A DNA stretch of 64,000 bases from Ricordea florida (lineage: Eukaryota; Cnidaria; Anthozoa; Corallimorpharia; Ricordeidae), in contig OX453276.1 of assembly GCA_949710005.1 (NCBI GenBank), positions 4,507,701 to 4,571,700 on the forward strand, given 5' to 3'. The translations under genes were made by a program, and so were the position numbers. This document shows, in pieces, positions 1 to 64,000 of this stretch (position 1 is its first letter; every line of letters starts with the position of its first letter). The notes beneath the pieces are model-generated. The model was not told where the DNA came from, made no database searches, and saw only the letters and a program-made list of their open reading frames with translations.

Positions 1-44
1 TCCATTGTTAGAAGTCGTGCAGGACTGTCACTCCTTGCTATTTC

Positions 45-299
45 CTACTGCCTCGAAGATGACAAAGGAGTACTGTAGGGGGCAAACAGTTTGCGGAAAT
101 TTTGCACAATACCACTTGCTTCAACTTGGCCATGTGCTTGACGAATCTGTTCAGCTGCCGGTTGATCTGGTTCGCTATCACCCTCACTGAGAAGCGAGGT
201 AACTTCCCGTAGAAGTTTAATTGCTTTAGCACTTTTGTATTCGTTTGGATTTTCTTGGTTTCCGTCGTGATCGCCTCTTCCACGTTTGTTGTCCGCCAT
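45..299 (-). pseudogene. Possible gene or transposon-gene fragment, N-terminal 84 codons
   Basis: An open frame on the minus strand starts with ATG at 297-299 and runs 84 codons to a TAG at 45-47. The predicted peptide is hydrophilic, begins MADNKRGRGDHDGNQENPNE and contains a coherent charged and helical stretch, so it reads like real protein rather than noise. No domain is recognised. The frame after the stop is not continued by an obvious splice donor, and the window edge is only 44 bases away. It could be the first exon of a gene or a decayed repeat-encoded ORF. Function unknown. Confidence 0.35.
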
Positions 300-417
300 G
301 CTTGACAGAACAGTACACGAACACTGGTAATAATTAGAATAAATTATAGAGAGCGCGGGAAATGTTTCTCGCCCCGGGACTCCTCGTGAATTTCTTATCG
401 CGAGGCTACCAGTCTAC

Positions 418-585
418 TTGCCGAACATAATTCGAGAAGCCGCGTTCCGAACATAATTCGGAGGAGCCGAACAAAATTGGACTAAACTCAATTCTAAAAG
501 AGCCGAACATAATTAATAGCATTTTTTGTTGAAGTTAAAAGAGCCGAACATAATTCCATGCAATGCTGGAACATAATTCTGTAGT
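418..585. repeat. Cluster of CCGAACATAATT motifs
   Basis: The 12-mer CCGAACATAATT, often preceded by GAG, occurs at least four times here, with one variant (GGAACATAATT) and one CCGAACAAAATT. Spacing is irregular. The stretch has no ORF. It looks like a degenerate short repeat or the end of a repeat family. Confidence 0.6.
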
Positions 586-659
586 TCGGCCGAATGAAAT
601 ATCAAACACCATAACATAATTTGTTTTCTAAATTTGACCCTAATAACGCTCCATAGTTC

Positions 660-842
660 GCCACCCTCAAATAGTTATTCGCTTTTTTGTGAACAAACGC
701 CTATTTCTATAGCCGAAATTTTTTGGCAACAAAAGGAAAACATTATTAAAGGTGAGTGATCGATTGCTTGGCCGAAATACGTCTTCTTCTATGGGTTGCA
801 CGCGTATGCTGTGATAGATTGTTCGAATGTGAATCGCGGTCT
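660..842. repeat. Left arm of a diverged inverted repeat that flanks the Polinton
   Basis: This sequence matches 16998-17190 in reverse complement. Shared blocks include the runs around GAACAAACGCCTATTTC, GAGTGATCGATTGC and GATTGTTCGAATGTGAATCGC. It lies outside the Polinton terminal repeats and target duplication, so it belongs to an older host-side repeat. The rest of 843-1292 shows no convincing gene. Confidence 0.7.
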
Positions 843-1292
843 CCATTGTTGAGAGAAGCACACAAGAAACAGTCCTTTCTGGCGTTTACATGGGCAAAAA
901 AAGAAAAACAAAGAAATACATTGGAAGTATGGTTTGTCTCCTGTTTCTCTAGGTCAAAAGTGAAAAAGTATCATACTTTCCGTGCATAAAATTTAGTCGG
1001 GGAAATGGGATTTGGAGACAAGTGTTGCGTTGGAGGTGGCGACAACGACCGAAGGTATCCAGGGAAATGGCTTATTCACTCACATGTGGGGAAGTTATCA
1101 CTCCACAAACCCAAAAACGAGATGATAGAAGCGTGGTCTCGACAGGTTCAGAAGATTTTCGATCGAGGGCTCTTTTGAGACACGAGTAGCCATGCGACCT
1201 CGAGGGAAATTAAAACCCTAAAATAGAAGCAAAACCAAGAAGATTTTTAAGCTGCGTTAATCGTGATTTCAGGCCTGCAATCTACCGCTTCC

Positions 1293-1427
1293 CGGTATTT
1301 ATAGTCTCCGCCGCAGCCGTCACGCAACGTGGATCGTCACGCAACGCTTCTCCCTTACTAAGTTAGTAGGGGAGAAGCGTTGCGTGACGATCCTAATAAC
1401 GGCTGCGGAGGAGACTACGGTATTTAT
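1293..1427. mobile_element. Foldback MITE with 9-bp target duplication
   Basis: A near-perfect palindrome centred near 1360 runs from about 1302 to 1417. Its ends are TAGTCTCC and GGAGACTA, and both arms carry GTCACGCAACG. It is flanked by the direct repeat CGGTATTTA (1293-1301 and 1418-1426), the 9-bp duplication size typical of Mutator-like elements. Related palindromes lie at 17736-17826 and 18443-18577. The Polinton target site TATGAC overlaps the right duplication, so the Polinton landed beside an existing MITE. Confidence 0.75.
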
Positions 1428-1430
1428 GAC
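1425..1430. repeat. Polinton target-site duplication, left copy
   Basis: TATGAC abuts the left TIR and is repeated at 16913-16918. Six base pairs is the usual Polinton duplication length. Confidence 0.85.
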
Positions 1431-1913
1431 AGTAGTGAGAAAATGGGGGTTCTAGGACAAATTAAAAAAAATGTGAAATAAAAATTATTACTAAAGATTT
1501 CATTAAAATTTTACAAAAAGATACAAAAAATGGGAAAAATTTTATCAAGGATTTATTAAGGATTTTATCAATGAAATTTATAGGTTAATAAATCGATACG
1601 GAAATTTTATCAAGGATTTATCAAGGATTTATCAAGGATTTATCAAGGATTTTATCAGAGAATTTATCAAGGATTTTATCAGAGAATTTATAGGGAAATA
1701 AAAAAAATAAAATTGTATTCAATTGCGATTTAAAAACAAAAATAATAAAAGAATAAATGGAAGAGTTACAAAAGAAAAAAGTTGTAGAATTGCAGCAAAT
1801 TGCTAAAGACCATGGTGTTGAAAAAATTTCTAGATTGCGTAAACCTGAACTCATTGAAGTGTTGAGTAATATTCCAGAAGTTATGGAAGAGATGCGAAAT
1901 CTTCAGAAACAAA
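1431..1913 (+). repeat. Polinton left terminal inverted repeat
   Basis: This arm matches 16419-16913 in reverse complement almost base for base. The arms differ by one copy of an 11-bp tandem unit (ATCAAGGATTT type; four copies here, five on the right) and about one further base. The arm includes promoter sequence and the first 52 codons of the gene at 1757, so both outermost genes share the same start region. Confidence 0.95.
1729..1737 (+). promoter_or_regulatory. TTTAAAAAC box, gene at 1757
   Basis: TTTAAAAAC lies 19 nt before the ATG and is followed by an A-rich tract almost identical to that before the gene at 2370. The right TIR gives polB the same box at about 16595-16603 on the minus strand. 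Confidence 0.6.
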
Positions 1914-2284
1914 CTCCCACACCCACTTCAGAATCTAAAACTATTAAGTATCATTATTATTGTATTCATAAAAGGCAGAAATCAAGATGTAAAGAGTGTG
2001 GAGGAACACAAATATGTGAACATAATAGAAATAAAGCTTATTGTAAAGAGTGTGGAGGATCACAAATATGTGAACATAAAAAACAAAGGACGCATTGTAA
2101 AGAGTGTGGAGGATCACAAATATGTGAACATAAAAAACAGAAGGCACGTTGTAAAGAATGTAAAGGTAAAGGAATATGTATTCATGGAAAAGAAAGAAAT
2201 TTTTGTAAGTTATGTGGAGGATCTCAAATATGTGAACATAATAGGCAGAAAGCATTTTGTAAAGAATGTTACGAAAAACATTAA
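1757..2284 (+). CDS. SAP-like domain protein with Cys/His zinc-binding repeats (Polinton left-end gene)
   Basis: This 175-residue protein has two parts. Residues 1-52, identical to the start of the PolB ORF because both lie in the TIRs, look like a SAP-type DNA-binding helix pair (KKKVVELQQIAKDHG, then SRLRKPELIEVLSN). Residues 66-173 are six tandem units of the form C-x-H followed by C-x2-C (for example ICEHKKQKARCKEC), which should bind zinc. Similar Cys/His repeat proteins are known from large DNA viruses and algae. A role in binding element DNA or the TIR is inferred, not shown. A hairpin follows the stop codon at once. The start ATG is supported by the TTTAAAAAC box 19 nt upstream. Confidence 0.8.
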   Translation: MEELQKKKVVELQQIAKDHGVEKISRLRKPELIEVLSNIPEVMEEMRNLQKQTPTPTSESKTIKYHYYCIHKRQKSRCKECGGTQICEHNRNKAYCKECGGSQICEHKKQRTHCKECGGSQICEHKKQKARCKECKGKGICIHGKERNFCKLCGGSQICEHNRQKAFCKECYEKH

Positions 2285-2314
2285 GTTATATAACACCTAC
2301 CCGCGTTACATAAC
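2285..2314 (+). terminator. Hairpin after the gene at 1757
   Basis: GTTATATAAC, 10 nt, then GTTACATAAC. The arms pair at nine of ten positions with a 10-nt loop. The same two arms with the same spacing recur at 3109-3138. A role in 3'-end formation is inferred from position. Confidence 0.5.
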
Positions 2315-2343
2315 AATAAATATAAAATTGAATTAAATTGTAA

Positions 2344-2352
2344 TTTAAAAAC
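2344..2352 (+). promoter_or_regulatory. TTTAAAAAC box, gene at 2370
   Basis: TTTAAAAAC lies 17 nt before the ATG. The surrounding bases closely match those before the gene at 1757, suggesting co-regulation. Confidence 0.55.
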
Positions 2353-2369
2353 AAAAATAATAAAATAAA

Positions 2370-3098
2370 ATGGAAAGACTAGTAAAAGATATAATTAGCA
2401 ATATTTCTAAAGAAGAAAAAAAAGAAGAAATTATTAAGTTTTCATATCTTAATGAAAAAAGACTAGGTTTTTGCGATTTTATAGAGGATATAAAAGAAGA
2501 TTTATTAAAAAATATATCAAAAAATCGAGAGTTTATTGATTATTATGTTGAAGATAAAAGTAATGATTTTTATTTTCTTGCTAAATATGGAAATAATGAA
2601 TATATTGAATTTGCAATATTCCTAGGTAATTATTATGATGATGATTATGATATTATTTATTATGGTGGTCATGTTATTGTTTTTCAAACCGGTATAAATT
2701 TTGATATTGATGGTATGTGTGTTGATAATTTTGTAAAATCAGCATTAAATTGTGCTAGTACAAGGTTAAAAGATTGTGTTGGAGGTGATTATGGTCCGTA
2801 TTATAATCATTTTGATCAATATTATGATGATATTTTTGAATATGATGGCGAGGGTGATTGTTGGCATTCACATTCAAATAAGAAATGTGATATTAACATG
2901 TTTGATGAAAAGTTTTTTGTTAAAAAAATAGAGGTTGAAATATTTTTAAATGCGGATAAGATAATACATAAAAATGAATTCTACAAAGACTTACATAATG
3001 ATTTAATGGTTGTCGCGTGGCATCCAGATAGATATATTGATTGGTGTCTTGATTTTGAAGAGTCAAGAGATTTGAAAAAAAGATGGAGTATCGATTAG
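2370..3098 (+). CDS. Unknown acidic Polinton protein, 242 aa
   Basis: This protein is Asp/Tyr/Glu-rich and has no membrane segment. A central region (about residues 125-170) contains several Cys and His residues (CVDNFVK, NCASTRLKDCVGGDYG, CWHSHSNKKC) that could bind metal. Near the C terminus is a short conserved-looking motif, AWHPDRYIDWCLDFEE, a style of motif seen in uncharacterised proteins of large DNA viruses. I do not recognise an enzyme family. It lies next to the SAP/zinc gene with the same promoter box and the same downstream hairpin, so the two are probably expressed together. It ends 48 bases before a convergent gene. Confidence 0.75.
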   Translation: MERLVKDIISNISKEEKKEEIIKFSYLNEKRLGFCDFIEDIKEDLLKNISKNREFIDYYVEDKSNDFYFLAKYGNNEYIEFAIFLGNYYDDDYDIIYYGGHVIVFQTGINFDIDGMCVDNFVKSALNCASTRLKDCVGGDYGPYYNHFDQYYDDIFEYDGEGDCWHSHSNKKCDINMFDEKFFVKKIEVEIFLNADKIIHKNEFYKDLHNDLMVVAWHPDRYIDWCLDFEESRDLKKRWSID

Positions 3099-3108
3099 AA
3101 ATAATTAT

Positions 3109-3138
3109 GTTATATAACTCAAGAAAGTGTTACATAAC
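3109..3138. terminator. Second copy of the GTTATATAAC hairpin, between convergent genes
   Basis: GTTATATAAC, 10 nt, GTTACATAAC, identical in arms and spacing to 2285-2314 but with a different loop. It sits in the 48-base gap between the plus gene ending at 3098 and the minus gene ending at 3147, so it could serve both strands. Confidence 0.55.
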
Positions 3139-3146
3139 AAAAAAAA

Positions 3147-3782
3147 TTATCTAAATCTTAAACTAAAAGTTATGGGAGAACCCTTCATATCAAGTTTTTT
3201 CCATTCATTGTCTAAGATGCTTAAATCAAAGTGATTTATGACGCTCTCATATTTTCGAACTGGAATTGTTGGATATTCTTTTGAGGGTATGTTAGCAAGA
3301 AGGTGTGATGGTGAGAGTTTCACAAGTTCTCCATATTTAGTGTTATTCATATATGATGACTTATTATCAACTATACTACACATAAGTCTTAGTGGTTCCT
3401 TAATCTGTATATTTATGGGGTATAATACAGCCGGATTTATGACTTCAGGCACCCCTAAACCAACCGCCAACCCTCTCGTAAATTTAATGTTGAAGTTCTT
3501 ATTTGAATATAGATAGTCAACAGTATCAGTCTCAATTATTGTTATCTTTGCCTTATCAGTATCATTAAGAAAGATCGATTGAATATCACGCAATGAATAT
3601 GTACCAGGTTGAATTATTATGAAGCCTCGATTCTTATCATTGAATAATATCTGTTGATCCTTGAAATTAATCAATCTTTTGGTTTGTATATTACAATCCA
3701 GGAGCTGCATCTCCCTAAGATTTTTCAGTGGAGGATCTAAATAAATCCTAGTTTCAGACTCATACATGGTAATACTCAACAT
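3147..3782 (-). CDS. Putative minor capsid (penton) protein
   Basis: The 211-residue protein has the beta-rich pattern of the single jelly-roll penton proteins of Polintons: an N-terminal strand region, a PGTYSLRDIQSIF segment (about residues 59-71), a GLAVGLGVPE turn (about 104-113), and a C-terminal block near LDNEWKKLDMKGSPITFSLR that resembles the family's closing strands. In virus-like elements this protein fills the vertices of the capsid built by the major capsid protein. Length fits the family. The ATG is chosen because a TTTAAAGAT box lies 23 nt upstream. The assignment rests on pattern recognition and needs a profile or structure comparison. Confidence 0.55.
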   Translation of the reverse strand: MLSITMYESETRIYLDPPLKNLREMQLLDCNIQTKRLINFKDQQILFNDKNRGFIIIQPGTYSLRDIQSIFLNDTDKAKITIIETDTVDYLYSNKNFNIKFTRGLAVGLGVPEVINPAVLYPINIQIKEPLRLMCSIVDNKSSYMNNTKYGELVKLSPSHLLANIPSKEYPTIPVRKYESVINHFDLSILDNEWKKLDMKGSPITFSLRFR

Positions 3783-4125
3783 TTTGTTTTGATTACATCA
3801 TATTCATCTTTAAATCGAGCTTTGCTCCCCTTTGGGGTTCCAGCTTCGCTGGTCGGGACCGGCTACGCCGTAATTTCTATAATCAAAACATTAACAAAAA
3901 TTTGCATTGACGTAATCAAAACATTAACAAAAATTTGCATTGACGTAATCACATTCCTGAGCGACGTTAGAAACCAACCTTTTTAAAGTAAACATAAAAT
4001 CTACTTTTCGATTTCAAATCCGCTTTACATTTTGCTTGTTGCTATGTCGTAAAAGTATGCAATCTATTGTTCTACACGTGGACACTAATTTACAAACAAT
4101 GATAATCACGTGAAATAGTCATGAA
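3783..4125. other. Non-coding Polinton spacer with GC hairpins and a 33-bp tandem duplication
   Basis: No gene is visible. The stretch carries the TTTAAAGAT box of the neighbouring gene (3806-3814, minus), a run of three GC-rich mini-palindromes at 3827-3870 (CCCC-TTT-GGGG, CCAGC-TTC-GCTGG and a CGGC/GCCG pair), and a perfect 33-bp duplication at 3881-3913 and 3914-3946. Confidence 0.75.
3806..3814 (-). promoter_or_regulatory. TTTAAAGAT box, penton-like gene
   Basis: Minus-strand TTTAAAGAT, 23 nt before the ATG at 3780-3782. Confidence 0.65.
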
Positions 4126-4635
4126 CTACCGAAATAGATACCACGCTAATACACTAGAGACAATTATAAATGCTAATATATTATCTTCATGTTGTGTGGT
4201 CACGTCCGACATTTCATTCAGAGTTGAGGGTTTTGGTTTCCCTCCGGGGTTTTCCTTTGGTTTCGTTTCATTCTGATACTTCCCTTCGGTCAGTAAAGGT
4301 TTTGGATTTGTCTCAGCTATATCAGCGAAGCTGGCCCCACCTGAAAGGTGGATATGAGGTAACTTTACCTTTGAAGATCCTAAGTTATGACTTATTCCAA
4401 CCTGTTTTTCTTCAGTGTTTAGGGAATTATTCACTCCAAAATTCATATCATTACTCGCTTTCATAAGTTTGTTGTTATATCCAACCACACTTTCTGTATT
4501 TATAATCATATTACTTGGCATCAACCAAACACCGGGGGCAATAGCTAAATCAAGTCGTAATTTCGTTTCCTGTACAGATAATTGATAATTTTTAATAGAA
4601 TTAGAAATATCATCTTCTAAAACACTACTTTCAAA
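4126..4635 (-). pseudogene. C-terminal, membrane-anchored part of the stop-interrupted gene
   Basis: This stretch is open in the same frame as the upstream ORF and is separated from it only by a TAA at 4636-4638. No ATG lies near its beginning; the first is at 4519-4521. The 169 codons encode a Ser/Pro/Asn-rich region and end in a clear transmembrane helix (NILAFIIVSSVLAWYLFR) at the extreme C terminus, so the product would be tail-anchored. It carries no TTTAAA box of its own. It is therefore most simply the end of the 4636-5784 gene, reached by stop readthrough or cut off by a nonsense mutation. Confidence 0.6.
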
Positions 4636-5784
4636 TTAGGATAAGAATTCTTGTTGTGTTTCGATTGCTCCACCGCCATTACCATAAATTGAGTTTCTAG
4701 TATTGGCTTGCGATCCTAATATGCAGTAAACAAAAGCTTCAGCAGATCGATTTAATCTACCAAGTCCAGCTTTAGTGAGTCCATGCCCGCTTGTTGGGAT
4801 AAACCAAGCATATTTGAAATCGCTAAATACATCATTTCGTATGAATGAGATTAAATTTCCATTTTCTTTCTTACCACCATCATCAGAAAATTTATTAAGT
4901 GAATCAGGCCATTTATTGGATTCTTTATCATAATTTCTTATAATATATTCATTTTGATAACCGCCACCTTTTCCATGATATCCTGCACCATAATCAACGA
5001 ATATATCACCCAATCCTATGTTTCTACCGCCTTTCCATCTAAAGTCAGCCAAAGGCTGGGACCCGCTCCGCGGAAAGTCAGAATTATTACTAATTCCAAA
5101 TTCATTACACAATCGATTATATGCAACTTTATTATATGGATTATTATTTATCACAAAAGGTTGTTCATCTGGTAAAGGCAGTTTCAATTCATACAATATT
5201 CGCCTTATTGTGAAATATATATGAAACTTTATAAAACTACTAATTACTTTAGGATAATTTAGACTCTCGAAAGGACTTATACCACAACCAGATGTTGCAC
5301 ACCAAACTGCAAAGTTAAGTTGTTGAGGCCAATAATTCATATCTGGTTTATTCAACCATTTTCTACTTTGTTTTCCAGATTTGAATGTTACAACTTGAGA
5401 TGTAAATATGTTTCTCATCTTTGCTGTGAATTTCTTAGTATTTGAAACATATATATCTAGAAAGGTTAGCATTTTTGTTACATCAGTTGTAAAGTCATCA
5501 AAGTTAATAGCTGGTATAGGATAAGATTGATTTGTTATGGTTAAACTCTTTGGGAAAGATGTAGAACTCGCTTCAGAATAATCCAACCCTAAATCTTTCC
5601 ATAAAAGTTTTTTCAAACTTGGTGATAGATTATCTGTCCAGGTTTTTCCAGTAGGATCATCATTAGACATGACAGTCATATCATTAACTTTCCACTTAAT
5701 ATATCCTCCATACGAATCATTCAAAAATGTAAATTTATCAAGGTTAGACTTTGGATACCTATTTTTGAAATCTTTTAGTGTCAT
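4636..5784 (-). CDS. Conserved Polinton protein of unknown function, stop-interrupted
   Basis: The ORF can be extended upstream only through non-ATG codons. The ATG at 5782-5784 is preferred because a TTTAAAAAC box lies 27 nt before it. The 382-residue product is soluble-looking, with a distinctive FAVWCATSGCGIS block followed by an aromatic helix (FIKFHIYFTIRRILYEL) and a Gly-rich region (GGRNIGLGDIF...GKGGGYQNEY). I believe this is one of the accessory structural or unknown proteins common in cnidarian Polintons, but I cannot assign a role. Translation ends at TAA 4636-4638, after which the same frame stays open to 4126 and encodes a membrane anchor. Confidence 0.75.
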   Translation of the reverse strand: MTLKDFKNRYPKSNLDKFTFLNDSYGGYIKWKVNDMTVMSNDDPTGKTWTDNLSPSLKKLLWKDLGLDYSEASSTSFPKSLTITNQSYPIPAINFDDFTTDVTKMLTFLDIYVSNTKKFTAKMRNIFTSQVVTFKSGKQSRKWLNKPDMNYWPQQLNFAVWCATSGCGISPFESLNYPKVISSFIKFHIYFTIRRILYELKLPLPDEQPFVINNNPYNKVAYNRLCNEFGISNNSDFPRSGSQPLADFRWKGGRNIGLGDIFVDYGAGYHGKGGGYQNEYIIRNYDKESNKWPDSLNKFSDDGGKKENGNLISFIRNDVFSDFKYAWFIPTSGHGLTKAGLGRLNRSAEAFVYCILGSQANTRNSIYGNGGGAIETQQEFLS

Positions 5785-5811
5785 CTTATTATTTAGATCT
5801 ATAATTGGGGT

Positions 5812-5820
5812 GTTTTTAAA
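5812..5820 (-). promoter_or_regulatory. TTTAAAAAC box, gene starting at 5784
   Basis: Minus-strand TTTAAAAAC, 27 nt before the ATG. It decides the start codon of this gene. Confidence 0.55.
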
Positions 5821-5896
5821 TGGGGAAATCAACTCAGTTCTTTTCTAATACCAGCAAAACAATTACATCCTACATCAGTTCTCTCATATGAAATTT

Positions 5897-6511
5897 TTAA
5901 TGTGCGGGAGTGGTTAGCTCTTTTAATAGATCTGCACGAACTTCTCTCCTTATCTGCGACATGTTTAAGTTTTTTTCTGTATCTCTCCTAAATTTTTGAC
6001 GGATTTCTAGTTTTAGTTTTTGAAACTTTTCTAACTCTGCTAAAATTATGGAAAATTCTTGATCAGATATAACATTATCTTTCAAAGCCTTTGAAACCAA
6101 GTCGTTAATAGTGTTTAATTTTGATTTTGCTATGGAAGCAGTCTGTTCATGTTTGCTAACTTTATTTGAAAGTCTTTTTGAGGCTGCACCGAATCCAACA
6201 GATACCCCACCACAAATTCCACCGACAACACCCAAGGGAACACCAATAATAGCTCCAAAACCAGTAAGAGAAGTTCCAAGTCCACTTGCAGATAGAATAA
6301 CTGAAATCACACCACTACAAACACTGATTTTTGTAAATATTCCTCTTGCTCTATTGTATTTTTTCCTTACATCTTCATAATGTTTAATTTCTTTCTCAAG
6401 ATTTTGTAATACTTCACTTGATTTTTGCAGTCTGAAATTAACCGACTGAAATGAGGAACTCGGGTCTGAATTAACAGGCACATTAGGATAAATTCTATTG
6501 TAGTCATCCAT
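5897..6511 (-). CDS. Polinton membrane protein with glycine-rich helical hairpin, 204 aa
   Basis: Residues about 28-55 form a charged coiled-coil-like helix. Residues about 58-110 form two long Gly/Ser/Ala-rich hydrophobic segments (KISVCSGVISVILSASGLG, then FGAIIGVPLGVVGGICGGVS) that should insert as a membrane hairpin. The C-terminal half is again helical and basic. Arrangement and position among the structural genes suggest a virion or assembly membrane protein. No enzyme motif is present. A TTTAAAGAT box lies 25 nt before the ATG. I recognise the pattern as recurrent in coral Polintons, without a known function. Confidence 0.75.
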   Translation of the reverse strand: MDDYNRIYPNVPVNSDPSSSFQSVNFRLQKSSEVLQNLEKEIKHYEDVRKKYNRARGIFTKISVCSGVISVILSASGLGTSLTGFGAIIGVPLGVVGGICGGVSVGFGAASKRLSNKVSKHEQTASIAKSKLNTINDLVSKALKDNVISDQEFSIILAELEKFQKLKLEIRQKFRRDTEKNLNMSQIRREVRADLLKELTTPAH

Positions 6512-6536
6512 ATTGTATTTTACTGATCAACATGAT

Positions 6537-6545
6537 ATCTTTAAA
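6537..6545 (-). promoter_or_regulatory. TTTAAAGAT box, gene at 6511
   Basis: Minus-strand TTTAAAGAT, 25 nt before the ATG. Confidence 0.65.
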
Positions 6546-6584
6546 TCGATACGAATAGGTTTGTTACTTTCCCTTCTTTTTAAA

Positions 6585-7799
6585 TTATCGCTTCGCGGTC
6601 TTTACCCTTTCCACAAAATATAGAACCACAGCCATTATCAACAGCCAAGCGTTCTTACCTAAAAATCCAATAACCTCACCAGCTGTTTTGAATAGAAAGC
6701 TAACTATTGCTCCAACCATCCCCGGTAATATTTCACCTAGTTTCTTACCAATAGTTTTCAACCCATTACCAACACCTTTACCCAATTTGGTTAGACCTTT
6801 AGAAAGATTAGAAACTATAACACCAATAACTACACCTACGGCACTTACAACTGCAAATACTGTAAAACCATACTTTTTGAAGATGTACTTTACCCTCTCT
6901 CGTAATGGTATATTTTTAAGTATTTCTTCTTTTTTACTCTCCAGATCAGCTATTTGTTCTTGGTTGTAAATAATACTTTTTCTTGTTAGTTCTCTGAATT
7001 TATCAACTTCGGCTTTTAATCTTTCATTACTACGTTCTAACATTGTTAAATTGGATAGTCCATTCTTATTTTTTTCAAGTTCATCTTTGTATCGATTTAA
7101 TTCACTTTTAAGTTTACCAATCTCTGTTTTTGCGTCAGTCTTCTGTTTAACAGCTGCATCTAAATAGCTTTCACTTTCAGCGATTCTGGTTTGTTGTTTT
7201 TCAATTATAGCTCTCAACTCTTTTCTATCAATTGTAACATATTGTTCTATCTCCTTTTCACCTGTATCTACAACTGCTTTTAACCCCACTAAAGCATTTT
7301 CTAAATCCTTATTTTTTTCATTAGCTTCATTTAATTGCGATGCAACATCATTATATTTTTCCAGCATGGTTTCATAATCAGCTCCTAGAGCTTTTCTCAT
7401 TGTTTGCGGTAACTTTTCAACCATCATAACCCCATCTTTATCAATCAATATATGAGGTGCGGCATTATCCCTATTACTAAATTTTGCTATTATACTACCA
7501 TCTTCACCAATTATTACATTAAATGGAGAATCAATAGGATTGTAATTAGGGAAAAACCGTTTGATAAATTGCCCTGCTTCTCTTCTTCTATCATATTTCT
7601 CACTAGGTAATTTAGGTATAGCACCCTCCTTCTCATAATTCCTACCACCAAATGAAGTTTCTTCCTCATCATCGGGGTTAATTAGACTAGTGGTTGATGA
7701 TATTGGATCCATTTCCATATTTTCTCTATCAACATCATCGTCTAGATCAGTTGGTTCAAAGTCTGGTATTTCTTTAGGTATATCTCCTCCTTCTGCCAT
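6585..7799 (-). CDS. Polinton coiled-coil membrane protein, 404 aa
   Basis: The N-terminal 60 residues are acidic. Residues about 80-130 form a small compact region (FNVIIGEDGSIIAKFSNRD). Residues about 135-295 are a long charged coiled coil. The C-terminal 110 residues contain three hydrophobic segments (GFTVFAVVSAVGVVIGVIV, PGMVGAIVSFLFKTAGEVI, WLLIMAVVLYFVE), so the protein is membrane-anchored with the coiled coil on one side. Its length and topology suggest a structural or entry-related virion component, but no homology proves this. It is the longest of the tightly packed late-type genes and has a TTTAAAGAT box 23 nt before the ATG. Confidence 0.75.
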   Translation of the reverse strand: MAEGGDIPKEIPDFEPTDLDDDVDRENMEMDPISSTTSLINPDDEEETSFGGRNYEKEGAIPKLPSEKYDRRREAGQFIKRFFPNYNPIDSPFNVIIGEDGSIIAKFSNRDNAAPHILIDKDGVMMVEKLPQTMRKALGADYETMLEKYNDVASQLNEANEKNKDLENALVGLKAVVDTGEKEIEQYVTIDRKELRAIIEKQQTRIAESESYLDAAVKQKTDAKTEIGKLKSELNRYKDELEKNKNGLSNLTMLERSNERLKAEVDKFRELTRKSIIYNQEQIADLESKKEEILKNIPLRERVKYIFKKYGFTVFAVVSAVGVVIGVIVSNLSKGLTKLGKGVGNGLKTIGKKLGEILPGMVGAIVSFLFKTAGEVIGFLGKNAWLLIMAVVLYFVERVKTAKR

Positions 7800-7822
7800 G
7801 ATTTTTTACTCATCAGTAAGAA

Positions 7823-7831
7823 ATCTTTAAA
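7823..7831 (-). promoter_or_regulatory. TTTAAAGAT box, gene at 7799
   Basis: Minus-strand TTTAAAGAT, 23 nt before the ATG. The bases between box and ATG nearly match those of the gene at 8484. Confidence 0.65.
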
Positions 7832-7849
7832 CTAATCACATACAATTAC

Positions 7850-8242
7850 CTAAAATAATTTACTAGCCATATAACCCAATGCTAACATACCACTACCTAC
7901 ATATACCATTTCACCCATCTTTTGATTGTCACTTGGTCTATAATAATCAGAGAATTTTGGTTCATGCATTTGACTATAAAATTTCAAAGCTTCATCTGTT
8001 TTCGAAATATTTTTTGAAGCCTGGTATTTATCATCCTTTTGTTGTACTTTCCAATCAATGAGTTTTTGTCTTTTTTCCTGATATTCAGCATAATCTTTTT
8101 GATATTTTTCCATTGCTTTATTGTGTCTTATTCGTTCTTCATCTGTTTTATCACCAGATAGAAATTTTGCAAGATATGATCCACCAACAAATGCAGTTGC
8201 ATTCAAAACAGCTCCTCCAACCATCATTGCTATTGCTGCCAT
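7850..8242 (-). CDS. Small Polinton membrane protein, 130 aa
   Basis: An N-terminal Ala/Gly/Val-rich hydrophobic segment (residues 2-27) and a C-terminal one (residues about 110-130) bracket a highly charged, probably helical middle (KAMEKYQKDYAEYQEKRQKL). It would span the membrane twice with the charged part on one side. The pattern, including KFSDYYRPS and the Gly-rich final helix, is one I associate with coral Polintons. Function unknown. The box 20 nt upstream is CTTAAAGAT. Confidence 0.7.
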   Translation of the reverse strand: MAAIAMMVGGAVLNATAFVGGSYLAKFLSGDKTDEERIRHNKAMEKYQKDYAEYQEKRQKLIDWKVQQKDDKYQASKNISKTDEALKFYSQMHEPKFSDYYRPSDNQKMGEMVYVGSGMLALGYMASKLF

Positions 8243-8262
8243 TTGTTAGTCAATATGTAAAA

Positions 8263-8271
8263 TCTTTAAGT
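8263..8271 (-). promoter_or_regulatory. CTTAAAGAT box, gene at 8242
   Basis: One-base variant of the TTTAAAGAT box, 20 nt before the ATG. It overlaps the last codons of the upstream gene ending at 8266. Confidence 0.6.
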
Positions 8272-8484
8272 TGGTAATATCTTTTGATCCTCTAAATATG
8301 TTTTTAGGTACATACTACCGGACAGTACAGCGACCCATTTAGCATAGTTTGTAATACTTGAGGAGGGATCGTTCATAAATGATTCTTTCATAGCCTTTTT
8401 AGCTACATATCCAACTCCAGCTGCTAATCCGATAAGGACTGCTGAATCAGTAACAGTTTTCACAAGTTTGTTTTCAGTTGACAT
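8266..8484 (-). CDS. Very small Polinton membrane protein, 72 aa
   Basis: The 72 residues hold two hydrophobic segments (about 14-27, SAVLIGLAAGVGYVA, and about 47-60, KWVAVLSGSMYL), separated by a short polar turn. Despite its size it has its own TTTAAAGAT box 23 nt before the ATG, which supports it as a real gene. Likely a small virion membrane protein; function unknown. Confidence 0.7.
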   Translation of the reverse strand: MSTENKLVKTVTDSAVLIGLAAGVGYVAKKAMKESFMNDPSSSITNYAKWVAVLSGSMYLKTYLEDQKILPT

Positions 8485-8507
8485 AATTTTTTACTAATCA
8501 GTAAGAA

Positions 8508-8516
8508 ATCTTTAAA
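8508..8516 (-). promoter_or_regulatory. TTTAAAGAT box, gene at 8484
   Basis: Minus-strand TTTAAAGAT, 23 nt before the ATG. Confidence 0.65.
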
Positions 8517-8526
8517 CTACTTTCCA

Positions 8527-9003
8527 TTATAACATTCCCATTTTTGGTGGTTGTGAGGGTTGGTTTGGAATATTTGTAGGTGGAACTTTAGTTGATACTT
8601 GTGATACCGTAGGACAAGCAGGTATTCGTTTCTCATTGGTATTTTTATAATCCTCCCTTTGTCGGTATCTCATAAACATGTCAAATGCTGTAAACCCTAT
8701 TCCTACAATGGATAAAACAGTAGTAAAAGATAGCTCCGGAATCCAAGCCTTTGCTTCACTCACTGTATTTTTATTTTCATTTTCTTCTTCTATATTTTTA
8801 GTTTCTTCTTCACGTTTCATTTGCTCCGCATCCCTTAGGGTCTCTCTGGCTAATGCTTCTTTTGCTTTTTTATTATATTCAGCTAATTTCTTACCAGCAG
8901 CGACTTTTTTAGGATCTTTTTCTCTTTTTTTGGAAGCATTACCTACTGTTTTTTCTTCTTTTGGTGGGTCTTTTGTAATTTGCTCAACAACTTCTTCTGA
9001 CAT
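8527..9003 (-). CDS. Lysine-rich Polinton protein with one membrane segment, 158 aa
   Basis: Residues 10-85 are extremely charged (KKREKDPKKVAAGKKLAEYN and similar) and could bind nucleic acid or form a coiled coil. A single hydrophobic segment follows at about 93-110 (FTTVLSIVGIGFTAFDMFM). The C-terminal 40 residues are Pro-rich and end PPKMGML. A basic domain tethered to a membrane would suit linking genome to an internal membrane; that is inference. TTTAAAGAT box 25 nt before the ATG. Confidence 0.7.
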   Translation of the reverse strand: MSEEVVEQITKDPPKEEKTVGNASKKREKDPKKVAAGKKLAEYNKKAKEALARETLRDAEQMKREEETKNIEEENENKNTVSEAKAWIPELSFTTVLSIVGIGFTAFDMFMRYRQREDYKNTNEKRIPACPTVSQVSTKVPPTNIPNQPSQPPKMGML

Positions 9004-9028
9004 TATTATTTATTTCACAAAGTAAAGA

Positions 9029-9037
9029 ATCTTTAAA
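9029..9037 (-). promoter_or_regulatory. TTTAAAGAT box, gene at 9003
   Basis: Minus-strand TTTAAAGAT, 25 nt before the ATG. Confidence 0.65.
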
Positions 9038-9047
9038 TCAGTTGTGC

Positions 9048-9620
9048 TCAGTAAACAGTATCATAACCATTAGCATCTTGTTTAGTAGCCTGCTCAGTTT
9101 TGTTGGAATCATCTATATTTTTGCATGTAACTTGTTGTATTTTATCCTCCGGGGCCCTTTGGGTCTTGATTTTAATGTGTTTAGCAACCTGAAATAGCCC
9201 GCTAGCAAGTGCTGCCAATCTTCCTGCCTTCAATGCTAATAGACCTACAATGTTTGTTAGTTCACGATTAACCAAATCATCATTCTTCAAATCAGAACAA
9301 AGTGCTTCAATATCATCTACAGGAACTAAGTAAGAAATAACTTGAGAAACTAATTGAAGAGATGAATCTACTAACCCGCCACTAATTTTCTTACCCAATA
9401 CTGCCTGGTATCGATTATAATATTTTTCAATGTCTTTTACCGATAATTTTTTTACATCACCCAGACTCATATCAACACCTAAATATTCCTTTGTGGTTCC
9501 AAGAGATGCGAGAATAGCTAGTGATTCTTGTTTTATTTCAACTTCATTATCATCATTATCTTTTACCTCAGTCTTTCCTCCGGTCTTTTCTTCTTCTATA
9601 TAATCTTCAATTTCTGTCAT
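9048..9620 (-). CDS. Conserved Polinton protein of unknown function, 190 aa
   Basis: The first 30 residues are acidic. The middle is helical, with a hydrophobic but not clearly membrane-spanning stretch (SSLQLVSQVISYLVPVDDIE, then LTNIVGLLALKAGRLAALASGLFQ) at about residues 85-145. The C terminus is polar. It lies between the packaging ATPase and the membrane-protein block and ends four bases before a box-driven neighbour begins. No domain recognised. The upstream box is TTTAGAGAT, one base off consensus, 22 nt before the ATG. Confidence 0.65.
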   Translation of the reverse strand: MTEIEDYIEEEKTGGKTEVKDNDDNEVEIKQESLAILASLGTTKEYLGVDMSLGDVKKLSVKDIEKYYNRYQAVLGKKISGGLVDSSLQLVSQVISYLVPVDDIEALCSDLKNDDLVNRELTNIVGLLALKAGRLAALASGLFQVAKHIKIKTQRAPEDKIQQVTCKNIDDSNKTEQATKQDANGYDTVY

Positions 9621-9623
9621 ATT

Positions 9624-10253
9624 TTAATTTACAACTTCAGGAATCTCTAAATAGCAATTAAATGGGTGACGTAAAGATAAACAAAGTCTAGAATATTTTT
9701 CAGTTTTTAATAATTGCACAAATTTTTTACATAATTCATAATCCAAATCACCACCATAATCTTCAAAAAACATCTTCATACCTTTTTGTGATGGGTTATG
9801 GAATGTAACAACACAAGCTACATTTTCACGGAATGGTTTTGCTATCGATGTTAATTGCTGAGTGAGAACCCAAACTGATAATCTATGATGTCTTCCGGAG
9901 AATGCTAAATCTATAAACTTGTTTGATCGTTTTTTCAAATCATTAGAAACAGCACAATCATCTAAAATTATTAATGTATTTGTTCCAGAAAATAAAGTTT
10001 GACAATCAGTTAACAATTCATTAATCTCATCAATATTACTAGCATCTGGTGATAATACAAAGAAACGTTTATCTTTATTCGCAAAATTATGATATGTTTT
10101 ATTTTTAGAATAAGTTGGACATATTAGAACAATGTAATCAAAAATTTTTCGGAATGGTCCTCGGAGCTGATCAATGAGGTACTTTGTTTTTCCACAATTT
10201 GTTGGTCCAGTTATAATACAATGGAATGGTACTTTTTCTCGTAATTCTTCCAT
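9624..10253 (-). CDS. Genome-packaging ATPase of the FtsK/HerA type
   Basis: The 209-residue protein has a Walker A loop GPTNCGKT (residues 16-23), a Walker B strand LIILDDC (about 94-100) and a downstream SGRHHRLSVWVLTQQ segment typical of the arginine-finger/sensor region. These mark the packaging ATPases shared by Polintons, virophages and related viruses, which pump DNA into a preformed capsid. An upstream extension exists only from a TTG; the ATG at 10251-10253 is preferred since it lies 25 nt after a TTAAAAAC box. The gene sits directly beside the major capsid gene, the usual arrangement for a morphogenesis module. Confidence 0.92.
   Translation of the reverse strand: MEELREKVPFHCIITGPTNCGKTKYLIDQLRGPFRKIFDYIVLICPTYSKNKTYHNFANKDKRFFVLSPDASNIDEINELLTDCQTLFSGTNTLIILDDCAVSNDLKKRSNKFIDLAFSGRHHRLSVWVLTQQLTSIAKPFRENVACVVTFHNPSQKGMKMFFEDYGGDLDYELCKKFVQLLKTEKYSRLCLSLRHPFNCYLEIPEVVN
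9643..9651 (-). promoter_or_regulatory. TTTAGAGAT box, gene at 9620
   Basis: One-base variant of the consensus box, 22 nt before the ATG, lying inside the end of the ATPase coding region. Confidence 0.55.
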
Positions 10254-10278
10254 GATTTTTTTTGTATTATAACACAAG

Positions 10279-10287
10279 GTTTTTAAG
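10279..10287 (-). promoter_or_regulatory. CTTAAAAAC box, packaging ATPase gene
   Basis: Variant of the box of the TTTAAAAAC class, 25 nt before the ATG. It falls in the 34-base gap after the capsid gene stop. Confidence 0.5.
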
Positions 10288-11526
10288 TTAGTACTTTATC
10301 GAATGTAAGTTTGAATTCATTATTTCCATCATTGCATCAGCCACAACAAACATATAACAGGTTATAGTACCAGATCCACTTTGTTTTCTTTTAATTTCTA
10401 TTTTTACACCATCTTGTGCGTTATTTAAGGCCAGACCCCCTCCATGAATACCATTATCAGGGTGAGTTCTCATATCAACCCACAGAGCAAACTTATCAGC
10501 ATAAAAATCCTTTTCCTTTACCGACCACCTCCCTTCGGTCGGTCCGAAACGTTTCTTTACTGACTCCCAGAGGTCTGATGGTATCATTCCCTTAGAGTAT
10601 AAACGATTTGGTACACCATCAACATCTATATTGATCGAGGTGATACCTGGATTGTAAAAAAACTCAGAGTTGCGTGCTCCTGCAGCGGTGGGTAATGTAA
10701 ACAAACATAATATTCCTGTCATTGATCTTCTAGGTAGATTAATATGCTGATTTATAACACTATCACCACCCAAAGATATGGTAAAAGTTTTGTGTAGAGT
10801 AACATTTTCATAAAAGAATCCTTTACCAACTTGATAAGCCGCCTGAGCCTCACGAGCTAAGTATTCGCTTGAAATACAAGAATATTCCAACTCAAGGTTT
10901 TTGATTGAATATTTTGGTGTCTTAGTTGTGTCGGAATAAATAACAATATCATTAATTGGAGCTAGTGTAATCTCAAAGATTAGTTGATGTTCTAATGCCC
11001 TTGGATAGAAAACTCCGTGATCGTTTAGAATAGGATGGTTTAGTGGAATATGATACTTGGTGTTATGTACTGATGCAAGAGCCACTTCCTTAACATCTTG
11101 AGTTTTCTTATCACCTGCATTTGTCCTGAGCTTCCTCATATTTTCAGAAGAAATACCTTGTTTTAATCTATCCGCACGATCTTCATCTGGTAAAAATAAA
11201 TCATGATAGGTTTGAAATAGATCATATCTTTGAGTATCCTGTAATGTTTCACCACCAAAAAGAACCCTAAGTCTAGATATAAGATTTCTACCTACATTAT
11301 TCACGAGTGTGTTATTAGCATGCCCATCAACATCCAAGTCAAATAGTAGAGATACACTTCCAGGTACAATCACTAAATTCTCAGAAAGTTTTGGAATATT
11401 TATATATAAGGTTTCTCCTGGATTAGCTGAAGATGGATTGAGAGTGATTCGATTAAGTGTTGATTCTGCTTTCAAACCAAATGGCTCTCTAGGAATTCTG
11501 TTTGGATTAATTTTTTCAGACGTCAT
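10288..11526 (-). CDS. Double jelly-roll major capsid protein
   Basis: The 412-residue protein matches the Polinton major capsid family. It is beta-rich throughout, has the N-terminal strand-and-arm region (residues about 35-95, including LVNNVGRNLISRLRVLFGGE), the helical insertion with a charged DLFLPDEDRADRLKQGI segment (about 110-128), and the second barrel (about 235-410). Trimers of such proteins form the hexagonal capsomers of icosahedral shells. The neighbouring ATPase and penton-like gene support a capsid function. Length is slightly short of typical but no break is visible. A perfect TTTAAAGAT box lies 25 nt before the ATG and abuts the divergent integrase gene. Confidence 0.92.
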   Translation of the reverse strand: MTSEKINPNRIPREPFGLKAESTLNRITLNPSSANPGETLYINIPKLSENLVIVPGSVSLLFDLDVDGHANNTLVNNVGRNLISRLRVLFGGETLQDTQRYDLFQTYHDLFLPDEDRADRLKQGISSENMRKLRTNAGDKKTQDVKEVALASVHNTKYHIPLNHPILNDHGVFYPRALEHQLIFEITLAPINDIVIYSDTTKTPKYSIKNLELEYSCISSEYLAREAQAAYQVGKGFFYENVTLHKTFTISLGGDSVINQHINLPRRSMTGILCLFTLPTAAGARNSEFFYNPGITSINIDVDGVPNRLYSKGMIPSDLWESVKKRFGPTEGRWSVKEKDFYADKFALWVDMRTHPDNGIHGGGLALNNAQDGVKIEIKRKQSGSGTITCYMFVVADAMMEIMNSNLHSIKY

Positions 11527-11551
11527 ATTGATTTATAAGATACTTTGGTTA

Positions 11552-11560
11552 ATCTTTAAA
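11552..11560 (-). promoter_or_regulatory. TTTAAAGAT box, major capsid gene
   Basis: Minus-strand TTTAAAGAT, 25 nt before the capsid ATG. Its last plus-strand base is the A of the integrase ATG. A related plus-strand TTTATAAGAT at 11532-11541 could serve the integrase. Confidence 0.6.
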
Positions 11561-12579
11561 TGAGTTCTACCCTATCAAAAATATCGGCGGAGCCGGGCCC
11601 GTCTTTCAGACGGATATATTATTCAACTTTGGGATATTGGAAAGGATATTCTGCAATTCCTAAATTAGCTGAAAAAGCAAAAGTAAGTGAAGATGTAGCT
11701 AAAAAATGGCTTCAGAAACAGGCGATATGGCAAATATATCTACCAGCTCCAAAGTATATTCCTAGACCGCACTGGACTGTGGATAAACCGAATCAGATTC
11801 ACCAAGCAGATTTATTATTTTTACCGCATGATAGAGTTGGAAGAAAAACATATCGATATGCATTGGTTGTAATTGATGTTGCCTCGAGATATAAAGATGC
11901 TGAACCATTAACCTCAAAAGAAACTCATGAGATATCCAAAGCTTTTGAAAAAATATATTCTAGAAAAATGAAATATCCTAAAACATTAATTGTTGATCCG
12001 GGAAGAGAATTTATGGGTGAAGTGACAAAACTTATGAATTACCATAATGTGAAAATACAGAGAAGTGAAGCTGGAAACCATAGAGCTCAAGCATTTGTTG
12101 AAAGAGCAAATAGAACATTAAGTGAACGATTATTTAGTCATCAATATGCACAAGAAATGATTAGTAATGAAAGGTCTAGAGTATGGGTGAAACGATTACC
12201 AACCATTTTGAAAACTTTGAATAGTACACCTACGAGAATAACTGGTAAAGAGCCTGATGAAGCTATAAAACTGAAAGAGGTTGATATTGAACCTAGAAAG
12301 TATAAGCGAGTTGTTGGACTTGATGAAGTGAGGCTACCAATTGAGGTTAGGGTTAGATACTTACTTGCTCCTGGTGAACTTGAGGGTGGTGAACGAAGGC
12401 GAGTTACAGATCCCATTTGGAGTATTCAGGTTTATGATATTTCTAGGAGTGTGGTTTCATCCAATCAGCCAATTTTATATTATTTAGTAGATGGGCCTAG
12501 ACGTGGTTTTGTAAGGGAAGAGTTACAGATTATACCTTATGATACTGAACTACCACCCGATTCTGTTTTGAAGAGATAA
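11560..12579 (+). CDS. Retroviral-type (RVE) integrase of the Polinton
   Basis: The 339-residue protein has a short N-terminal helix region, a core with the catalytic triad D84 (HQADLLFLP), D146 (LIVDPGREF) and E181 (AFVERANRTL), giving D,D(34-35),E spacing, and a C-terminal SH3/chromo-like region ending about residue 330. It cuts and joins element ends to host DNA, consistent with the intact TIRs and duplication. It is transcribed divergently from the capsid gene across a 33-base gap, leaving almost no room for a normal promoter. Its 3' end overlaps the convergent polymerase gene by 43 bases. All catalytic residues appear intact. Confidence 0.93.
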   Translation: MSSTLSKISAEPGPSFRRIYYSTLGYWKGYSAIPKLAEKAKVSEDVAKKWLQKQAIWQIYLPAPKYIPRPHWTVDKPNQIHQADLLFLPHDRVGRKTYRYALVVIDVASRYKDAEPLTSKETHEISKAFEKIYSRKMKYPKTLIVDPGREFMGEVTKLMNYHNVKIQRSEAGNHRAQAFVERANRTLSERLFSHQYAQEMISNERSRVWVKRLPTILKTLNSTPTRITGKEPDEAIKLKEVDIEPRKYKRVVGLDEVRLPIEVRVRYLLAPGELEGGERRRVTDPIWSIQVYDISRSVVSSNQPILYYLVDGPRRGFVREELQIIPYDTELPPDSVLKR

Positions 12580-14054
12580 TGACCGATAGCATAAGTACGT
12601 ATTCCATCTTCACAAATAATTCTCTTATCATCAGCAGCAGATAGTGCAACTTTATTAACAGTTTCAGTATAAACATCGTGTCTGTGACTTCTAATTACAT
12701 TCATCTGTCTCATCTGCTGTTTTCCAGTGATCAATAGACAATCCTTGTAATTATTGTGACTTATTGTCTTTTTTACAACTGATGCTTTTACTCCTTTATC
12801 CTTTTTTATCTCTTCACCGCCATCCATCAATATAGAGTATAGCTTTGGTCTTAGACCAACAAATTCAATTATCTGCTTACCCCCGCATTCATCTTTAAAC
12901 TTACCGATTAATTTTTTGTTTACACCAGTCTCAATACCAGATGGGTGGTTTTTAGGATAATTACTGGTGTCAAACATTTCTCTAACATCTGGACTGATAT
13001 CCTTATAGAAATCCTCTGTCTCTATCTCATATACAAGACTGTCTGTATCTGTGAACAACAATTTAGCCTTTTCTCCATATTTAGGTTTGATATAATTATA
13101 GTGAAAATCATACATTACTGTTTTGCTTAAATCTAGAATGCACATTCCTAAGTAAACAGGTTTATTGAATTTTATCTTTTTTTTCTTCATATGAATAGCT
13201 GCTAAATTTTTAGAAAAGATAGTACGATGTTGATAATTAGGTTGTTTTATTAATTTTTTAGCATCTTTTTGATTTGTAACTAATCTAATGTCTACCCTAT
13301 TTCTAATGTTTTCCATGGTTTTACCAAAGACAGAGTTATTCATTAACTTGAAGAAATCTTTTTCAAAGTCGTTATTTGCTTTTGATCTTAGATTAGTATT
13401 CAAGTCAATGTAAGGTTTTAACCAAGCTGTCTCTTCAAATGTAATTCCCCTATGAATCTTTGTTATTTTTAATCCTAGACTTTCATAAAGTTTCAAGGTC
13501 TCGCGGTGAACTACATACTTTTCCTTGTTGTTGAGGTTTGGAATCAGTTTCTCAACCCCATTAACCTTAATTCTCTCTGGAGCTAAAGGATAATCATTAT
13601 GTAAATCATGTAGGTGATGAGGATATTCTAAATCAACCTCTAATATACAGGGGATATTTTTCCAGTTTTTAATCTCTTCTTGATCAGTAATCCATCTAAA
13701 ACCGTGAGTAGGTAGTGGTTTACTCATTGCTTCGCCATATAAGTTATTTCTGTCAAGATATACAATATACTTTGTTGGTTGGTTTGGATTATATTCTTTC
13801 ATGTATGGATTATTAGCTTTTGCATATCTATTAGAAATCTGGGATACACCTCCTCTAATTCCTCTCTCAAACATAAGTAGCATGTTGATATCAGTTAACA
13901 ACTCCAAATTCACTTTTGTTATCTTTAATGCTGCATCCCAAGCTAGTCCAGGTGCTGTATAATAGTGAGCAGGATCTAAACCATAATTCTTTTGACAAAC
14001 ATCTCTAAAATTCTCAAATACATCCATTAAAAATAGTACATCATTGTACATCAT
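12537..14054 (-). pseudogene. polB: Protein-primed DNA polymerase B, C-terminal polymerase part
   Basis: This 505-codon frame carries the catalytic palm: motif A as YLDRNNLYG (about residues 99-107), motif B as KLMNNSVFGKTMEN (236-249) and motif C as FTDTDSL (334-340), followed by thumb and C-terminal regions. The conserved YGLDPAHYYTAPGLAWD block is at 24-40. It overlaps the upstream 844-codon frame by 14 bases but lies in a different frame. The junction falls inside a region that is continuous in intact family members, and the local sequence has the direct repeat GATGTAC-AAT-GATGTAC, so a small deletion is the likeliest cause. Catalytic residues are otherwise intact. Confidence 0.88.
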
Positions 14055-16575
14055 CCCTCATTGTTTTCATATTAAAAGTTTTCCATACCTTTTTAGCATG
14101 TTGATAGTCATCTTCTGTTATATGTTCATCGTTTAGTTTTGAGTAAAATGCATCCTTTGGTGGAAGTTGAGTTTCATTTAGTTTATCAAAGCTATCAAAC
14201 CAATCATATGGAAATACGCCTTTTCTCAACATCAAATACATCTTATCCATAAATTTCTTTTTCGTTTCAGTTAATTTCTCATCTTTTGGAGAAAGACATC
14301 TACTTCCAGATAACACACCTCTACAGACATCACACTTTCCACATTTTGTAAGATTATCAACTAATTTATTAAGACTTGTTGCCATAAATTTAAATGAATC
14401 TATGAATCTAATATCTAACTTATCTTCTCTTTCAACACCTTTTTTATCTATATATTTTTCAAGTACAATCTGTTTTGTAAAAGAAATATATTTTTCCTCG
14501 TTATTAGGTATGCAATCTACTTTACCTTTTGTTATACCAATATTCTTAATAAAAAGATGTGCGTCATATCCTGATAAATTGTGAAAGATAATTGGTATGA
14601 ATTTTTTAATCTTAAAATTTAAATTGCACTTACTATGAGCTGCTCCTCTATACTTTCCTGTATAGTGACAGTGGTCTTTTACCTTATCTTTTTCTAATAA
14701 TTCACCCTCACATATATGGCAATGAGTAGCATTTTTATAGTTGAATTTTTCCCTTTGTGTCATCCAATTCAATTTCTTGTTAGGTTTTATTTTTTCATAA
14801 ATTTCTCTAATATCCTTTTCTAATTCAACCATAAATCTCTGTCCTACATCTTCATCTGGGGATTTAGCGGTGTATAGTCTAATAGCAGTTTCATAATTTT
14901 CATCAAAAAACTTTATTATATAACAGTATCCAGATGGTTTGTGCTTTTGATATTTTTTAGTAAAACTTTTACTTTCATCTGGTGAGCAGGTGTCTATTTT
15001 CTCTGGATAACACTCAAAGTCGCCATATACAACAAAGGGTACTCGCATTTTTTTGTAATAATTAATGAATTTAATATATTCAGGATTTCCATCTTTAGTC
15101 ATCGGCATTTCACTCCTAACAGCTTCGTTTTCTCTACAATATACCATGTGATTTTCTAATGTTTCCTCTTTATGAGTGTGATAAAGACACCTATGACATG
15201 TGTAAATCTTACATTTATGTTTAGTAACTTGTGAAACTACCAATCTGTTAAAATTAGTTATCAAACAGTAGTGATTTGTTTCATCGTTTGATATTAGAAG
15301 TAAGTTTATCAAATAGCCACTTTGTTTATCACTTATTCTTAGAGGGTATACTTCACATTTATCATCATCATTATTATATCCGTAGACATTAATCGTGTAG
15401 TAGGGGTTTTGCTTTTCAAACTTATCAATATCTTTCCATTCAGCAGGAAAATTTATTCCTTCCCAGTTCAACTTCTTTTCATTCTCTATCAGTTCTTTAT
15501 TTACCCTCTCCCGGTGAACATCTCTGGGATACGCACCTTCTGTTACTGTATGTTTAAAACACTTATTATCATTTTCATTCTTAGGGTTAACAATTGACTT
15601 TTTGTTTGCTAAAATTTTTGGTAATGGAATATAAGAACTTCCTAAAAGTGGTTCAAATGGGTCAATTTTTATATCAAAGTATTCCACATGATCGAATACC
15701 CAACCTGAACCATTTTCTGTAAACCTCTTAAACACCTCAAGTTGGTTGTTAGTCATCACATCGAATAAGTTAGATAAATCAGTTGACTCTGTTATCGTTT
15801 CTGGTTGTTTAGTATGAAATGGGGGTGATGCTTCATCAAAATTTAGTGTATTAGGATTCTCTTTTATAAATTTGCAGACAAGAATAAATTTCACCTTTAG
15901 CGGTTTCTTTTGCTGATTAATTAGATCTGTAACTTTTGGTTTGATTTTTTTGATAAATGTCTTTTCATCATATCCTTTCTTACCATATATCCTGTATGTT
16001 TTCAAATAACCATCAAACGCTGTTTCTTGTTCTATTGGGTTGAAATCTTCTTCTTTTTCATATTCAGTGGTGGGTTTTTTAAACGTTCTTTTAAATCTTT
16101 CCTTCAGACTTTCTTTCGGAGCAAAGCGTTTTCTTATTTGACTAACCTTTTCATTCGAATTTTCTTTTTGATTTAAACGTTTAAATATTTTGTTAAACTT
16201 TTCCTTCATACTTTCTATTCGTTTGTCTACAATCTTTTTAGGAGTTTCTGGTACATAAGATAGTATCCAATCTGCGAACTTGTTAATATCTTTCATTATT
16301 GGTTTGACAACTTTACTTTCCAAATTTTTAATTGGTATGGTTTGGGGTTTTGGTTTTGGGGTTTTTGGTTTTAGAGTTCGAACATTAATCTTAGGTATTG
16401 GCTCGTCAAGAATGATTCTTTGTTTCTGAAGATTTCGCATCTCTTCCATAACTTCTGGAATATTACTCAACACTTCAATGAGTTCAGGTTTACGCAATCT
16501 AGAAATTTTTTCAACACCATGGTCTTTAGCAATTTGCTGCAATTCTACAACTTTTTTCTTTTGTAACTCTTCCAT
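14041..16575 (-). pseudogene. polB: Protein-primed DNA polymerase B, N-terminal exonuclease part
   Basis: The 844-codon frame starts in the right TIR. Residues 1-52 are the SAP-like module shared with the gene at 1757. A basic, low-complexity linker follows to about 200. A C2H2-like zinc finger is at about 454-480 (CKIYTCHRCLYH...HMVYC). Exonuclease motif I is VYGDFECYPE (516-525) and motif II is HNLSGYDAHLF (665-675). A Cys/His HNH-like insertion lies at 619-652 (CHICEGEL...DHCHYTGKYRG). The frame ends at 14041 just as the polymerase palm would begin; the rest continues in the 12537-14054 frame. As a split gene it probably makes no active polymerase unless frameshifting occurs. Confidence 0.88.
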
Positions 16576-16913
16576 TTATTCTTTTATTATTTTTGTTTTT
16601 AAATCGCAATTGAATACAATTTTATTTTTTTTATTTCCCTATAAATTCTCTGATAAAATCCTTGATAAATTCTCTGATAAAATCCTTGATAAATCCTTGA
16701 TAAATCCTTGATAAATCCTTGATAAATCCTTGATAAAATTTCCGTATCGATTTATTAACCTATAAATTTCATTGATAAAATCCTTAATAAATCCTTGATA
16801 AAATTTTTCCCATTTTTTGTATCTTTTTGTAAAATTTTAATGAAATCTTTAGTAATAATTTTTATTTCACATTTTTTTTAAATTTGTCCTAGAACCCCCA
16901 TTTTCTCACTACT
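16419..16913 (-). repeat. Polinton right terminal inverted repeat
   Basis: Reverse complement of 1431-1913, with one extra 11-bp tandem unit. It supplies the promoter and first 52 codons of polB. Confidence 0.95.
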
Positions 16914-16918
16914 ATGAC
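16913..16918. repeat. Polinton target-site duplication, right copy
   Basis: TATGAC, matching 1425-1430. Confidence 0.85.
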
Positions 16919-16997
16919 TAAAACTTCTATTTTATTCCTCATTTGAGAGGTATGTCATTGGAATACATCCACAATTTACGTCTTGCAAAAGTAGTTT

Positions 16998-17190
16998 TCT
17001 GAGCGATTCACATTCGAACAACCTATCAGAACATACGCGTGCAATCCAAAGAAGAAGTGCTTGGTGATGCAATCGATCACTCACCTGTTATAATGTCTTC
17101 CTTTTGTTGCCACAAAATTTCGGCTATAGAAATAGGCGTTTGTTCACAAAAAAAGGAAATGAGAGTAGCGAACCGCGTCTTATTTTGAAA
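16998..17190. repeat. Right arm of the inverted repeat flanking the Polinton
   Basis: Reverse-complement match to 660-842 with scattered differences. It begins 80 bases outside the Polinton. No gene is seen from 16919 to 17735. Confidence 0.7.
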
Positions 17191-17735
17191 GGGAATATAT
17201 GGCGCGTTGCGTAACAACCAGGTTTTGTTTGCCCCCCAGTCAATATGGCGCCATCATGACCGTGGAAGGGTCTATTGAAGGATTTTAAAAGAAAGTTCGT
17301 ATATCGGGGGAAATGGCCCAAAATATACCCCGAACTAGGAGGAATCAGGGTTTAGTAAGTGCTTTCGAATGTCTTTTTTCAGGAATCGAGGTTGCATGCT
17401 TCAGTGGACAACAAGGAGACAGTAGTGGGTTTCGTTTTCTCGTTTTGCCAAGGACCTAAAGGAGTTATGTTTGACCTTGATTCCTGCAATGCGTATCGTC
17501 TTTGTCTACAATCGAAATACTTGAATCGATAACTTTACGGATTATGATGCATGAACCGCAAGTTTTGTAGCTATTTTTGTTACGACATGCATGTCTAAAA
17601 CGTTGTAATATTCTCGGCTATCGTTTGGGTTTGGTGCCACCTTTCAGTGTCATGTAGTATCCTTCGAGAAAAACTGCGATCAGGCGATGTTTTTGTTTAT
17701 CCCCTTCAGAAAAAAGAAGATCGCTTGATCGCAGG

Positions 17736-17826
17736 TAGTCTCCCTAGCAGCCGTTTTTTGGATGTCACGCAACGTTCACTTTTGGGTTAACGTTGCGTGA
17801 CATCCAAAAAACGGCAGCGCTACTCC
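17736..17826. mobile_element. Foldback MITE related to the one at 1303-1417
   Basis: A palindrome whose arms carry AGCAGCCGTTTTTTGGATGT and GTCACGCAACGTT, closed by a short loop near 17785. The left end is TAGTCTCC, as in the 1303-1417 element. No clear duplication was found. Confidence 0.65.
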
Positions 17827-17982
17827 CTACACCACACCTAAGCCTTGCGTGACAAGCCACACATCAGCTGCAGTGCCGGAAACACACAGAACCGCAGCTG
17901 AAGTCAACACGTAGGGAAGTGGCTGGAAAACATATAAACAAAAGTTTCATTGGTTTTAAAATGGAGGGCACGAGGTAAAACG

Positions 17983-18215
17983 TTTTACTGTACCCCAATT
18001 GCTACTAATCTTGCAATCTGATTGGCTAATTTGCCGTTGTCGATAAGAATCTAGACAACGCTGCTAGCGTCAATGTGTCACGCAAAGCAATGGCCAACCA
18101 GAAACGCATATTTTGGGGAGTAAACCAATCACTTGCTATTTCTTGGTGTCACGATCTTGGTCACACTCTGACAAAAAAAAAGACACATTTTCTTTGACGT
18201 TGATATTGTGGTAAA
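17983..18215. mobile_element. MITE, uninterrupted copy (233 bp)
   Basis: Shares about 200 bases, including TTGCCGTTG, TCTAGACAACGCTGCT and GTCAATGTGTCACGCAAAGC, with 54462-55015. Both copies have terminal inverted repeats related to TTTTACCACAAT. The other copy is split by further insertions, so this one shows the empty site. Confidence 0.75.
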
Positions 18216-18442
18216 AATCAAAACGAATGTGGTTTAGCGTTGTCCGTATTCTTATCAACAACGATGGGCGTCAACACAGCGGTCAAAATTTGTTGTGTAC
18301 TTATTCGGCTGCGCCTCATGAGTCCACAACATTTTGACCACTGTGATGACGCAGATATTTTGTAAAGGCTTACATGATTCACTATGCCTTGGGATATTTT
18401 GTAAAGGCTTACATAATTCACTACCCTATACTTCATTCCAGT

Positions 18443-18577
18443 ATGCCATATAGTCTCCCGCTCCCATCACAATGGTGCGGGAGACTATATGGCATACGGG
18501 CATGGAGTATAAACCCTCCCATTATGCCATATAGTCTCTCGCACCATTGTGAGGGGTGCAGGAGACTACATGGCATA
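18443..18577. mobile_element. Double foldback MITE with TAGTCTCC motifs
   Basis: Two adjacent hairpins (18443-18494 and 18524-18577), each with ATGCCATATAGTCTC at the left and the complement at the right. An outer inverted repeat (TATACTTCAT / ATGAAGTATA) embraces both. The remaining sequence to 19355 shows no gene. Confidence 0.65.
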
Positions 18578-19355
18578 CTGGCATGAAGTATATCCCCTTA
18601 TCGATCACAAATGTTAAGCAAGGTTGTAGCGTGTGCGTAAGTTGAATCTTTTACTTTTGGGACTAGATAAACAGGATAACAAACTTGTTTAGTCTAGTCT
18701 GCTTCAAATTCTATTTATATTTACACTATGGAGACCATCTGCCTCCTTATTAGACTCTGAATATGTTTAGGGGAGTTTCCTTGGTGATGTATATTAACTC
18801 AAAAAGTGCATTATCAGGGAACTAAATTTTGCAAAAATTGTCAAAATACTGATCTGCATTAAAAAAACAATTTGTCACAGAATTGGCATGACTGATTTTA
18901 ATTTTCCATAGTAATAATTTCCATTACACTGAACAAAACCATTGCATTAAAAAACTGTAAACATTTTAGCATGTTCCTTTGTACAGCCATACAAGAGTAC
19001 TACATAGATGAAACCATTGAATTATGCCTACAGCTGAAAGACAATGTCAATTTTCTTGATAAAATAGATTACAGAATCATGTGCCAGAGTATTAAATTTT
19101 GTGTGCTTTAATGACTTTTACGAGAACAATATTTCTTAAGATTTTCATTTCAGAATTCTTTAAGAATCGCAAAATTTAAGTCCAGCAGAAAAAAAAGGGA
19201 CATTAAAGTAAACATTGTTAAGCTGATAGATAAGGAGAATTGAAGACTCGTCATGATTCCAATGACATTGAAATGATCTCAAAGCAAATCCCAAACATTG
19301 GGTCCATTTAAAGTGAACTGCAACTCAGATCTTGGGACTGAAAGACATATTTACT

Positions 19356-20069
19356 TTAGAGATGCAGATCAAAGCACCAGTACTCCAAATCTCCAAGGAT
19401 CCACTGAGGATAAGGGTAGATGTCACACATTTTAAAGCCATATTTCTTGTAAAAGCGAATGGCTGGAGTCTGTGCACTGGTTGTGCTTAGAATTATGGCC
19501 TGCAACCTTTCCTCTCTGGCATACTCTACTGCTGCATCAAGAAGCTTCTTTGCAATTCCCATTTTCCTACATGATGACAAAACAGACATCCTTTGTAATT
19601 CCACAAATCCTGGCTTGTGGTGCTCATTGTGAATCAGTCCCACCATGCCAACAACTTTACCATGCCACTCAGCAATCCACATGCAACACCCTTCAGACAA
19701 CATGTACGATTTGTTTATGTCCATCAAATCTGTTGCTAGGCAACCATTGATGAACTTCCAGCTCTCGATATAAATATCAATGTATAAGAGAGCAAGCACA
19801 AGAATGGAGACAAAAAAGTCAAACACTAAGAACCAAATTGACCATCTTATGCTCAAAACGATTGCAATGACAGTTGCCACGGCAATGTACTTGAGAAACC
19901 TTGGAAAGACGACGTGGGAGACTAGATTGATAAGCTCTTGCATTCCCTCTGTGAATATCATTCGACATTCCTTATAATCTGATGGGTGATATGGTCGAAT
20001 CTGTGCTCCACTGTTACTTTGATCAGTGTTTGATAGGGTGTGAGGTTTTCCTTCCATGACAAGCTGCAT
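19356..20069 (-). CDS. NAT8-like: NAT8-like N-acetyltransferase (GNAT family)
   Basis: The 237-residue protein has a short N-terminal region, a strongly hydrophobic double segment at about residues 50-95 (YIAVATVIAIVLSIRWSIWFLVFDFF...), then a GNAT domain at about 120-225. The acetyl-CoA loop region is seen at VLSSCRKMGIAKKLLDAAVEYA, and the closing strand at TPAIRFYKKYGFK. Family members are ER- or Golgi-bound and acetylate amino groups of cysteine conjugates or proteins. The frame extends upstream to 20138, but a splice acceptor (pyrimidine tract, then CAACAG at about 20073-20078) just before this ATG indicates that extension is intron. The coding region is otherwise a single exon. Length suits the family. 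Confidence 0.87.
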   Translation of the reverse strand: MQLVMEGKPHTLSNTDQSNSGAQIRPYHPSDYKECRMIFTEGMQELINLVSHVVFPRFLKYIAVATVIAIVLSIRWSIWFLVFDFFVSILVLALLYIDIYIESWKFINGCLATDLMDINKSYMLSEGCCMWIAEWHGKVVGMVGLIHNEHHKPGFVELQRMSVLSSCRKMGIAKKLLDAAVEYAREERLQAIILSTTSAQTPAIRFYKKYGFKMCDIYPYPQWILGDLEYWCFDLHL

Positions 20070-20078
20070 TTTCTGTTG

Positions 20079-23000
20079 AAAAGAAACAAGTTTTCCACTT
20101 CCAAAGATGAGCAGATGGCTGATTAAGTGATAATACAATTTACAGTAACAATATTGGGATTGACAATAAATTATTTGATCTTAACAGTTTAGTTTACATC
20201 TACCATTGCACAGAGGTATACACTAATAACCCAACCGGAACCCTCACCCCACGACCATTTGGGTTTCTTGGTCTCTGGATCTTGATATTGTTCCGGAAAC
20301 GAAATACATCAGGTTTTTTTAGCTTCGGCATTCGTTTACGCCTCGGATTTCTCGTTTCAATCTGGAGTCAGATAGCACGTGGGCGACAGAACACTCATGT
20401 CAGTGGATGAATAAGGATGTACGGTCTCTCCCATGAAACTTCTACTTGCGTTGTACATAGGTCACGTACGTTTTTTCGGGTTACATTTTCACACTTTCTT
20501 TAAATATTTATTTCTTCGGTATACAATAATGCCAGTATCTTTGAATCCAAATGGTTCATTTTCATACTCTGAACACCGTGGAGGCAGTAAAAATTCCGCA
20601 ACTTCCTGTCGTGCGGACTTCAACCCCAGCCAACGACCACAAAATCGCTGAAATCAGATACAGTATATGGCGTCTGGAACATGGAATCTAAAGGATTCAC
20701 GCGTGTTCATCACTGAACCAAAAATACCTCAAAAAATACTGTAAACAGATTTGTCTCCGAAACCCGGACAACATTGGCGGTCGAGTACTTTATAAAATGG
20801 GAATAGGGTTGAATTTCCGTATAGCTGTATTTTTCATATATGCATGTGGTAACTATACAGTCTAGGGAAATGCAAGTGAAAACATTTCTTGTTTACGAAG
20901 AACTAAACAGCACGGCTAGAGCACGCATAATAAACTATGGGGTGATTTGGACATCTACCCGGGAATAGTTTTTGAAAAGCTGAAAACCACCACTACAACA
21001 GTTGTTTAAATTTCGGAGTTTATCACAGTATAGTAATCTCAAAAGGACCAACACCGTCGACGACAATAAATTACATAATTTCTTAGCATAAAAAAAAAAT
21101 AAAAAGAGAGACGGTGAGCAGTTTTAATGCAACGAAATTAGTGTTCAATTTGCGAATGGTATTCAGCGCAAGCAACTGCAATCGTTACATGTGAAAATCG
21201 ATACAACACATGTTCAGCGCGTGTACGCTTAGTCATTTTTGCAATAACATGATCGACGTCGACCAGAGTACAAAAAAAATGTACATTGTTATTTGTTCTT
21301 GTTTGTGTTCAGTTCAATTTGGTTTAGTTTAACGGAAATGTAAATCTAAAGAAAACAAAAGTAAACGAAAGAAATTACTCACTGTACGTCCAAGGTTTTG
21401 CGCAAGGAACGAATGATCGCAACGTTAACGAATCCTCCGTCAATGTTGATACACGCCTTCGGCACGATTGCCTCAGCTGACGTTCTTTGCACTCAAAGAA
21501 AGAAGCGCGATGTAGTCCAAATTCAAACGATGACTCGCTACCTTATATACTTAAAGGATTCAGCTAGAAGTACTTGGCAGCTAACCACGGCTTCCGTCTT
21601 GGCAAAGACGGTTCTCAAAAACGTTCAGCCTTCAAAGCCTAATCCACTTCACTTCTGACCAACTTCTGTCCGTATTTACCTAATGATGTAACCGCAAGCG
21701 AGACACTACGTGGGCTCAATGAGTGTCTGTCGCATATGTCATTTGAAGAGCTGTCATGCGGGAGGGTTGCGGAGATTAGTACATTCGAACAAAGGCGACT
21801 AATGTTGCGCATGCGTATTATCTAATAAAAATCAGGCCCACAAGTATTCGAAGAGTGGTGTTAGAACAAGGGAAGAAAGATGGCGGCGTTGGCGTTTGTG
21901 GAAGGGTTAATGGGATACATTTTCAGTGCTATTTATGAGCTGATGGCGCAAGCACTGAAAGAGGATGGGTAACAGTCAGAAAGACTTAAGCAACTACTTC
22001 TAATCTAGCTAATCCTTTTCTTCAGCAAAGAGAGAAATATGCTTTAGATCGGACATTTTGGAAATGCGCGGTGTTCAGACCTGTCGAAGAATAATGAGAA
22101 GTTCGAAAAATTTCGCTTTGTTTACGGAGAGTAAGGTTGTTGTTGATTCCGCAAATCACAACAAGGAAGGCTGTTGTGCAATAAAGGAATTGGAACCGGG
22201 ACTTACATTTGCATTTGTGGTGTTTTAACGAGGATATCCACGCTCGATGTGGTACAAAGCAAATTTGCGACCTCGACAGGATTTACAAATGGCCGGTCAG
22301 TGCTGAATGAGCCTGTGATCCTTACAAAGGATACCACAGCTTAAAATTTGTCCGTGATTGGAGTCAAGGTTAGTAACAAAAAAGTATCACACACGAATTT
22401 CCTTTGTTCTCTTATTGTATTGAATATTATCTTTCCGGACATGAGAGTTCTTTACCAAACTAACAGTTGCCTGATAGCGTTTTTTGTCCGAACAAAATTT
22501 TTGGATTAATTGCTCGGACTTTTGTCTCGGACTTTGGTCCACGAAAAGCCGTTAACTGATGAAAGTTTGTGACCTAGAAATTAGGCTTGGAACGAGATAT
22601 TACCGATAAAAGTGGCACAGCTCATTCTAAAGCCTCAAGTTATCGACTCCTTCGTGTGAAAAAGTGCTTTTGTTTATCCACAAAACGGTTTTTGTTTTTC
22701 CATCATCGAGACTGTAATTTCACTTTACCTGAACATCTTAATTCTCTGTGTGGCAAATTTGTAATTTTGAAGTTTTCTGGACAGTTTTTTTTTCCTCCAT
22801 TACGTAAGAAATGTAGATAAAACGGTCACTCTGTTGACCAAGTGAAAGTTTATGCACCCAAAACAGTTCTAGTCGCCAGTGGTCGAGCTAGTTTTGGCTT
22901 AAAGGTCAACAAATAAGACTTGGTCCAGCGATCGCTTTCAATGTGAAGAGCGCATATTTCTGATGAGCTTACCTGTTTCAGAAGTTTGACCCTTGGAGTG

Positions 23001-24089
23001 GCAGGGCGCGTGCAAAAGATTTACGAGAGCAAGTCAAATTTCAGACACAATTGTGCACTTTGGCTGCGGACTGTCACCAAAACACGTCTCGACGATGATG
23101 TAAATGAAATCTCCGACACTCTCTTCGTTCATAGTGGGATTAATTTAACAGTCCAGAAGCTGCAGATGTCTTAAGATTCAAAGACACGATAATTCAAAAT
23201 CTTGCGAATAAAAAGCGATATTTTATTTCAAAAGTTATACTTCGATTCAAAGGTATCAATTATTACAATATTTGGTAGAAAATCAGTGCATGCAAACAAT
23301 ATTGCACAAATGGAAATGTCTGCATTCCAAAAAATATTTCACTCTAAATTATATAAATAGTTTTTGATTTTACAATTTATTCAGCCATATGTACAGTTTG
23401 GAAGTCATGTACAGTTATTTTACAATTTATGCTGTTTTGAAAAATTTACAAATTGTTTGGTTCTATTTGTATTAGTTGACACTTTTAATAGACATAAATA
23501 AATTACAATTTGTACAGAAACATCTTTCCCCTATAATACTTTGTACTATAATATTAAACACTGGTGCACTTACTGTTACAGGTATTTGTATGAAGACACA
23601 CCTAAGTAATTTGGAATTTTTCAACATATAGTCTGGCACTTAACCCAGAAGATATAAATTCAGTGAACCTATTACATACCCAGACTGACTAACAGAATAA
23701 CCTTCAGTAATGGAAAAGTAGGATGATTATATTTTACGTTCACTGATAATGAAACGAAATCGGCATGACATAGCCAGAAAGCAACAAAAGATTGCAAGCA
23801 TACCATTCATGCATATTACACTGTATGTGCAACTTGTTGATAAATGAGATACAGGTTATCGAACAGGTGGTTGAAGTGCAATGCAATGTAGACCTTAATG
23901 CTCTTTAGAAGTTTACCTTTGGATACCATGTAGAGAATAAAAATATATACAGAGTAGAAAGAGAGTAGAGAGGGGGGAAGGGAGAGAGAAAGGAGGGGGG
24001 GGGGGTGAGCAGAAACCAAAAAAAAAAATTAAATAATAACATTAACTATACAGTCTACCTTTACATATCCTGATAGTCAGAAAATAACC
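20079..24089. other. Intergenic region, no convincing long gene
   Basis: About 4 kb. The start should hold the NAT8-like 5' intron and promoter. The frames here are short and lack protein character. One small ORF at 21880 is listed separately. A purine/G run occurs at 23970-24010. AT-rich sequence from 23200 to 23800 shows no feature I can name. Confidence 0.6.
21880..21972 (+). CDS. Possible 30-codon small ORF or first coding exon
   Basis: An ATG in a good context (AAGATGGCGGCG) opens MAALAFVEGLMGYIFSAIYE and continues to codon 30, then TAA. The peptide is a single amphipathic or hydrophobic helix. Alternatively, GG|GTAACA at 21967-21969 could be a splice donor, making this a first exon. 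No partner exon was identified. Unrecognised; low confidence. Confidence 0.25.
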   Translation: MAALAFVEGLMGYIFSAIYELMAQALKEDG

Positions 24090-24565
24090 TCAGCATAACT
24101 CGACAGTAGTCATGTCAAATGGAGTGGGATTACATGTCCAGTCTCTTTTAGCCATTAACTCAATGTAGAGAGCCATTTGAAAGAGTTTGTTAGGACCTGC
24201 AGAAGCAATTATGCCACCAATATTACAATGGATGTGGCTTTCCATGAGCACTGACTCACCATTTCTGCCAATAAGCAAAAGCATTGTTTTATCAGGGGGC
24301 AGGATTAACACTGCAGCAAGCTTGGAATGTTGTGGTCTAGTGGAAAGATTTTGTAGTTCACATGCAAAGGAATTAAAATCATTGAATTGATATTCACTCC
24401 CACAATTCACAACCCCTGAAAAACCTAGTTGTGAGTGATTGATTATCTCAGGTACACTGTATGTGGCTTGTGGATTGCTGATCCCATTGTAGGAATGATT
24501 TCCATAAATCATAAGCTGTTTAAACATACTAACAAATTCCAAAGGCAATCTCAGAGGAGAAGGCA
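24090..24565 (-). pseudogene. 3' part of the multidomain gene, separated by the gypsy insertion
   Basis: Reading on from the retrotransposon target site in the same frame as the upstream exon, 158 codons remain before the stop at 24090-24092. They contain ESHIHCNIGGIIAS (about 45 residues from the end), which could carry the histidine of the cysteine-protease-like domain whose GSNAC region lies upstream of the insertion. The apparent ATG of this fragment lies inside the LTR and is not native. With the element in place this part is cut off from its gene. Confidence 0.75.
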
Positions 24566-24570
24566 GTATC

Positions 24571-24767
24571 TGTAACAACACGCGAGAGACTTTCTTTAGC
24601 AAACGACGTTTAATAATAATGTAGAGCAGATAGAAAAACAAGTAATACATGTGCTAGGAGTGGCTAGTGAAAAATCTAAACTATTTCCGGTAATAGATAC
24701 CGCAGACACGTAAACTATTTCGGTCAGCCCTTGTGGTTTCTAGATAAACCACATTAGTTTCGTCACA
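24571..24767 (-). repeat. 3' LTR of the gypsy element
   Basis: 197 bp, identical to 28982-29178 by eye. On the coding strand it starts TGTGACGAAAC and ends TTGTTACA. Confidence 0.95.
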
Positions 24768-24778
24768 TCTTTCCTCCT
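24768..24778 (-). promoter_or_regulatory. Polypurine tract
   Basis: Coding-strand AGGAGGAAAGA lies directly before the 3' LTR, the expected site of plus-strand priming. Confidence 0.8.
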
Positions 24779-24852
24779 ATAAAGAAAGTAAGCTACATGT
24801 GTTTCCTAATAAATCAAGATCGAATCAACAAGTATTTAGAGGAACTAATAGT

Positions 24853-27800
24853 TCATTTGGTGACAAAGTCCTTTAGGTGAGCAGGTGGTCTGCGGGTACG
24901 TTGTGATTTGCGTATACTAACAGGTTGTGAGTCAGGGGTGCTGGATGCTTGGGTCGGCGGCTGATTGGCTAGTTCAATGTGTTGAGGTTTTGTCTCTGCA
25001 CATGATGTAGAAGGTTCTGGCTCGCTGGAGTCTACAATGGGAGGTTCTTTGGACTGAATCAGCTGGCGGCGGTTGCGACGGTATACAGTCTCACCGACTT
25101 TCACATCGTAGCTACGCGGACCAGCTTGTGCCATGCAGGTACCAGCGCTCCAGGTTTTCTGACCAGGTAGTTTCATGCGCACGGTTTCACCTTGTCCGAT
25201 TGGTCGCAGTGCCGGCCTTGCATGCTTGTTGTAGTAGTGCTGCTGCCGCTGTTTGTTGCCAATAAGCGCGCGTGTCTCCTCTTCTGTTGAGTAACGAGGC
25301 TGTAACAGGGTACCGGCGACAGGAAGGAGGGTCTTGCAGCGACGTCCCATTAGACGCTGGGCGGGGCTGGTGCCAATTCCTTCAGTCGGGGTGTTCCGCC
25401 AATCTAACAGTGCTAGGAACTCTGATTGGCCAGACTCTTTACACTTGGTAAACAGGCGTTTCACAGTTTTCACGGCGTTCTCAGCCTTTCCATTTGACTG
25501 TGGATGGTAGGGTGATGATGTACTGTGTTTGAACATCCAGGTTTTCGCGAAGACAGCGAATTCAGCGGATGCAAACTGGGGACCGTTATCCGTCACGAGG
25601 ACGTCTGGAATGCCATACCTGGCAAATACGGCTTTCATTTCTTTGATGACGTTGCGTGACGTCGCGGTGTTGAGTCGAGCAACTTCTATGAAGTTACTGT
25701 AGTAGTCAGTGATGACTAGGAGTGTGCGGTTGTCTAGCTCACAAAGATCAGCGGCGACTTTGGACCAGGGACGGGCCACCACTTCGTGCTGTACGAGTGT
25801 TTCCTTGGCTTGTCCGGTGCGGTGGGCTAGGCATACGTCACACTTCGAGATGTACTCTCGTAGCTCGGTTGCCATGCGGGGCCAGTAGAGGGTATCACGT
25901 GCTCTGCGTATACACCCTTCAACGCCAATATGCGAGCTGTGTACCACTGCCATAAGCTCCTTACGTAGGGAGGCTGGTACTACGAGAAGTTGTCCTTTGA
26001 AGACGAGTTCGTTCTGGACAGTCAGCACATCTCTCATGTCGAAGTAGGGGTAGAGACATTCCGGAATTTCGGATCTGGTTTCTGGCCATCCCCGGCGTAT
26101 AGTAGCACGTAGCTGCTGTAACACAGGATCATCTGCCGATGCATGTCTGATCTGCTGCCAACGCTCGTCACTGACTGGTAGTGAGGCTGTGTGATCCACT
26201 TCCTCGAGCTCTTGCGTGAACTCACAGGCGTTGACCTCTGGGAGGAAAGCTCTGCTCAGGGTGTCGGCCAGAAACATGTCGTGACCTTTCTTGTAAGTCA
26301 CTCGAAGGCTGTACTTTTGGAGTCTCAGCAACATTCGCTGGAGTCGCTTAGGTGCTGAGTGGAGTGGCTTTAGAAAGATTGACTCTAAGGGCTGGTGGTC
26401 GCTTTCCACATGGACTTCGTCACGGCCGTACACATACGGCTCAAAACGTTCGCACGCAAAAACGATTGCGAGCAGTTCCTTTTCTATTTGGGCATAGCGA
26501 GTTTCTGCATCTGTAAGAGCACGCGATGCGTAGGCCACCGGCTGTCCGTTTTGTAATAGGGCGGCGCCTAACCCAAACTGAGAGGCGTCACACTGGAGCG
26601 TGACTTCTTCCTCTAGGTTGTAGTAGCGCAAGACTGGGGTAGTCATGACAGCATTCTTTAGCGCCACCAATGCCTCTTCTTGGGCAGTTTCCCAGGTCCA
26701 CTGTACGTCTTTCTGGGTGAGTTCTCTTAATGGCTTTGTGATGTCAGACAGACGTGGTAGGAACTTGCTGAGATACTGTGCGAGTCCCAGCAATCTCTGA
26801 ACTCCGGCTTTGTCTGTGGGTGCGGGCATTTCGCTGATCGCCCGGACTTTGGCGGGGTCTACACATAGACCTTTGTCTGTGGCGACGTGTCCGATGAACG
26901 GGACTTCCGTTAGTCGGAGGTTGAGCTTGTCCGTGTTGAGCTTAACGCCTCGCTCTTTGCAGCGTTCCAGGAATCTAATCAGGACTGTGTCGTGGTCATC
27001 AATGGCCTCTTCAACTGTGTTTCCGCAACCAATTGCGATAAAATCATCTGCCACGACTTCGATGCCTGAAAGTCCTTCAATGAGCTCGTGCATTTTGCGT
27101 TGGAAGACTTCAGGAGCTGAGCTGATACCGAAAGGCAGGCGTCGCCAACGGTAACGTCCAAACGGGGTGTGAAAGGTTGTCAGGTAGGACGACTCTGCAT
27201 CAAGGGCCACATGCCAGAATCCGTTTCGTACATCGAGCTTTGTGAAGACTTTCGCGCCGTGGAGTCGAGTAGCAATGTCTTCAATTGTTGGGAGAGGGTA
27301 GTGCTCGCGTTGGACGGCACGGTTGAGGTCCCTGGGGTCAAGGCATACGCGTAGTTTTCCGTTTTTCTTCGGTACAGTTACCATGGAGCTTATCCATGCT
27401 GTGGGACAGGTCACGGGTGCAATGATTTCCTGTTTCTCCAAGTCTTCTAAGGTTTCTTTTACTTTAGCTCTGAGTGCCACAGGTACGCGACGCGGTGCGT
27501 GCTGTACAGGGTTAACGGTGCTGTCAATTCTAATATGGTGTTCACCGGCCAGCTTTCCGACACCTTCGCCGAAAACTTGCGGGTATTTCTTAATCAGGGC
27601 CATTTTGGTAATGGGCGCTTGCGTTACTTTTGCTGCCGTTTCGAGCGAGTACACTGGGGCATTTCCTGTTTGTGGTTTGTTTAATTGATCATTGTCAGTG
27701 TATGTAATGATCTTCATGCCCACACAGGCTTTTCGTCCAAGGAGGGGGCGGATTGTGTTGTTGTCAACAAGTTTACAATCCAACTGACATCTGTAGTCGT

Positions 27801-28908
27801 CACGCCACACGGTAATACGAACTTGGCCCACAACTTGTAATTTCGAACCACCGTAGGCTGAGAGTTGAGTGTTCAGTGGTGTCACGCGCTCCAATTTGTG
27901 GTCTTTTGTGGCTTTCTTGTAGAGGCTAACCGGAATTACGTTGCACTGTGCTCCAGTGTCCGGTTGAAACCGCAGATAATTGCCAGACTCCAGTTTTAGT
28001 GTCACGAGTTGGGAATCATCCAGATCTACTGCTGATATCATGTCGGCGTAGAATACCTCGGATTCGCTGACATCGTCGTCGACAGCTCTAACAAACGTGC
28101 GAGTGTTGTTGTCTCGTTTCTTACTGCGACATTTAGCTGCAAAATGCGATAGTTTACCACACTTCAAACACGTCTTGCCGAAAGCCGGACATTGTTCTTT
28201 CTTTGCGTAATCATGAACAGAGCCACACCTCTCACATTCTTTGGGCTTTCCGTGTTGGGAGTCCTTGCCTTTGAGATTTCGTTTTCTTGGCACTTTAAGG
28301 TTCTTGCTTTTTTCTCTGACTGCATTTACGGTGCTTGATGGATTCTCTTCTTTTTCCATAAGTTTCATCTGAGCAGTCGTGCTCTCGGATGCCCTGCAGA
28401 TTTCGTCTGTTTTGGCGAGTGTTAATGTTGTCTCTCTTAACAATCTCTCTCTGAGTTTGGGTTCACGAATTCCAAACAACAGGCGGTCGCGAAGTATTTC
28501 TTCGGGAGTTATTGTTGCAAAATTGCAACCCTCGGCTAACTTTCGAAGTGCCGTGCGATACTGGTCGTAAGTCTCTCCTGGCTCTTGAATACGTCGGTTG
28601 AAGCGATATCTTTCGAAGGGAATGTTCTTGCGCGGTTCGCAGTAATCTCCTAGTTTCTTTAGTACTGGTCCGATTTTCTTGTCGTCTCCCTCGTTTACCC
28701 AGTCGTTGAAGGTCGAGTACACCTCTCTTGCTTCTTCGCCTATCACTGTCAAGAGTGTGGCTACTTGTACTGGCTGGGACTTCTCGCTGAGCTCTGTGGC
28801 GAGAGCGTAGTTTTCCCATGCTAACAGGAACTTTTTCCACTTTTCCGCAGCGTTCGAGTCATGAATCTCGAGGTGCGCTGGAGGTGGTAGGGAGTATCCC
28901 GATGCCAT
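24853..28908 (-). CDS. gag-pol: Gypsy gag-pol polyprotein
   Basis: A single 1351-residue frame. Gag occupies about residues 1-200. Zinc knuckles follow (CERCGSVHDYAKKEQCPAFG, then CLKCGKLSHFAAKC, about 225-260). The aspartic protease site is PDTGAQ (316-321). Reverse transcriptase spans about 480-680 with VADDF at 619-623. RNase H is at about 770-885 with CDAS (773-776) and DTLS (882-885). The integrase zinc-binding part is at about 990-1026 and the catalytic core has D1054, D1107 and E1143, with a basic C-terminal region after. All key residues are present and no stop or frameshift is visible, so this copy looks competent. Gag and pol are fused in one frame, with no frameshift signal. A rigid start at 28908 gives only a 73-base leader after the 5' LTR. 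Confidence 0.96.
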   Translation of the reverse strand: MASGYSLPPPAHLEIHDSNAAEKWKKFLLAWENYALATELSEKSQPVQVATLLTVIGEEAREVYSTFNDWVNEGDDKKIGPVLKKLGDYCEPRKNIPFERYRFNRRIQEPGETYDQYRTALRKLAEGCNFATITPEEILRDRLLFGIREPKLRERLLRETTLTLAKTDEICRASESTTAQMKLMEKEENPSSTVNAVREKSKNLKVPRKRNLKGKDSQHGKPKECERCGSVHDYAKKEQCPAFGKTCLKCGKLSHFAAKCRSKKRDNNTRTFVRAVDDDVSESEVFYADMISAVDLDDSQLVTLKLESGNYLRFQPDTGAQCNVIPVSLYKKATKDHKLERVTPLNTQLSAYGGSKLQVVGQVRITVWRDDYRCQLDCKLVDNNTIRPLLGRKACVGMKIITYTDNDQLNKPQTGNAPVYSLETAAKVTQAPITKMALIKKYPQVFGEGVGKLAGEHHIRIDSTVNPVQHAPRRVPVALRAKVKETLEDLEKQEIIAPVTCPTAWISSMVTVPKKNGKLRVCLDPRDLNRAVQREHYPLPTIEDIATRLHGAKVFTKLDVRNGFWHVALDAESSYLTTFHTPFGRYRWRRLPFGISSAPEVFQRKMHELIEGLSGIEVVADDFIAIGCGNTVEEAIDDHDTVLIRFLERCKERGVKLNTDKLNLRLTEVPFIGHVATDKGLCVDPAKVRAISEMPAPTDKAGVQRLLGLAQYLSKFLPRLSDITKPLRELTQKDVQWTWETAQEEALVALKNAVMTTPVLRYYNLEEEVTLQCDASQFGLGAALLQNGQPVAYASRALTDAETRYAQIEKELLAIVFACERFEPYVYGRDEVHVESDHQPLESIFLKPLHSAPKRLQRMLLRLQKYSLRVTYKKGHDMFLADTLSRAFLPEVNACEFTQELEEVDHTASLPVSDERWQQIRHASADDPVLQQLRATIRRGWPETRSEIPECLYPYFDMRDVLTVQNELVFKGQLLVVPASLRKELMAVVHSSHIGVEGCIRRARDTLYWPRMATELREYISKCDVCLAHRTGQAKETLVQHEVVARPWSKVAADLCELDNRTLLVITDYYSNFIEVARLNTATSRNVIKEMKAVFARYGIPDVLVTDNGPQFASAEFAVFAKTWMFKHSTSSPYHPQSNGKAENAVKTVKRLFTKCKESGQSEFLALLDWRNTPTEGIGTSPAQRLMGRRCKTLLPVAGTLLQPRYSTEEETRALIGNKQRQQHYYNKHARPALRPIGQGETVRMKLPGQKTWSAGTCMAQAGPRSYDVKVGETVYRRNRRQLIQSKEPPIVDSSEPEPSTSCAETKPQHIELANQPPTQASSTPDSQPVSIRKSQRTRRPPAHLKDFVTK

Positions 28909-28963
28909 TCTTTTTACTCTTGCGTTGATGAGAAACTATGTGTAATATTGTACCACTATAGCT

Positions 28964-28981
28964 CTCCACTCGCTGCCACCA
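28964..28981 (-). promoter_or_regulatory. tRNA primer-binding site
   Basis: Coding-strand TGGTGGCAGCGAGTGGAG begins at the base after the 5' LTR. TGG is the expected complement of a tRNA CCA end. The tRNA species was not identified. Confidence 0.75.
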
Positions 28982-29178
28982 TGTAACAACACGCGAGAGA
29001 CTTTCTTTAGCAAACGACGTTTAATAATAATGTAGAGCAGATAGAAAAACAAGTAATACATGTGCTAGGAGTGGCTAGTGAAAAATCTAAACTATTTCCG
29101 GTAATAGATACCGCAGACACGTAAACTATTTCGGTCAGCCCTTGTGGTTTCTAGATAAACCACATTAGTTTCGTCACA
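28982..29178 (-). repeat. 5' LTR of the gypsy element
   Basis: 197 bp, identical to the 3' LTR. Carries the expected promoter for the minus-strand transcript. Confidence 0.95.
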
Positions 29179-31866
29179 GTATCCAGTTAGTTGATGACAT
29201 TAGAAAATTAACAGCCCCATAAACAGAGATGATGGTACATGCATTACTGCCCATTTGCCCAGGGGTAACAGTTGATTGTGAAAAAGAAAGAAGCCATTCG
29301 GTCACATCTGGATTCACACGTGTTTCCCTGACAATTGGTCCCTGTGGAAAATAAGGAGATGGATTATTGTTTGTTTGTGACTGTTTCTCTCTGACACACC
29401 AATCACACATACAAGGCAACATATGACCTCCTCTGACACACAATTGCGAAGGACAAACTGGGCACTTACCAAACATTCCAAGTGAAACTGGTCTCTGATG
29501 ACCTTGCTTAAGATGACCACAAGTACTGCAGTGGGGAGGCCTTCTCTTTGATGATGATGATGATGATGATGGTAAAGTTCTTGATGACAGGCTAACCCTT
29601 GATGAAGGTAATGACTGTGCAGGTGGTGATACTACAGGGAAAGCTATTATCTGGACTGTCAAGTTTTGAACAACTTGCTCAACATTGCCATCTATTGAGC
29701 TTGTAAGAGGCACATCATCATCATCATCACCACCCTCAGTACCAGAAAAATCTCCATCCCCCTCATGTTCAAGACCATCTGTGCCAGTGGCATTTTGTTG
29801 TTGGCGGACAGACTGGTTTGCTGCTGTAGCCAAGGATTCAAAAGCTGCTTCAATGCCCTTTCTGCAAATTGGGCACACATTTAAAGTAGTTAAACAACAT
29901 AAATGAAATGAACGCCAACAACCTTCAAAGATCTTCCAAGGAGTTTCAGTGGAAATGGAGCAGGTCAAATGATCACACCTTCTTCCTTGGTCAGGGCATG
30001 GTTGAAACTGAAACCCCAGTGGCATGAAATTTTTTTTCACTGGGACATCTCCAAATAAAGCTGGTATGTGCCATAGATTTTTCCCTTTTCCAGGTGTCCG
30101 TGGCAGAGAATAGGCTGCTCCTGGTGAATTTGCAATTGAACTTAAAATAGTAACAATGGCAGATGCAACCCTGGAAAACAAATTCACAAGTTGACGGCGA
30201 CTAAAAATATAATTCTTAGGAGGAGTGAAGGCAGCACGGAAATTTGCTTGCCTTTCCCCTGATGCAAAAAGGGAAAATAATTTCTGTTGGAGCTGATCAA
30301 CAGAGTCTGAAGGATCTGTTGACTTCCTTGCAAGGCTGTGGACAAATTCAACAAAATACTCATCAATGACTCCAAGGGAAGCTGAAAAAAAATTATATAC
30401 ATCATTACATCCATTAGTTTGCCAAAAAAGAATATTACTAAGCCAAAATAATGGTGCCTTGTTGTAGTTTTTCCTGTGAAAACAGAAAAACATGATCCAA
30501 AGTCTGAAAACTGAAAGGAAACAGTCATGAAATCGATTCAACTTAAACAGAACACTGTAACTGCAAAGTGCTAAAGGAATGTAGTTATCCAAGAGATTAA
30601 TCAAAACACCATACTGAACATCTTTGACCTGACAAAACACAGATTTAACTACAGTTCTAACTAAAGTCCATCCACCATAAATTAGCTCCAACAGAAACTG
30701 AATTCGCCAAGGCTTTGGCTTGACTGCAAGTTTCCTGCCAGGAAAAACAGATTCATATACAAGACGCATGAATGGCATGTATCCTAAGACAATATCTTCA
30801 TCAGCATTAAGGTCTACATGCAAGGGACCCAAAGTGGGAATGATGGATGCAAGAGGGTGATGCTGGGAGCCACTGCTTGCAGTTGTTGCTTGATTGGCTT
30901 TCTCATACACGATTTGCCTTGGAAAATACTGACCAGGCCAGTCAGCTGGCATTAAAACAATAAACTTAGAAAGATACTCTTTTATCTTGGTTTGCAAAAC
31001 AATATCAAAGGCTTCCTCATAATTCTTCTTGCTCTTTAAGGGTAACTGAACAAAATCAATTAAATAAACATCCTTAAAGGACCGTAAAGAACGAACATCT
31101 TGATAATCATGAGATTCCAACTGCTGCCTACCCATAACTGGATCAAAAGAAAAGGAGGTAAACTCTGGCATTGAAGAGGAAAATGTAAAATTGCACACTT
31201 GACTGAAAACCTCAGCAGAACATAGCTTATTCTTAAGAAGATTGGCATCAATTCCACTAGGATTGTGAATTAAATTAACAGAGTTGAACTCAATGGCAGG
31301 TGCTTCTTTGACAATTTTGATGATGATAGTGCACATGTGATCCACTTTGTAGGTGGCATTCTCATCTTGTGGTCGCCTGATGGTGTGTATGTTGTGGTAG
31401 TCATCTATCATCAGCAAAATTGCAAACTTCTTGTCAATGGCTTCTTGTATGGCATCATTACATAAAATTAAATTCTCCTTGGCTATGGCTGCACGGTTTC
31501 TGGAAATCACTTTTGAGGAAACGCTGGTTCCAAGTTGTCGCTGAGTTTCAATTCCAGATTGAGATAAATTGCAGAATTTTAGAAATAAACCATTATCCTC
31601 TTGAAAAAAATTGCACTTTTGAGAAAAACCAAAACATAACTGATACAAAATGACAATTGTGCGTTTGCGGTTTAAAAGTTTTCTCTCCTCAGAATGGCGG
31701 GAAGAGGTCATGCAAGAAAAAATAAAATTGAAAACATTTGTCGCACCGGCCTGAGAACAAAGCTTAAAAAACTCTTCAGGTTCGTAAATGGGAAGCTTCT
31801 TGTTCTTGCCACAATGTTGTTGTAGGGCATCTTGAAGCTTTCTTATCTCCTCAGCAAATTTTTCTC
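29179..31866 (-). pseudogene. Multidomain transposase-like gene, exon 3 (interrupted)
   Basis: This exon continues in frame from exon 2 and stays open for 896 codons up to the gypsy insertion. Seen in order: a helical N-terminal part; an acidic IDDYHNIHT block; a GPLHVDLNADEDIVLGYMPF block, suggestive of an RNase-H-like transposase core; a hydrophobic region; a Cys/His RING-like cluster (CDHLTC...FHLCCL...CPICRKG); a long acidic and Ser-rich linker; a second Cys cluster (CSTCGHL...CPVCPSQLC...CMCDWC); and, at the break, PGQMGSNACTIIS, which resembles the Gln/Cys region of papain-like or Ulp1-like proteases. The family appears cnidarian-wide, but I cannot name it. The insertion adds one codon, then a TGA. 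Without the element the coding sequence would be 1135 codons. Confidence 0.75.
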
Positions 31867-32085
31867 CTGAAAGATGGGTTAGGGAAAAAAGTTATTAATG
31901 GATGGTCACAAAATTTGTGAACGTTATGAAACGCCCCTACAATAAAAGGATCTTATCAAAGAGTTTTAGCAATTACACGCATAAATGCCCCACTTGCATT
32001 TAATGAACATATCGTGTTAACAGAGTAGAAACATTTTTTGAAGGGCATTGAAATAAAAAAATTTTTTTCAAGATTAAAAACTTGC

Positions 32086-32163
32086 CTGTAACCTGAAGAA
32101 ATTCTTTGTTTGGATCAGCAATTGGAAGCGGCGCGGCCGGCAATTCACTCTCTGGCAATTTTT
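32086..32163 (-). pseudogene. Multidomain transposase-like gene, exon 2 with GC-AG donor
   Basis: A 78-base exon. The acceptor is a normal AG at 32164-32165. The reading phase demands that the donor is ACAG|GCAAGT, a GC rather than GT donor, with the strong flanking match typical of GC-AG introns. A GT four codons... earlier (CAG|GTTACA) would break the frame into exon 3. Translation gives an acidic, Pro-rich segment (ELPAAPLPIADPNKEFLQV). Confidence 0.7.
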
Positions 32164-32262
32164 CTATTATTTAAAGTTGAGAAAACAAATAATCACTAAG
32201 TGAATTTAGAGCGACATAAAAGGATAAGCGTAAAATAGAGAAAAGCCAGATTCCAACATTAC

Positions 32263-32428
32263 CTGTTTCAACTCCCTCGTCATGAGCAACATCCACGTTG
32301 GCCGAGGTCCTTGCCGCATCTCTCTTCACTTCATTGTAGCATTTGCGACAAATGTTGCCGCCTTCCCAAGATAAAAACCTGCTTTTTGAACGAGTCTTTT
32401 CGCACTTAGCGCACTTGTTTCGATACAT
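32263..32428 (-). pseudogene. Multidomain transposase-like gene, exon 1 (zinc-binding N terminus)
   Basis: ATG at 32426-32428; donor GT at 32261-32262 (CAG|GTAATG), phase 1. The 55 complete codons encode a four-cysteine cluster, CAKCEKTRSKSRFLSWEGG then NICRKC, that should bind zinc. It joins exon 2 in frame. The gene as a whole is labelled broken because of the gypsy insertion in its last exon, not because of any defect here. Confidence 0.75.
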
Positions 32429-33311
32429 TTATTATTCGCTAAGACAGAAATTAATTCATAATTAAGCTTACTTAAAGAAAGCGTTGCTTCCTCGAGCAAA
32501 CAGGACTGCTCACCCAAAGCTAAAAAAAAAGAAAAAAATTCCCGCCATCTAAAACAGCCCTTGCAAAATCTTTTCCCGCCTTCTGAAATTTAAATGCTAC
32601 AGCCAGAAACTTAAGAACGAACGATCGCAGAAAACCAAACGAAGCCATCAAATCATCCGCCATCTTTGTTTATTTCACAGCGCGCGGTTGGAAAACTGGA
32701 CACAAGAATATTTAACAACCAATCAGACAAAAGTCTCCTTTGTTGTACATTCGTGTTTCCGTGCCGTTATACTTTAAAACTTTCATGGGCGTAGTCCTTC
32801 AGAGTTTCGGAATCTCAACTGAATGTTGAAATTGAAGGAGCAAGTACAGAAACAGGGCCACCTAATGGTCCACCTCGTTTACAGGTGTCGGAGGCTTTTG
32901 TAGAACGAAGCAGATAACAATGGACACTATTGTTATTCAGTGGTATGTAAATAAGTGGCCCTGTATTTTGTAGTTTAGCCAGATTGAATTTACAAGGTGG
33001 ATTAGCCAAAAACCGAAGGGAGAAAAGTTATTAAACCAAAGATAAAATTGAACCACAACAGATGCACCCCGCATATAATGTTCAACTCATTCCAGTGTCT
33101 GTCACGCTCATTCATGTCAAGAGTTGTAAAGCACAAGTATTTGCCAAAAATACAACACCCTTATAACCAATGGATCATATTAACAAAAAATATACTAGAA
33201 ATATGACTACTGCAAAAACTTGCAAAGCTAGTTTTTGAAGAACTTGTAATGGCTTTTTCCTGAGGGCTAAAAACCCAATTATTTTATTCATATTATCATT
33301 ATACCATTATA

Positions 33312-33416
33312 ATTATTCTTATTATTCTTCTTCTTCTTCTTATTATTATTATTATGATTATTATTACTACTATTATTATTGTTATTATTGTTATTATTAT
33401 TATTGTTGTTGTTGTT
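33312..33416. repeat. ATT/CTT/GTT trinucleotide microsatellite
   Basis: About 105 bases of imperfect TTA, TTC and TTG repeats. Confidence 0.9.
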
Positions 33417-33746
33417 ATATTATTTAGGGAAAGGTATTATATCTTAACCATAACTTGCAGTAGAGTTTTTCCCTGAATATGGTTTATTTCAGAGGCTTGT
33501 AATATGCTGCAAGGCTTGTAATATGGTCAGTGTCATTCTTGTCAAGAGCATGCATTTGATCCTTTGACGAAAATTCACCAGCACCCTTAACACCAAAGGA
33601 TCCGACTGACAAAAATACACGAAACTGCATACTCATCTCAAAATATTACAAAATAGTTTCCTGGGTTGTGGCCAATAGTTATTTAGAGTAAAGATTCAGT
33701 AACTCAATCCAATTAACTTTCCCCTAGGAACAATTACATATATAGT

Positions 33747-34100
33747 AAGTAAGTAAGTAAGTAAGTAAGTAACGGCTTTATTTAATGAGGGTAGTACATA
33801 ATAGTGCAAAAGTACTAACAAACTTGTAGCCCTCACGAAATACAGATTAAAATTTATAAACACCTAAAAATCGACTAAATACGTAATAATACAGACCTAA
33901 AAAGTATATAAAAGCTAATGCATTGCAAATCACGGACAAAAATGTACTAAAAATTTTTGTTCATCTAATAACAACTTTTCAAATGTCTTTCTAAACAAGC
34001 TAGCCGATGCCTGCCTTCTTAAATTTAATGATAAACTATTCCAAAGTTGAGCCACTGTAACAGAGAACATTTTGCCACCCTCAGTTTTCCTGTTAACCTT
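33747..34100 (-). mobile_element. 3' end of a 5'-truncated non-LTR retrotransposon (LINE)
   Basis: On the minus strand a frame ending near 33950 reads SVTVAQLWNSLSLNLRRQAS, then LFRKTFEKLL, the C-terminal signature of CR1/L2-like reverse transcriptase ORFs. A 3' untranslated region follows and the element ends in ATTAAATAAAGCC and a tetranucleotide run (TTAC)n at 33747-33772. The 5' limit is uncertain; related sequence may reach 34250. Confidence 0.7.
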
Positions 34101-35889
34101 CCTTCCTGTTAACCTTTTCCTGTTAACCTTCCTGTTAACAAATCAAGTTTAAATTTGCATGTCTGGTATTTCTAGCATGCATTTGGCTATTCAATTTTAA
34201 CGCTTCAAAAATATATGATGGAACTTCACCATTGGAACTTCACCATATAACCGTTTCTGGGAAAACATACCTGCAGAAATTGCAGCTGACGTGAGACATC
34301 AAAGCGCTTTAAGCATTTCAGACCAATTACTTTAACCAGACATAAACCAAAGCCAGTTAGGTCCCCCTACTGCCTCCCATCCCTGCCCTCCCCCCTGACT
34401 GCCCCCTGCCTCCCATCCCCCCTCCCTACAGTGTCACTAACGGTCTCTAGGGTCCACAGACAAAATAAAGTACCTTACACAAGCTCTGATTACAGATTGA
34501 AACAACTGAGATGTGAAATTAAATAAAATAACAGAGGCGTTTAGCCTTAAAACCAAAATTCCCTAACCCTACCCCTGGCAAAACAAGAGCACCAGTCTCA
34601 CAAAGACAACATGGCAAGGTAGAACTGGGTATGAACTATTCGTTGGTACCATCACAGACATTCTCCCCCATCAAACGAAGGATGTGTGCTAGGCCTAAAT
34701 CTGGGCGATGCCCAGCCTTAGGCCAAAACGTTACCTTGAATTCTGCAGGTAGGTTTTGTAAAAAACACCCAGATATGTATACAGTGGAAACTCCTGTGAC
34801 CTGACAACTGTGTTGCACAAAAAAAGTAAGGTGTGCTCGAGGAAAAGTTTGAAAATGAAAACAGCAATTCTAGTTAATTCAATTTGGTTTCCCAAACTTG
34901 AAGGCCACACAGTGATCAGCAACAAATATCTCACACTGATATTAATACATATTATTATATGGCTATAACAGTGTGGGCCCTCAGATTGGCTGCTGAGCTG
35001 GCAAGATTTTCTTGTAATGATTGGGCATTATGAATATTTTTCAAAAAAAAAAAAGTGTTTTTTTAGTATAGACAAAAGTTGTCTCATGTTCAAAGGAACT
35101 GTTTTTTCTGTCACTTCTTGTTTTGATTGCATGGTCAGGTATTTTTGGGTCCAATAAGCATGACCTCTTGAACATGCAAGCAGATAATGTAAACCCCAAA
35201 TATTTTTCCAGTGCTAAAAAGACCATATATATGATAACTTATTAACCTCGTCTGTTCAGTCATTAAAAGGAAATCACAGACCTCTGTCTTGATGTATTGA
35301 CCTCGCAATTGCTCAGTTAATATATCAAGGCCTCACTCTGATATTTCCCTGTGATGACCTCACTCTATGTAATGAATACCAGCAAGAAGAAAACAAGGGA
35401 ATAAACATCAATGCTGAGCTGTGCTGATATTCTGGCACGTTCTCTTAATTAACTACTGCTGTATAAAATGTATGGGTGCCACCAAGGAGAATTCCTATTT
35501 AGACAGTAATACACAGTAAAGGTTAGAATTCTGAAACAATATTTCAAAAACTAATTAATAATTCACAAAGATAATACAAAGGAAATAAATGTTTAATGAG
35601 TGTCTTTATATGTGATATAGCCACGGTTAACATTTGCGTTAAATTTTCTTGTTCAAAGTACACCAATATCCAAAGTTTAGTGTAATAATGAATAGGTCTA
35701 CATAAAAAGTTTTTGAAGCTGTTCAATAAACTCGCATTTCGTGCTTTGTCAGTACAAAACACTCGGCTACACCTCGTGTTTTATACTTGGTAAAGCACTC
35801 CTGCTTGTTTGTTAAACTAGATGTATGATACCCAATAGTTTTCAAACTTAATATCTGAGTATAATTGGTTTTAACAATAATAAGCTTGA

Positions 35890-36032
35890 ATGTATATGTT
35901 GCAGTTCAATTTTATCCTTGGTTCAAATTTCATTTTCCTTTGTTTCAAATTCATTATCAAACATTACCATACCAGAAAACAAAGGAAAATAAAATTTGAA
36001 CCATGGAAAAAATTGAACTACAACATATACAT
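35890..36032. mobile_element. 143-bp foldback element
   Basis: Two arms of about 56 bases pair (ATGTATATGTTGCAGTTCAA near the left end, its complement near the right) around a loop of about 30 bases at 35940-35972. A few mismatches are present. Likely a palindromic MITE; no duplication was identified. Confidence 0.7.
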
Positions 36033-36067
36033 GAGAATTTCATATATGTGCACTGTATTAGAAAGAT

Positions 36068-36190
36068 ATTTAATAAATGACAGATCCTCACAGTTATGTA
36101 AGCAACATAGTCAGTTGCCAAGATAAGAACTGAAAACATTCAGGTTTGAACTTGATTTGAACCCTTGACCTTGTGATACCGGTGCATTCA
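36068..36190 (-). mobile_element. tRNA-derived SINE, minus-strand copy, 5'-truncated
   Basis: In reverse complement this matches the body of the plus-strand SINE at 36245-36392 (blocks around AGTTCTTAT, CAACTGACT, GCTTACATA and GAGGATCT) and part of its tRNA-like head (CACAAGGTC). Confidence 0.6.
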
Positions 36191-36244
36191 TTTCTTCATC
36201 TTCTATGGTTACAGTTCAGACTCGCAAATGACCAGCTCCCAGTT

Positions 36245-36392
36245 GGCTTGATAGCTCAGTTGGTTAGAGCTTTGCACCAGTGCCGCAAGGTCATGTTTTC
36301 GAATCCTGTTCAAGCCTGATATTTTTTAGGTCTTATCCTGGTAACTGACTGCTCTCTGCTTACATAGCTATGAGGATCTTTCGTTTATTAAA
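36245..36392 (+). mobile_element. tRNA-derived SINE, plus-strand copy
   Basis: The head looks like a tRNA: GGCTTGA and TCAAGCC could pair as an acceptor stem, TAGCTCAGTTGG is a perfect A box, and TTTTCGAATCC approximates a B box. The T stem does not pair and the anticodon loop lacks the usual T before the anticodon, so it is not a working tRNA gene. A 75-base unrelated tail follows, shared with the inverted copy at 36068-36190. Confidence 0.65.
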
Positions 36393-36528
36393 TCATGGTA
36401 AGCTTAAAAACTCATTCTTAATTAAATTGTCTTAAAGCACCAAATAACTAAATCTCTAAATTTAAATCAGGGCTAAGTGAAACCTAAAGTCTGCCTTTAG
36501 CAGCTAAAAACATTTCAGTTTCTTTTAG

Positions 36529-38061
36529 TTACAAGTGTTCACTAGAATCCCACACATAAACTCGGCCTAACAATACAGCTGCGACAAGTGGTCTATTGAA
36601 AGTGTCTACGTTCATTTGATGCCCAGAGTATTCCATATCTTTTGGAGAGATCAAATCAACATTGGTTGCCAAAACTTCAGGATAAACATAAGCCATTGAA
36701 GAGAAGTTACCCATCAAAGTAAATGACTTGAACACAGTTGATGCCTGCATGACTGCACTGCCACAGGATTTCTCCTCCAATCCACTGCACTTGATCAAAA
36801 CACATGCCTGGACAAAGTATTGTTCAGGGTTGTGATGGCCACTGAAAGCTCCAAATGCAAACATTTCTCTCTTGAAAGGTTCTTCATCATCAATGGCATA
36901 ACTTGCTTGACAACAAAAATTGTTGCTACAGACAGAAACATTTCCCTGGGATTCCTCGAGTTTGACAAAGGTGTATAAATCATGTTGGAGGTAAGAATGA
37001 AACGGTTTTCCAAAACCTGATGAGGAATGTAACTGTTGAAAGCTTTCACGGCTCTCAACGTCTAACATGTGCATATCACTTACTGGAGAAGTATTTGCAC
37101 AATTGTGAGGCTTTCCTGGAATTTCATCTAAATTCTCAAGACTTGCCACCAAAAGATGTCCATTCAAACTTTCCATGTCATAAACAAATTGTTTAGGTTC
37201 CCCACAAGAGTAGATTCCACTTCCAACCATGTCAAATAACGGGTGATGTTGATTGGCTGCCAAAAGATTGACACCTGTCAATCTAGACCAAGCCTGCTGG
37301 TATTCTACTGATGCCAAAATTGGAAACCCGTCCATCCAGGCCGTGGGGAAAACAATGTTTCGTATACCGTGCTTCTCAACAAGTTCAATGGCTGGGTCGA
37401 AGAAAAGCATGTCAAAACAAGTAAACATACCGAACGTGATACCAAACGATGTCTTAAAAGTGACGATTTCCGCTTTCAGGGGAGTGTTAAACGCATCTTC
37501 GTGAAAGAGATGCTGTTTATGGTACTTTGCAAGAAAAGTTCCATCTGTATCGAACGCCACATCGGTATTGAACTGATATCTACCGTCATCTGGGCAGTGT
37601 GGGTCCGACTTGTTACAATATTGCACATCTCCCATGTTAGCAACTACTGCAATGCTAAAATTGTGCGCAATACAACTGATCTCTTTTATCACTTCGGTAT
37701 TCTTGAAGCGATCGGGATCCTTGCAAGGATTCCAACTTTCTCGAAGATTCAAAGGATTGGGAATAATCTCGAGAAAAGGAAGAATTCCCTTACGATCGTG
37801 AAAGAAACCATACAGGCCGTCCTCTGGGAAGACTATAATTTCTGCTCCTTTCGAGCTCGCCTCTTTCGCTCGCGTTGCAAACACCGCCAGGTTTTTTCGC
37901 ATGAGCTCCAAAGCTCCATTGCGTGTTTTTGTTTCGTTTTTATCGGATAAAAAAGTCATGTGTTCGTATACTGCGGCGGTGTAGCTAGCTTTTGCCGCAG
38001 AGTTCTTGACGAAAAAGATCAAAATGAACAGACAACAATACATCACATTCAAGCCAGCCAT
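36529..38061 (-). CDS. VNN1-like: Vanin-like pantetheinase (biotinidase/vanin family), secreted
   Basis: The 510-residue protein starts with a signal peptide (VMYCCLFILIFFVKNSAAKA). The nitrilase-type domain carries the catalytic Glu-Lys-Cys triad: E80 in VFPEDGLYG, K182 in KYHKQHLF and C215 in FTCFDMLFF. Cysteine-rich segments follow (CSNNFCCQA, CSGLEEKSCG), and the C-terminal base domain runs to the end. Several N-x-S/T sites suit a secreted or membrane-linked glycoprotein. Family enzymes hydrolyse pantetheine to pantothenate and cysteamine, or biotinyl amides. I favour vanin over biotinidase on overall pattern, without certainty. The gene is a single exon. All catalytic residues are present. 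Confidence 0.93.
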   Translation of the reverse strand: MAGLNVMYCCLFILIFFVKNSAAKASYTAAVYEHMTFLSDKNETKTRNGALELMRKNLAVFATRAKEASSKGAEIIVFPEDGLYGFFHDRKGILPFLEIIPNPLNLRESWNPCKDPDRFKNTEVIKEISCIAHNFSIAVVANMGDVQYCNKSDPHCPDDGRYQFNTDVAFDTDGTFLAKYHKQHLFHEDAFNTPLKAEIVTFKTSFGITFGMFTCFDMLFFDPAIELVEKHGIRNIVFPTAWMDGFPILASVEYQQAWSRLTGVNLLAANQHHPLFDMVGSGIYSCGEPKQFVYDMESLNGHLLVASLENLDEIPGKPHNCANTSPVSDMHMLDVESRESFQQLHSSSGFGKPFHSYLQHDLYTFVKLEESQGNVSVCSNNFCCQASYAIDDEEPFKREMFAFGAFSGHHNPEQYFVQACVLIKCSGLEEKSCGSAVMQASTVFKSFTLMGNFSSMAYVYPEVLATNVDLISPKDMEYSGHQMNVDTFNRPLVAAVLLGRVYVWDSSEHL

Positions 38062-39855
38062 TTCTTTCGCGAGAACTCGACAAAGGTTGGGCCTGGGGCT
38101 TACGTAACGTCACGCACGGCTTCAAGGGGGAGGTCACGCAAGCAATACCACTTTTTTCAGGGAGCCAAAGGTATGATAGCAATATTGCAGAATCAGAATA
38201 TTGGCAACGGGAATCACAGTTTTGTTGGTTTTCAGCTTGAGCCAGGTGATTTTATGTAAACTTGCACGTTGGACTGATTTTCAAATCAAGAACTATGCAA
38301 ATTTAAACATTCCATGGACTCCACTTAGAAATGGAGCTCTGGGTCCCGCGGGGGAAAAGGGAAGGGAGGGGGGGGGGGGGTGGGGGGATGGGAAGTACTC
38401 CTAGAAAAATTGGGTAGGAGTGTGGGGCCCGCTTCTCAAATACCCTTACCCTATTTATGACAAAAACCTGCGATTTTACCTTCCCTATATATGACCTGAC
38501 CAAAAATTTGATACCCTATTTAAAACAAACAGTACCACAGTATATTTATTGTGGGGATATATAGTTTCTAAAGAAAATGGTGCTACGTCGGTGGGGAATT
38601 GAGACACAAGAAATTGGGATGATCAAACAAGTCAATTAAGTAATTTGTAGCACCGTAAGGTAAAAGAGGGGGTGCTGACGTTTCAAGCGTTAGCCCTTCG
38701 TCAGATTCGCTTTGTTTGATTATCCTTGTGTTTCAATTCCCCACCGACGCATCACCAGCTTCTTTAGAAACTACCCCACAATACCTTAAATAGATACCCT
38801 TTTTCAGACTTTCCATTATTTCTCTAGTTCAGACCAATGTTAAAGTCAATGTTTATCTTCTTTTTTTAGGTAGGTTACGAGACTGCATGAGCAAAGTTTC
38901 GAGCTCAGAATTCCACACTATAACGCGAGTGCAAAAATCGATACTAAAATGGTGGCAAAATGGCTAAAGACGATACCCTATTTATGATCCAAACGGCTGA
39001 AAACCATACCCTTTGGGGCCGCACATACCTATATAGCCCACATAAGGGAGTTCCTCCCTCTGGGCTATGGGCCGGTGAAAGGGACTTAGGAGAAACGCGT
39101 CCCTGTCTTCCAGTACTCTGGGAGCTCTGTCATGCGTTCGTCCTCCACAGCACACGGAACGCGTGACAAAAGTCTCGTCCTGTAATAGTCATGAATTACG
39201 AAACAAAAGAAAAAAATGCTTCTTTTGTCCTTTTTTCAATGGCGGCCTGAATAAATCCTCTTATACCTCGCAGTGATACTGACATATATTTATTTACGGA
39301 TATTAATACAATAAATATGTTTTAAGGTCAGGTACACATTTAGAACGACTGTTCACCCAGATTAAGGAATATGACAAGTATTGGGAAAATTACCTCAGCA
39401 AACTGAATTTCCAAACTCCAAAACTGTTTGAGAGCCTTGTGTGATTTACAGCATCTGACGGTTGGAAAATGAAGAAAGTAACAATAGACTGGATTTTAGA
39501 GGGCTTTTACACCAGATGACATAGTTCCAGACATAGAAAGAGTAAAAGTAATGATGGAATGGTTTGTGGAATTTTAAGCTGATAGTTGGAGATAGAGTGC
39601 GTTTTTATCAGGAAAGAAGAGCCATCCTCGCCACCCCTCCCCCCCCCCCCACCCCCACCACCCTCCTGCCAGTCGTCATTGTACGAAAGAGTTTCACGAG
39701 ATTGTCGCAAAGGACAAGTATGGCCTGATCACGTAGGTGATCTTGCTGTTGGAATTATCAAGGTACGTTCAACAGAATGCTCTCAGTAGAATACAAAGCC
39801 GCGTACGGCGGGGCCACCTTTACCCTCTGGATGTGAAAAAAGTCAGTAGTGTGTT
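38062..39855. other. Intergenic region with repeats, no gene seen
   Basis: Contains a G-run at 38360-38385, a MITE at 38550-38780, repeated ATACCCTATTTATGA-type phrases at about 38445-38520 and 38970-39010 that hint at a larger diverged element, and a C-run at 39635-39650. Otherwise nothing recognisable. Confidence 0.6.
38550..38780. mobile_element. MITE with about 70-bp terminal inverted repeats
   Basis: Ends TGTGGGG...CCCCACA with internal TTTCTAAAGAA and CGTCGGTGGGGAATTGA blocks in both arms. The centre carries GACGTTTCAAGCGTTAGCCC followed by TTCGTCAG, a motif I associate with widespread invertebrate repeats. Confidence 0.7.
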
Positions 39856-42117
39856 CTATTTAGTTAACTCGCAGTTCATAATGACTCCCGTTGACAAGCT
39901 CAGCTCACAAAGGTTTATGGTGGTGTAGCCAATCACGTCTCGTCCTTTGCCAGGCAGTTTGACGGGCCGCTCGCTCTTGACAATCACGTCCAGCTGCTTG
40001 TCTGCTAGCTGATCCAGCCCGACCACGAAATCGAAACTTTCGTTGAATACTGGATTTGTGCTGCCAGGGAACGTCGACGTCTTACGCAGGGATTTCTTGG
40101 AGCGAGATGGAAGCAAATTTAGTTGTACATATGGATTCGTCTTGGATAATGGATCTGGCGAAGTCAGGTTCTTGGCGTTCTGGACAGTCACCATAAGACG
40201 GTTCCATCTGTGGTCGTATATTAACTTCAGTGTGACTTGGCCTTTTGAAGTGTAGTCCTTTGCAGTCGTGGTATCTTCGCTGTTTGGCCCGGTGTTAAAC
40301 TCGTCGGCAATACTTCCACTGGGCGAGGATACAGAACCAGAAGAGTCTCCACTTGTTCCACTGGTGTTGCTCTCAGAGGTGGTAGGGCTATCCGCTTCGT
40401 CGGCATTTACCACCATTGTTGGTCTTGCTCTCTGGAGGCAGCCTCCATTGACGTAACCCTTGTTGCGTCCAAGACGCAAAGGGCTGGAGCCACTTGAGTA
40501 GTCAGGACTCTTTAGTGCTCGAAGTGTAAACTTACACAGGATCCGTGCGTTTTCTGTTGAGTTTTCAAGAGGAAAGGAATCTTGGATCGCCATATCTGGC
40601 TCCTCTATCAGGTTCCTTACTATGAATGTTATCGATCCCAAAGTTTTGTTTCCAGAGAAAGAAGATTCAACTATTTCAATATTGGCCTCTTCATGGGGAT
40701 CGGTCAATAGGAATCGCAGAGACTGCTTCCATTCCTTATCCTTTCCCTCAACACGAAAGCTCTCTAACGTAACATTTCCAACAGTAACCCTACAGAAGAC
40801 TTTATTAGTAACGACAGACTTGGCACGCTTTGGGAAATTCTCCACCCTTATCAGCTTAACAATCAACACCGCCACGCTTTCTTTCTCCTTTGTGTATCTA
40901 AAATGCAAGGGATCGTTGCTTAGAGGAAACCAATCTAGTCTTAAGTGGAACGCGCCCTGTTTACCTTCCAGAGGAAACCAAAGGTCACTTGTACCTTCCC
41001 TGACAACGGAAGTTAGTTTTATTTCCGCCGTTCCAATCCTGGTATCTTTAGATGTGAGGTCGCGATCGTAGAGGTGAATCTCCAGTTCCTGCCCCTCAGA
41101 ATTGTCCACAAATGCCTCGAACGTTTGGTTCCATTTTGGATTTGAATCATTTTCCTTGGTTTCTGTGCGAAACATTTGCGCGCCAACTTCAACAATAGCG
41201 TAAGGATCCGGGTTTCCACTGCCAATCAATGTTGAATCCGATTGGCTAAGATCCCGTGCCTCCTTAACGGTGACTCGCAGCAGACCTTCTGGGATTGGAT
41301 ATTGCAAATCGCTGGCGTCTACATTTCCCGCCAAAGGAATCGCGATCCTATTGGGCAGAACGACAAAGCTGGCTATGACGTCATCTACGATTTTCCTCAA
41401 AGTTTTCTTCAGACCGGGAAAGTCTAAGACGTTCAACAAATTTGTTAAATCGAAAGCGATCTTAGGTCTCTTGGGGAAAAACACCACTACTCCTCCTACA
41501 AGAGTGTAATCTGAACGGAGGGGCTTCAGAATGATTCTCAGAGGACCGTTTATTTGGAAGTCTGATATTCCCAGCTTCACATTTTGAAAGGCAAGCTGCA
41601 GCTGTGCGTCGCCATTGTATGTTACGTCTACATCTACTATGTGCTCTGACGAGGATCTGGTTTGGCCGCTCCTTGAATATGATTTCACGTTTGTTATCAC
41701 CGGTGGTTTTTGACCCAAGTCAATTTTCTCGAAAGATAAGCCCTTCAAAGCTGCGGGTAATTTCGTTCGGATTTCAGTCTCCATGAGTTCTTGTAAAGTG
41801 TTGTGTACAAGTTCGTTGATATACGGCCACATTTGGCAAAGAATATTATTCACCCATACGGCATTTTCTCCTTCGGATAATATATTTAACGACTTGGGCT
41901 CTACAATTTCTCGATGATTCCTCTTTTCCTTTCTTTTACGTAGACGATATTCTCCCAGAATATAAATTGAGGCAATCAGAATAACCCATGCAAAACTGAC
42001 ATTCCATGAACCAAGGAACCATAATATAATGGCGACGGCAAAATAAATGATCCATTTTCCCCATTCGGTTTTGAAGAAAACTCGAAGCTTTGCCATCAAA
42101 GAAGACTCTTTCTCCAT
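39856..42117 (-). CDS. ESYT2-like: Extended synaptotagmin, intronless copy
   Basis: The 753-residue protein has the full family layout: a hydrophobic N-terminal hairpin at about residues 20-55 (WIIYFAVAIILWFLGSWNVS...), an SMP lipid-transfer domain at about 85-280, C2A at about 285-405, C2B at about 415-545, a Ser/Thr/Gly-rich linker at about 550-635, and C2C at about 640-750. C2A keeps calcium-type Asp residues (NPDPYAIV, DSNPKWN, DRDLTSKDTRIG). These proteins anchor in the ER and tether it to the plasma membrane, moving lipids between them. Everything is in one exon, whereas the head-to-head paralogue has introns before its linker and C2C parts. Confidence 0.94.
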   Translation of the reverse strand: MEKESSLMAKLRVFFKTEWGKWIIYFAVAIILWFLGSWNVSFAWVILIASIYILGEYRLRKRKEKRNHREIVEPKSLNILSEGENAVWVNNILCQMWPYINELVHNTLQELMETEIRTKLPAALKGLSFEKIDLGQKPPVITNVKSYSRSGQTRSSSEHIVDVDVTYNGDAQLQLAFQNVKLGISDFQINGPLRIILKPLRSDYTLVGGVVVFFPKRPKIAFDLTNLLNVLDFPGLKKTLRKIVDDVIASFVVLPNRIAIPLAGNVDASDLQYPIPEGLLRVTVKEARDLSQSDSTLIGSGNPDPYAIVEVGAQMFRTETKENDSNPKWNQTFEAFVDNSEGQELEIHLYDRDLTSKDTRIGTAEIKLTSVVREGTSDLWFPLEGKQGAFHLRLDWFPLSNDPLHFRYTKEKESVAVLIVKLIRVENFPKRAKSVVTNKVFCRVTVGNVTLESFRVEGKDKEWKQSLRFLLTDPHEEANIEIVESSFSGNKTLGSITFIVRNLIEEPDMAIQDSFPLENSTENARILCKFTLRALKSPDYSSGSSPLRLGRNKGYVNGGCLQRARPTMVVNADEADSPTTSESNTSGTSGDSSGSVSSPSGSIADEFNTGPNSEDTTTAKDYTSKGQVTLKLIYDHRWNRLMVTVQNAKNLTSPDPLSKTNPYVQLNLLPSRSKKSLRKTSTFPGSTNPVFNESFDFVVGLDQLADKQLDVIVKSERPVKLPGKGRDVIGYTTINLCELSLSTGVIMNCELTK

Positions 42118-43822
42118 AATTTTCAGCGGTTACACTGACCCCCCCTTCTTGAAATATCTGAGTTCTTTGAATTGAATTTGGAAATACCTTACTTTCGGTA
42201 GACGGCGATGACAGACACTTTCGAATGTCTCACTTACTGGTGAAATGTCAATTTAAAATTCAAATAACCGCTTTCCAAGCGATGAGTATCCTTTCATAAT
42301 GATGTCGCTTACCCGGAAATCTCTTGCGCTACTTGACTCTTGCGTTTATGGGATAGAGACTGTTATGAAGAAAGTCGGAACCCGAGAAAACTCACCGGCA
42401 ACTTATAGTTTTCGTTCCGTGCATTTCTTGAATTGCACATGATAAATAAGTTAATGAAATTCACCTCCTTACGGACTTGTCTTTTGGGTAAGCCAATCAA
42501 AATGGCTCGTAAATCTATTGATCTTTAACCAGTACCTTCAATTTGGAGCTTCTGCGCAGTACACAATTATTCTCATTTCCGATTCATGAATTTTTAATCA
42601 GCGTCTCTTGGCGAGCCTGTTTGATGTTTTAAAGAGGAAAAATAAAAAAAAATAAAAATATAAATAAAATAATAATAATAATAATGATAATTTTAGAGCT
42701 CTCAATCGAACGGGAATCGAAGTGTTCATGGAATGATAATTCTTCAATTTAATAGACAGCATCCAACGAGCTCTTCGAGGCAACAACTTGGCGATCATGG
42801 AAATTTGCCTTCAAACACCGCTTGCGAGCAGGTGTTTGCATTTCAGAGCTCCATTTTAATCACAGTTCAAAGATTTTTGATGCGTGTCTGAAAAGTTAAA
42901 CTAATAGCCTTCCATATCCGAAAGATCCGGCTATATAATCATTAGTGAGCTAGCCGTAACTGAGCAATGAAGATTCACCAGTCTTGGGCGGGGTGTCACT
43001 TGCTACCACATGGGCGCGCGTATCGCGGGATCTGCAATATTGACACGCGTGTAAGGGAAAAGCAGACTAGAATCTTGTTGCATCTGACGCCAAACCTTGA
43101 GAGGTTTGTGAAGAAAGAGAGACACTTGTTTTTTTAGCGGGTCTCCTTTGCTAAGTTGGTCGTTAAAAGCGATTCATTAATCACAAACTCAACTTGTCGC
43201 GAAAGTAGCTCGCGGCAACTTTTCTGGGTGGACTCTATAAATTAAGATTAATTTTAACAACTGCGAAACATTTTTTCCTGCGCGGCCACCAAATCTATAT
43301 ACTGATAAGGCCGAAGAGCGTTGTATTTAGTGTATTCTTTAAATAGAAATAAGCTTAAAACGTACTGAAATAATGACATTGCCACAGGCAACCCAAGCTC
43401 TCAATTTGAAAGGGTTTGTATGAAAGTCTCGCAGATTCGTTTTTTTAAATCAAAGGAAATTTAATCTATTTCAATAAAATCGACTTCCTGTGTGGTATTT
43501 TATGTTGTCCCAGTCTCGATTCTGGGGTCATTCGAAAGCGATTTTGGCGATTTAGCCCTATTTCGGTGTTCTATACTGAAGGTTCATTCAAACCCTTTCA
43601 GTCAAAGCGCGACCCTACCATACAGCTGTCTACATAGAGAGATTAACGAGTGAGCGAGCGAGTGCCTTAATTTTCGAACACACCGACCGAATTTATATCA
43701 GTCAGTTGCTTATTTTATCGTTATTTTGCTTTACTTAACGACCAAAGCCGTTGAATAGAATATTGAGAATAACAAAACTTCACAAATTCAAAAATACTTC
43801 GCACGTGAATGACAGCTGCTGA

Positions 43823-44440
43823 ACAGTACTGTGCTGTGGTACTGTTTATTTTACTATACAGTGTGGTTCTAACTTTTGGCTCTGTGGATCAAACCATGCG
43901 GTGTGTCCATTCTTTGTAAAGCTACTGAACAGAACTGTACTGCGGTACTGTTTATTTTACTATACAGTGTGGTTTTAATGCACCTATCAATGTTAAGCCG
44001 GGGGGGGGGGAGTCAGGGCATGGGGTGGGGATTTGACATTTTTGAAAAATTTGGCGTCAAATTCCCTGCCCACGGGCAAATCATTCCAGTCAAATGCAAC
44101 CAAATTTCCCCATCCCGGGCTGCACATCGCTGTCAAATATCCCAAGGCCGGCAAAGAAAGATTCAAATATTCCCTCCCCCGGGAGAAGAAGGTCAGTCAA
44201 ATGCCCTACCCCAGGGCCAACAAAGACAATCAAATCCCCACCCCATGCCCTGACTCCCCCCCCCCCCCCGCCGGCTTAACGTTGATAGGTGCATAACGTT
44301 TGGCTCTGTGGATGAAACCATGCAGTGTGACCATTCTATGGAAAGCTACTTATCAGTCCTGTACTGTGGTACTGTCTGTTTCCCTTTACAGGGCGATTTA
44401 AACTTTTCTGCTATATAGTGTGGTTCTAAGTTTTTCAACT
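43823..44440. repeat. Tandem repeat of about 105 bp, three units, split by a MITE
   Basis: Each unit holds GTACTG..GTACTGTTTATTT, TATACAGTGTGGTT, TTTGGCTCTGTGGAT and AAACCATGC. Units start near 43823, 43925 and 44346. The second unit is interrupted at 43979-44293 by a Harbinger-type MITE. Confidence 0.75.
43979..44293. mobile_element. Harbinger-type MITE, copy 1 (315 bp)
   Basis: Ends are TGCACCTATCAATGTTAAGC and its complement. The 3-bp flank TAA is duplicated (43976-43978, 44294-44296), the size and composition used by PIF/Harbinger transposases. The interior is a G-rich then C-rich foldback. It matches the copy at 61088-61544 at the ends. Confidence 0.85.
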
Positions 44441-45694
44441 ATAATTACTCGTGCACGCATTAGGCGGGCACGAGTCTAGGTTTGTGTGGCCTATCAAGAA
44501 ATCTATCTTCGTCTATCAATCTATCTTCTTCTATCAATCTATCTACGTCGTGAATGTGCAGCCGAGCAGGGACTGAGGAGAAATCTTCCACAAGAATTGA
44601 AGCTCAGTTCAAGGCACTGTTAAGCGTTCAGAGTACAATTCAAAATAATATTTTCCGGGCAATAATGGCGACTTCCTTTCATTGTGGGACCCTCAAAATG
44701 CATACAGACGCACACGCTGTTCACGTTGGACCCACACTAAAACATATCGAGCATCAGTTTCGAACCACGTCGTTCCGCCATAGTTAGTGGTAACTATGGT
44801 TCCGCGAACACAAAAGACAAATCAACTCAAATGGAACTCTAATGAAATCAAATGTTACTCAGAGACAGTTAAGAAAAAAAAAAAAAAAACAGGCGTTTGC
44901 GTAGCACCCAATCACACAGCTTGCGCAGCGCGCTAGCGCTGTATGTGCATGAGTAACCCTTGATTCAAGGGTCAAGTTGCTCAGAAAATTTCTTGTTTTC
45001 CCTACGCCTATGACTGCCAAGTGCGAGTATCCCGCGGGACTGCTCATTCTCTCGGGACGAGAGAAAATCGAGAGATGAATCTAGACGCCTTCGATTTACA
45101 GCCATAACAGCCAATAATTGTCTATTTTCTTAGGCCTTCACATCAATTTAAGGTTTTTTTTCCACTGAAAGTTTTACTTGTATCAGGTTATTGTGAATAT
45201 CGTACACTGTAAAGTGACATTGGAAATTTCAGCTCGGATGAGACTAAACGTGTCATATGTTTGTGAAAGCTAATTTGTAATCGGAGCTCATTTGCGATGC
45301 AAATGTTAAATGTTTCACTAAAAGCACGCTTACGATTGGTGCGTTGAACAATGACTGTTTACTAAACAATGAACAAAAGACTAGATTTGACCTTTCAACC
45401 GAGTCGAAGATCATTATTCTGCAAGATATTCATGTGTTTTCGAGAAAGGCGTCGTACGTGGCGAAGTGAGGTTGCTCGTCGGAAGGTTGCTTGCAGTTGT
45501 GTAGCGCTGCTCCACGAAAACGTTGGACCCAAGAACTCCGGGCGGTGCCAAGTGACTGTGATCTTCGTTTTCCTTCGCGACATTTACACAAACAGCTCAC
45601 GCCAGCCGCAAGATATACGTCCAGTTCTGAGGAAAAGGCACTCGTCTTGTCTGGCAGTTTAATATTGTAACAGGAGACACCAAGCAGGGCCAGA

Positions 45695-47397
45695 ATGGAA
45701 GAAACCACGGTGAGCGCACCTCAACCAGCTTACAAGCGAATCCTTCACAACTTGAGGAATATTTCGCGAGACGAAAGAAAGGAGTTCCTTCTTTATTTTG
45801 TCGTAACGTTTTTGCTCTGGCTGGTCGGCCATTACCATTTCAGCTTCGCGTGGATTATTATGATTTTGCTGGTGTTTGTTAGCTGGCAATATCAGATGGA
45901 GAAGAAGCAAAAGCGAAGAGAACGCATGGAGAAAGCTGTCAGGTCCTCGTTCGTTGACAAGATGGAAAACTTGCCGTCTTGGATTTACATGCCTGAAAAA
46001 GAGCGAGCAGAGTGGATAAATCAGATTGTTAACCAGATGTGGCCGTACGTGGGCGAGATGGTTTACAAGATCCTGAAAGAGAGCGTTGAACCGGAAATGC
46101 AGAAGAATATGCCCAAGGCCCTGAATACGCTCTACTTTGAGACCATCGATTTGGGCAACAAACCTCCCACCGTGGCAAACGTGAAGTCCTATGCAAGCAA
46201 GGGGGTCGGACGACAGTCGGAATTTATTTTTGACATGGATTTGGCTTATAATGGAGACGCCAAGATCAAGTTAGCGGTAAAGAAAGTTAAGCTTGGACTC
46301 TCAAACATTGAGCTTCGAGGCATTTTGAGAATTATTTTCAAGCCACTCGTGGCCGAGTACAATCCAATCGGAGGTGTGACTGTTTTTTTCCTTAACCGGC
46401 CCAAGCTGAAGTTCGACCTGACCAATTTGCTGAATGTTCTGGATCTTCCCGGACTCAAGAGCTCCCTTCGTCGAATCACCGACGATGTCATTGCATCATT
46501 CGTGGTACTGCCGAACCGTATTGCTATCCCGCTCGCAGAAGGAGTTGATGGGAGCGACCTCCAGTACCCAATCCCCGAAGGAGTTCTGCGCGTGAAAGTT
46601 GTGGAGGCCAAGGACTTGGAAGCCAAAGACATCGGCCTGGTGAAAAAGGGACAGTCTGACCCTTACGCCATTGTGCGAATTGGTGCGCAGACGTTTCGTA
46701 CCCAAGTCGTCAAGAACAACCTGAATCCCGAGTGGAATGAAACTTTCGAGGGTTTCGTGGACAACAACGAGGGACAGCAGGTGGAGGTGATAATCTATGA
46801 CGAGGACACGTCCTCCAAGGACACCAAGATTGGTAGCTTGGACACCGGTATTGCATCCATAGTGGAAAGTGGCTCCAGAGACCTGTGGCTGCCACTGGAA
46901 GGGGCCAAGCAAGGAGGGGTCCATCTGGTGCTTCACTGGTTTTCACTGAGTCCAAGGATGGCTGATCTTCAACCAGTTGCAGAGGAAAACGCTTCAGTAG
47001 CAGCCCTGATTGTCAAGCCAATCTCAGCGGCAGCCTTGCCATTGACAAGTGGAAGTAAAGAGTCCATGCGAAACGTGTACTGCGATGTCACAGTGGGTAA
47101 GACCACCCTGCAGACCTTCCAGTGCTACGGAGAAAAGACGGTATGGAAACAAGCCTTGAGGTTTCTGGTATCCGATCCCGAGGCGCAGGAGGTAGAGATC
47201 AATGTGATTGAAGCCAAGGGAACCAAAACCATCGGCCGAATGTCGTTTAACATCAGGAGCTTACTCAACAAGGACGACATGGCAGTGGAGGAAGCATTCC
47301 ATCTGGTGGACTCTGGAGAGAAGAGCACTTTGACTTGTCGCTTCACCCTGAGGACTCTGAAATCCCCGGATGCTAAACCAAGTGAGACTGAAACGAG
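45695..47397 (+). CDS. ESYT2-like: Extended synaptotagmin with introns, exon 1
   Basis: This exon encodes 567 complete codons: an N-terminal hairpin at about residues 28-60, the SMP domain at about 100-290, C2A at about 295-410 (with QSDPYAIVRIG, NNLNPEWNE, DEDTSSKDTKIG) and C2B at about 425-555. It ends at donor ACGAG|GTAAAC in phase 2. The product would be an ER-plasma membrane tether and lipid-transfer protein. It is a close paralogue of the minus-strand gene at 39856-42117; the two probably arose by duplication. The next exons lie 4.2 kb downstream, beyond a piggyBac element. Confidence 0.93.
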
Positions 47398-47980
47398 GTA
47401 AACAAAATTGGAACAATGTTTCTTAATTTGTAGCTGTAGAATGTGCACAAGACTGAGCAAGAAGTATATTTTTGTATGCTTTAATCATAATTGTATGGCC
47501 TTGTAATGTAAGTTAGGACTCATTTTTCACTCACACTACAGTAACGGTTTTTCAAATTTATTTTTGGAATTTAAAGGTTATTAAAGGTAAAAAAAAAGAA
47601 AAATTATGAAAATTTTGTATTGAAATTCCAGCTGCATGACTTAGCCAGACAATCAAATTATAGCAGATTATACTGTTCACATTCTTGGCGCCAACATTGA
47701 TTTACAAGAAAATTACAAGCATGAATTTAGGATATTTAAAGGGCTGGTTAACTGAAGAATAATGCACTAAGACTTTGCCTATTTTTCCACATTAATTCTA
47801 TTGCACTTTTATTTAACAATTTGTTCAAGTCTTAAATTCCTTTCATACTGTAGGCAATTTTCAGTCTTCTATAACATTGGGTAAATTATTTAACTACTAA
47901 TGAGTGGGGGTCATAAACAGTTTATACAATCCAAGATGATGGACTCGAGACTAGTGCTTTGGTATCATGAGGTTTATTAA

Positions 47981-49917
47981 CCCATTGACTTCCGATGCGC
48001 CCTCATGCGCCCGGAAACAAAACCCCTCTGAAATTCCAATGCGCCCACATGCGCCCTGTCAAAAATGGCTCGTTTTAATTGGCTGTAGCTCGGAAACAAC
48101 ACTCCCCTGGGAATTGGAAAGCAGTGAGACGTGATGTGCATAAATTAAACTTTCATTTGAGACCAAACTCGCCATTTTACGTTCAGTATACGATTTTTCA
48201 CGAATTTTCCAAAAAGCATCTTCGTTTTAGACATGGCTTCTGGAAGAATTGATGAAAGCAGAGTTTCATCCGATGAAGAGCAAGAATTATTCGCTGGTTT
48301 TACCATCGAAGAAATCGGCGAAATCCGGCAAGCTCGTCAAACACGGCAAGAACAAAACTTGCTTCGCAATGTGGACGAAGAGATTAAAGAATTTTTTGAT
48401 CTACTGCCACAAGAAAGGGGCAGCAATTCCGATGTCGAGCTATATGCTAGCGAGGAAGAAGAAGAAAGCGATGAAAGTAGCTATGAAGACTCTACGCCTG
48501 AAGAAAACCAACCAGCTGCTCTTCAGTGGTCCAGCAGATTGCAGGGAATTAATGTTGAACAATTTTCCATTCGTCATGGCCCGACCAGAGATCTCGGAGA
48601 CAACGCGACTTTCAAGGATTTCTTCAATGTTTTTATCGACGATGCTTACATTGATGAAATCGTCCGATGCACTGTTGCGTATGCTCGTTGGAAAGGGGAT
48701 CAAACGTTCACGACAACTCGAGCGGAAATTTCAGCATATCTCGGGCTCAATATTCTCTTTGGTATCCACGAACTTCCCCAGCTTGAAATGTACTGGGATT
48801 CTGACGAGTTTATTGGAGTGGAAGGCTTCAAGAAAACTATCCCAAAGCACCGCTTTGAGACTCTAGGGAAATATTTACATCTCTACAATGGATATAAACG
48901 GCCATCAAACTCAGGAAAACGTGCAATAAAAACAGTTGCCACCGAAGAAAACCTTAAGGGGCACTTTCTGGGCAAACTGGAAGGCAGAAAGAAAGCTTGT
49001 TCTATGTGCGCCAAAGTTGGAAGAAAGCGAGGTGAAGGCCGCACCTTCGAGACATCTTACGCGTGCGAACAGTGTGGTGTTCCTTTGTGTCGCAAGATGC
49101 GCGGTGATAAATCATGCTTTTCCGAATGGCACGGTGGAAATTTGTAAATAATGTAATATTTCAAGTGTGCTTTTATCGATATGATTTAACTATTTGTAGT
49201 TATAGGCACGTTTGGCTGTGTAATTATGAGTGCGTGTAACTTATGTCGCGCTTCGCTTGTTGTCCATTGTGCGAGGAAGAAGACAACAACTAAATTCATA
49301 TTGTTTGGTAGTTTATTGTTTATGATCACTGAAATTTAACGAATCTGCTTTGTTGATAGTGGAATTATTCATGTAAGTGAGAAGTAGAGTTTCTTAGTAC
49401 TCTTGAGTCGCAAAATAAATTTTTGAAGTTGCGTCTTGTGACGTGCTGTGATGTCAGCAATGGCGGCAAATTTAAAATTGGCCCGCGTGAGAAAACTTGC
49501 AGATTTCTTTCTTCTTTGAGAGAAAAATGACCCGATTTATGATGTAGTATTTCAAGCAAGGCCTTTTATGTGATTCTGATAAACAAACAGTACAAACAAG
49601 AGTAAGCAAAACTGAAAAATTTTCGAAAAGTTAGATACCACATTGCAAGAAACTTACCCTGCATCAGGATGTTGAATGAGTTCACAAGCTATTAGATTTT
49701 TTTTAAGGAAGCAAAATGCGTAAGTCAAGGATTGAAGTTGTTTAGGTTAATCTTTATTATGTAAGAAGTAACTTTGTGAAGTTTTCCTTCAGTAGATTGA
49801 ATAAAAGTTATTGAAATCTTCAATTATTTTGGCAGTGGTGTGTGTTTTCATTGAGGCAGCCATTTCCTCTGGAATTTTAAGGGGTGGTCTGGGCTCTGAG
49901 GTCTGGAGCTCAGTGGG
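47981..49917 (+). mobile_element. piggyBac element, internally deleted, within an intron
   Basis: TTAA flanks both ends (47977-47980 and 49918-49921), the canonical piggyBac target. The element ends are CCCATTGA and TCAGTGGG, imperfect inverted repeats. It carries one transposase-related ORF. Confidence 0.88.
48233..49147 (+). pseudogene. piggyBac transposase lacking the catalytic core
   Basis: The 304-residue ORF has an acidic N-terminal region (about 1-100), the family's N-terminal dimerisation-type region (about 120-222, including ATFKDFFNVFIDDAYIDEIV, then ISAYLGLNILFGIHELPQL and FETLGKYLHLYN), and then jumps to a C-terminal cysteine-rich domain (about 256-300: CSMCAKVGRK, ACEQCGVPLC, CFSEWH). 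The RNase-H-like DDD catalytic domain, some 250 residues in active relatives, is missing, yet the frame is preserved. Cut-and-paste activity is not possible. It may be a deletion derivative or a product that binds TIRs without cutting. Confidence 0.85.
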
Positions 49918-51642
49918 TTAATTACTCATTTATTTGTAAAAGCTGGAATCTCTTTGGAATTGCAATCTCTCTTTGTTTGGCCCATATCCAAACTTAACAG
50001 TACTGGATAACCGCTGTAACTAGCACATAAAACGCTAATGAATTGACTGTATGGTTGTGCCTTTATAAGGAGCATTAAAGTCTTCAGCTATCAAACGTGT
50101 GGTAGAATTTCTGTGGTAGCAGTTTCAGGTCCCTAATTCATTATGCATGCAGCAGATGAATTGTTTAGGGTAATGCACATGTAAACATTTTTTGTTATTG
50201 CAGAATGAAACAGTTTGGCTACAGCATGCATAATAAAGTAGGGACCTGTGCGGAAATCATTCCATAGTTTCTTGTTGGGTTTTATTTCAAATGTGTGTGT
50301 AGGCCAGGCTAAATAGTTGAGTCAAACTCCTCAAGCAAGCGTGTTTCTGTACCTTTCAATCGTACATAAGTTGACTAAGATTTTCGTTCATGTAATCTTG
50401 CCACCGGGATATTAAGGCCTGGTCTCTTCAACGTATTGACTTATAATCAGGGTGCACATTCTCGGTATTAGAACCAGTGAATCTCACGATTATCCAACAG
50501 AAGGGAAGTCCCTAACTGCTTTATATTATAGACTGTGGAAACAGCAGCCCCAAAAATATCGGAACAAACTTCTTTTACAGGTTATTGAACCGAAGTATAC
50601 TGAAACAAGCCTTCTTTCATTACTTGTCTGTTTGGGTGTGGTGCACGCGAACCACAGAATGCCCACAGCGCTGGAGGTTACTTCAGTGTCTCTATCATGA
50701 AGTATCATCGGTTTCTGTTTCATGATCGAAGCACCCTCCGTCCGTCCTAAGCATGCGTTCCTCGTAAGCCCCGTAAACCGGCATTCCGGCCCTTATGATA
50801 TGCATTGTACAAATCTGTATGTTTTTAATATGTTATGAAGAAGAAGAAAGTCTTGTTCCCTGGCATGCATGTTGGCAAGAAACGCCCTTCCTCCACAACC
50901 ATGTGATTTATCATGCCCAAAGTCTTACGAAGAAAGCACGCGAAGCTTTAGATACGCTCAGTTTAAGAGATCTAGACACAACACAAGTTAAACGTCGTTT
51001 TACAAAGAAACAATACAAGAGGCATGAACAAACCTCTTAAGACTTAATTATGCCACACACAAAGGTACCCTCCACCAACAGGTGTACAAATGGATAGATT
51101 AATGGCAATGATGGTTTTGTATGGACCAACGTCCTATTGAAAGTGACGAGTTACCGTGCTAGCCAGAGCTGAACACCGATTATCATGGTTTTCTGTAGCT
51201 TGTCTGGGAGAATTTGTTATATGGCGCTCATGTTCTATCCGGTCTGACCGTCTTTACCTGTTTTTTGAAAAGCTGTATATGGTTAAACGGGTCTTTCTTG
51301 AAAATTAGTTGCCCCCGGTCCTTTTGCATTGCCCGTGAACTACGAAATGCAAGAGGCATTGTCGAGTCAAACGGTGCGCCTACGCGAAACTACCGCTTTC
51401 CTGTGAGCTGGAATGAAACCAGTCCTGGTTGATGGAAGGTGTACAGCGTTTATAACAACAACCTGCTGACCGATATGACACTAATTGTAATGTACTGAAC
51501 TGAAACCTAAATTGCGTTGTGTTCTTAAAAAAGTGCTGGGTTTTCGCTCGAAACGTTTCTGAGAGATCGTTCGCTCACTTTCCTCCGTCGGAAAGAGCAC
51601 AGTTCTAAGTTGATAAAACCCTCTTTTGATGTTACAGCAGGT

Positions 51643-51937
51643 CTAAAGGACGCTCTGGCTCCCTAGAAAGAACCCAGGACACCAAGACAGAAGATTCTGG
51701 CGTCAAAAGACAGCAGGAAACGCTGTTGAAAGAGATTCATCCCTTGCATACGTCCACGCCAATTCCAAAAGTTGTCATAAACGGAGTCGAAGCCGGAGAA
51801 CACGAAGTTGACGCGAAATCAGAGGAGAGAGATTCGGACGCAGGGAGCGTATACGAAGGAAGCGTGTATCACGCCGATGACTCTGAACACTCGACGGAAG
51901 ATCTCGCGAGTCGGGGACAGCTACAGTTGTACTTGAA
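51643..51937 (+). CDS. ESYT2-like: Extended synaptotagmin with introns, linker exon (5' limit uncertain)
   Basis: The exon encodes the Ser/Asp/Glu-rich linker before C2C (for example PIPKVVINGVEAGEHEVDAK) and ends at donor GAA|GTAAGT in phase 2. A strong pyrimidine tract and tandem acceptor CAGCAG sit at 51637-51642, but my frame count from there does not match the open frame that is clear from about 51669 on. An acceptor at 51678-51679 (CCCAG) fits the phase. The exact start is unresolved. Confidence 0.6.
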
Positions 51938-52386
51938 GTAAGTTAAGATGGTTAAAATCTCTTGATTGTCTAAAAGAGTAAGAACATGTTTCAATTCGGC
52001 ATGGTTCAATCCACACACAACACTGTGATGTAAACTGCTAACGGTGCAATAATGTAACGGTACGGTATTCAGTGGCTTTTCAAACAATGGTGGTAGTAAA
52101 GCAAGCAGAACCCTGTTAAAAATTAGTGCAGATTTGATCTATATGTGAACGCACTAAATCTTCACTGTATAATAGAACAAACCATTCTAAAGTGTATAAT
52201 TTTTCCGTGATTTTGCCATAAATGGTCCTATTGCATGACATTATCCGTGAATAAGATAGAACCCTACAGTATCCCCGCTATACGGTACGTTTTAAGTAAC
52301 TTTCCTTTCTACTCTTAGTCACACAGTTTGACTTTATGAATGGACGAAAAAGTTAATAGAGGTAACACATTGTGGCGCAGAGTTTC

Positions 52387-52387
<1 letters not shown>

Positions 52388-52449
<62 letters not shown>
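52388..52449. repeat. (CAAT)n microsatellite, probable LINE tail
   Basis: About 15 tandem CAAT units followed by ACTTTATTTATA. In reverse complement this reads ATAAATAAAGT then (ATTG)n, the form of a LINE 3' end, so a short truncated LINE may lie at 52388-52600 on the minus strand. Confidence 0.65.
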
Positions 52450-52450
<1 letters not shown>

Positions 52451-52643
52451 CTTTATTTATACACGTAACGCATAGGAGCTATATAAGCTCGTTCATAATA
52501 CGTACGTGTGTGAAATTACATTCACAAAGGCCATACCACAACACCGGGAACTACGTCCCCCTTTATAAGCCAAAATTGCAAAACCCAACGTGCTTTGAAT
52601 TCTTCTTTTAAATACCTTCTGTCTTGTCCTTGCACTTTTTCAG

Positions 52644-53019
52644 GTATAACCATTTAAGGAACCGGCTCTTTGTCACCGTGAAAAGCGTCAAAGACTTGGT
52701 GTCACGTGACCCAACCGATAGGACCAATCCTCTGGTGCGTCTGTACCTGTTACCAGATCGCTCCAAGCGCACTCGACACATTACCAAGGTTCTAAAAGGA
52801 ACATTGGCGGGTGAGTTCAACGAGACCTTCGAGTACATCTTTGGGCTTGACCAACTGGCTAACATGCAGATTGAAGCTGCTGTCAAAACTGATCGCGGCT
52901 TCTCGATAGGGCGGGTGAGGAATCACCCCATTGGGTTTGCTGTGGTAAATTTGTCCGAGTGCAATCTCACGGAAGGTTGTGACGTAAGCTGTGTCTTGAG
53001 GAAATTTAGCTTTACATAA
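52644..53019 (+). CDS. ESYT2-like: Extended synaptotagmin with introns, C2C exon
   Basis: The acceptor is a pyrimidine tract and CAG at 52641-52643. The exon enters in phase 2 and ends at a TAA in 53017-53019. Its 125 codons encode a full C2C domain (RLFVTVKSVKDLVSRDP at the start, FNETFEYIFGLDQLANMQIE in the middle) and match the C terminus of the intronless paralogue. C2C recruits the protein to the plasma membrane in the family. Confidence 0.9.
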
Positions 53020-54461
53020 TTGTGATTCTGATTAATTAAACAGCTTTATACTTTTCTTAGTGCCTCTCCTATAAGGATTGTGTCCAGACAAAATTTGACT
53101 TAGAAGCCGATCATTTGATTTTTTAGAGGGTGGGGGAGGAGATCGCGGGAAGGAGGGGGGGAGGGGAAGGTGGGTAATTTCAGAAGAAAAATTCGCAGTA
53201 CTTTTGGTGTACTTTCTCCTCCCCCCTTGAAATGCTTAGCTCCCAACAAGAGTCTAAAGATTTCATTTTAAATTAAGTTAACTCTTTAAGCCAAAATATC
53301 AATATTCATTTTCTTCTGATTGTTCTCATATATTTGTTTTGGTACTAGTAAGGAGAATTTGTTTAAATATCAATACAACTCTTTTTGGTGATCATTTTCG
53401 TTGTTCTCATAACATGAATGGTTGATGAACAGTGAATATTGTAATGAGAAATTGCATGCTGGTCACTACTGGGACTTAACTGGGGTGGGAAGTTCTCCTA
53501 TGTTTCTATATGATGATGGCTTTTGTGAAATCCCGTCACACGATCACCACGTTAGTAGGACCATCTCATTACTAAGACCACTATTTTGAACCCCAAACAA
53601 ATGAACGGCCCGGTCATTTCCTTTGTTTTGAGTCCTCCTCATCTGACCACCCTGAGATAACTACTTGGTGTAGGCAATCACTCAAAGGAAGGACACTAAA
53701 GCAAGCATGGTATGGTTAAGGACTCTGAAGTACGGCTAGGGATGAGTAAGGCTAGAGTACAGCTGAGGTTGCTTAAGTAAAGCTTGGCGACTATATTTCT
53801 AACGCAGACCACTCCATTAATGGGTGAACCTCTCAAACCACAGCTTACCCCAAGTAGTTACCAGTCACGGTAACTACGGTTACTATTTACACGAAGTAGT
53901 TACCCACCCTGAAGTTACGACCGCTTACCCCATGGTAATGCTTGTATTCACGAGGTTTCACAGTATGGCAAATAAATGGAACAAATTTAGTGGTAATAGA
54001 AGTAGATATTTTATCGTCCAAAGATTAGAATTAGGAAGGAAAATATTTAGAACTGTGTGTTTTTCATGGCACTTGAAGTGTTTTTTTAGGGAATACTTTG
54101 CGAATGATCCCAGAGTATTTTTGGAATAAGTACAATGTAAGGGTGGATAGAGAATGCATTGAAATATTCTCATTTTTTTCGTGTTTGGTTGGAATGTAAA
54201 AAGCTTCTTAAGTTTTAAGTCAACGCACCTAATTTAGGGTATGACATTATCTTTTAATACTATCCGAGTCTTGAAGTCTCGACTTTAAAAAGGTAGAAAC
54301 GTTCGAATGTGCCTTTCCCGTCCGATCCTTACCGACAATCTACCGACGATAATCCACCGAAGAATTACCGCCGATGCCCTGTTAAGATCAGTGACAGATC
54401 GTCAGTTTTATAGAATTAATGCATCGTTTGCCTCGAGAGGATTGAGATTTTAAAAATATAA
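53020..54461. other. Intergenic region, no gene seen
   Basis: About 1.4 kb after the synaptotagmin gene. A G-rich run lies at 53130-53170. Short repeated GTAGTTACC/GGTAACTAC phrases occur near 53860-53905. Nothing else recognised. Confidence 0.6.
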
Positions 54462-55015
54462 TTTTACCACAATTGCTTCTAATCTCGCAATCTGATTGGC
54501 GAATTTGCCGTTGCCGATAAGAGTCTAGACAACGCTGCTCGCGTCAATGTGTCACGCAAAGCAATAGCCAATCAGGGGTCGGTTGTTCGAAGACCGATTA
54601 GCGCTAACCCAGGGTTAAATTTTAACCCTGGTTTCTTTTCCTCTTGTTAAAAAAAGCTTTTTCACCGATAAATTTCTCTATTTTATTTAGTGCATACAAT
54701 CATCAAATTGTATTCGAAAAGAATTATACTGAATGTGCTTTTTAAGCTCTCATATCAGCAATTAAATTTCGCACTAACCCTCGGTTACCTTAACCCTGCT
54801 TCGAACAACCTGGCCCAGAAACGCTCATTTTGGGGAATAAACCAATCCGGGGTCATGGGCTCCTGCCAATCCAGGAGCCCATGGGCTCCTGACCAATCAG
54901 ATTGCGAGAAAGTTATAGACAACGCTTGCTCTTTCTTTGTGTCACGATCTTGGTCACGCTCTGAAAAATAAAAACATTTTCGTTGACGCTCTTTAACGTT
55001 GCTATTGTGGTAAAA
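54462..55015. mobile_element. MITE, second copy, split by nested insertions
   Basis: Matches 17983-18215 at both ends and in the middle but is interrupted at 54576-54815 and again by a palindromic stretch at about 54847-54895 (GGGCTCCTG / CAGGAGCCC). Ends are TTTTACCACAATTGC and GCTATTGTGGTAAAA. Confidence 0.75.
54576..54815. mobile_element. Nested MITE, 240 bp, inside the MITE at 54462-55015
   Basis: Ends GGTCGGTTGTTCGAAG and CTTCGAACAACCTGGCC form inverted repeats. CAG flanks both sides (54573-54575, 54816-54818) while the uninterrupted copy at 17983-18215 has CAG once. A related copy is at 60663-60903. Confidence 0.75.
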
Positions 55016-55497
55016 AACAGATCGAATGTGGTTACGAATGTGGAACGCTAAGACATTCGATTTGTCAATAATACAAGGTCTTTTTATTACTGAACCATTT
55101 TAGTGATTACAAAACATTTTGTATGTATCCTAGTTTACGAATACAGAGGGTAGTTGATTAAATGTATAGCGTACGATTTTGAAATTTGAGCAATTATTAA
55201 ATGAAAATTGTGTGGACATTTTTTTGTCTTCTGTTGATTGACAAGTATAAATTAGTTCGGGCTCATCCTCGGTGTAAAAAGCTGTTTCGTTCACGAGTGA
55301 CATAGAACTAAGAAAATAAAGGAGACAAAACAATAGAGACTAGGAAAATATCAGGTTTTAACACCGAGGTAAACCTTAAGTTCGCGAAAATGATTGGAGT
55401 ATCTCGCAAATAAACTTGATTTATTATCACTTCATTTCGCGCTCTACCAATACCTTGAAGAAAAAAATACATTTAAACACCTCGAAAAAGCCAAAAT
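55016..55497. other. Spacer, no gene seen
   Basis: About 0.5 kb of AT-rich sequence between a MITE and the foldback element. Only the CAAAAT target copy at 55492-55497 is notable. Confidence 0.5.
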
Positions 55498-57628
55498 TAC
55501 GGAAGCTTTAAAGGGACATGTATAAAATTCTTGAGTTCGAGTTGTTAAAGACGAGTTGTTGAGTACGAGTTCGAGTTGTTAAGTACGACTTGTTAAGTAC
55601 GACTTGTTGAGTACGAGTTCGAGTTGTTAAGTGCGAGTTGTTAAGTGCGAGTTGTTAAGTGCGAGTTGTTAAGTACGAGTTGTTAAATACGAGTTCGAGT
55701 TGCTAAGTACGAGTTGTTAAGTACGAGTTGTTGAGTACGAGTTCGAGTTGTTAAGTACGAGTTGCTAAGTGCGAGTTGTTAAGTACGAGTTGTTAAGTGC
55801 GAGTTGTTAAGTACGAGTTGTTAAGTGCGAGTTGTTAAGTACGAGTTGTTAAATACGAGTTCGAGTTGCTAAGTACGAGTTGTTAAGTACGAGTTCGAGT
55901 TGCTAAGTACGAGTTGTTAAGTGCGAGTTGTTAAGTACGAGTTGCTAAGTACGAGTTGTTAAATACGAGTTCGAGTTGCTAAGTACGAGTTGTTGAGTAC
56001 GAGTTCGAGTTGCTAAGTACGAGTTGTTAAGTACGAGTTGTTGAGTACGAGTTCGAGTTGTTAAGTGCGAGTTGTTAAGTGCGAGTTGTTAAGTGCGAGT
56101 TGTTAAGTGCGAGTTGTTAAGTACGAGTTCGAGTTGTTGAGTACGAGTTCGAGTTGAATCAGCGGTACTAATGTGAAAGTATCGCGGGAGCAAAATCTGT
56201 CGAGTGACTTTTAAACGATTTGGACTGACAAAGATGTGCTGCGGAGGAGGCCCAGTTGCTGCAACTATTGGTGTATTATTTCTACTTTTTCATTACACTG
56301 AGGTTGTCAAGGGTGTTTTGCCTCCCTATGTCCCATTAGTAGACGGAAATATGGAACACGCAGCACGTATCCTTTACATTTAAATTGCTGACGAGTCATG
56401 AATCTCGTTTTATACCACGCAACTGGACCGAAATCGAGCTGTTTCATTTCGAACATTAATTTAACTTGCATTGTAATAAAGATCCTTGGACTAAAAAGAA
56501 TAATTAGGTATGATTGACCATATTTCGCGACGTTTTCCCAGTTACTAGTGCAAGTTATTCCTTTATATAACATATGGTTGTTTTTATTCTCTTGCGGTGG
56601 TTCGCTAAGCCTAATAGCCACGGAAAATATTTCATTTGTAAGTAAAAACAATAACAATACCAAAAGTCCTGGAGAAAATCGCAAGGATTCGTCAAGTCCA
56701 GCTGGTGTTTGCTTGAAAGAAACGGGTATTGTTGAATGTGAACCGGCGCAACCGAATCTGGCGCTAAAGTGCCTAAATAAAGCAGAACCATAGCTTCCTC
56801 CTCGCATGCAAAGACTTCTTTGGTTTTTGAAACAGATTTTGCTCCCGCGATACTTTCACTTTGATACCGCTGATTCAACTCGAACTCGTACTCAACAACT
56901 CGCACTTAACAACTCGCACTTAACAACTCGTACTTAGCAACTCGTACTTAGCAACTCGTACTTAGCAACTCGAACTCGTATTTAACAACTCGTACTTAAC
57001 AACTCGCACTTAACAACTCGTACTTAACAACTCGCACTTAACAACTCGTACTTAGCAACTCGTACTTAGCAACTCGAACTCGTATTTAACAACTCGTACT
57101 TAACAACTCGCACTTAACAACTCGTACTTAACAACTCGCACTTAACAACTCGTACTTAGCAACTCGAACTCGTATTTAACAACTCGTACTTAACAACTCG
57201 CACTTAACAACTCGTACTTAACAACTCGCACTTAACAACTCCTACTTAACAACTCGTACTTAACAACTCGTACTTAACAACTCGTACTTAGCAACTCGAA
57301 CTCGTATTTAACAACTCGTACTTAACAACTCGCACTTAACAACTCGTACTTAACAACTCGAACTCGTACTCAACAACTCGTACTTAACAACTCGTACTTA
57401 GCAACTCGAACTCGTATTTAACAACTCGTATTTAACAACTCGTACTTAACAACTCGTACTTAACAACTCGAACTTAACAACTCGTACTTAACAACTCGTA
57501 TTTAACAACTCGCACTTAACAACTCGCACTTAACAACTCGTACTTAACAACTCGAACTCGTACTCAACAACTCGTACTTAACAACTCGAACTCAAGAATT
57601 TTATACATGTCCCTTTAAAGCTTCCGTA
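55498..57628. mobile_element. Foldback transposable element with minisatellite inverted arms
   Basis: The element starts TACGGAAGCTTTAAAGGGAC and ends with the exact complement. A perfect 6-bp duplication CAAAAT flanks it (55492-55497, 57629-57634). Each arm is about 0.7 kb and consists mostly of tandem AGTACGAGTTGTT-type units (about 13 bp, with AGTGCGAGTTGTT, GAGTTCGAGTTGT and TAAATACGAGTTC variants). The arms continue inward into a single-copy inverted segment (near 56160-56215 and 56820-56870). About 0.6 kb of non-repeated core lies between. This is the architecture of Foldback-type elements. Confidence 0.88.
56233..56382 (+). CDS. Small ORF in the foldback core
   Basis: An ATG at about 56233 opens a 49-codon frame (MCCGGGPVAATIGVLFLLFH...) ending at TAA near 56382. 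It has a signal-anchor-like hydrophobic stretch. A second frame at 56548-56793 (81 codons) begins MQVIPLYNIWLFLFSCGG. The two could be exons of a captured gene, or chance frames. No homology recognised. Confidence 0.3.
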
Positions 57629-57641
57629 CAAAATAGACGTA

Positions 57642-58343
57642 CCGTATTTTCTCAATTAAACGCCGGACCCCGATTAAACGCCGGCCTCGTATAAACGCCG
57701 GGTCCACGAGGCGAATTTTGAAATAAACGCCGGGGCGTTAATCAGTCGAGGCCCCGGCGTTTGTTCGAGGCTCCGGCGTTTATTTGCGTTCACTCCAACA
57801 ATTTGATTTTTCCCTCATTAAATAGCCCTACTGCGACATACTAGTACGCTGTGGTGTTTTGATAATTTTAATAAACGTTCAAAAGGAAAAGTCCGCTTAA
57901 CATAACAAGAATAGTAGCTGTACAGCAAAATAAAACATAGTGTTCGTGTTCTGATGCACTTTCTTTCGTGTGTTACAGTGCTTACTGTCACTAAAATCGC
58001 GAGGATCCCTCCAGCGTTTGTTTATCAGCTGTTTCAATCTTGTCATAAGTTGTCCTTTCTTTATTTTTGTTCTGTTCAGTGCCACGTGTCCTGATTGTAA
58101 CATACATGTGCTGTCTATAGTGCTGTATCTTTTAGCAATAACCATCCTACATGACTCGGGGACAGCTTACCAAATGGAAAAGTCATTTCGTGTTGAAAAA
58201 ATGCCCTAGGTTTCGGAGGATGGGTGAATAAATAAATCTAAATAAACGCTGGGCCCCGATTAAACGCCGGCTTCAAATAAACGCCTGGTCCACGAGGCCA
58301 ATTTTGAAATAAAGGCCGTGGTTGTTTAATTGAGAAAATACGG
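57642..58343. mobile_element. MITE or deleted DNA transposon with CCGTATTTTC ends
   Basis: Inverted ends CCGTATTTTCTCAATTAAAC and its complement enclose about 0.7 kb. Near each end are repeated AAACGCCGG phrases (at 57658-57770 and 58245-58300). The interior shows no transposase. No clear target duplication was found. It begins 8 bases after the foldback element duplication. Confidence 0.7.
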
Positions 58344-58912
58344 CACCCTGCTAAGGTCGTATGAATGGACTATGCTCGCAAAAGTGATTCATGACAATGC
58401 CACATGGAATAGTCGTGTTGATTCGGATAAGTGGCCGTGTCTTAATCGGTTCTAACAAGAATCCAGGATAAGAAATCAATATTGTCACTGAAAATGCTTG
58501 GAAAATACTTAAAAGCAATTTATAAATTAGGTTTAACACATAAAATTCTAATTTCAAAATCCAAAGTCGTTCCACAAAGACCAAAAAAGTGCAATTCCGA
58601 GCCACTCTAAGCAGGCCCGTGCAATAACAGGGTCTGGGAACAACAGTTTAAGCCTCATTGAGCCCGCGATCAAGTCACCACTTGGCCGCCAAAAACAATC
58701 GGCGAGAAACAACTTTCTTTAATCTGCGGCAGTTTTCACTCAGTGAAAAGTGCGCTGAGTGTAGTTATCACACTGTAGAACAGTGTGGTTAGTAGGGGAA
58801 TCATCTAGAAATATTTGTTTTTTTTCCATCGAAGCGGGAAACCCAACACACGCGCAGCTACTGACTTGACAGCTTGACTTACAGTCGGCAAAAGCTCTCG
58901 TGTGAGAGTTGA
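58344..58912. other. Upstream region of the PHTF-like gene
   Basis: No gene. It should contain the promoter and 5' untranslated region of the gene starting at 58913. Confidence 0.5.
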
Positions 58913-58951
58913 ATGGCTTTTGACCAAAGCATTTCCTGGTTCCAGGAAAAG
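58913..58951 (+). CDS. PHTF: PHTF-like gene, first coding exon
   Basis: ATG at 58913 gives 13 codons (MAFDQSISWFQEK) and a strong donor AAG|GTAAGA in phase 0. Joined in phase to the exon at 63749-63808, the start resembles the N terminus of PHTF proteins, where a short W-(F/Y)-Q-x-K segment is followed by a G-x-Y-D-x4-W-E segment. PHTF proteins are multi-pass ER membrane proteins, despite the name homeodomain transcription factor. The rest of the gene lies beyond the window. Confidence 0.72.
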
Positions 58952-59353
58952 GTAAGAAGCTTAAAAATTACTTTTTAAATCCCGAGAGAAAATAGAAGCA
59001 ACGAGGCGTTTCTTTCTTAAGTAAAAAAGTGCACGGAGCTAAAGAACGGCTCTTAAATGTACTTTGATTAGCGAGCGGTCTCGATTCAACTTTTTTTCAA
59101 TGTTGATTGTGTTTTTTATTTTTATAAATTGAAATATATTACTTTTTGTTGTTCGAAAGGAAGTTGGCCTTTATGGCCAGCCTGTCTCCGACTGCGTAAC
59201 ATTCGACTTGAATTTACTGTTTCCACGTCTTTTTTGCTTTGTGTACTCTGCACAGTAAACATCTCAGGACAACTGAAAATAACTTTTCTCGATCGAAGGA
59301 CACATGCAGGCTAGGCTCTGTAAAAGCGGAGTTGAAAACTAAAAGAAAACGAC

Positions 59354-60515
59354 GTGTCTCCGTGTCCGACAGTCGGCTGAGGTTACAAGGAAACTCCGTG
59401 TCCGACAGTCGATAAATTTCTGAAAATTACAGCAAATGTATATAGTCCTTTCCAACTTAAACATAATAGTATTAATAAGAAGGTCCAGTTGCACAAGATG
59501 ACCGCCACAAATCTTCATGTAAATTATCTAGTAGAGCCCGGCACTCTATAGCGAAGTTGAAATCTACATGGGACTTAGAAAATTTTCACTCTTTACTGGA
59601 GCTGTCGGACGCATAACTTTAAAATACTCCGTGTCCGACTATCGAGGAATCATCATATTAGATGATCTTGTCTATATTTTATGGATAAATAAGTTCGTTC
59701 GACTACTTATCTATGTTCTTGCGAATAATCATACTTACCGAGAAAACTCGGGACACAAAAAGGACTATAACAATCTTAACTCCTTTATTGGGTCTGGCGC
59801 CGATCGATCAGTTGTCAACAAAGAACAATCTTCATTCATATGCTTTCCTCTCGTGAAAACAAAACGTCACTTCGTCCTACTTTACTCTTTAGGCCTTAAT
59901 GACTGCGGATTTAAACACTTTCACGATCTTCGGGCGACTGGCGTGACAATATCAAATATAAAACGACTGTCGTACACGGAGTACTTTGCATTTCCTGTCC
60001 GACAGTTAAAAGTCACTTTGCTTATAACTCATGATTATTTCCAGTAAATGTGTTCTATGCAGATAATAATGATTTCATTAGTATTTTGCACTGCCTCTTT
60101 CGAATATTCTATATAATCTTTTTTTTATTTTTTAATATTTTTCATACCTCTCTTTGGCTGTCAGACACGGAGTACTTTGCATATTTCTGTCTGACAGTTG
60201 AAAGACACTGCATATATAATACATGGTTATATCCAGCAAAGATGTTCTATGCCGATAATAATGATTACATTATTATTTTGCCCAGTCTCTTTTAAATATG
60301 CTTTTATTATCGCTTTTATTTATCCCTCTTTTTCACTGTCGGACATGCAGTATTTTACATTTACTGTCCGACAGTTCCATTTCCATGGTAATGAAAGTAA
60401 TTGTTAAACAATTATCAAGTTTTAGATATATTATGTATAGCTCACAGCTTTGTTTTAGGTTGCTGATGAATTCTTTGCACTTATAATTCCATTGTTTTGC
60501 CTGTCGGACACAGAG
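59354..60515. repeat. Tandem and dispersed repeats with the CTGTCGGACACGGAG motif
   Basis: CTCCGTGTCCGACAG or its complement occurs at about 59364, 59395, 59630, 59965, 60164, 60340 and 60498, often paired as a short palindrome. From about 59965 to 60380 a unit of about 180 bp is repeated (shared ATGTTCTATGC then GATAATAATGATT, and GTCCGACAGTT). Confidence 0.7.
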
Positions 60516-60662
60516 CGTAGTTGAATTTCACATCCCAGATCCTTACGTAAATTCGGAACAGCCTTATACGTAAACGCGAAGTACTCTTTTGCTTGGTTCC
60601 ATAGGTGCTTTCTTATTTATTTCAGTGAAGTAGGAAGGGTAAAAAGTATACATTGTAGACCA

Positions 60663-60903
60663 GGGGCCGGTTTTTCGAAGGTTGAGTAGCGCTAATCCAA
60701 GGTTAAATTTTAACCCGGGATTCTTTTCCTCTTGTTAAAAAGCGTTTTCTCCAATAACTTTCTCTATTTTTTTTTCAGAGCATACAATCATCATATTGTA
60801 TTCAAAAAGAGTTATACTAAATATGCTTTTTAAGCTTTCAAATGTGCATTCAAATTTCGCACTAACCCTAGGTTACCTTAACCCTGCTTCCAACAACTTG
60901 GCC
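60663..60903. mobile_element. MITE related to the nested insertion at 54576-54815
   Basis: Shares AGCGCTAA, GGTTAAATTTTAACCC, TCTTTTCCTCTTGTTAAAAA and the end CAACAACTTGGCC with the 54576-54815 element. No target duplication is obvious. Confidence 0.7.
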
Positions 60904-61087
60904 TTGGGGGATAAATATAAACAACATTTTTAAAATAGTCTTCGGAGTCCTGACGTTAGGTACGTTCCCGAGCGTTATATTCAGTTGTAGAAACGAAATA
61001 ATGTTGCAGCTGAGGGTGTTATTGAAGCGCGTTATTTACAGGCATCAGAGCAGTGTCAAAGTTTTTGATTGTCAGCTGAAGATGTTA

Positions 61088-61544
61088 TGCACCTATCAAT
61101 GTAAACCCTGTGGGAGGGGAGTGCGGGCAAGGGTGGGGATTTGACCAAGGAGCAAAAATTCTGGTCAATTTCCCACGGGTGGGGCAGCATATGTTCATCA
61201 AATGTAGTCAAAATCCCCACCCAGGGGCAAAATAACAAATATTAAAAGACAAGCTATGAACCGCTACCTTTAACAACTTGTGACTTAAGCTTGAAGTATG
61301 AAGATAAATATCGGTAAAAAAACTCACCTTCTCCGAAACCCACGTCATTCCAAAGACAAGAAAGACGATGCCAGGTAGCCACGCTTTGTCTTGGCCCCAG
61401 TCTCTCTGCCGAACAAATCAAATGTCCCAACTCCCGAGCAAAGGTGCACGATCAAACCTCCCACTGAGGAGATGGATTCCTTGGTCAAATCCCCACCCCT
61501 TGCCCGCACTCCCCCCCCGCACGGGGTTTACATTGATAGGTGCA
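61088..61544. mobile_element. Harbinger-type MITE, copy 2 (457 bp)
   Basis: Ends TGCACCTATCAATGTAAACC and its complement. TTA is duplicated on both sides (61085-61087, 61545-61547). Longer in the middle than the copy at 43979-44293. Confidence 0.85.
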
Positions 61545-62549
61545 TTATGACATGAATTTTAAAACTTTTGGTGATGACCGCTGTAAGAAGTATCATCTTT
61601 AAAAGACGCCAACATTCGGGCATTTTGAAGTTGAAACATTAGTATAAAGCTTTATTTTTTGTAAGCAATGTACTTTGGTTAGGCGGCAGGGCAATGCTAG
61701 TATTTGCTTGGCAAATTCATTTAGGTTTAACAATTTAAACCGCGTTAAATTTTTGTGTTATTCGCTCAACCGTTTCGATGAGAAATGTTGAAAACCATTA
61801 AAAAAGCAGTGGTTTAAAACCATTGAGTTACACTGCTTGGTGATAGATAACCTTTCCCCAGGACCCAAGGGCTTATCTAGGAACCAGCATTTATCTGATC
61901 ACTCCCCCCCCCCCCCAAACACACACACACTCACACTTGCACACTATTTGTAGCACTGATTCTAACCTTTTTATAAACTAGATGATGTGCTTTAACAGCC
62001 TGCATGATATTAACAAAACTAAAAAACCTTCAGATTCCCCACCCTGTTTAACGTACTCCCCTAATTTCTAATTATTGCTAGTATTATTTTCATTTCTTTT
62101 AACACCACTTTCAGTTATTAGACATTATAAACTCACTACATGTAAAAATAAAGTTTTTGTGTCAAATTGCACTAACTTTTGTGTTGTTACCAACAATTAT
62201 CTTAACTTGATGCAATATTTTGTAATTCTGATCTTTTCTGTACTTTCCATTGTTCGTCAGAGTTACAATCCAAATGTCAAATAATTCTACATTTATGCCA
62301 AAGTTGGCCTAAAAATAATATACCAAAACCTTGGAAATTAATAAGTTATAGTGTAGAAAAGCTAGTTTCTGTTTTTGATGCATGAAGAGTAACTTAAGAA
62401 ATCTTGTAGTTAATGGAGTCTTTACTAAATAAGTTAACATCATTTCTGCTGGTTTTGGTGTGCTTTAAAGGATGGAATATTTATATTTGGTTACTATATA
62501 AGTTATCTAGACAGACACAATACATTGATTTCTGTTGGTTTGCAGTAGG

Positions 62550-62928
62550 ATACTTAAATGAAAGATGTTATCCTTTAGCATGTGTTTTGGAACAAAGAAT
62601 TTTGACATGTATCATACATTTTCTCATTTACCTTGTGAGATCTTTAAATCATTTCATCACCGAGCTATGATTTGGAATTCTCTCCCTACTTCAATTACCT
62701 GTTCAGCAAGTTTTCTTACCTTCAAGAAAGAAATGTTAAAATTTTTATTTAAACAAGCTTGAATCTGTTATGCCACACTCACTCAGTACCAAATTATATA
62801 CTTTTATATTATCCTTCGAGGTGGCCTCTCTTATAAGCCTTGTGGTTTCCTGAGGTCTCCTTGCCATTAACTTAGGTGTATTTATAGCAACTATTATGTA
62901 AATGGAAAATAAATAAATAAATAAATAC
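62550..62928 (+). mobile_element. 3' end of a truncated LINE
   Basis: The frame ending at 62762 reads MIWNSLPTSITCSASFLTFK, then KEMLKFLFKQA, the same reverse-transcriptase C-terminal signature as at 33747-34100. A 3' untranslated region follows and ends with AATAAATAAATAAATAAATA at 62908-62928. The 5' limit is uncertain. Confidence 0.65.
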
Positions 62929-63748
62929 ATGGTCATTAAGTAAAGAACTCCATTGTCTTGTGAGACACTGATAGAAAGAGCAAGGTGCTAGTACTGTTGC
63001 CTCATGATGCTTTACTTGCCTCCTGTTTTTGTGAAGCTTTTGACATATAATTCTGTTAATCTTGCAATATCTTGCTAATATCATTTATGGGTTTTTAATT
63101 GTAAGTGGCAGCAGGTGTGAGAAATAATTTGTATTTCATTTTCATACAAGGTAGACAAATTAAAGCCAGTTTAAAGAATTACAAAATTAAAAGATTGTAT
63201 CAATAAAAGGAAAAAGTCTCCCCTTAGTCTCCCCTCCTCCCTTTAGTCTCCTCTTTGGGCCATGTACAGAACTGAAACCTCTAGTCTGCAATGTTGACTA
63301 TTTATTTTTGGTTTGTTATTTTGTGGGTCTTACTGTAGGACCTGTTTTAGAGGTTTGAGATTCATGGAAGACAGTTTTTGGTTAGAAATTTATTACTTAC
63401 AGTGTTCTTGCAAGAGGTAACTAAGGTCTTGCTAAATACTTCACTCCAAAAAGTCCTTGATTAATGTCGTATAAGCATCGTGATGACATATGTATTTTAA
63501 GCAATGGAAGCTAATCAAAGGACCACACCTAGTGCCTATAGTTCTTAAGAGAGGTAGTTTTTTTTTTTTTTTTTTATAACCCAGAAAGCCCTAATAAGTC
63601 TCCCTGTGACAAATAAAATCATCTGGTGTTAGCCAGAGTAAAATCTATAAAGCTATAGGGTGTAAAGGGTTAAGGAAGAATGTCCACTTTTAAATCAGAA
63701 GTTGGCAAATATAGATGGGTTAACTTACTTAAATTATTCATTTCACAG

Positions 63749-63808
63749 CTTGGGAAGTATGATAAAGCGTCATGGGAGCGAACTTTTGAGGTGCAAGAAC
63801 AAGAAACG
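63749..63808 (+). CDS. PHTF: PHTF-like gene, second coding exon
   Basis: A 60-base exon between acceptor TTTCACAG and donor ACG|GTATGA, phase 0 at both ends. It encodes LGKYDKASWERTFEVQEQET. The G-x-Y-D-x3-(S/I)-W-E pattern matches the PHTF N terminus. The next exon is not in the window: 63809-64000 shows only intron. Confidence 0.68.
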
Positions 63809-64000
63809 GTATGAAGGAAACTTGGTTTATTTGTTTGCTGATCAATATCCTTTTAGGTCACTGTTATAAAAAAAGCTGCAGGTTCTAAGAAAATGGCTTT
63901 GGAATTTACTTTGTCACTATTTAGTTTTTATCTGAAAATTTAGCTTTTATTGACCATATGAAATTGCTTGTTGCTGTCAGCATTACCCTCCCACCCCTCC

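What the first reader, a model, noticed from the sequence alone, without database searches (positions are those of the whole stretch)
1729..11560. A shared promoter box drives almost every Polinton gene
On the coding strand a TTTAAAGAT box (or close variant) precedes the ATG of eight minus-strand genes, at 20-25 nt: the genes starting at 3782, 6511, 7799, 8242, 8484, 9003, 9620 and 11526. A second class, TTTAAAAAC (CTTAAAAAC at the ATPase), precedes the genes at 1757, 2370, 5784, 10253 and, through the TIR, polB, at 17-27 nt. Structural genes mostly use the first class, and the terminal DNA-binding and polymerase genes the second. This looks like virus-style early and late promoters with very short 5' leaders, in an element with no RNA polymerase of its own.
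Basis: seen in the sequence. Interest (0 to 1): 0.9.

Follow-up and report, generated by a model that had tools for sequence, protein, structure and literature searches.

The report
Two-part promoters of an animal Polinton
Almost every gene of this virus-like jumping element begins with the same tiny switch, a TATA-like box plus a start mark a fixed 25 letters further on, which suggests that the element carries its own compact, virus-style gene-expression code with hardly any leader on its messages.

Summary
The element (1431-16913) has 14 genes; 13 carry a TTAAAR or TATAAG hexamer 25-35 nt before the ATG. Copies in the same genome keep it: 275 of 292 gene starts, against 927 of 9221 ATGs, and 20 of 20 further capsid-gene starts that I picked. 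DNA upstream of the box is often unrelated between copies (404-aa gene: identity 0.44, hexamer 0.91, downstream 0.95).

I read this as a two-part core promoter whose start site leaves leaders of about 0-15 nt. Capsid and integrase genes share a superimposed divergent promoter.

Corrections: the 190-aa gene's "box" is ATPase coding sequence; integrase does have a box; the early/late split fails, because the penton and terminal genes switch class between copies. Limits: one genome, capsid proteins at least 80% identical in the loci compared, no mapped start site. The transcribing polymerase is unknown; host Pol II is likeliest.

The parts
1431..16913 (.). Polinton element, TIRs starting AGTAGTGAG, flanked by (T)ATGAC on both sides
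   Evidence: TIR arms; end sequences
1729..1737 (+). box of 175-aa gene, TTTAAAAAC; predicted start 1755
2344..2352 (+). box of 242-aa gene, TTTAAAAAC; predicted start 2370 = the ATG itself
   Evidence: similar to the TIR promoter, D5
3806..3814 (-). box of 211-aa gene, TTTAAAGAT; predicted start 3788
3817..3870 (-). row of four GC-rich hairpins with 3-nt loops just upstream of the 211-aa box
5812..5820 (-). box of 382-aa (presumed penton) gene, TTTAAAAAC; predicted start 5794
6537..6545 (-). box of 204-aa gene, TTTAAAGAT; predicted start 6519
   Evidence: 15 of 15 rows
7823..7831 (-). box of 404-aa gene, TTTAAAGAT; predicted start 7805
   Evidence: 16 of 16 rows
8262..8270 (-). box of 130-aa gene, CTTAAAGAT, overlapping the stop codon of the 72-aa gene; predicted start 8244
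   Evidence: only 6 of 16 rows
8508..8516 (-). box of 72-aa gene, TTTAAAGAT; predicted start 8490
9029..9037 (-). box of 158-aa gene, TTTAAAGAT; predicted start 9011
   Evidence: 46 of 48 rows
9643..9651 (-). TTTAGAGAT: NOT a box, codons of the ATPase C terminus; the 190-aa gene's box seen in other copies is missing in this one
10279..10287 (-). box of ATPase gene, CTTAAAAAC; predicted start 10261
11552..11560 (-). box of major capsid gene, TTTAAAGAT; predicted start 11534
   Evidence: 43 of 45 rows
11533..11541 (+). box of integrase gene, TTATAAGAT, facing and superimposed on the capsid promoter; predicted start 11559
16595..16603 (-). box of polB gene, TTTAAAAAC, inside the TIR; predicted start 16577
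4636..4638 (-). in-frame TAA between the 382-aa ORF and the 132-aa ORF

Best explanation
Each gene of this Polinton has its own minimal core promoter in two parts: a TATA-like box (roughly YRATTTAAARA, also TCTAAAG and TATAAG) and an A-rich start mark (TAA, AAA or CAA) whose constant A lies exactly 25 nt after the first base of the hexamer. Shown: both parts, their fixed spacing, their presence across copies, and for several genes the turnover of DNA upstream of the box. Inferred: transcription starts at that A or its neighbour; mRNAs are single-gene with leaders of about 0-15 nt, nearly leaderless for integrase, polB and the 175-, 242- and 130-aa genes. Inferred: the box is bound by TBP or a TBP-like factor and read by host RNA polymerase II, the default for an integrated element without a polymerase gene. 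At the capsid-integrase pair the two promoters are superimposed head to head, each predicted start falling on the first base of the other's hexamer, so the two genes probably cannot fire at once.
For: Position-specific enrichment in the window. Box pattern at 275 of 292 gene starts read in copies (130-aa rows left out; the window's own element, as L002 and L047, is included), against 927 of 9221 ATGs with the same pattern. By mechanical ORF calling, box before 231 of 265 ORFs homologous to window proteins, 4 of 137 overlapping shadow ORFs and 3 of 33 other ORFs. A at +25 in 35 of 36 representatives and at +26 in 32 of 36; the best count in spacing-shuffled sets averages 26.3 and 0 of 5000 reach 35. 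Window alone: A at +25 in 13 of 13 and at +26 in 12 of 13, 10 of 20000 shuffles; without duplicated promoters 10 of 10 and 10 of 10, 30 of 20000. Hexamers not before a gene have AA at +25/+26 in 16 of 87 cases in the element and 28 of 234 outside it. In 20 further MCP starts that I picked from the unread hits: box 20 of 20, A at +25 20 of 20. Upstream DNA differs while the box stays in the 404-, 72- and 382-aa genes (upstream identity 0.40-0.44). Boxes stand on both strands and also before MCP, polB and the 211-aa gene, which do not closely follow a gene on their strand.
Against: No RNA data: no start site is measured. The stretch before ATGs is A-rich in general (A at -3 in 33 of 36). All copies come from one genome and share ancestry: in the loci brought in by capsid searches (L002-L046) the capsid protein is 80-100% identical to the window's, and the 404-aa protein of L047-L061 is 75-100%. 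For ATPase and the 190-aa gene the DNA upstream of the box is conserved too (0.73 and 0.79), so there the box does not stand out. Across all hexamers of the 60 loci and further stretches held, 446 of 1515 have AA at +25/+26 (L002-L061 only), a figure that includes the gene promoters. Box picking is by pattern, and one of the 36 rows (L053, 72-aa) is visibly mis-anchored. The 130-aa gene shows a box in only 6 of 16 rows, ATPase in 33 of 45. The start mark is not the usual metazoan initiator, and the first T of TTTAAAR lies about 26 nt before it, shorter than the usual 28-33 (recalled). No relative from another species could be read.
Confidence: 0.7

Rival explanations
1. Same two-part promoter, but read by a non-host RNA polymerase: a co-infecting large DNA virus supplies it, as for virophages, or a factor unknown so far in the element does. 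Starts at the AAA could then give slipped 5' oligo(A) leaders as in poxviruses (slippage recalled).
For: Box plus A-rich start mark resembles the core plus TAAA initiator of vaccinia intermediate promoters (one section of PMC5294985 read); virophage promoters copy those of their giant virus (passages of PMC8547959, and PMC10945749); predicted leaders of 0-2 nt for five genes; canonical AATAAA lies within 50 nt after the stop in only 2 of 14 genes.
Against: No helper is known; no window box contains CroV's TCTA, though some copies have TCTAAAG; the capsid gene is present in at least 101 scored places of an animal nuclear genome; no RNA polymerase domain in the 16 ORF proteins scanned.
Confidence: 0.15
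2. One reading: two promoter classes, TTTAAAGAT for late structural genes and TTTAAAAAC for early genes.
For: Some genes keep AAAG or AAAA across copies.
Against: The 382-aa gene mixes both (10 and 5 of 15); the terminal gene changes class between copies; ATPase and the 190-aa gene share the supposed early class.
Confidence: 0.1
3. The boxes are RNA signals (translation leader, reinitiation between cistrons, or a trans-splice acceptor), not promoters.
For: They sit 25-42 nt before ATGs (42 being the limit of the search), and some touch the previous stop codon.
Against: Genes with no close upstream neighbour on their strand (MCP, polB, 211-aa) have them; integrase and capsid boxes lie over each other's start; the 36 stretches printed show no constant AG or pyrimidine tract.
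Confidence: 0.06
4. Chance in AT-rich DNA plus shared ancestry of copies.
For: The element is 64-71% AT in 2-kb bins from 2001 to 18000; several promoters are duplicates; copies are close relatives.
Against: 14 of 586 ATGs in the same DNA; AA mark at 12 of 13 gene hexamers against 16 of 87 others in the element; flanking DNA changes while the box stays for several genes.
Confidence: 0.03

Closest known systems
Vaccinia virus intermediate promoters (core plus TAAA initiator)
   Same: Two A/T-rich parts, a core and a TAAA-like initiator region (PMC5294985, section '3. Poxviridae Family' read).
   Different: Poxviruses bring their own RNA polymerase; none seen here. Start sites here are predicted only, and only 5 of 13 window genes read TAAA at the mark.
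Mavirus/EMALE promoter motifs
   Same: One motif upstream of genes of a small integrating element, found by comparing upstream regions (passages of PMC8547959).
   Different: For the type-4 EMALEs the motif is TCTA in AT-rich DNA, matching the giant virus CroV; host is a protist.
KSHV TATT late promoters
   Same: Altered TATA box on late genes, e.g. TATTTAAAG about 29-32 nt before the start (passages of PMC6541308).
   Different: None of the 13 window boxes reads TATTWAA, though some copies of the 204-aa gene read TATTTAAAG; beta- and gammaherpesviruses encode six factors for it (abstract line), none recognised here.
RNA polymerase II TATA promoters
   Same: A/T-rich box at roughly the TATA distance from a fixed position.
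   Different: Second base is T or C rather than A except at integrase; the start mark is AA, not the usual initiator (recalled).

Membership tests
Polinton/Maverick | Long terminal inverted repeats and short target duplication | tested here: met
   TIRs inward from 1431 and 16913, (T)ATGAC on both sides
Polinton/Maverick | rve integrase, A32-type ATPase, double-jelly-roll capsid, polB | tested here: inconclusive
Pol II TATA promoter | TATAWAWR about 30 nt before the start | tested here: inconclusive
   TTAAAR in 12 of 13 window genes, TATAAG in one; start not measured
Poxvirus intermediate promoter | Two parts, core and initiator | tested here: met
   A at +25 in 35 of 36; that it is an initiator is inferred
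Poxvirus intermediate promoter | TAAA initiator | tested here: inconclusive
   TAAA in 5 of 13 window genes; the rest AAAC, AAAT, AAAA, CAAA or AATG
Poxvirus intermediate promoter | Virus-encoded RNA polymerase | tested here: not met
   none among 16 ORF proteins scanned against Pfam
Virophage-type promoter shared with a helper virus | Same motif in a helper virus | not testable with these tools
   No helper known
KSHV TATT late promoter | TATTWAA box | tested here: not met
   0 of 13 window boxes
Core promoter | Mapped transcription start downstream of the box | not testable with these tools
   No RNA data

The most novel reading that the evidence does not exclude
Animal Polintons run a self-contained viral transcription programme: rigid two-part promoters that make leaderless or oligo(A)-headed mRNAs, read by machinery other than ordinary host Pol II, with a superimposed capsid/integrase promoter acting as an exclusive switch between making particles and integrating.
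Probability: 0.15. Interest if true: 0.92.

Novelty: new variant of a known kind. Interest (0 to 1): 0.72.

Why it matters
How, and whether, animal Polintons express a viral gene set is poorly known (recalled). A promoter grammar that predicts a start base for nearly every gene makes this directly testable in 5'-end data, helps to call gene starts and accessory genes (it exposed one false gene and one lost promoter here), and offers a concrete switch between integrase and capsid. Seven paper searches showed, in their listings, no title or abstract describing promoter motifs in animal Polintons (open-licence PMC papers only). A term search inside one Polinton-like-virus paper found no mention of promoters (PMC12220804).

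Tried and rejected
Relatives outside this genome: IMG/VR scans with the MCP, an MCP alignment, an ATPase alignment, a polB piece and integrase found none; the GTDB genome collection gave none with the MCP alignment and one bacterial ATPase match, L001, not used. So conservation is shown within one genome only.

Two-class early/late: tested and not upheld. Trans-splicing: no constant AG or pyrimidine tract in the 36 printed stretches. Canonical poly(A) signals as partners of the boxes: 2 of 14 genes only. Pfam and PHROGs gave no convincing name for the unknown structural genes; no PDB match for the 382-aa protein; Rfam found one tRNA in the window. Papers seen as passages that gave nothing further: PMC12220804, PMC11464507, PMC5294985.

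Dropped rows: the 16 rows of the 130-aa gene were left out of the start-mark test because its starts are uncertain in copies. One mis-anchored row was kept among the 36. The 20 loci were picked by hand out of the 85 hits that had no locus. My notebook calls L032-L046 a 64% family; that was identity to the query P0115, and their capsid is 80-81% identical to the window's. For this I lowered the main confidence from 0.72 to 0.70.
Full report
What is there. The element runs from 1431 to 16913, with TIRs beginning AGTAGTGAG and (T)ATGAC on both outer sides. It lies in a 538-Mb genome of 48 contigs, at C5:4507701-4571700, where 101 scored matches to its capsid protein were listed, a lower bound. 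Pfam names the integrase (rve) and the ATPase (Pox_A32); the capsid match is just below cut-off. This copy is damaged: one TAA splits the 382-aa gene, and polB lies in two frames.

The boxes. YTTAAARA stands 15-30 nt before 12 of the 15 starts I listed first, against 14 of 586 ATGs on both strands. Two of the three exceptions vanish on inspection: the 132-aa ORF continues the frame of the 382-aa gene, and integrase has TTATAAGAT, the only such site in the element, 18 nt before its ATG. So 13 of 14 genes have a box.

Copies. I read gene starts in 60 loci (L002-L061, including the window's own element twice) found with the MCP, a divergent MCP and the 404-aa protein. Capsid proteins are 95-100% (L002-L031) and 80-81% (L032-L046) identical to the window's; the 404-aa proteins of L047-L061 are 75-100%. 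With the pattern T[TC]TAAAR or CTTAAAR 12-40 nt upstream, counts were: 158-aa 46 of 48, 190-aa 40 of 41, 204-aa 15 of 15, 211-aa 2 of 2, 404-aa 16 of 16, 72-aa 16 of 17, MCP 43 of 45, 382-aa 15 of 15, ATPase 33 of 45, integrase 15 of 43, 130-aa 6 of 16; all ATGs of the loci, gene starts included, 427 of 9221. The other 28 integrase rows have TATAAG at the same place. DNA upstream of the box is often replaced: mean identity upstream, in the hexamer and downstream is 0.44, 0.91, 0.95 for the 404-aa gene, 0.44, 0.94, 0.64 for the 72-aa gene and 0.40, 0.84, 0.45 for the 382-aa gene. For ATPase (0.73 upstream) and the 190-aa gene (0.79) the upstream part is conserved as well. A mechanical ORF search gave boxes before 231 of 265 homologous ORFs, 3 of 33 other ORFs and 4 of 137 shadow ORFs; one of the three is an 89-aa accessory ORF in L058 with a full box.

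The second part. Anchoring 36 distinct promoters on the hexamer shows A at +25 in 35 and at +26 in 32. Shuffling the box-to-ATG distances among them gives a best count of 26.3 on average and never 35 in 5000 trials. In the window alone A stands at +25 in 13 of 13 genes and at +26 in 12 of 13, reached by 10 of 20000 shuffles; without duplicated promoters, 10 of 10 at both, 30 of 20000. Control hexamers not before a gene have AA there in 16 of 87 cases in the element and 28 of 234 in the rest of the window. Hexamers were sought 18-42 nt before the ATG; those found lie 25-42 nt away. As a later check I fetched 20 more MCP starts picked from unread hits: box 20 of 20, A at +25 20 of 20. How far these 20 differ in protein was not measured.

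The capsid-integrase pair. In the window the capsid hexamer starts at 11559 and its predicted start is 11534; the integrase hexamer starts at 11534 and its predicted start is 11559. All 43 integrase rows have a facing box at one distance, 26 nt from hexamer to ATG. Among the 20 further loci my strict pattern found the facing box in 9. Looking by position, 17 have an integrase ATG over the capsid box, and 16 of these have a TTAARG, TATAAG or TTTAAG hexamer 26-27 nt before it, L071 being the exception; three (L076, L083, L086) lack the ATG. Mutual exclusion is inference.

What it does. Reading: gene-by-gene core promoters, start at the AA mark, leaders of about 0-15 nt (0-10 in the window). Which polymerase reads them is open. 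Host Pol II with TBP is the default. The parallel to vaccinia intermediate promoters (core plus TAAA initiator) and to virophage promoters that copy a helper's (passages) leaves room for a viral polymerase. Early/late classes as proposed do not hold.

Limits. One genome, no RNA data, no other species, fairly close copies; box-picking by pattern; shared ancestry among copies.

Noticed in passing
window 3817-3870; L047-L061 stretches outside tblastn matches: GC-rich hairpins of 4 or more bp with 3-nt loops are packed outside the matched genes of L047-L061: 45 in 8444 nt, against 62 in 54529 matched nt and 2.6 expected in shuffled DNA. Against a special role: the window's element as a whole holds 12 in about 15.4 kb and the whole 64-kb window 51, so only the intergenic clusters stand out. 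They may be mobile GC clusters or mRNA 3'-end signals like the giant-virus hairpin rule (search listing only).
   Followed up: partly
window 11526-11560: Capsid and integrase promoters are superimposed head to head, each predicted start on the first base of the other's hexamer.
   Followed up: yes
window 2275-2323 and 3099-3147: Palindrome pair GTTATATAAC...GTTACATAAC after the 175-aa stop and between the convergent 242- and 211-aa stops; possible two-way terminator.
   Followed up: no
window 2319-3925, compared with L062: In copy L062 the DNA matching the window breaks off at 2319 and resumes at 3925, so the 242- and 211-aa genes are missing there: accessory genes that come with their own boxes.
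   Followed up: partly
window 678-837 and 17003-17158: Inverted repeats of 90 and 55 nt (93% and 91%) outside the Polinton ends, as if it had inserted into an older inverted-repeat element.
   Followed up: no
window 1757-1913 and 16419-16575: The TIR contains the promoter and about the first 52 codons of both polB and the 175-aa Cys-repeat protein, so both genes start with the same Rho_N domain.
   Followed up: no
window 14041-14054: polB lies in two overlapping frames in this copy; described only.
   Followed up: no
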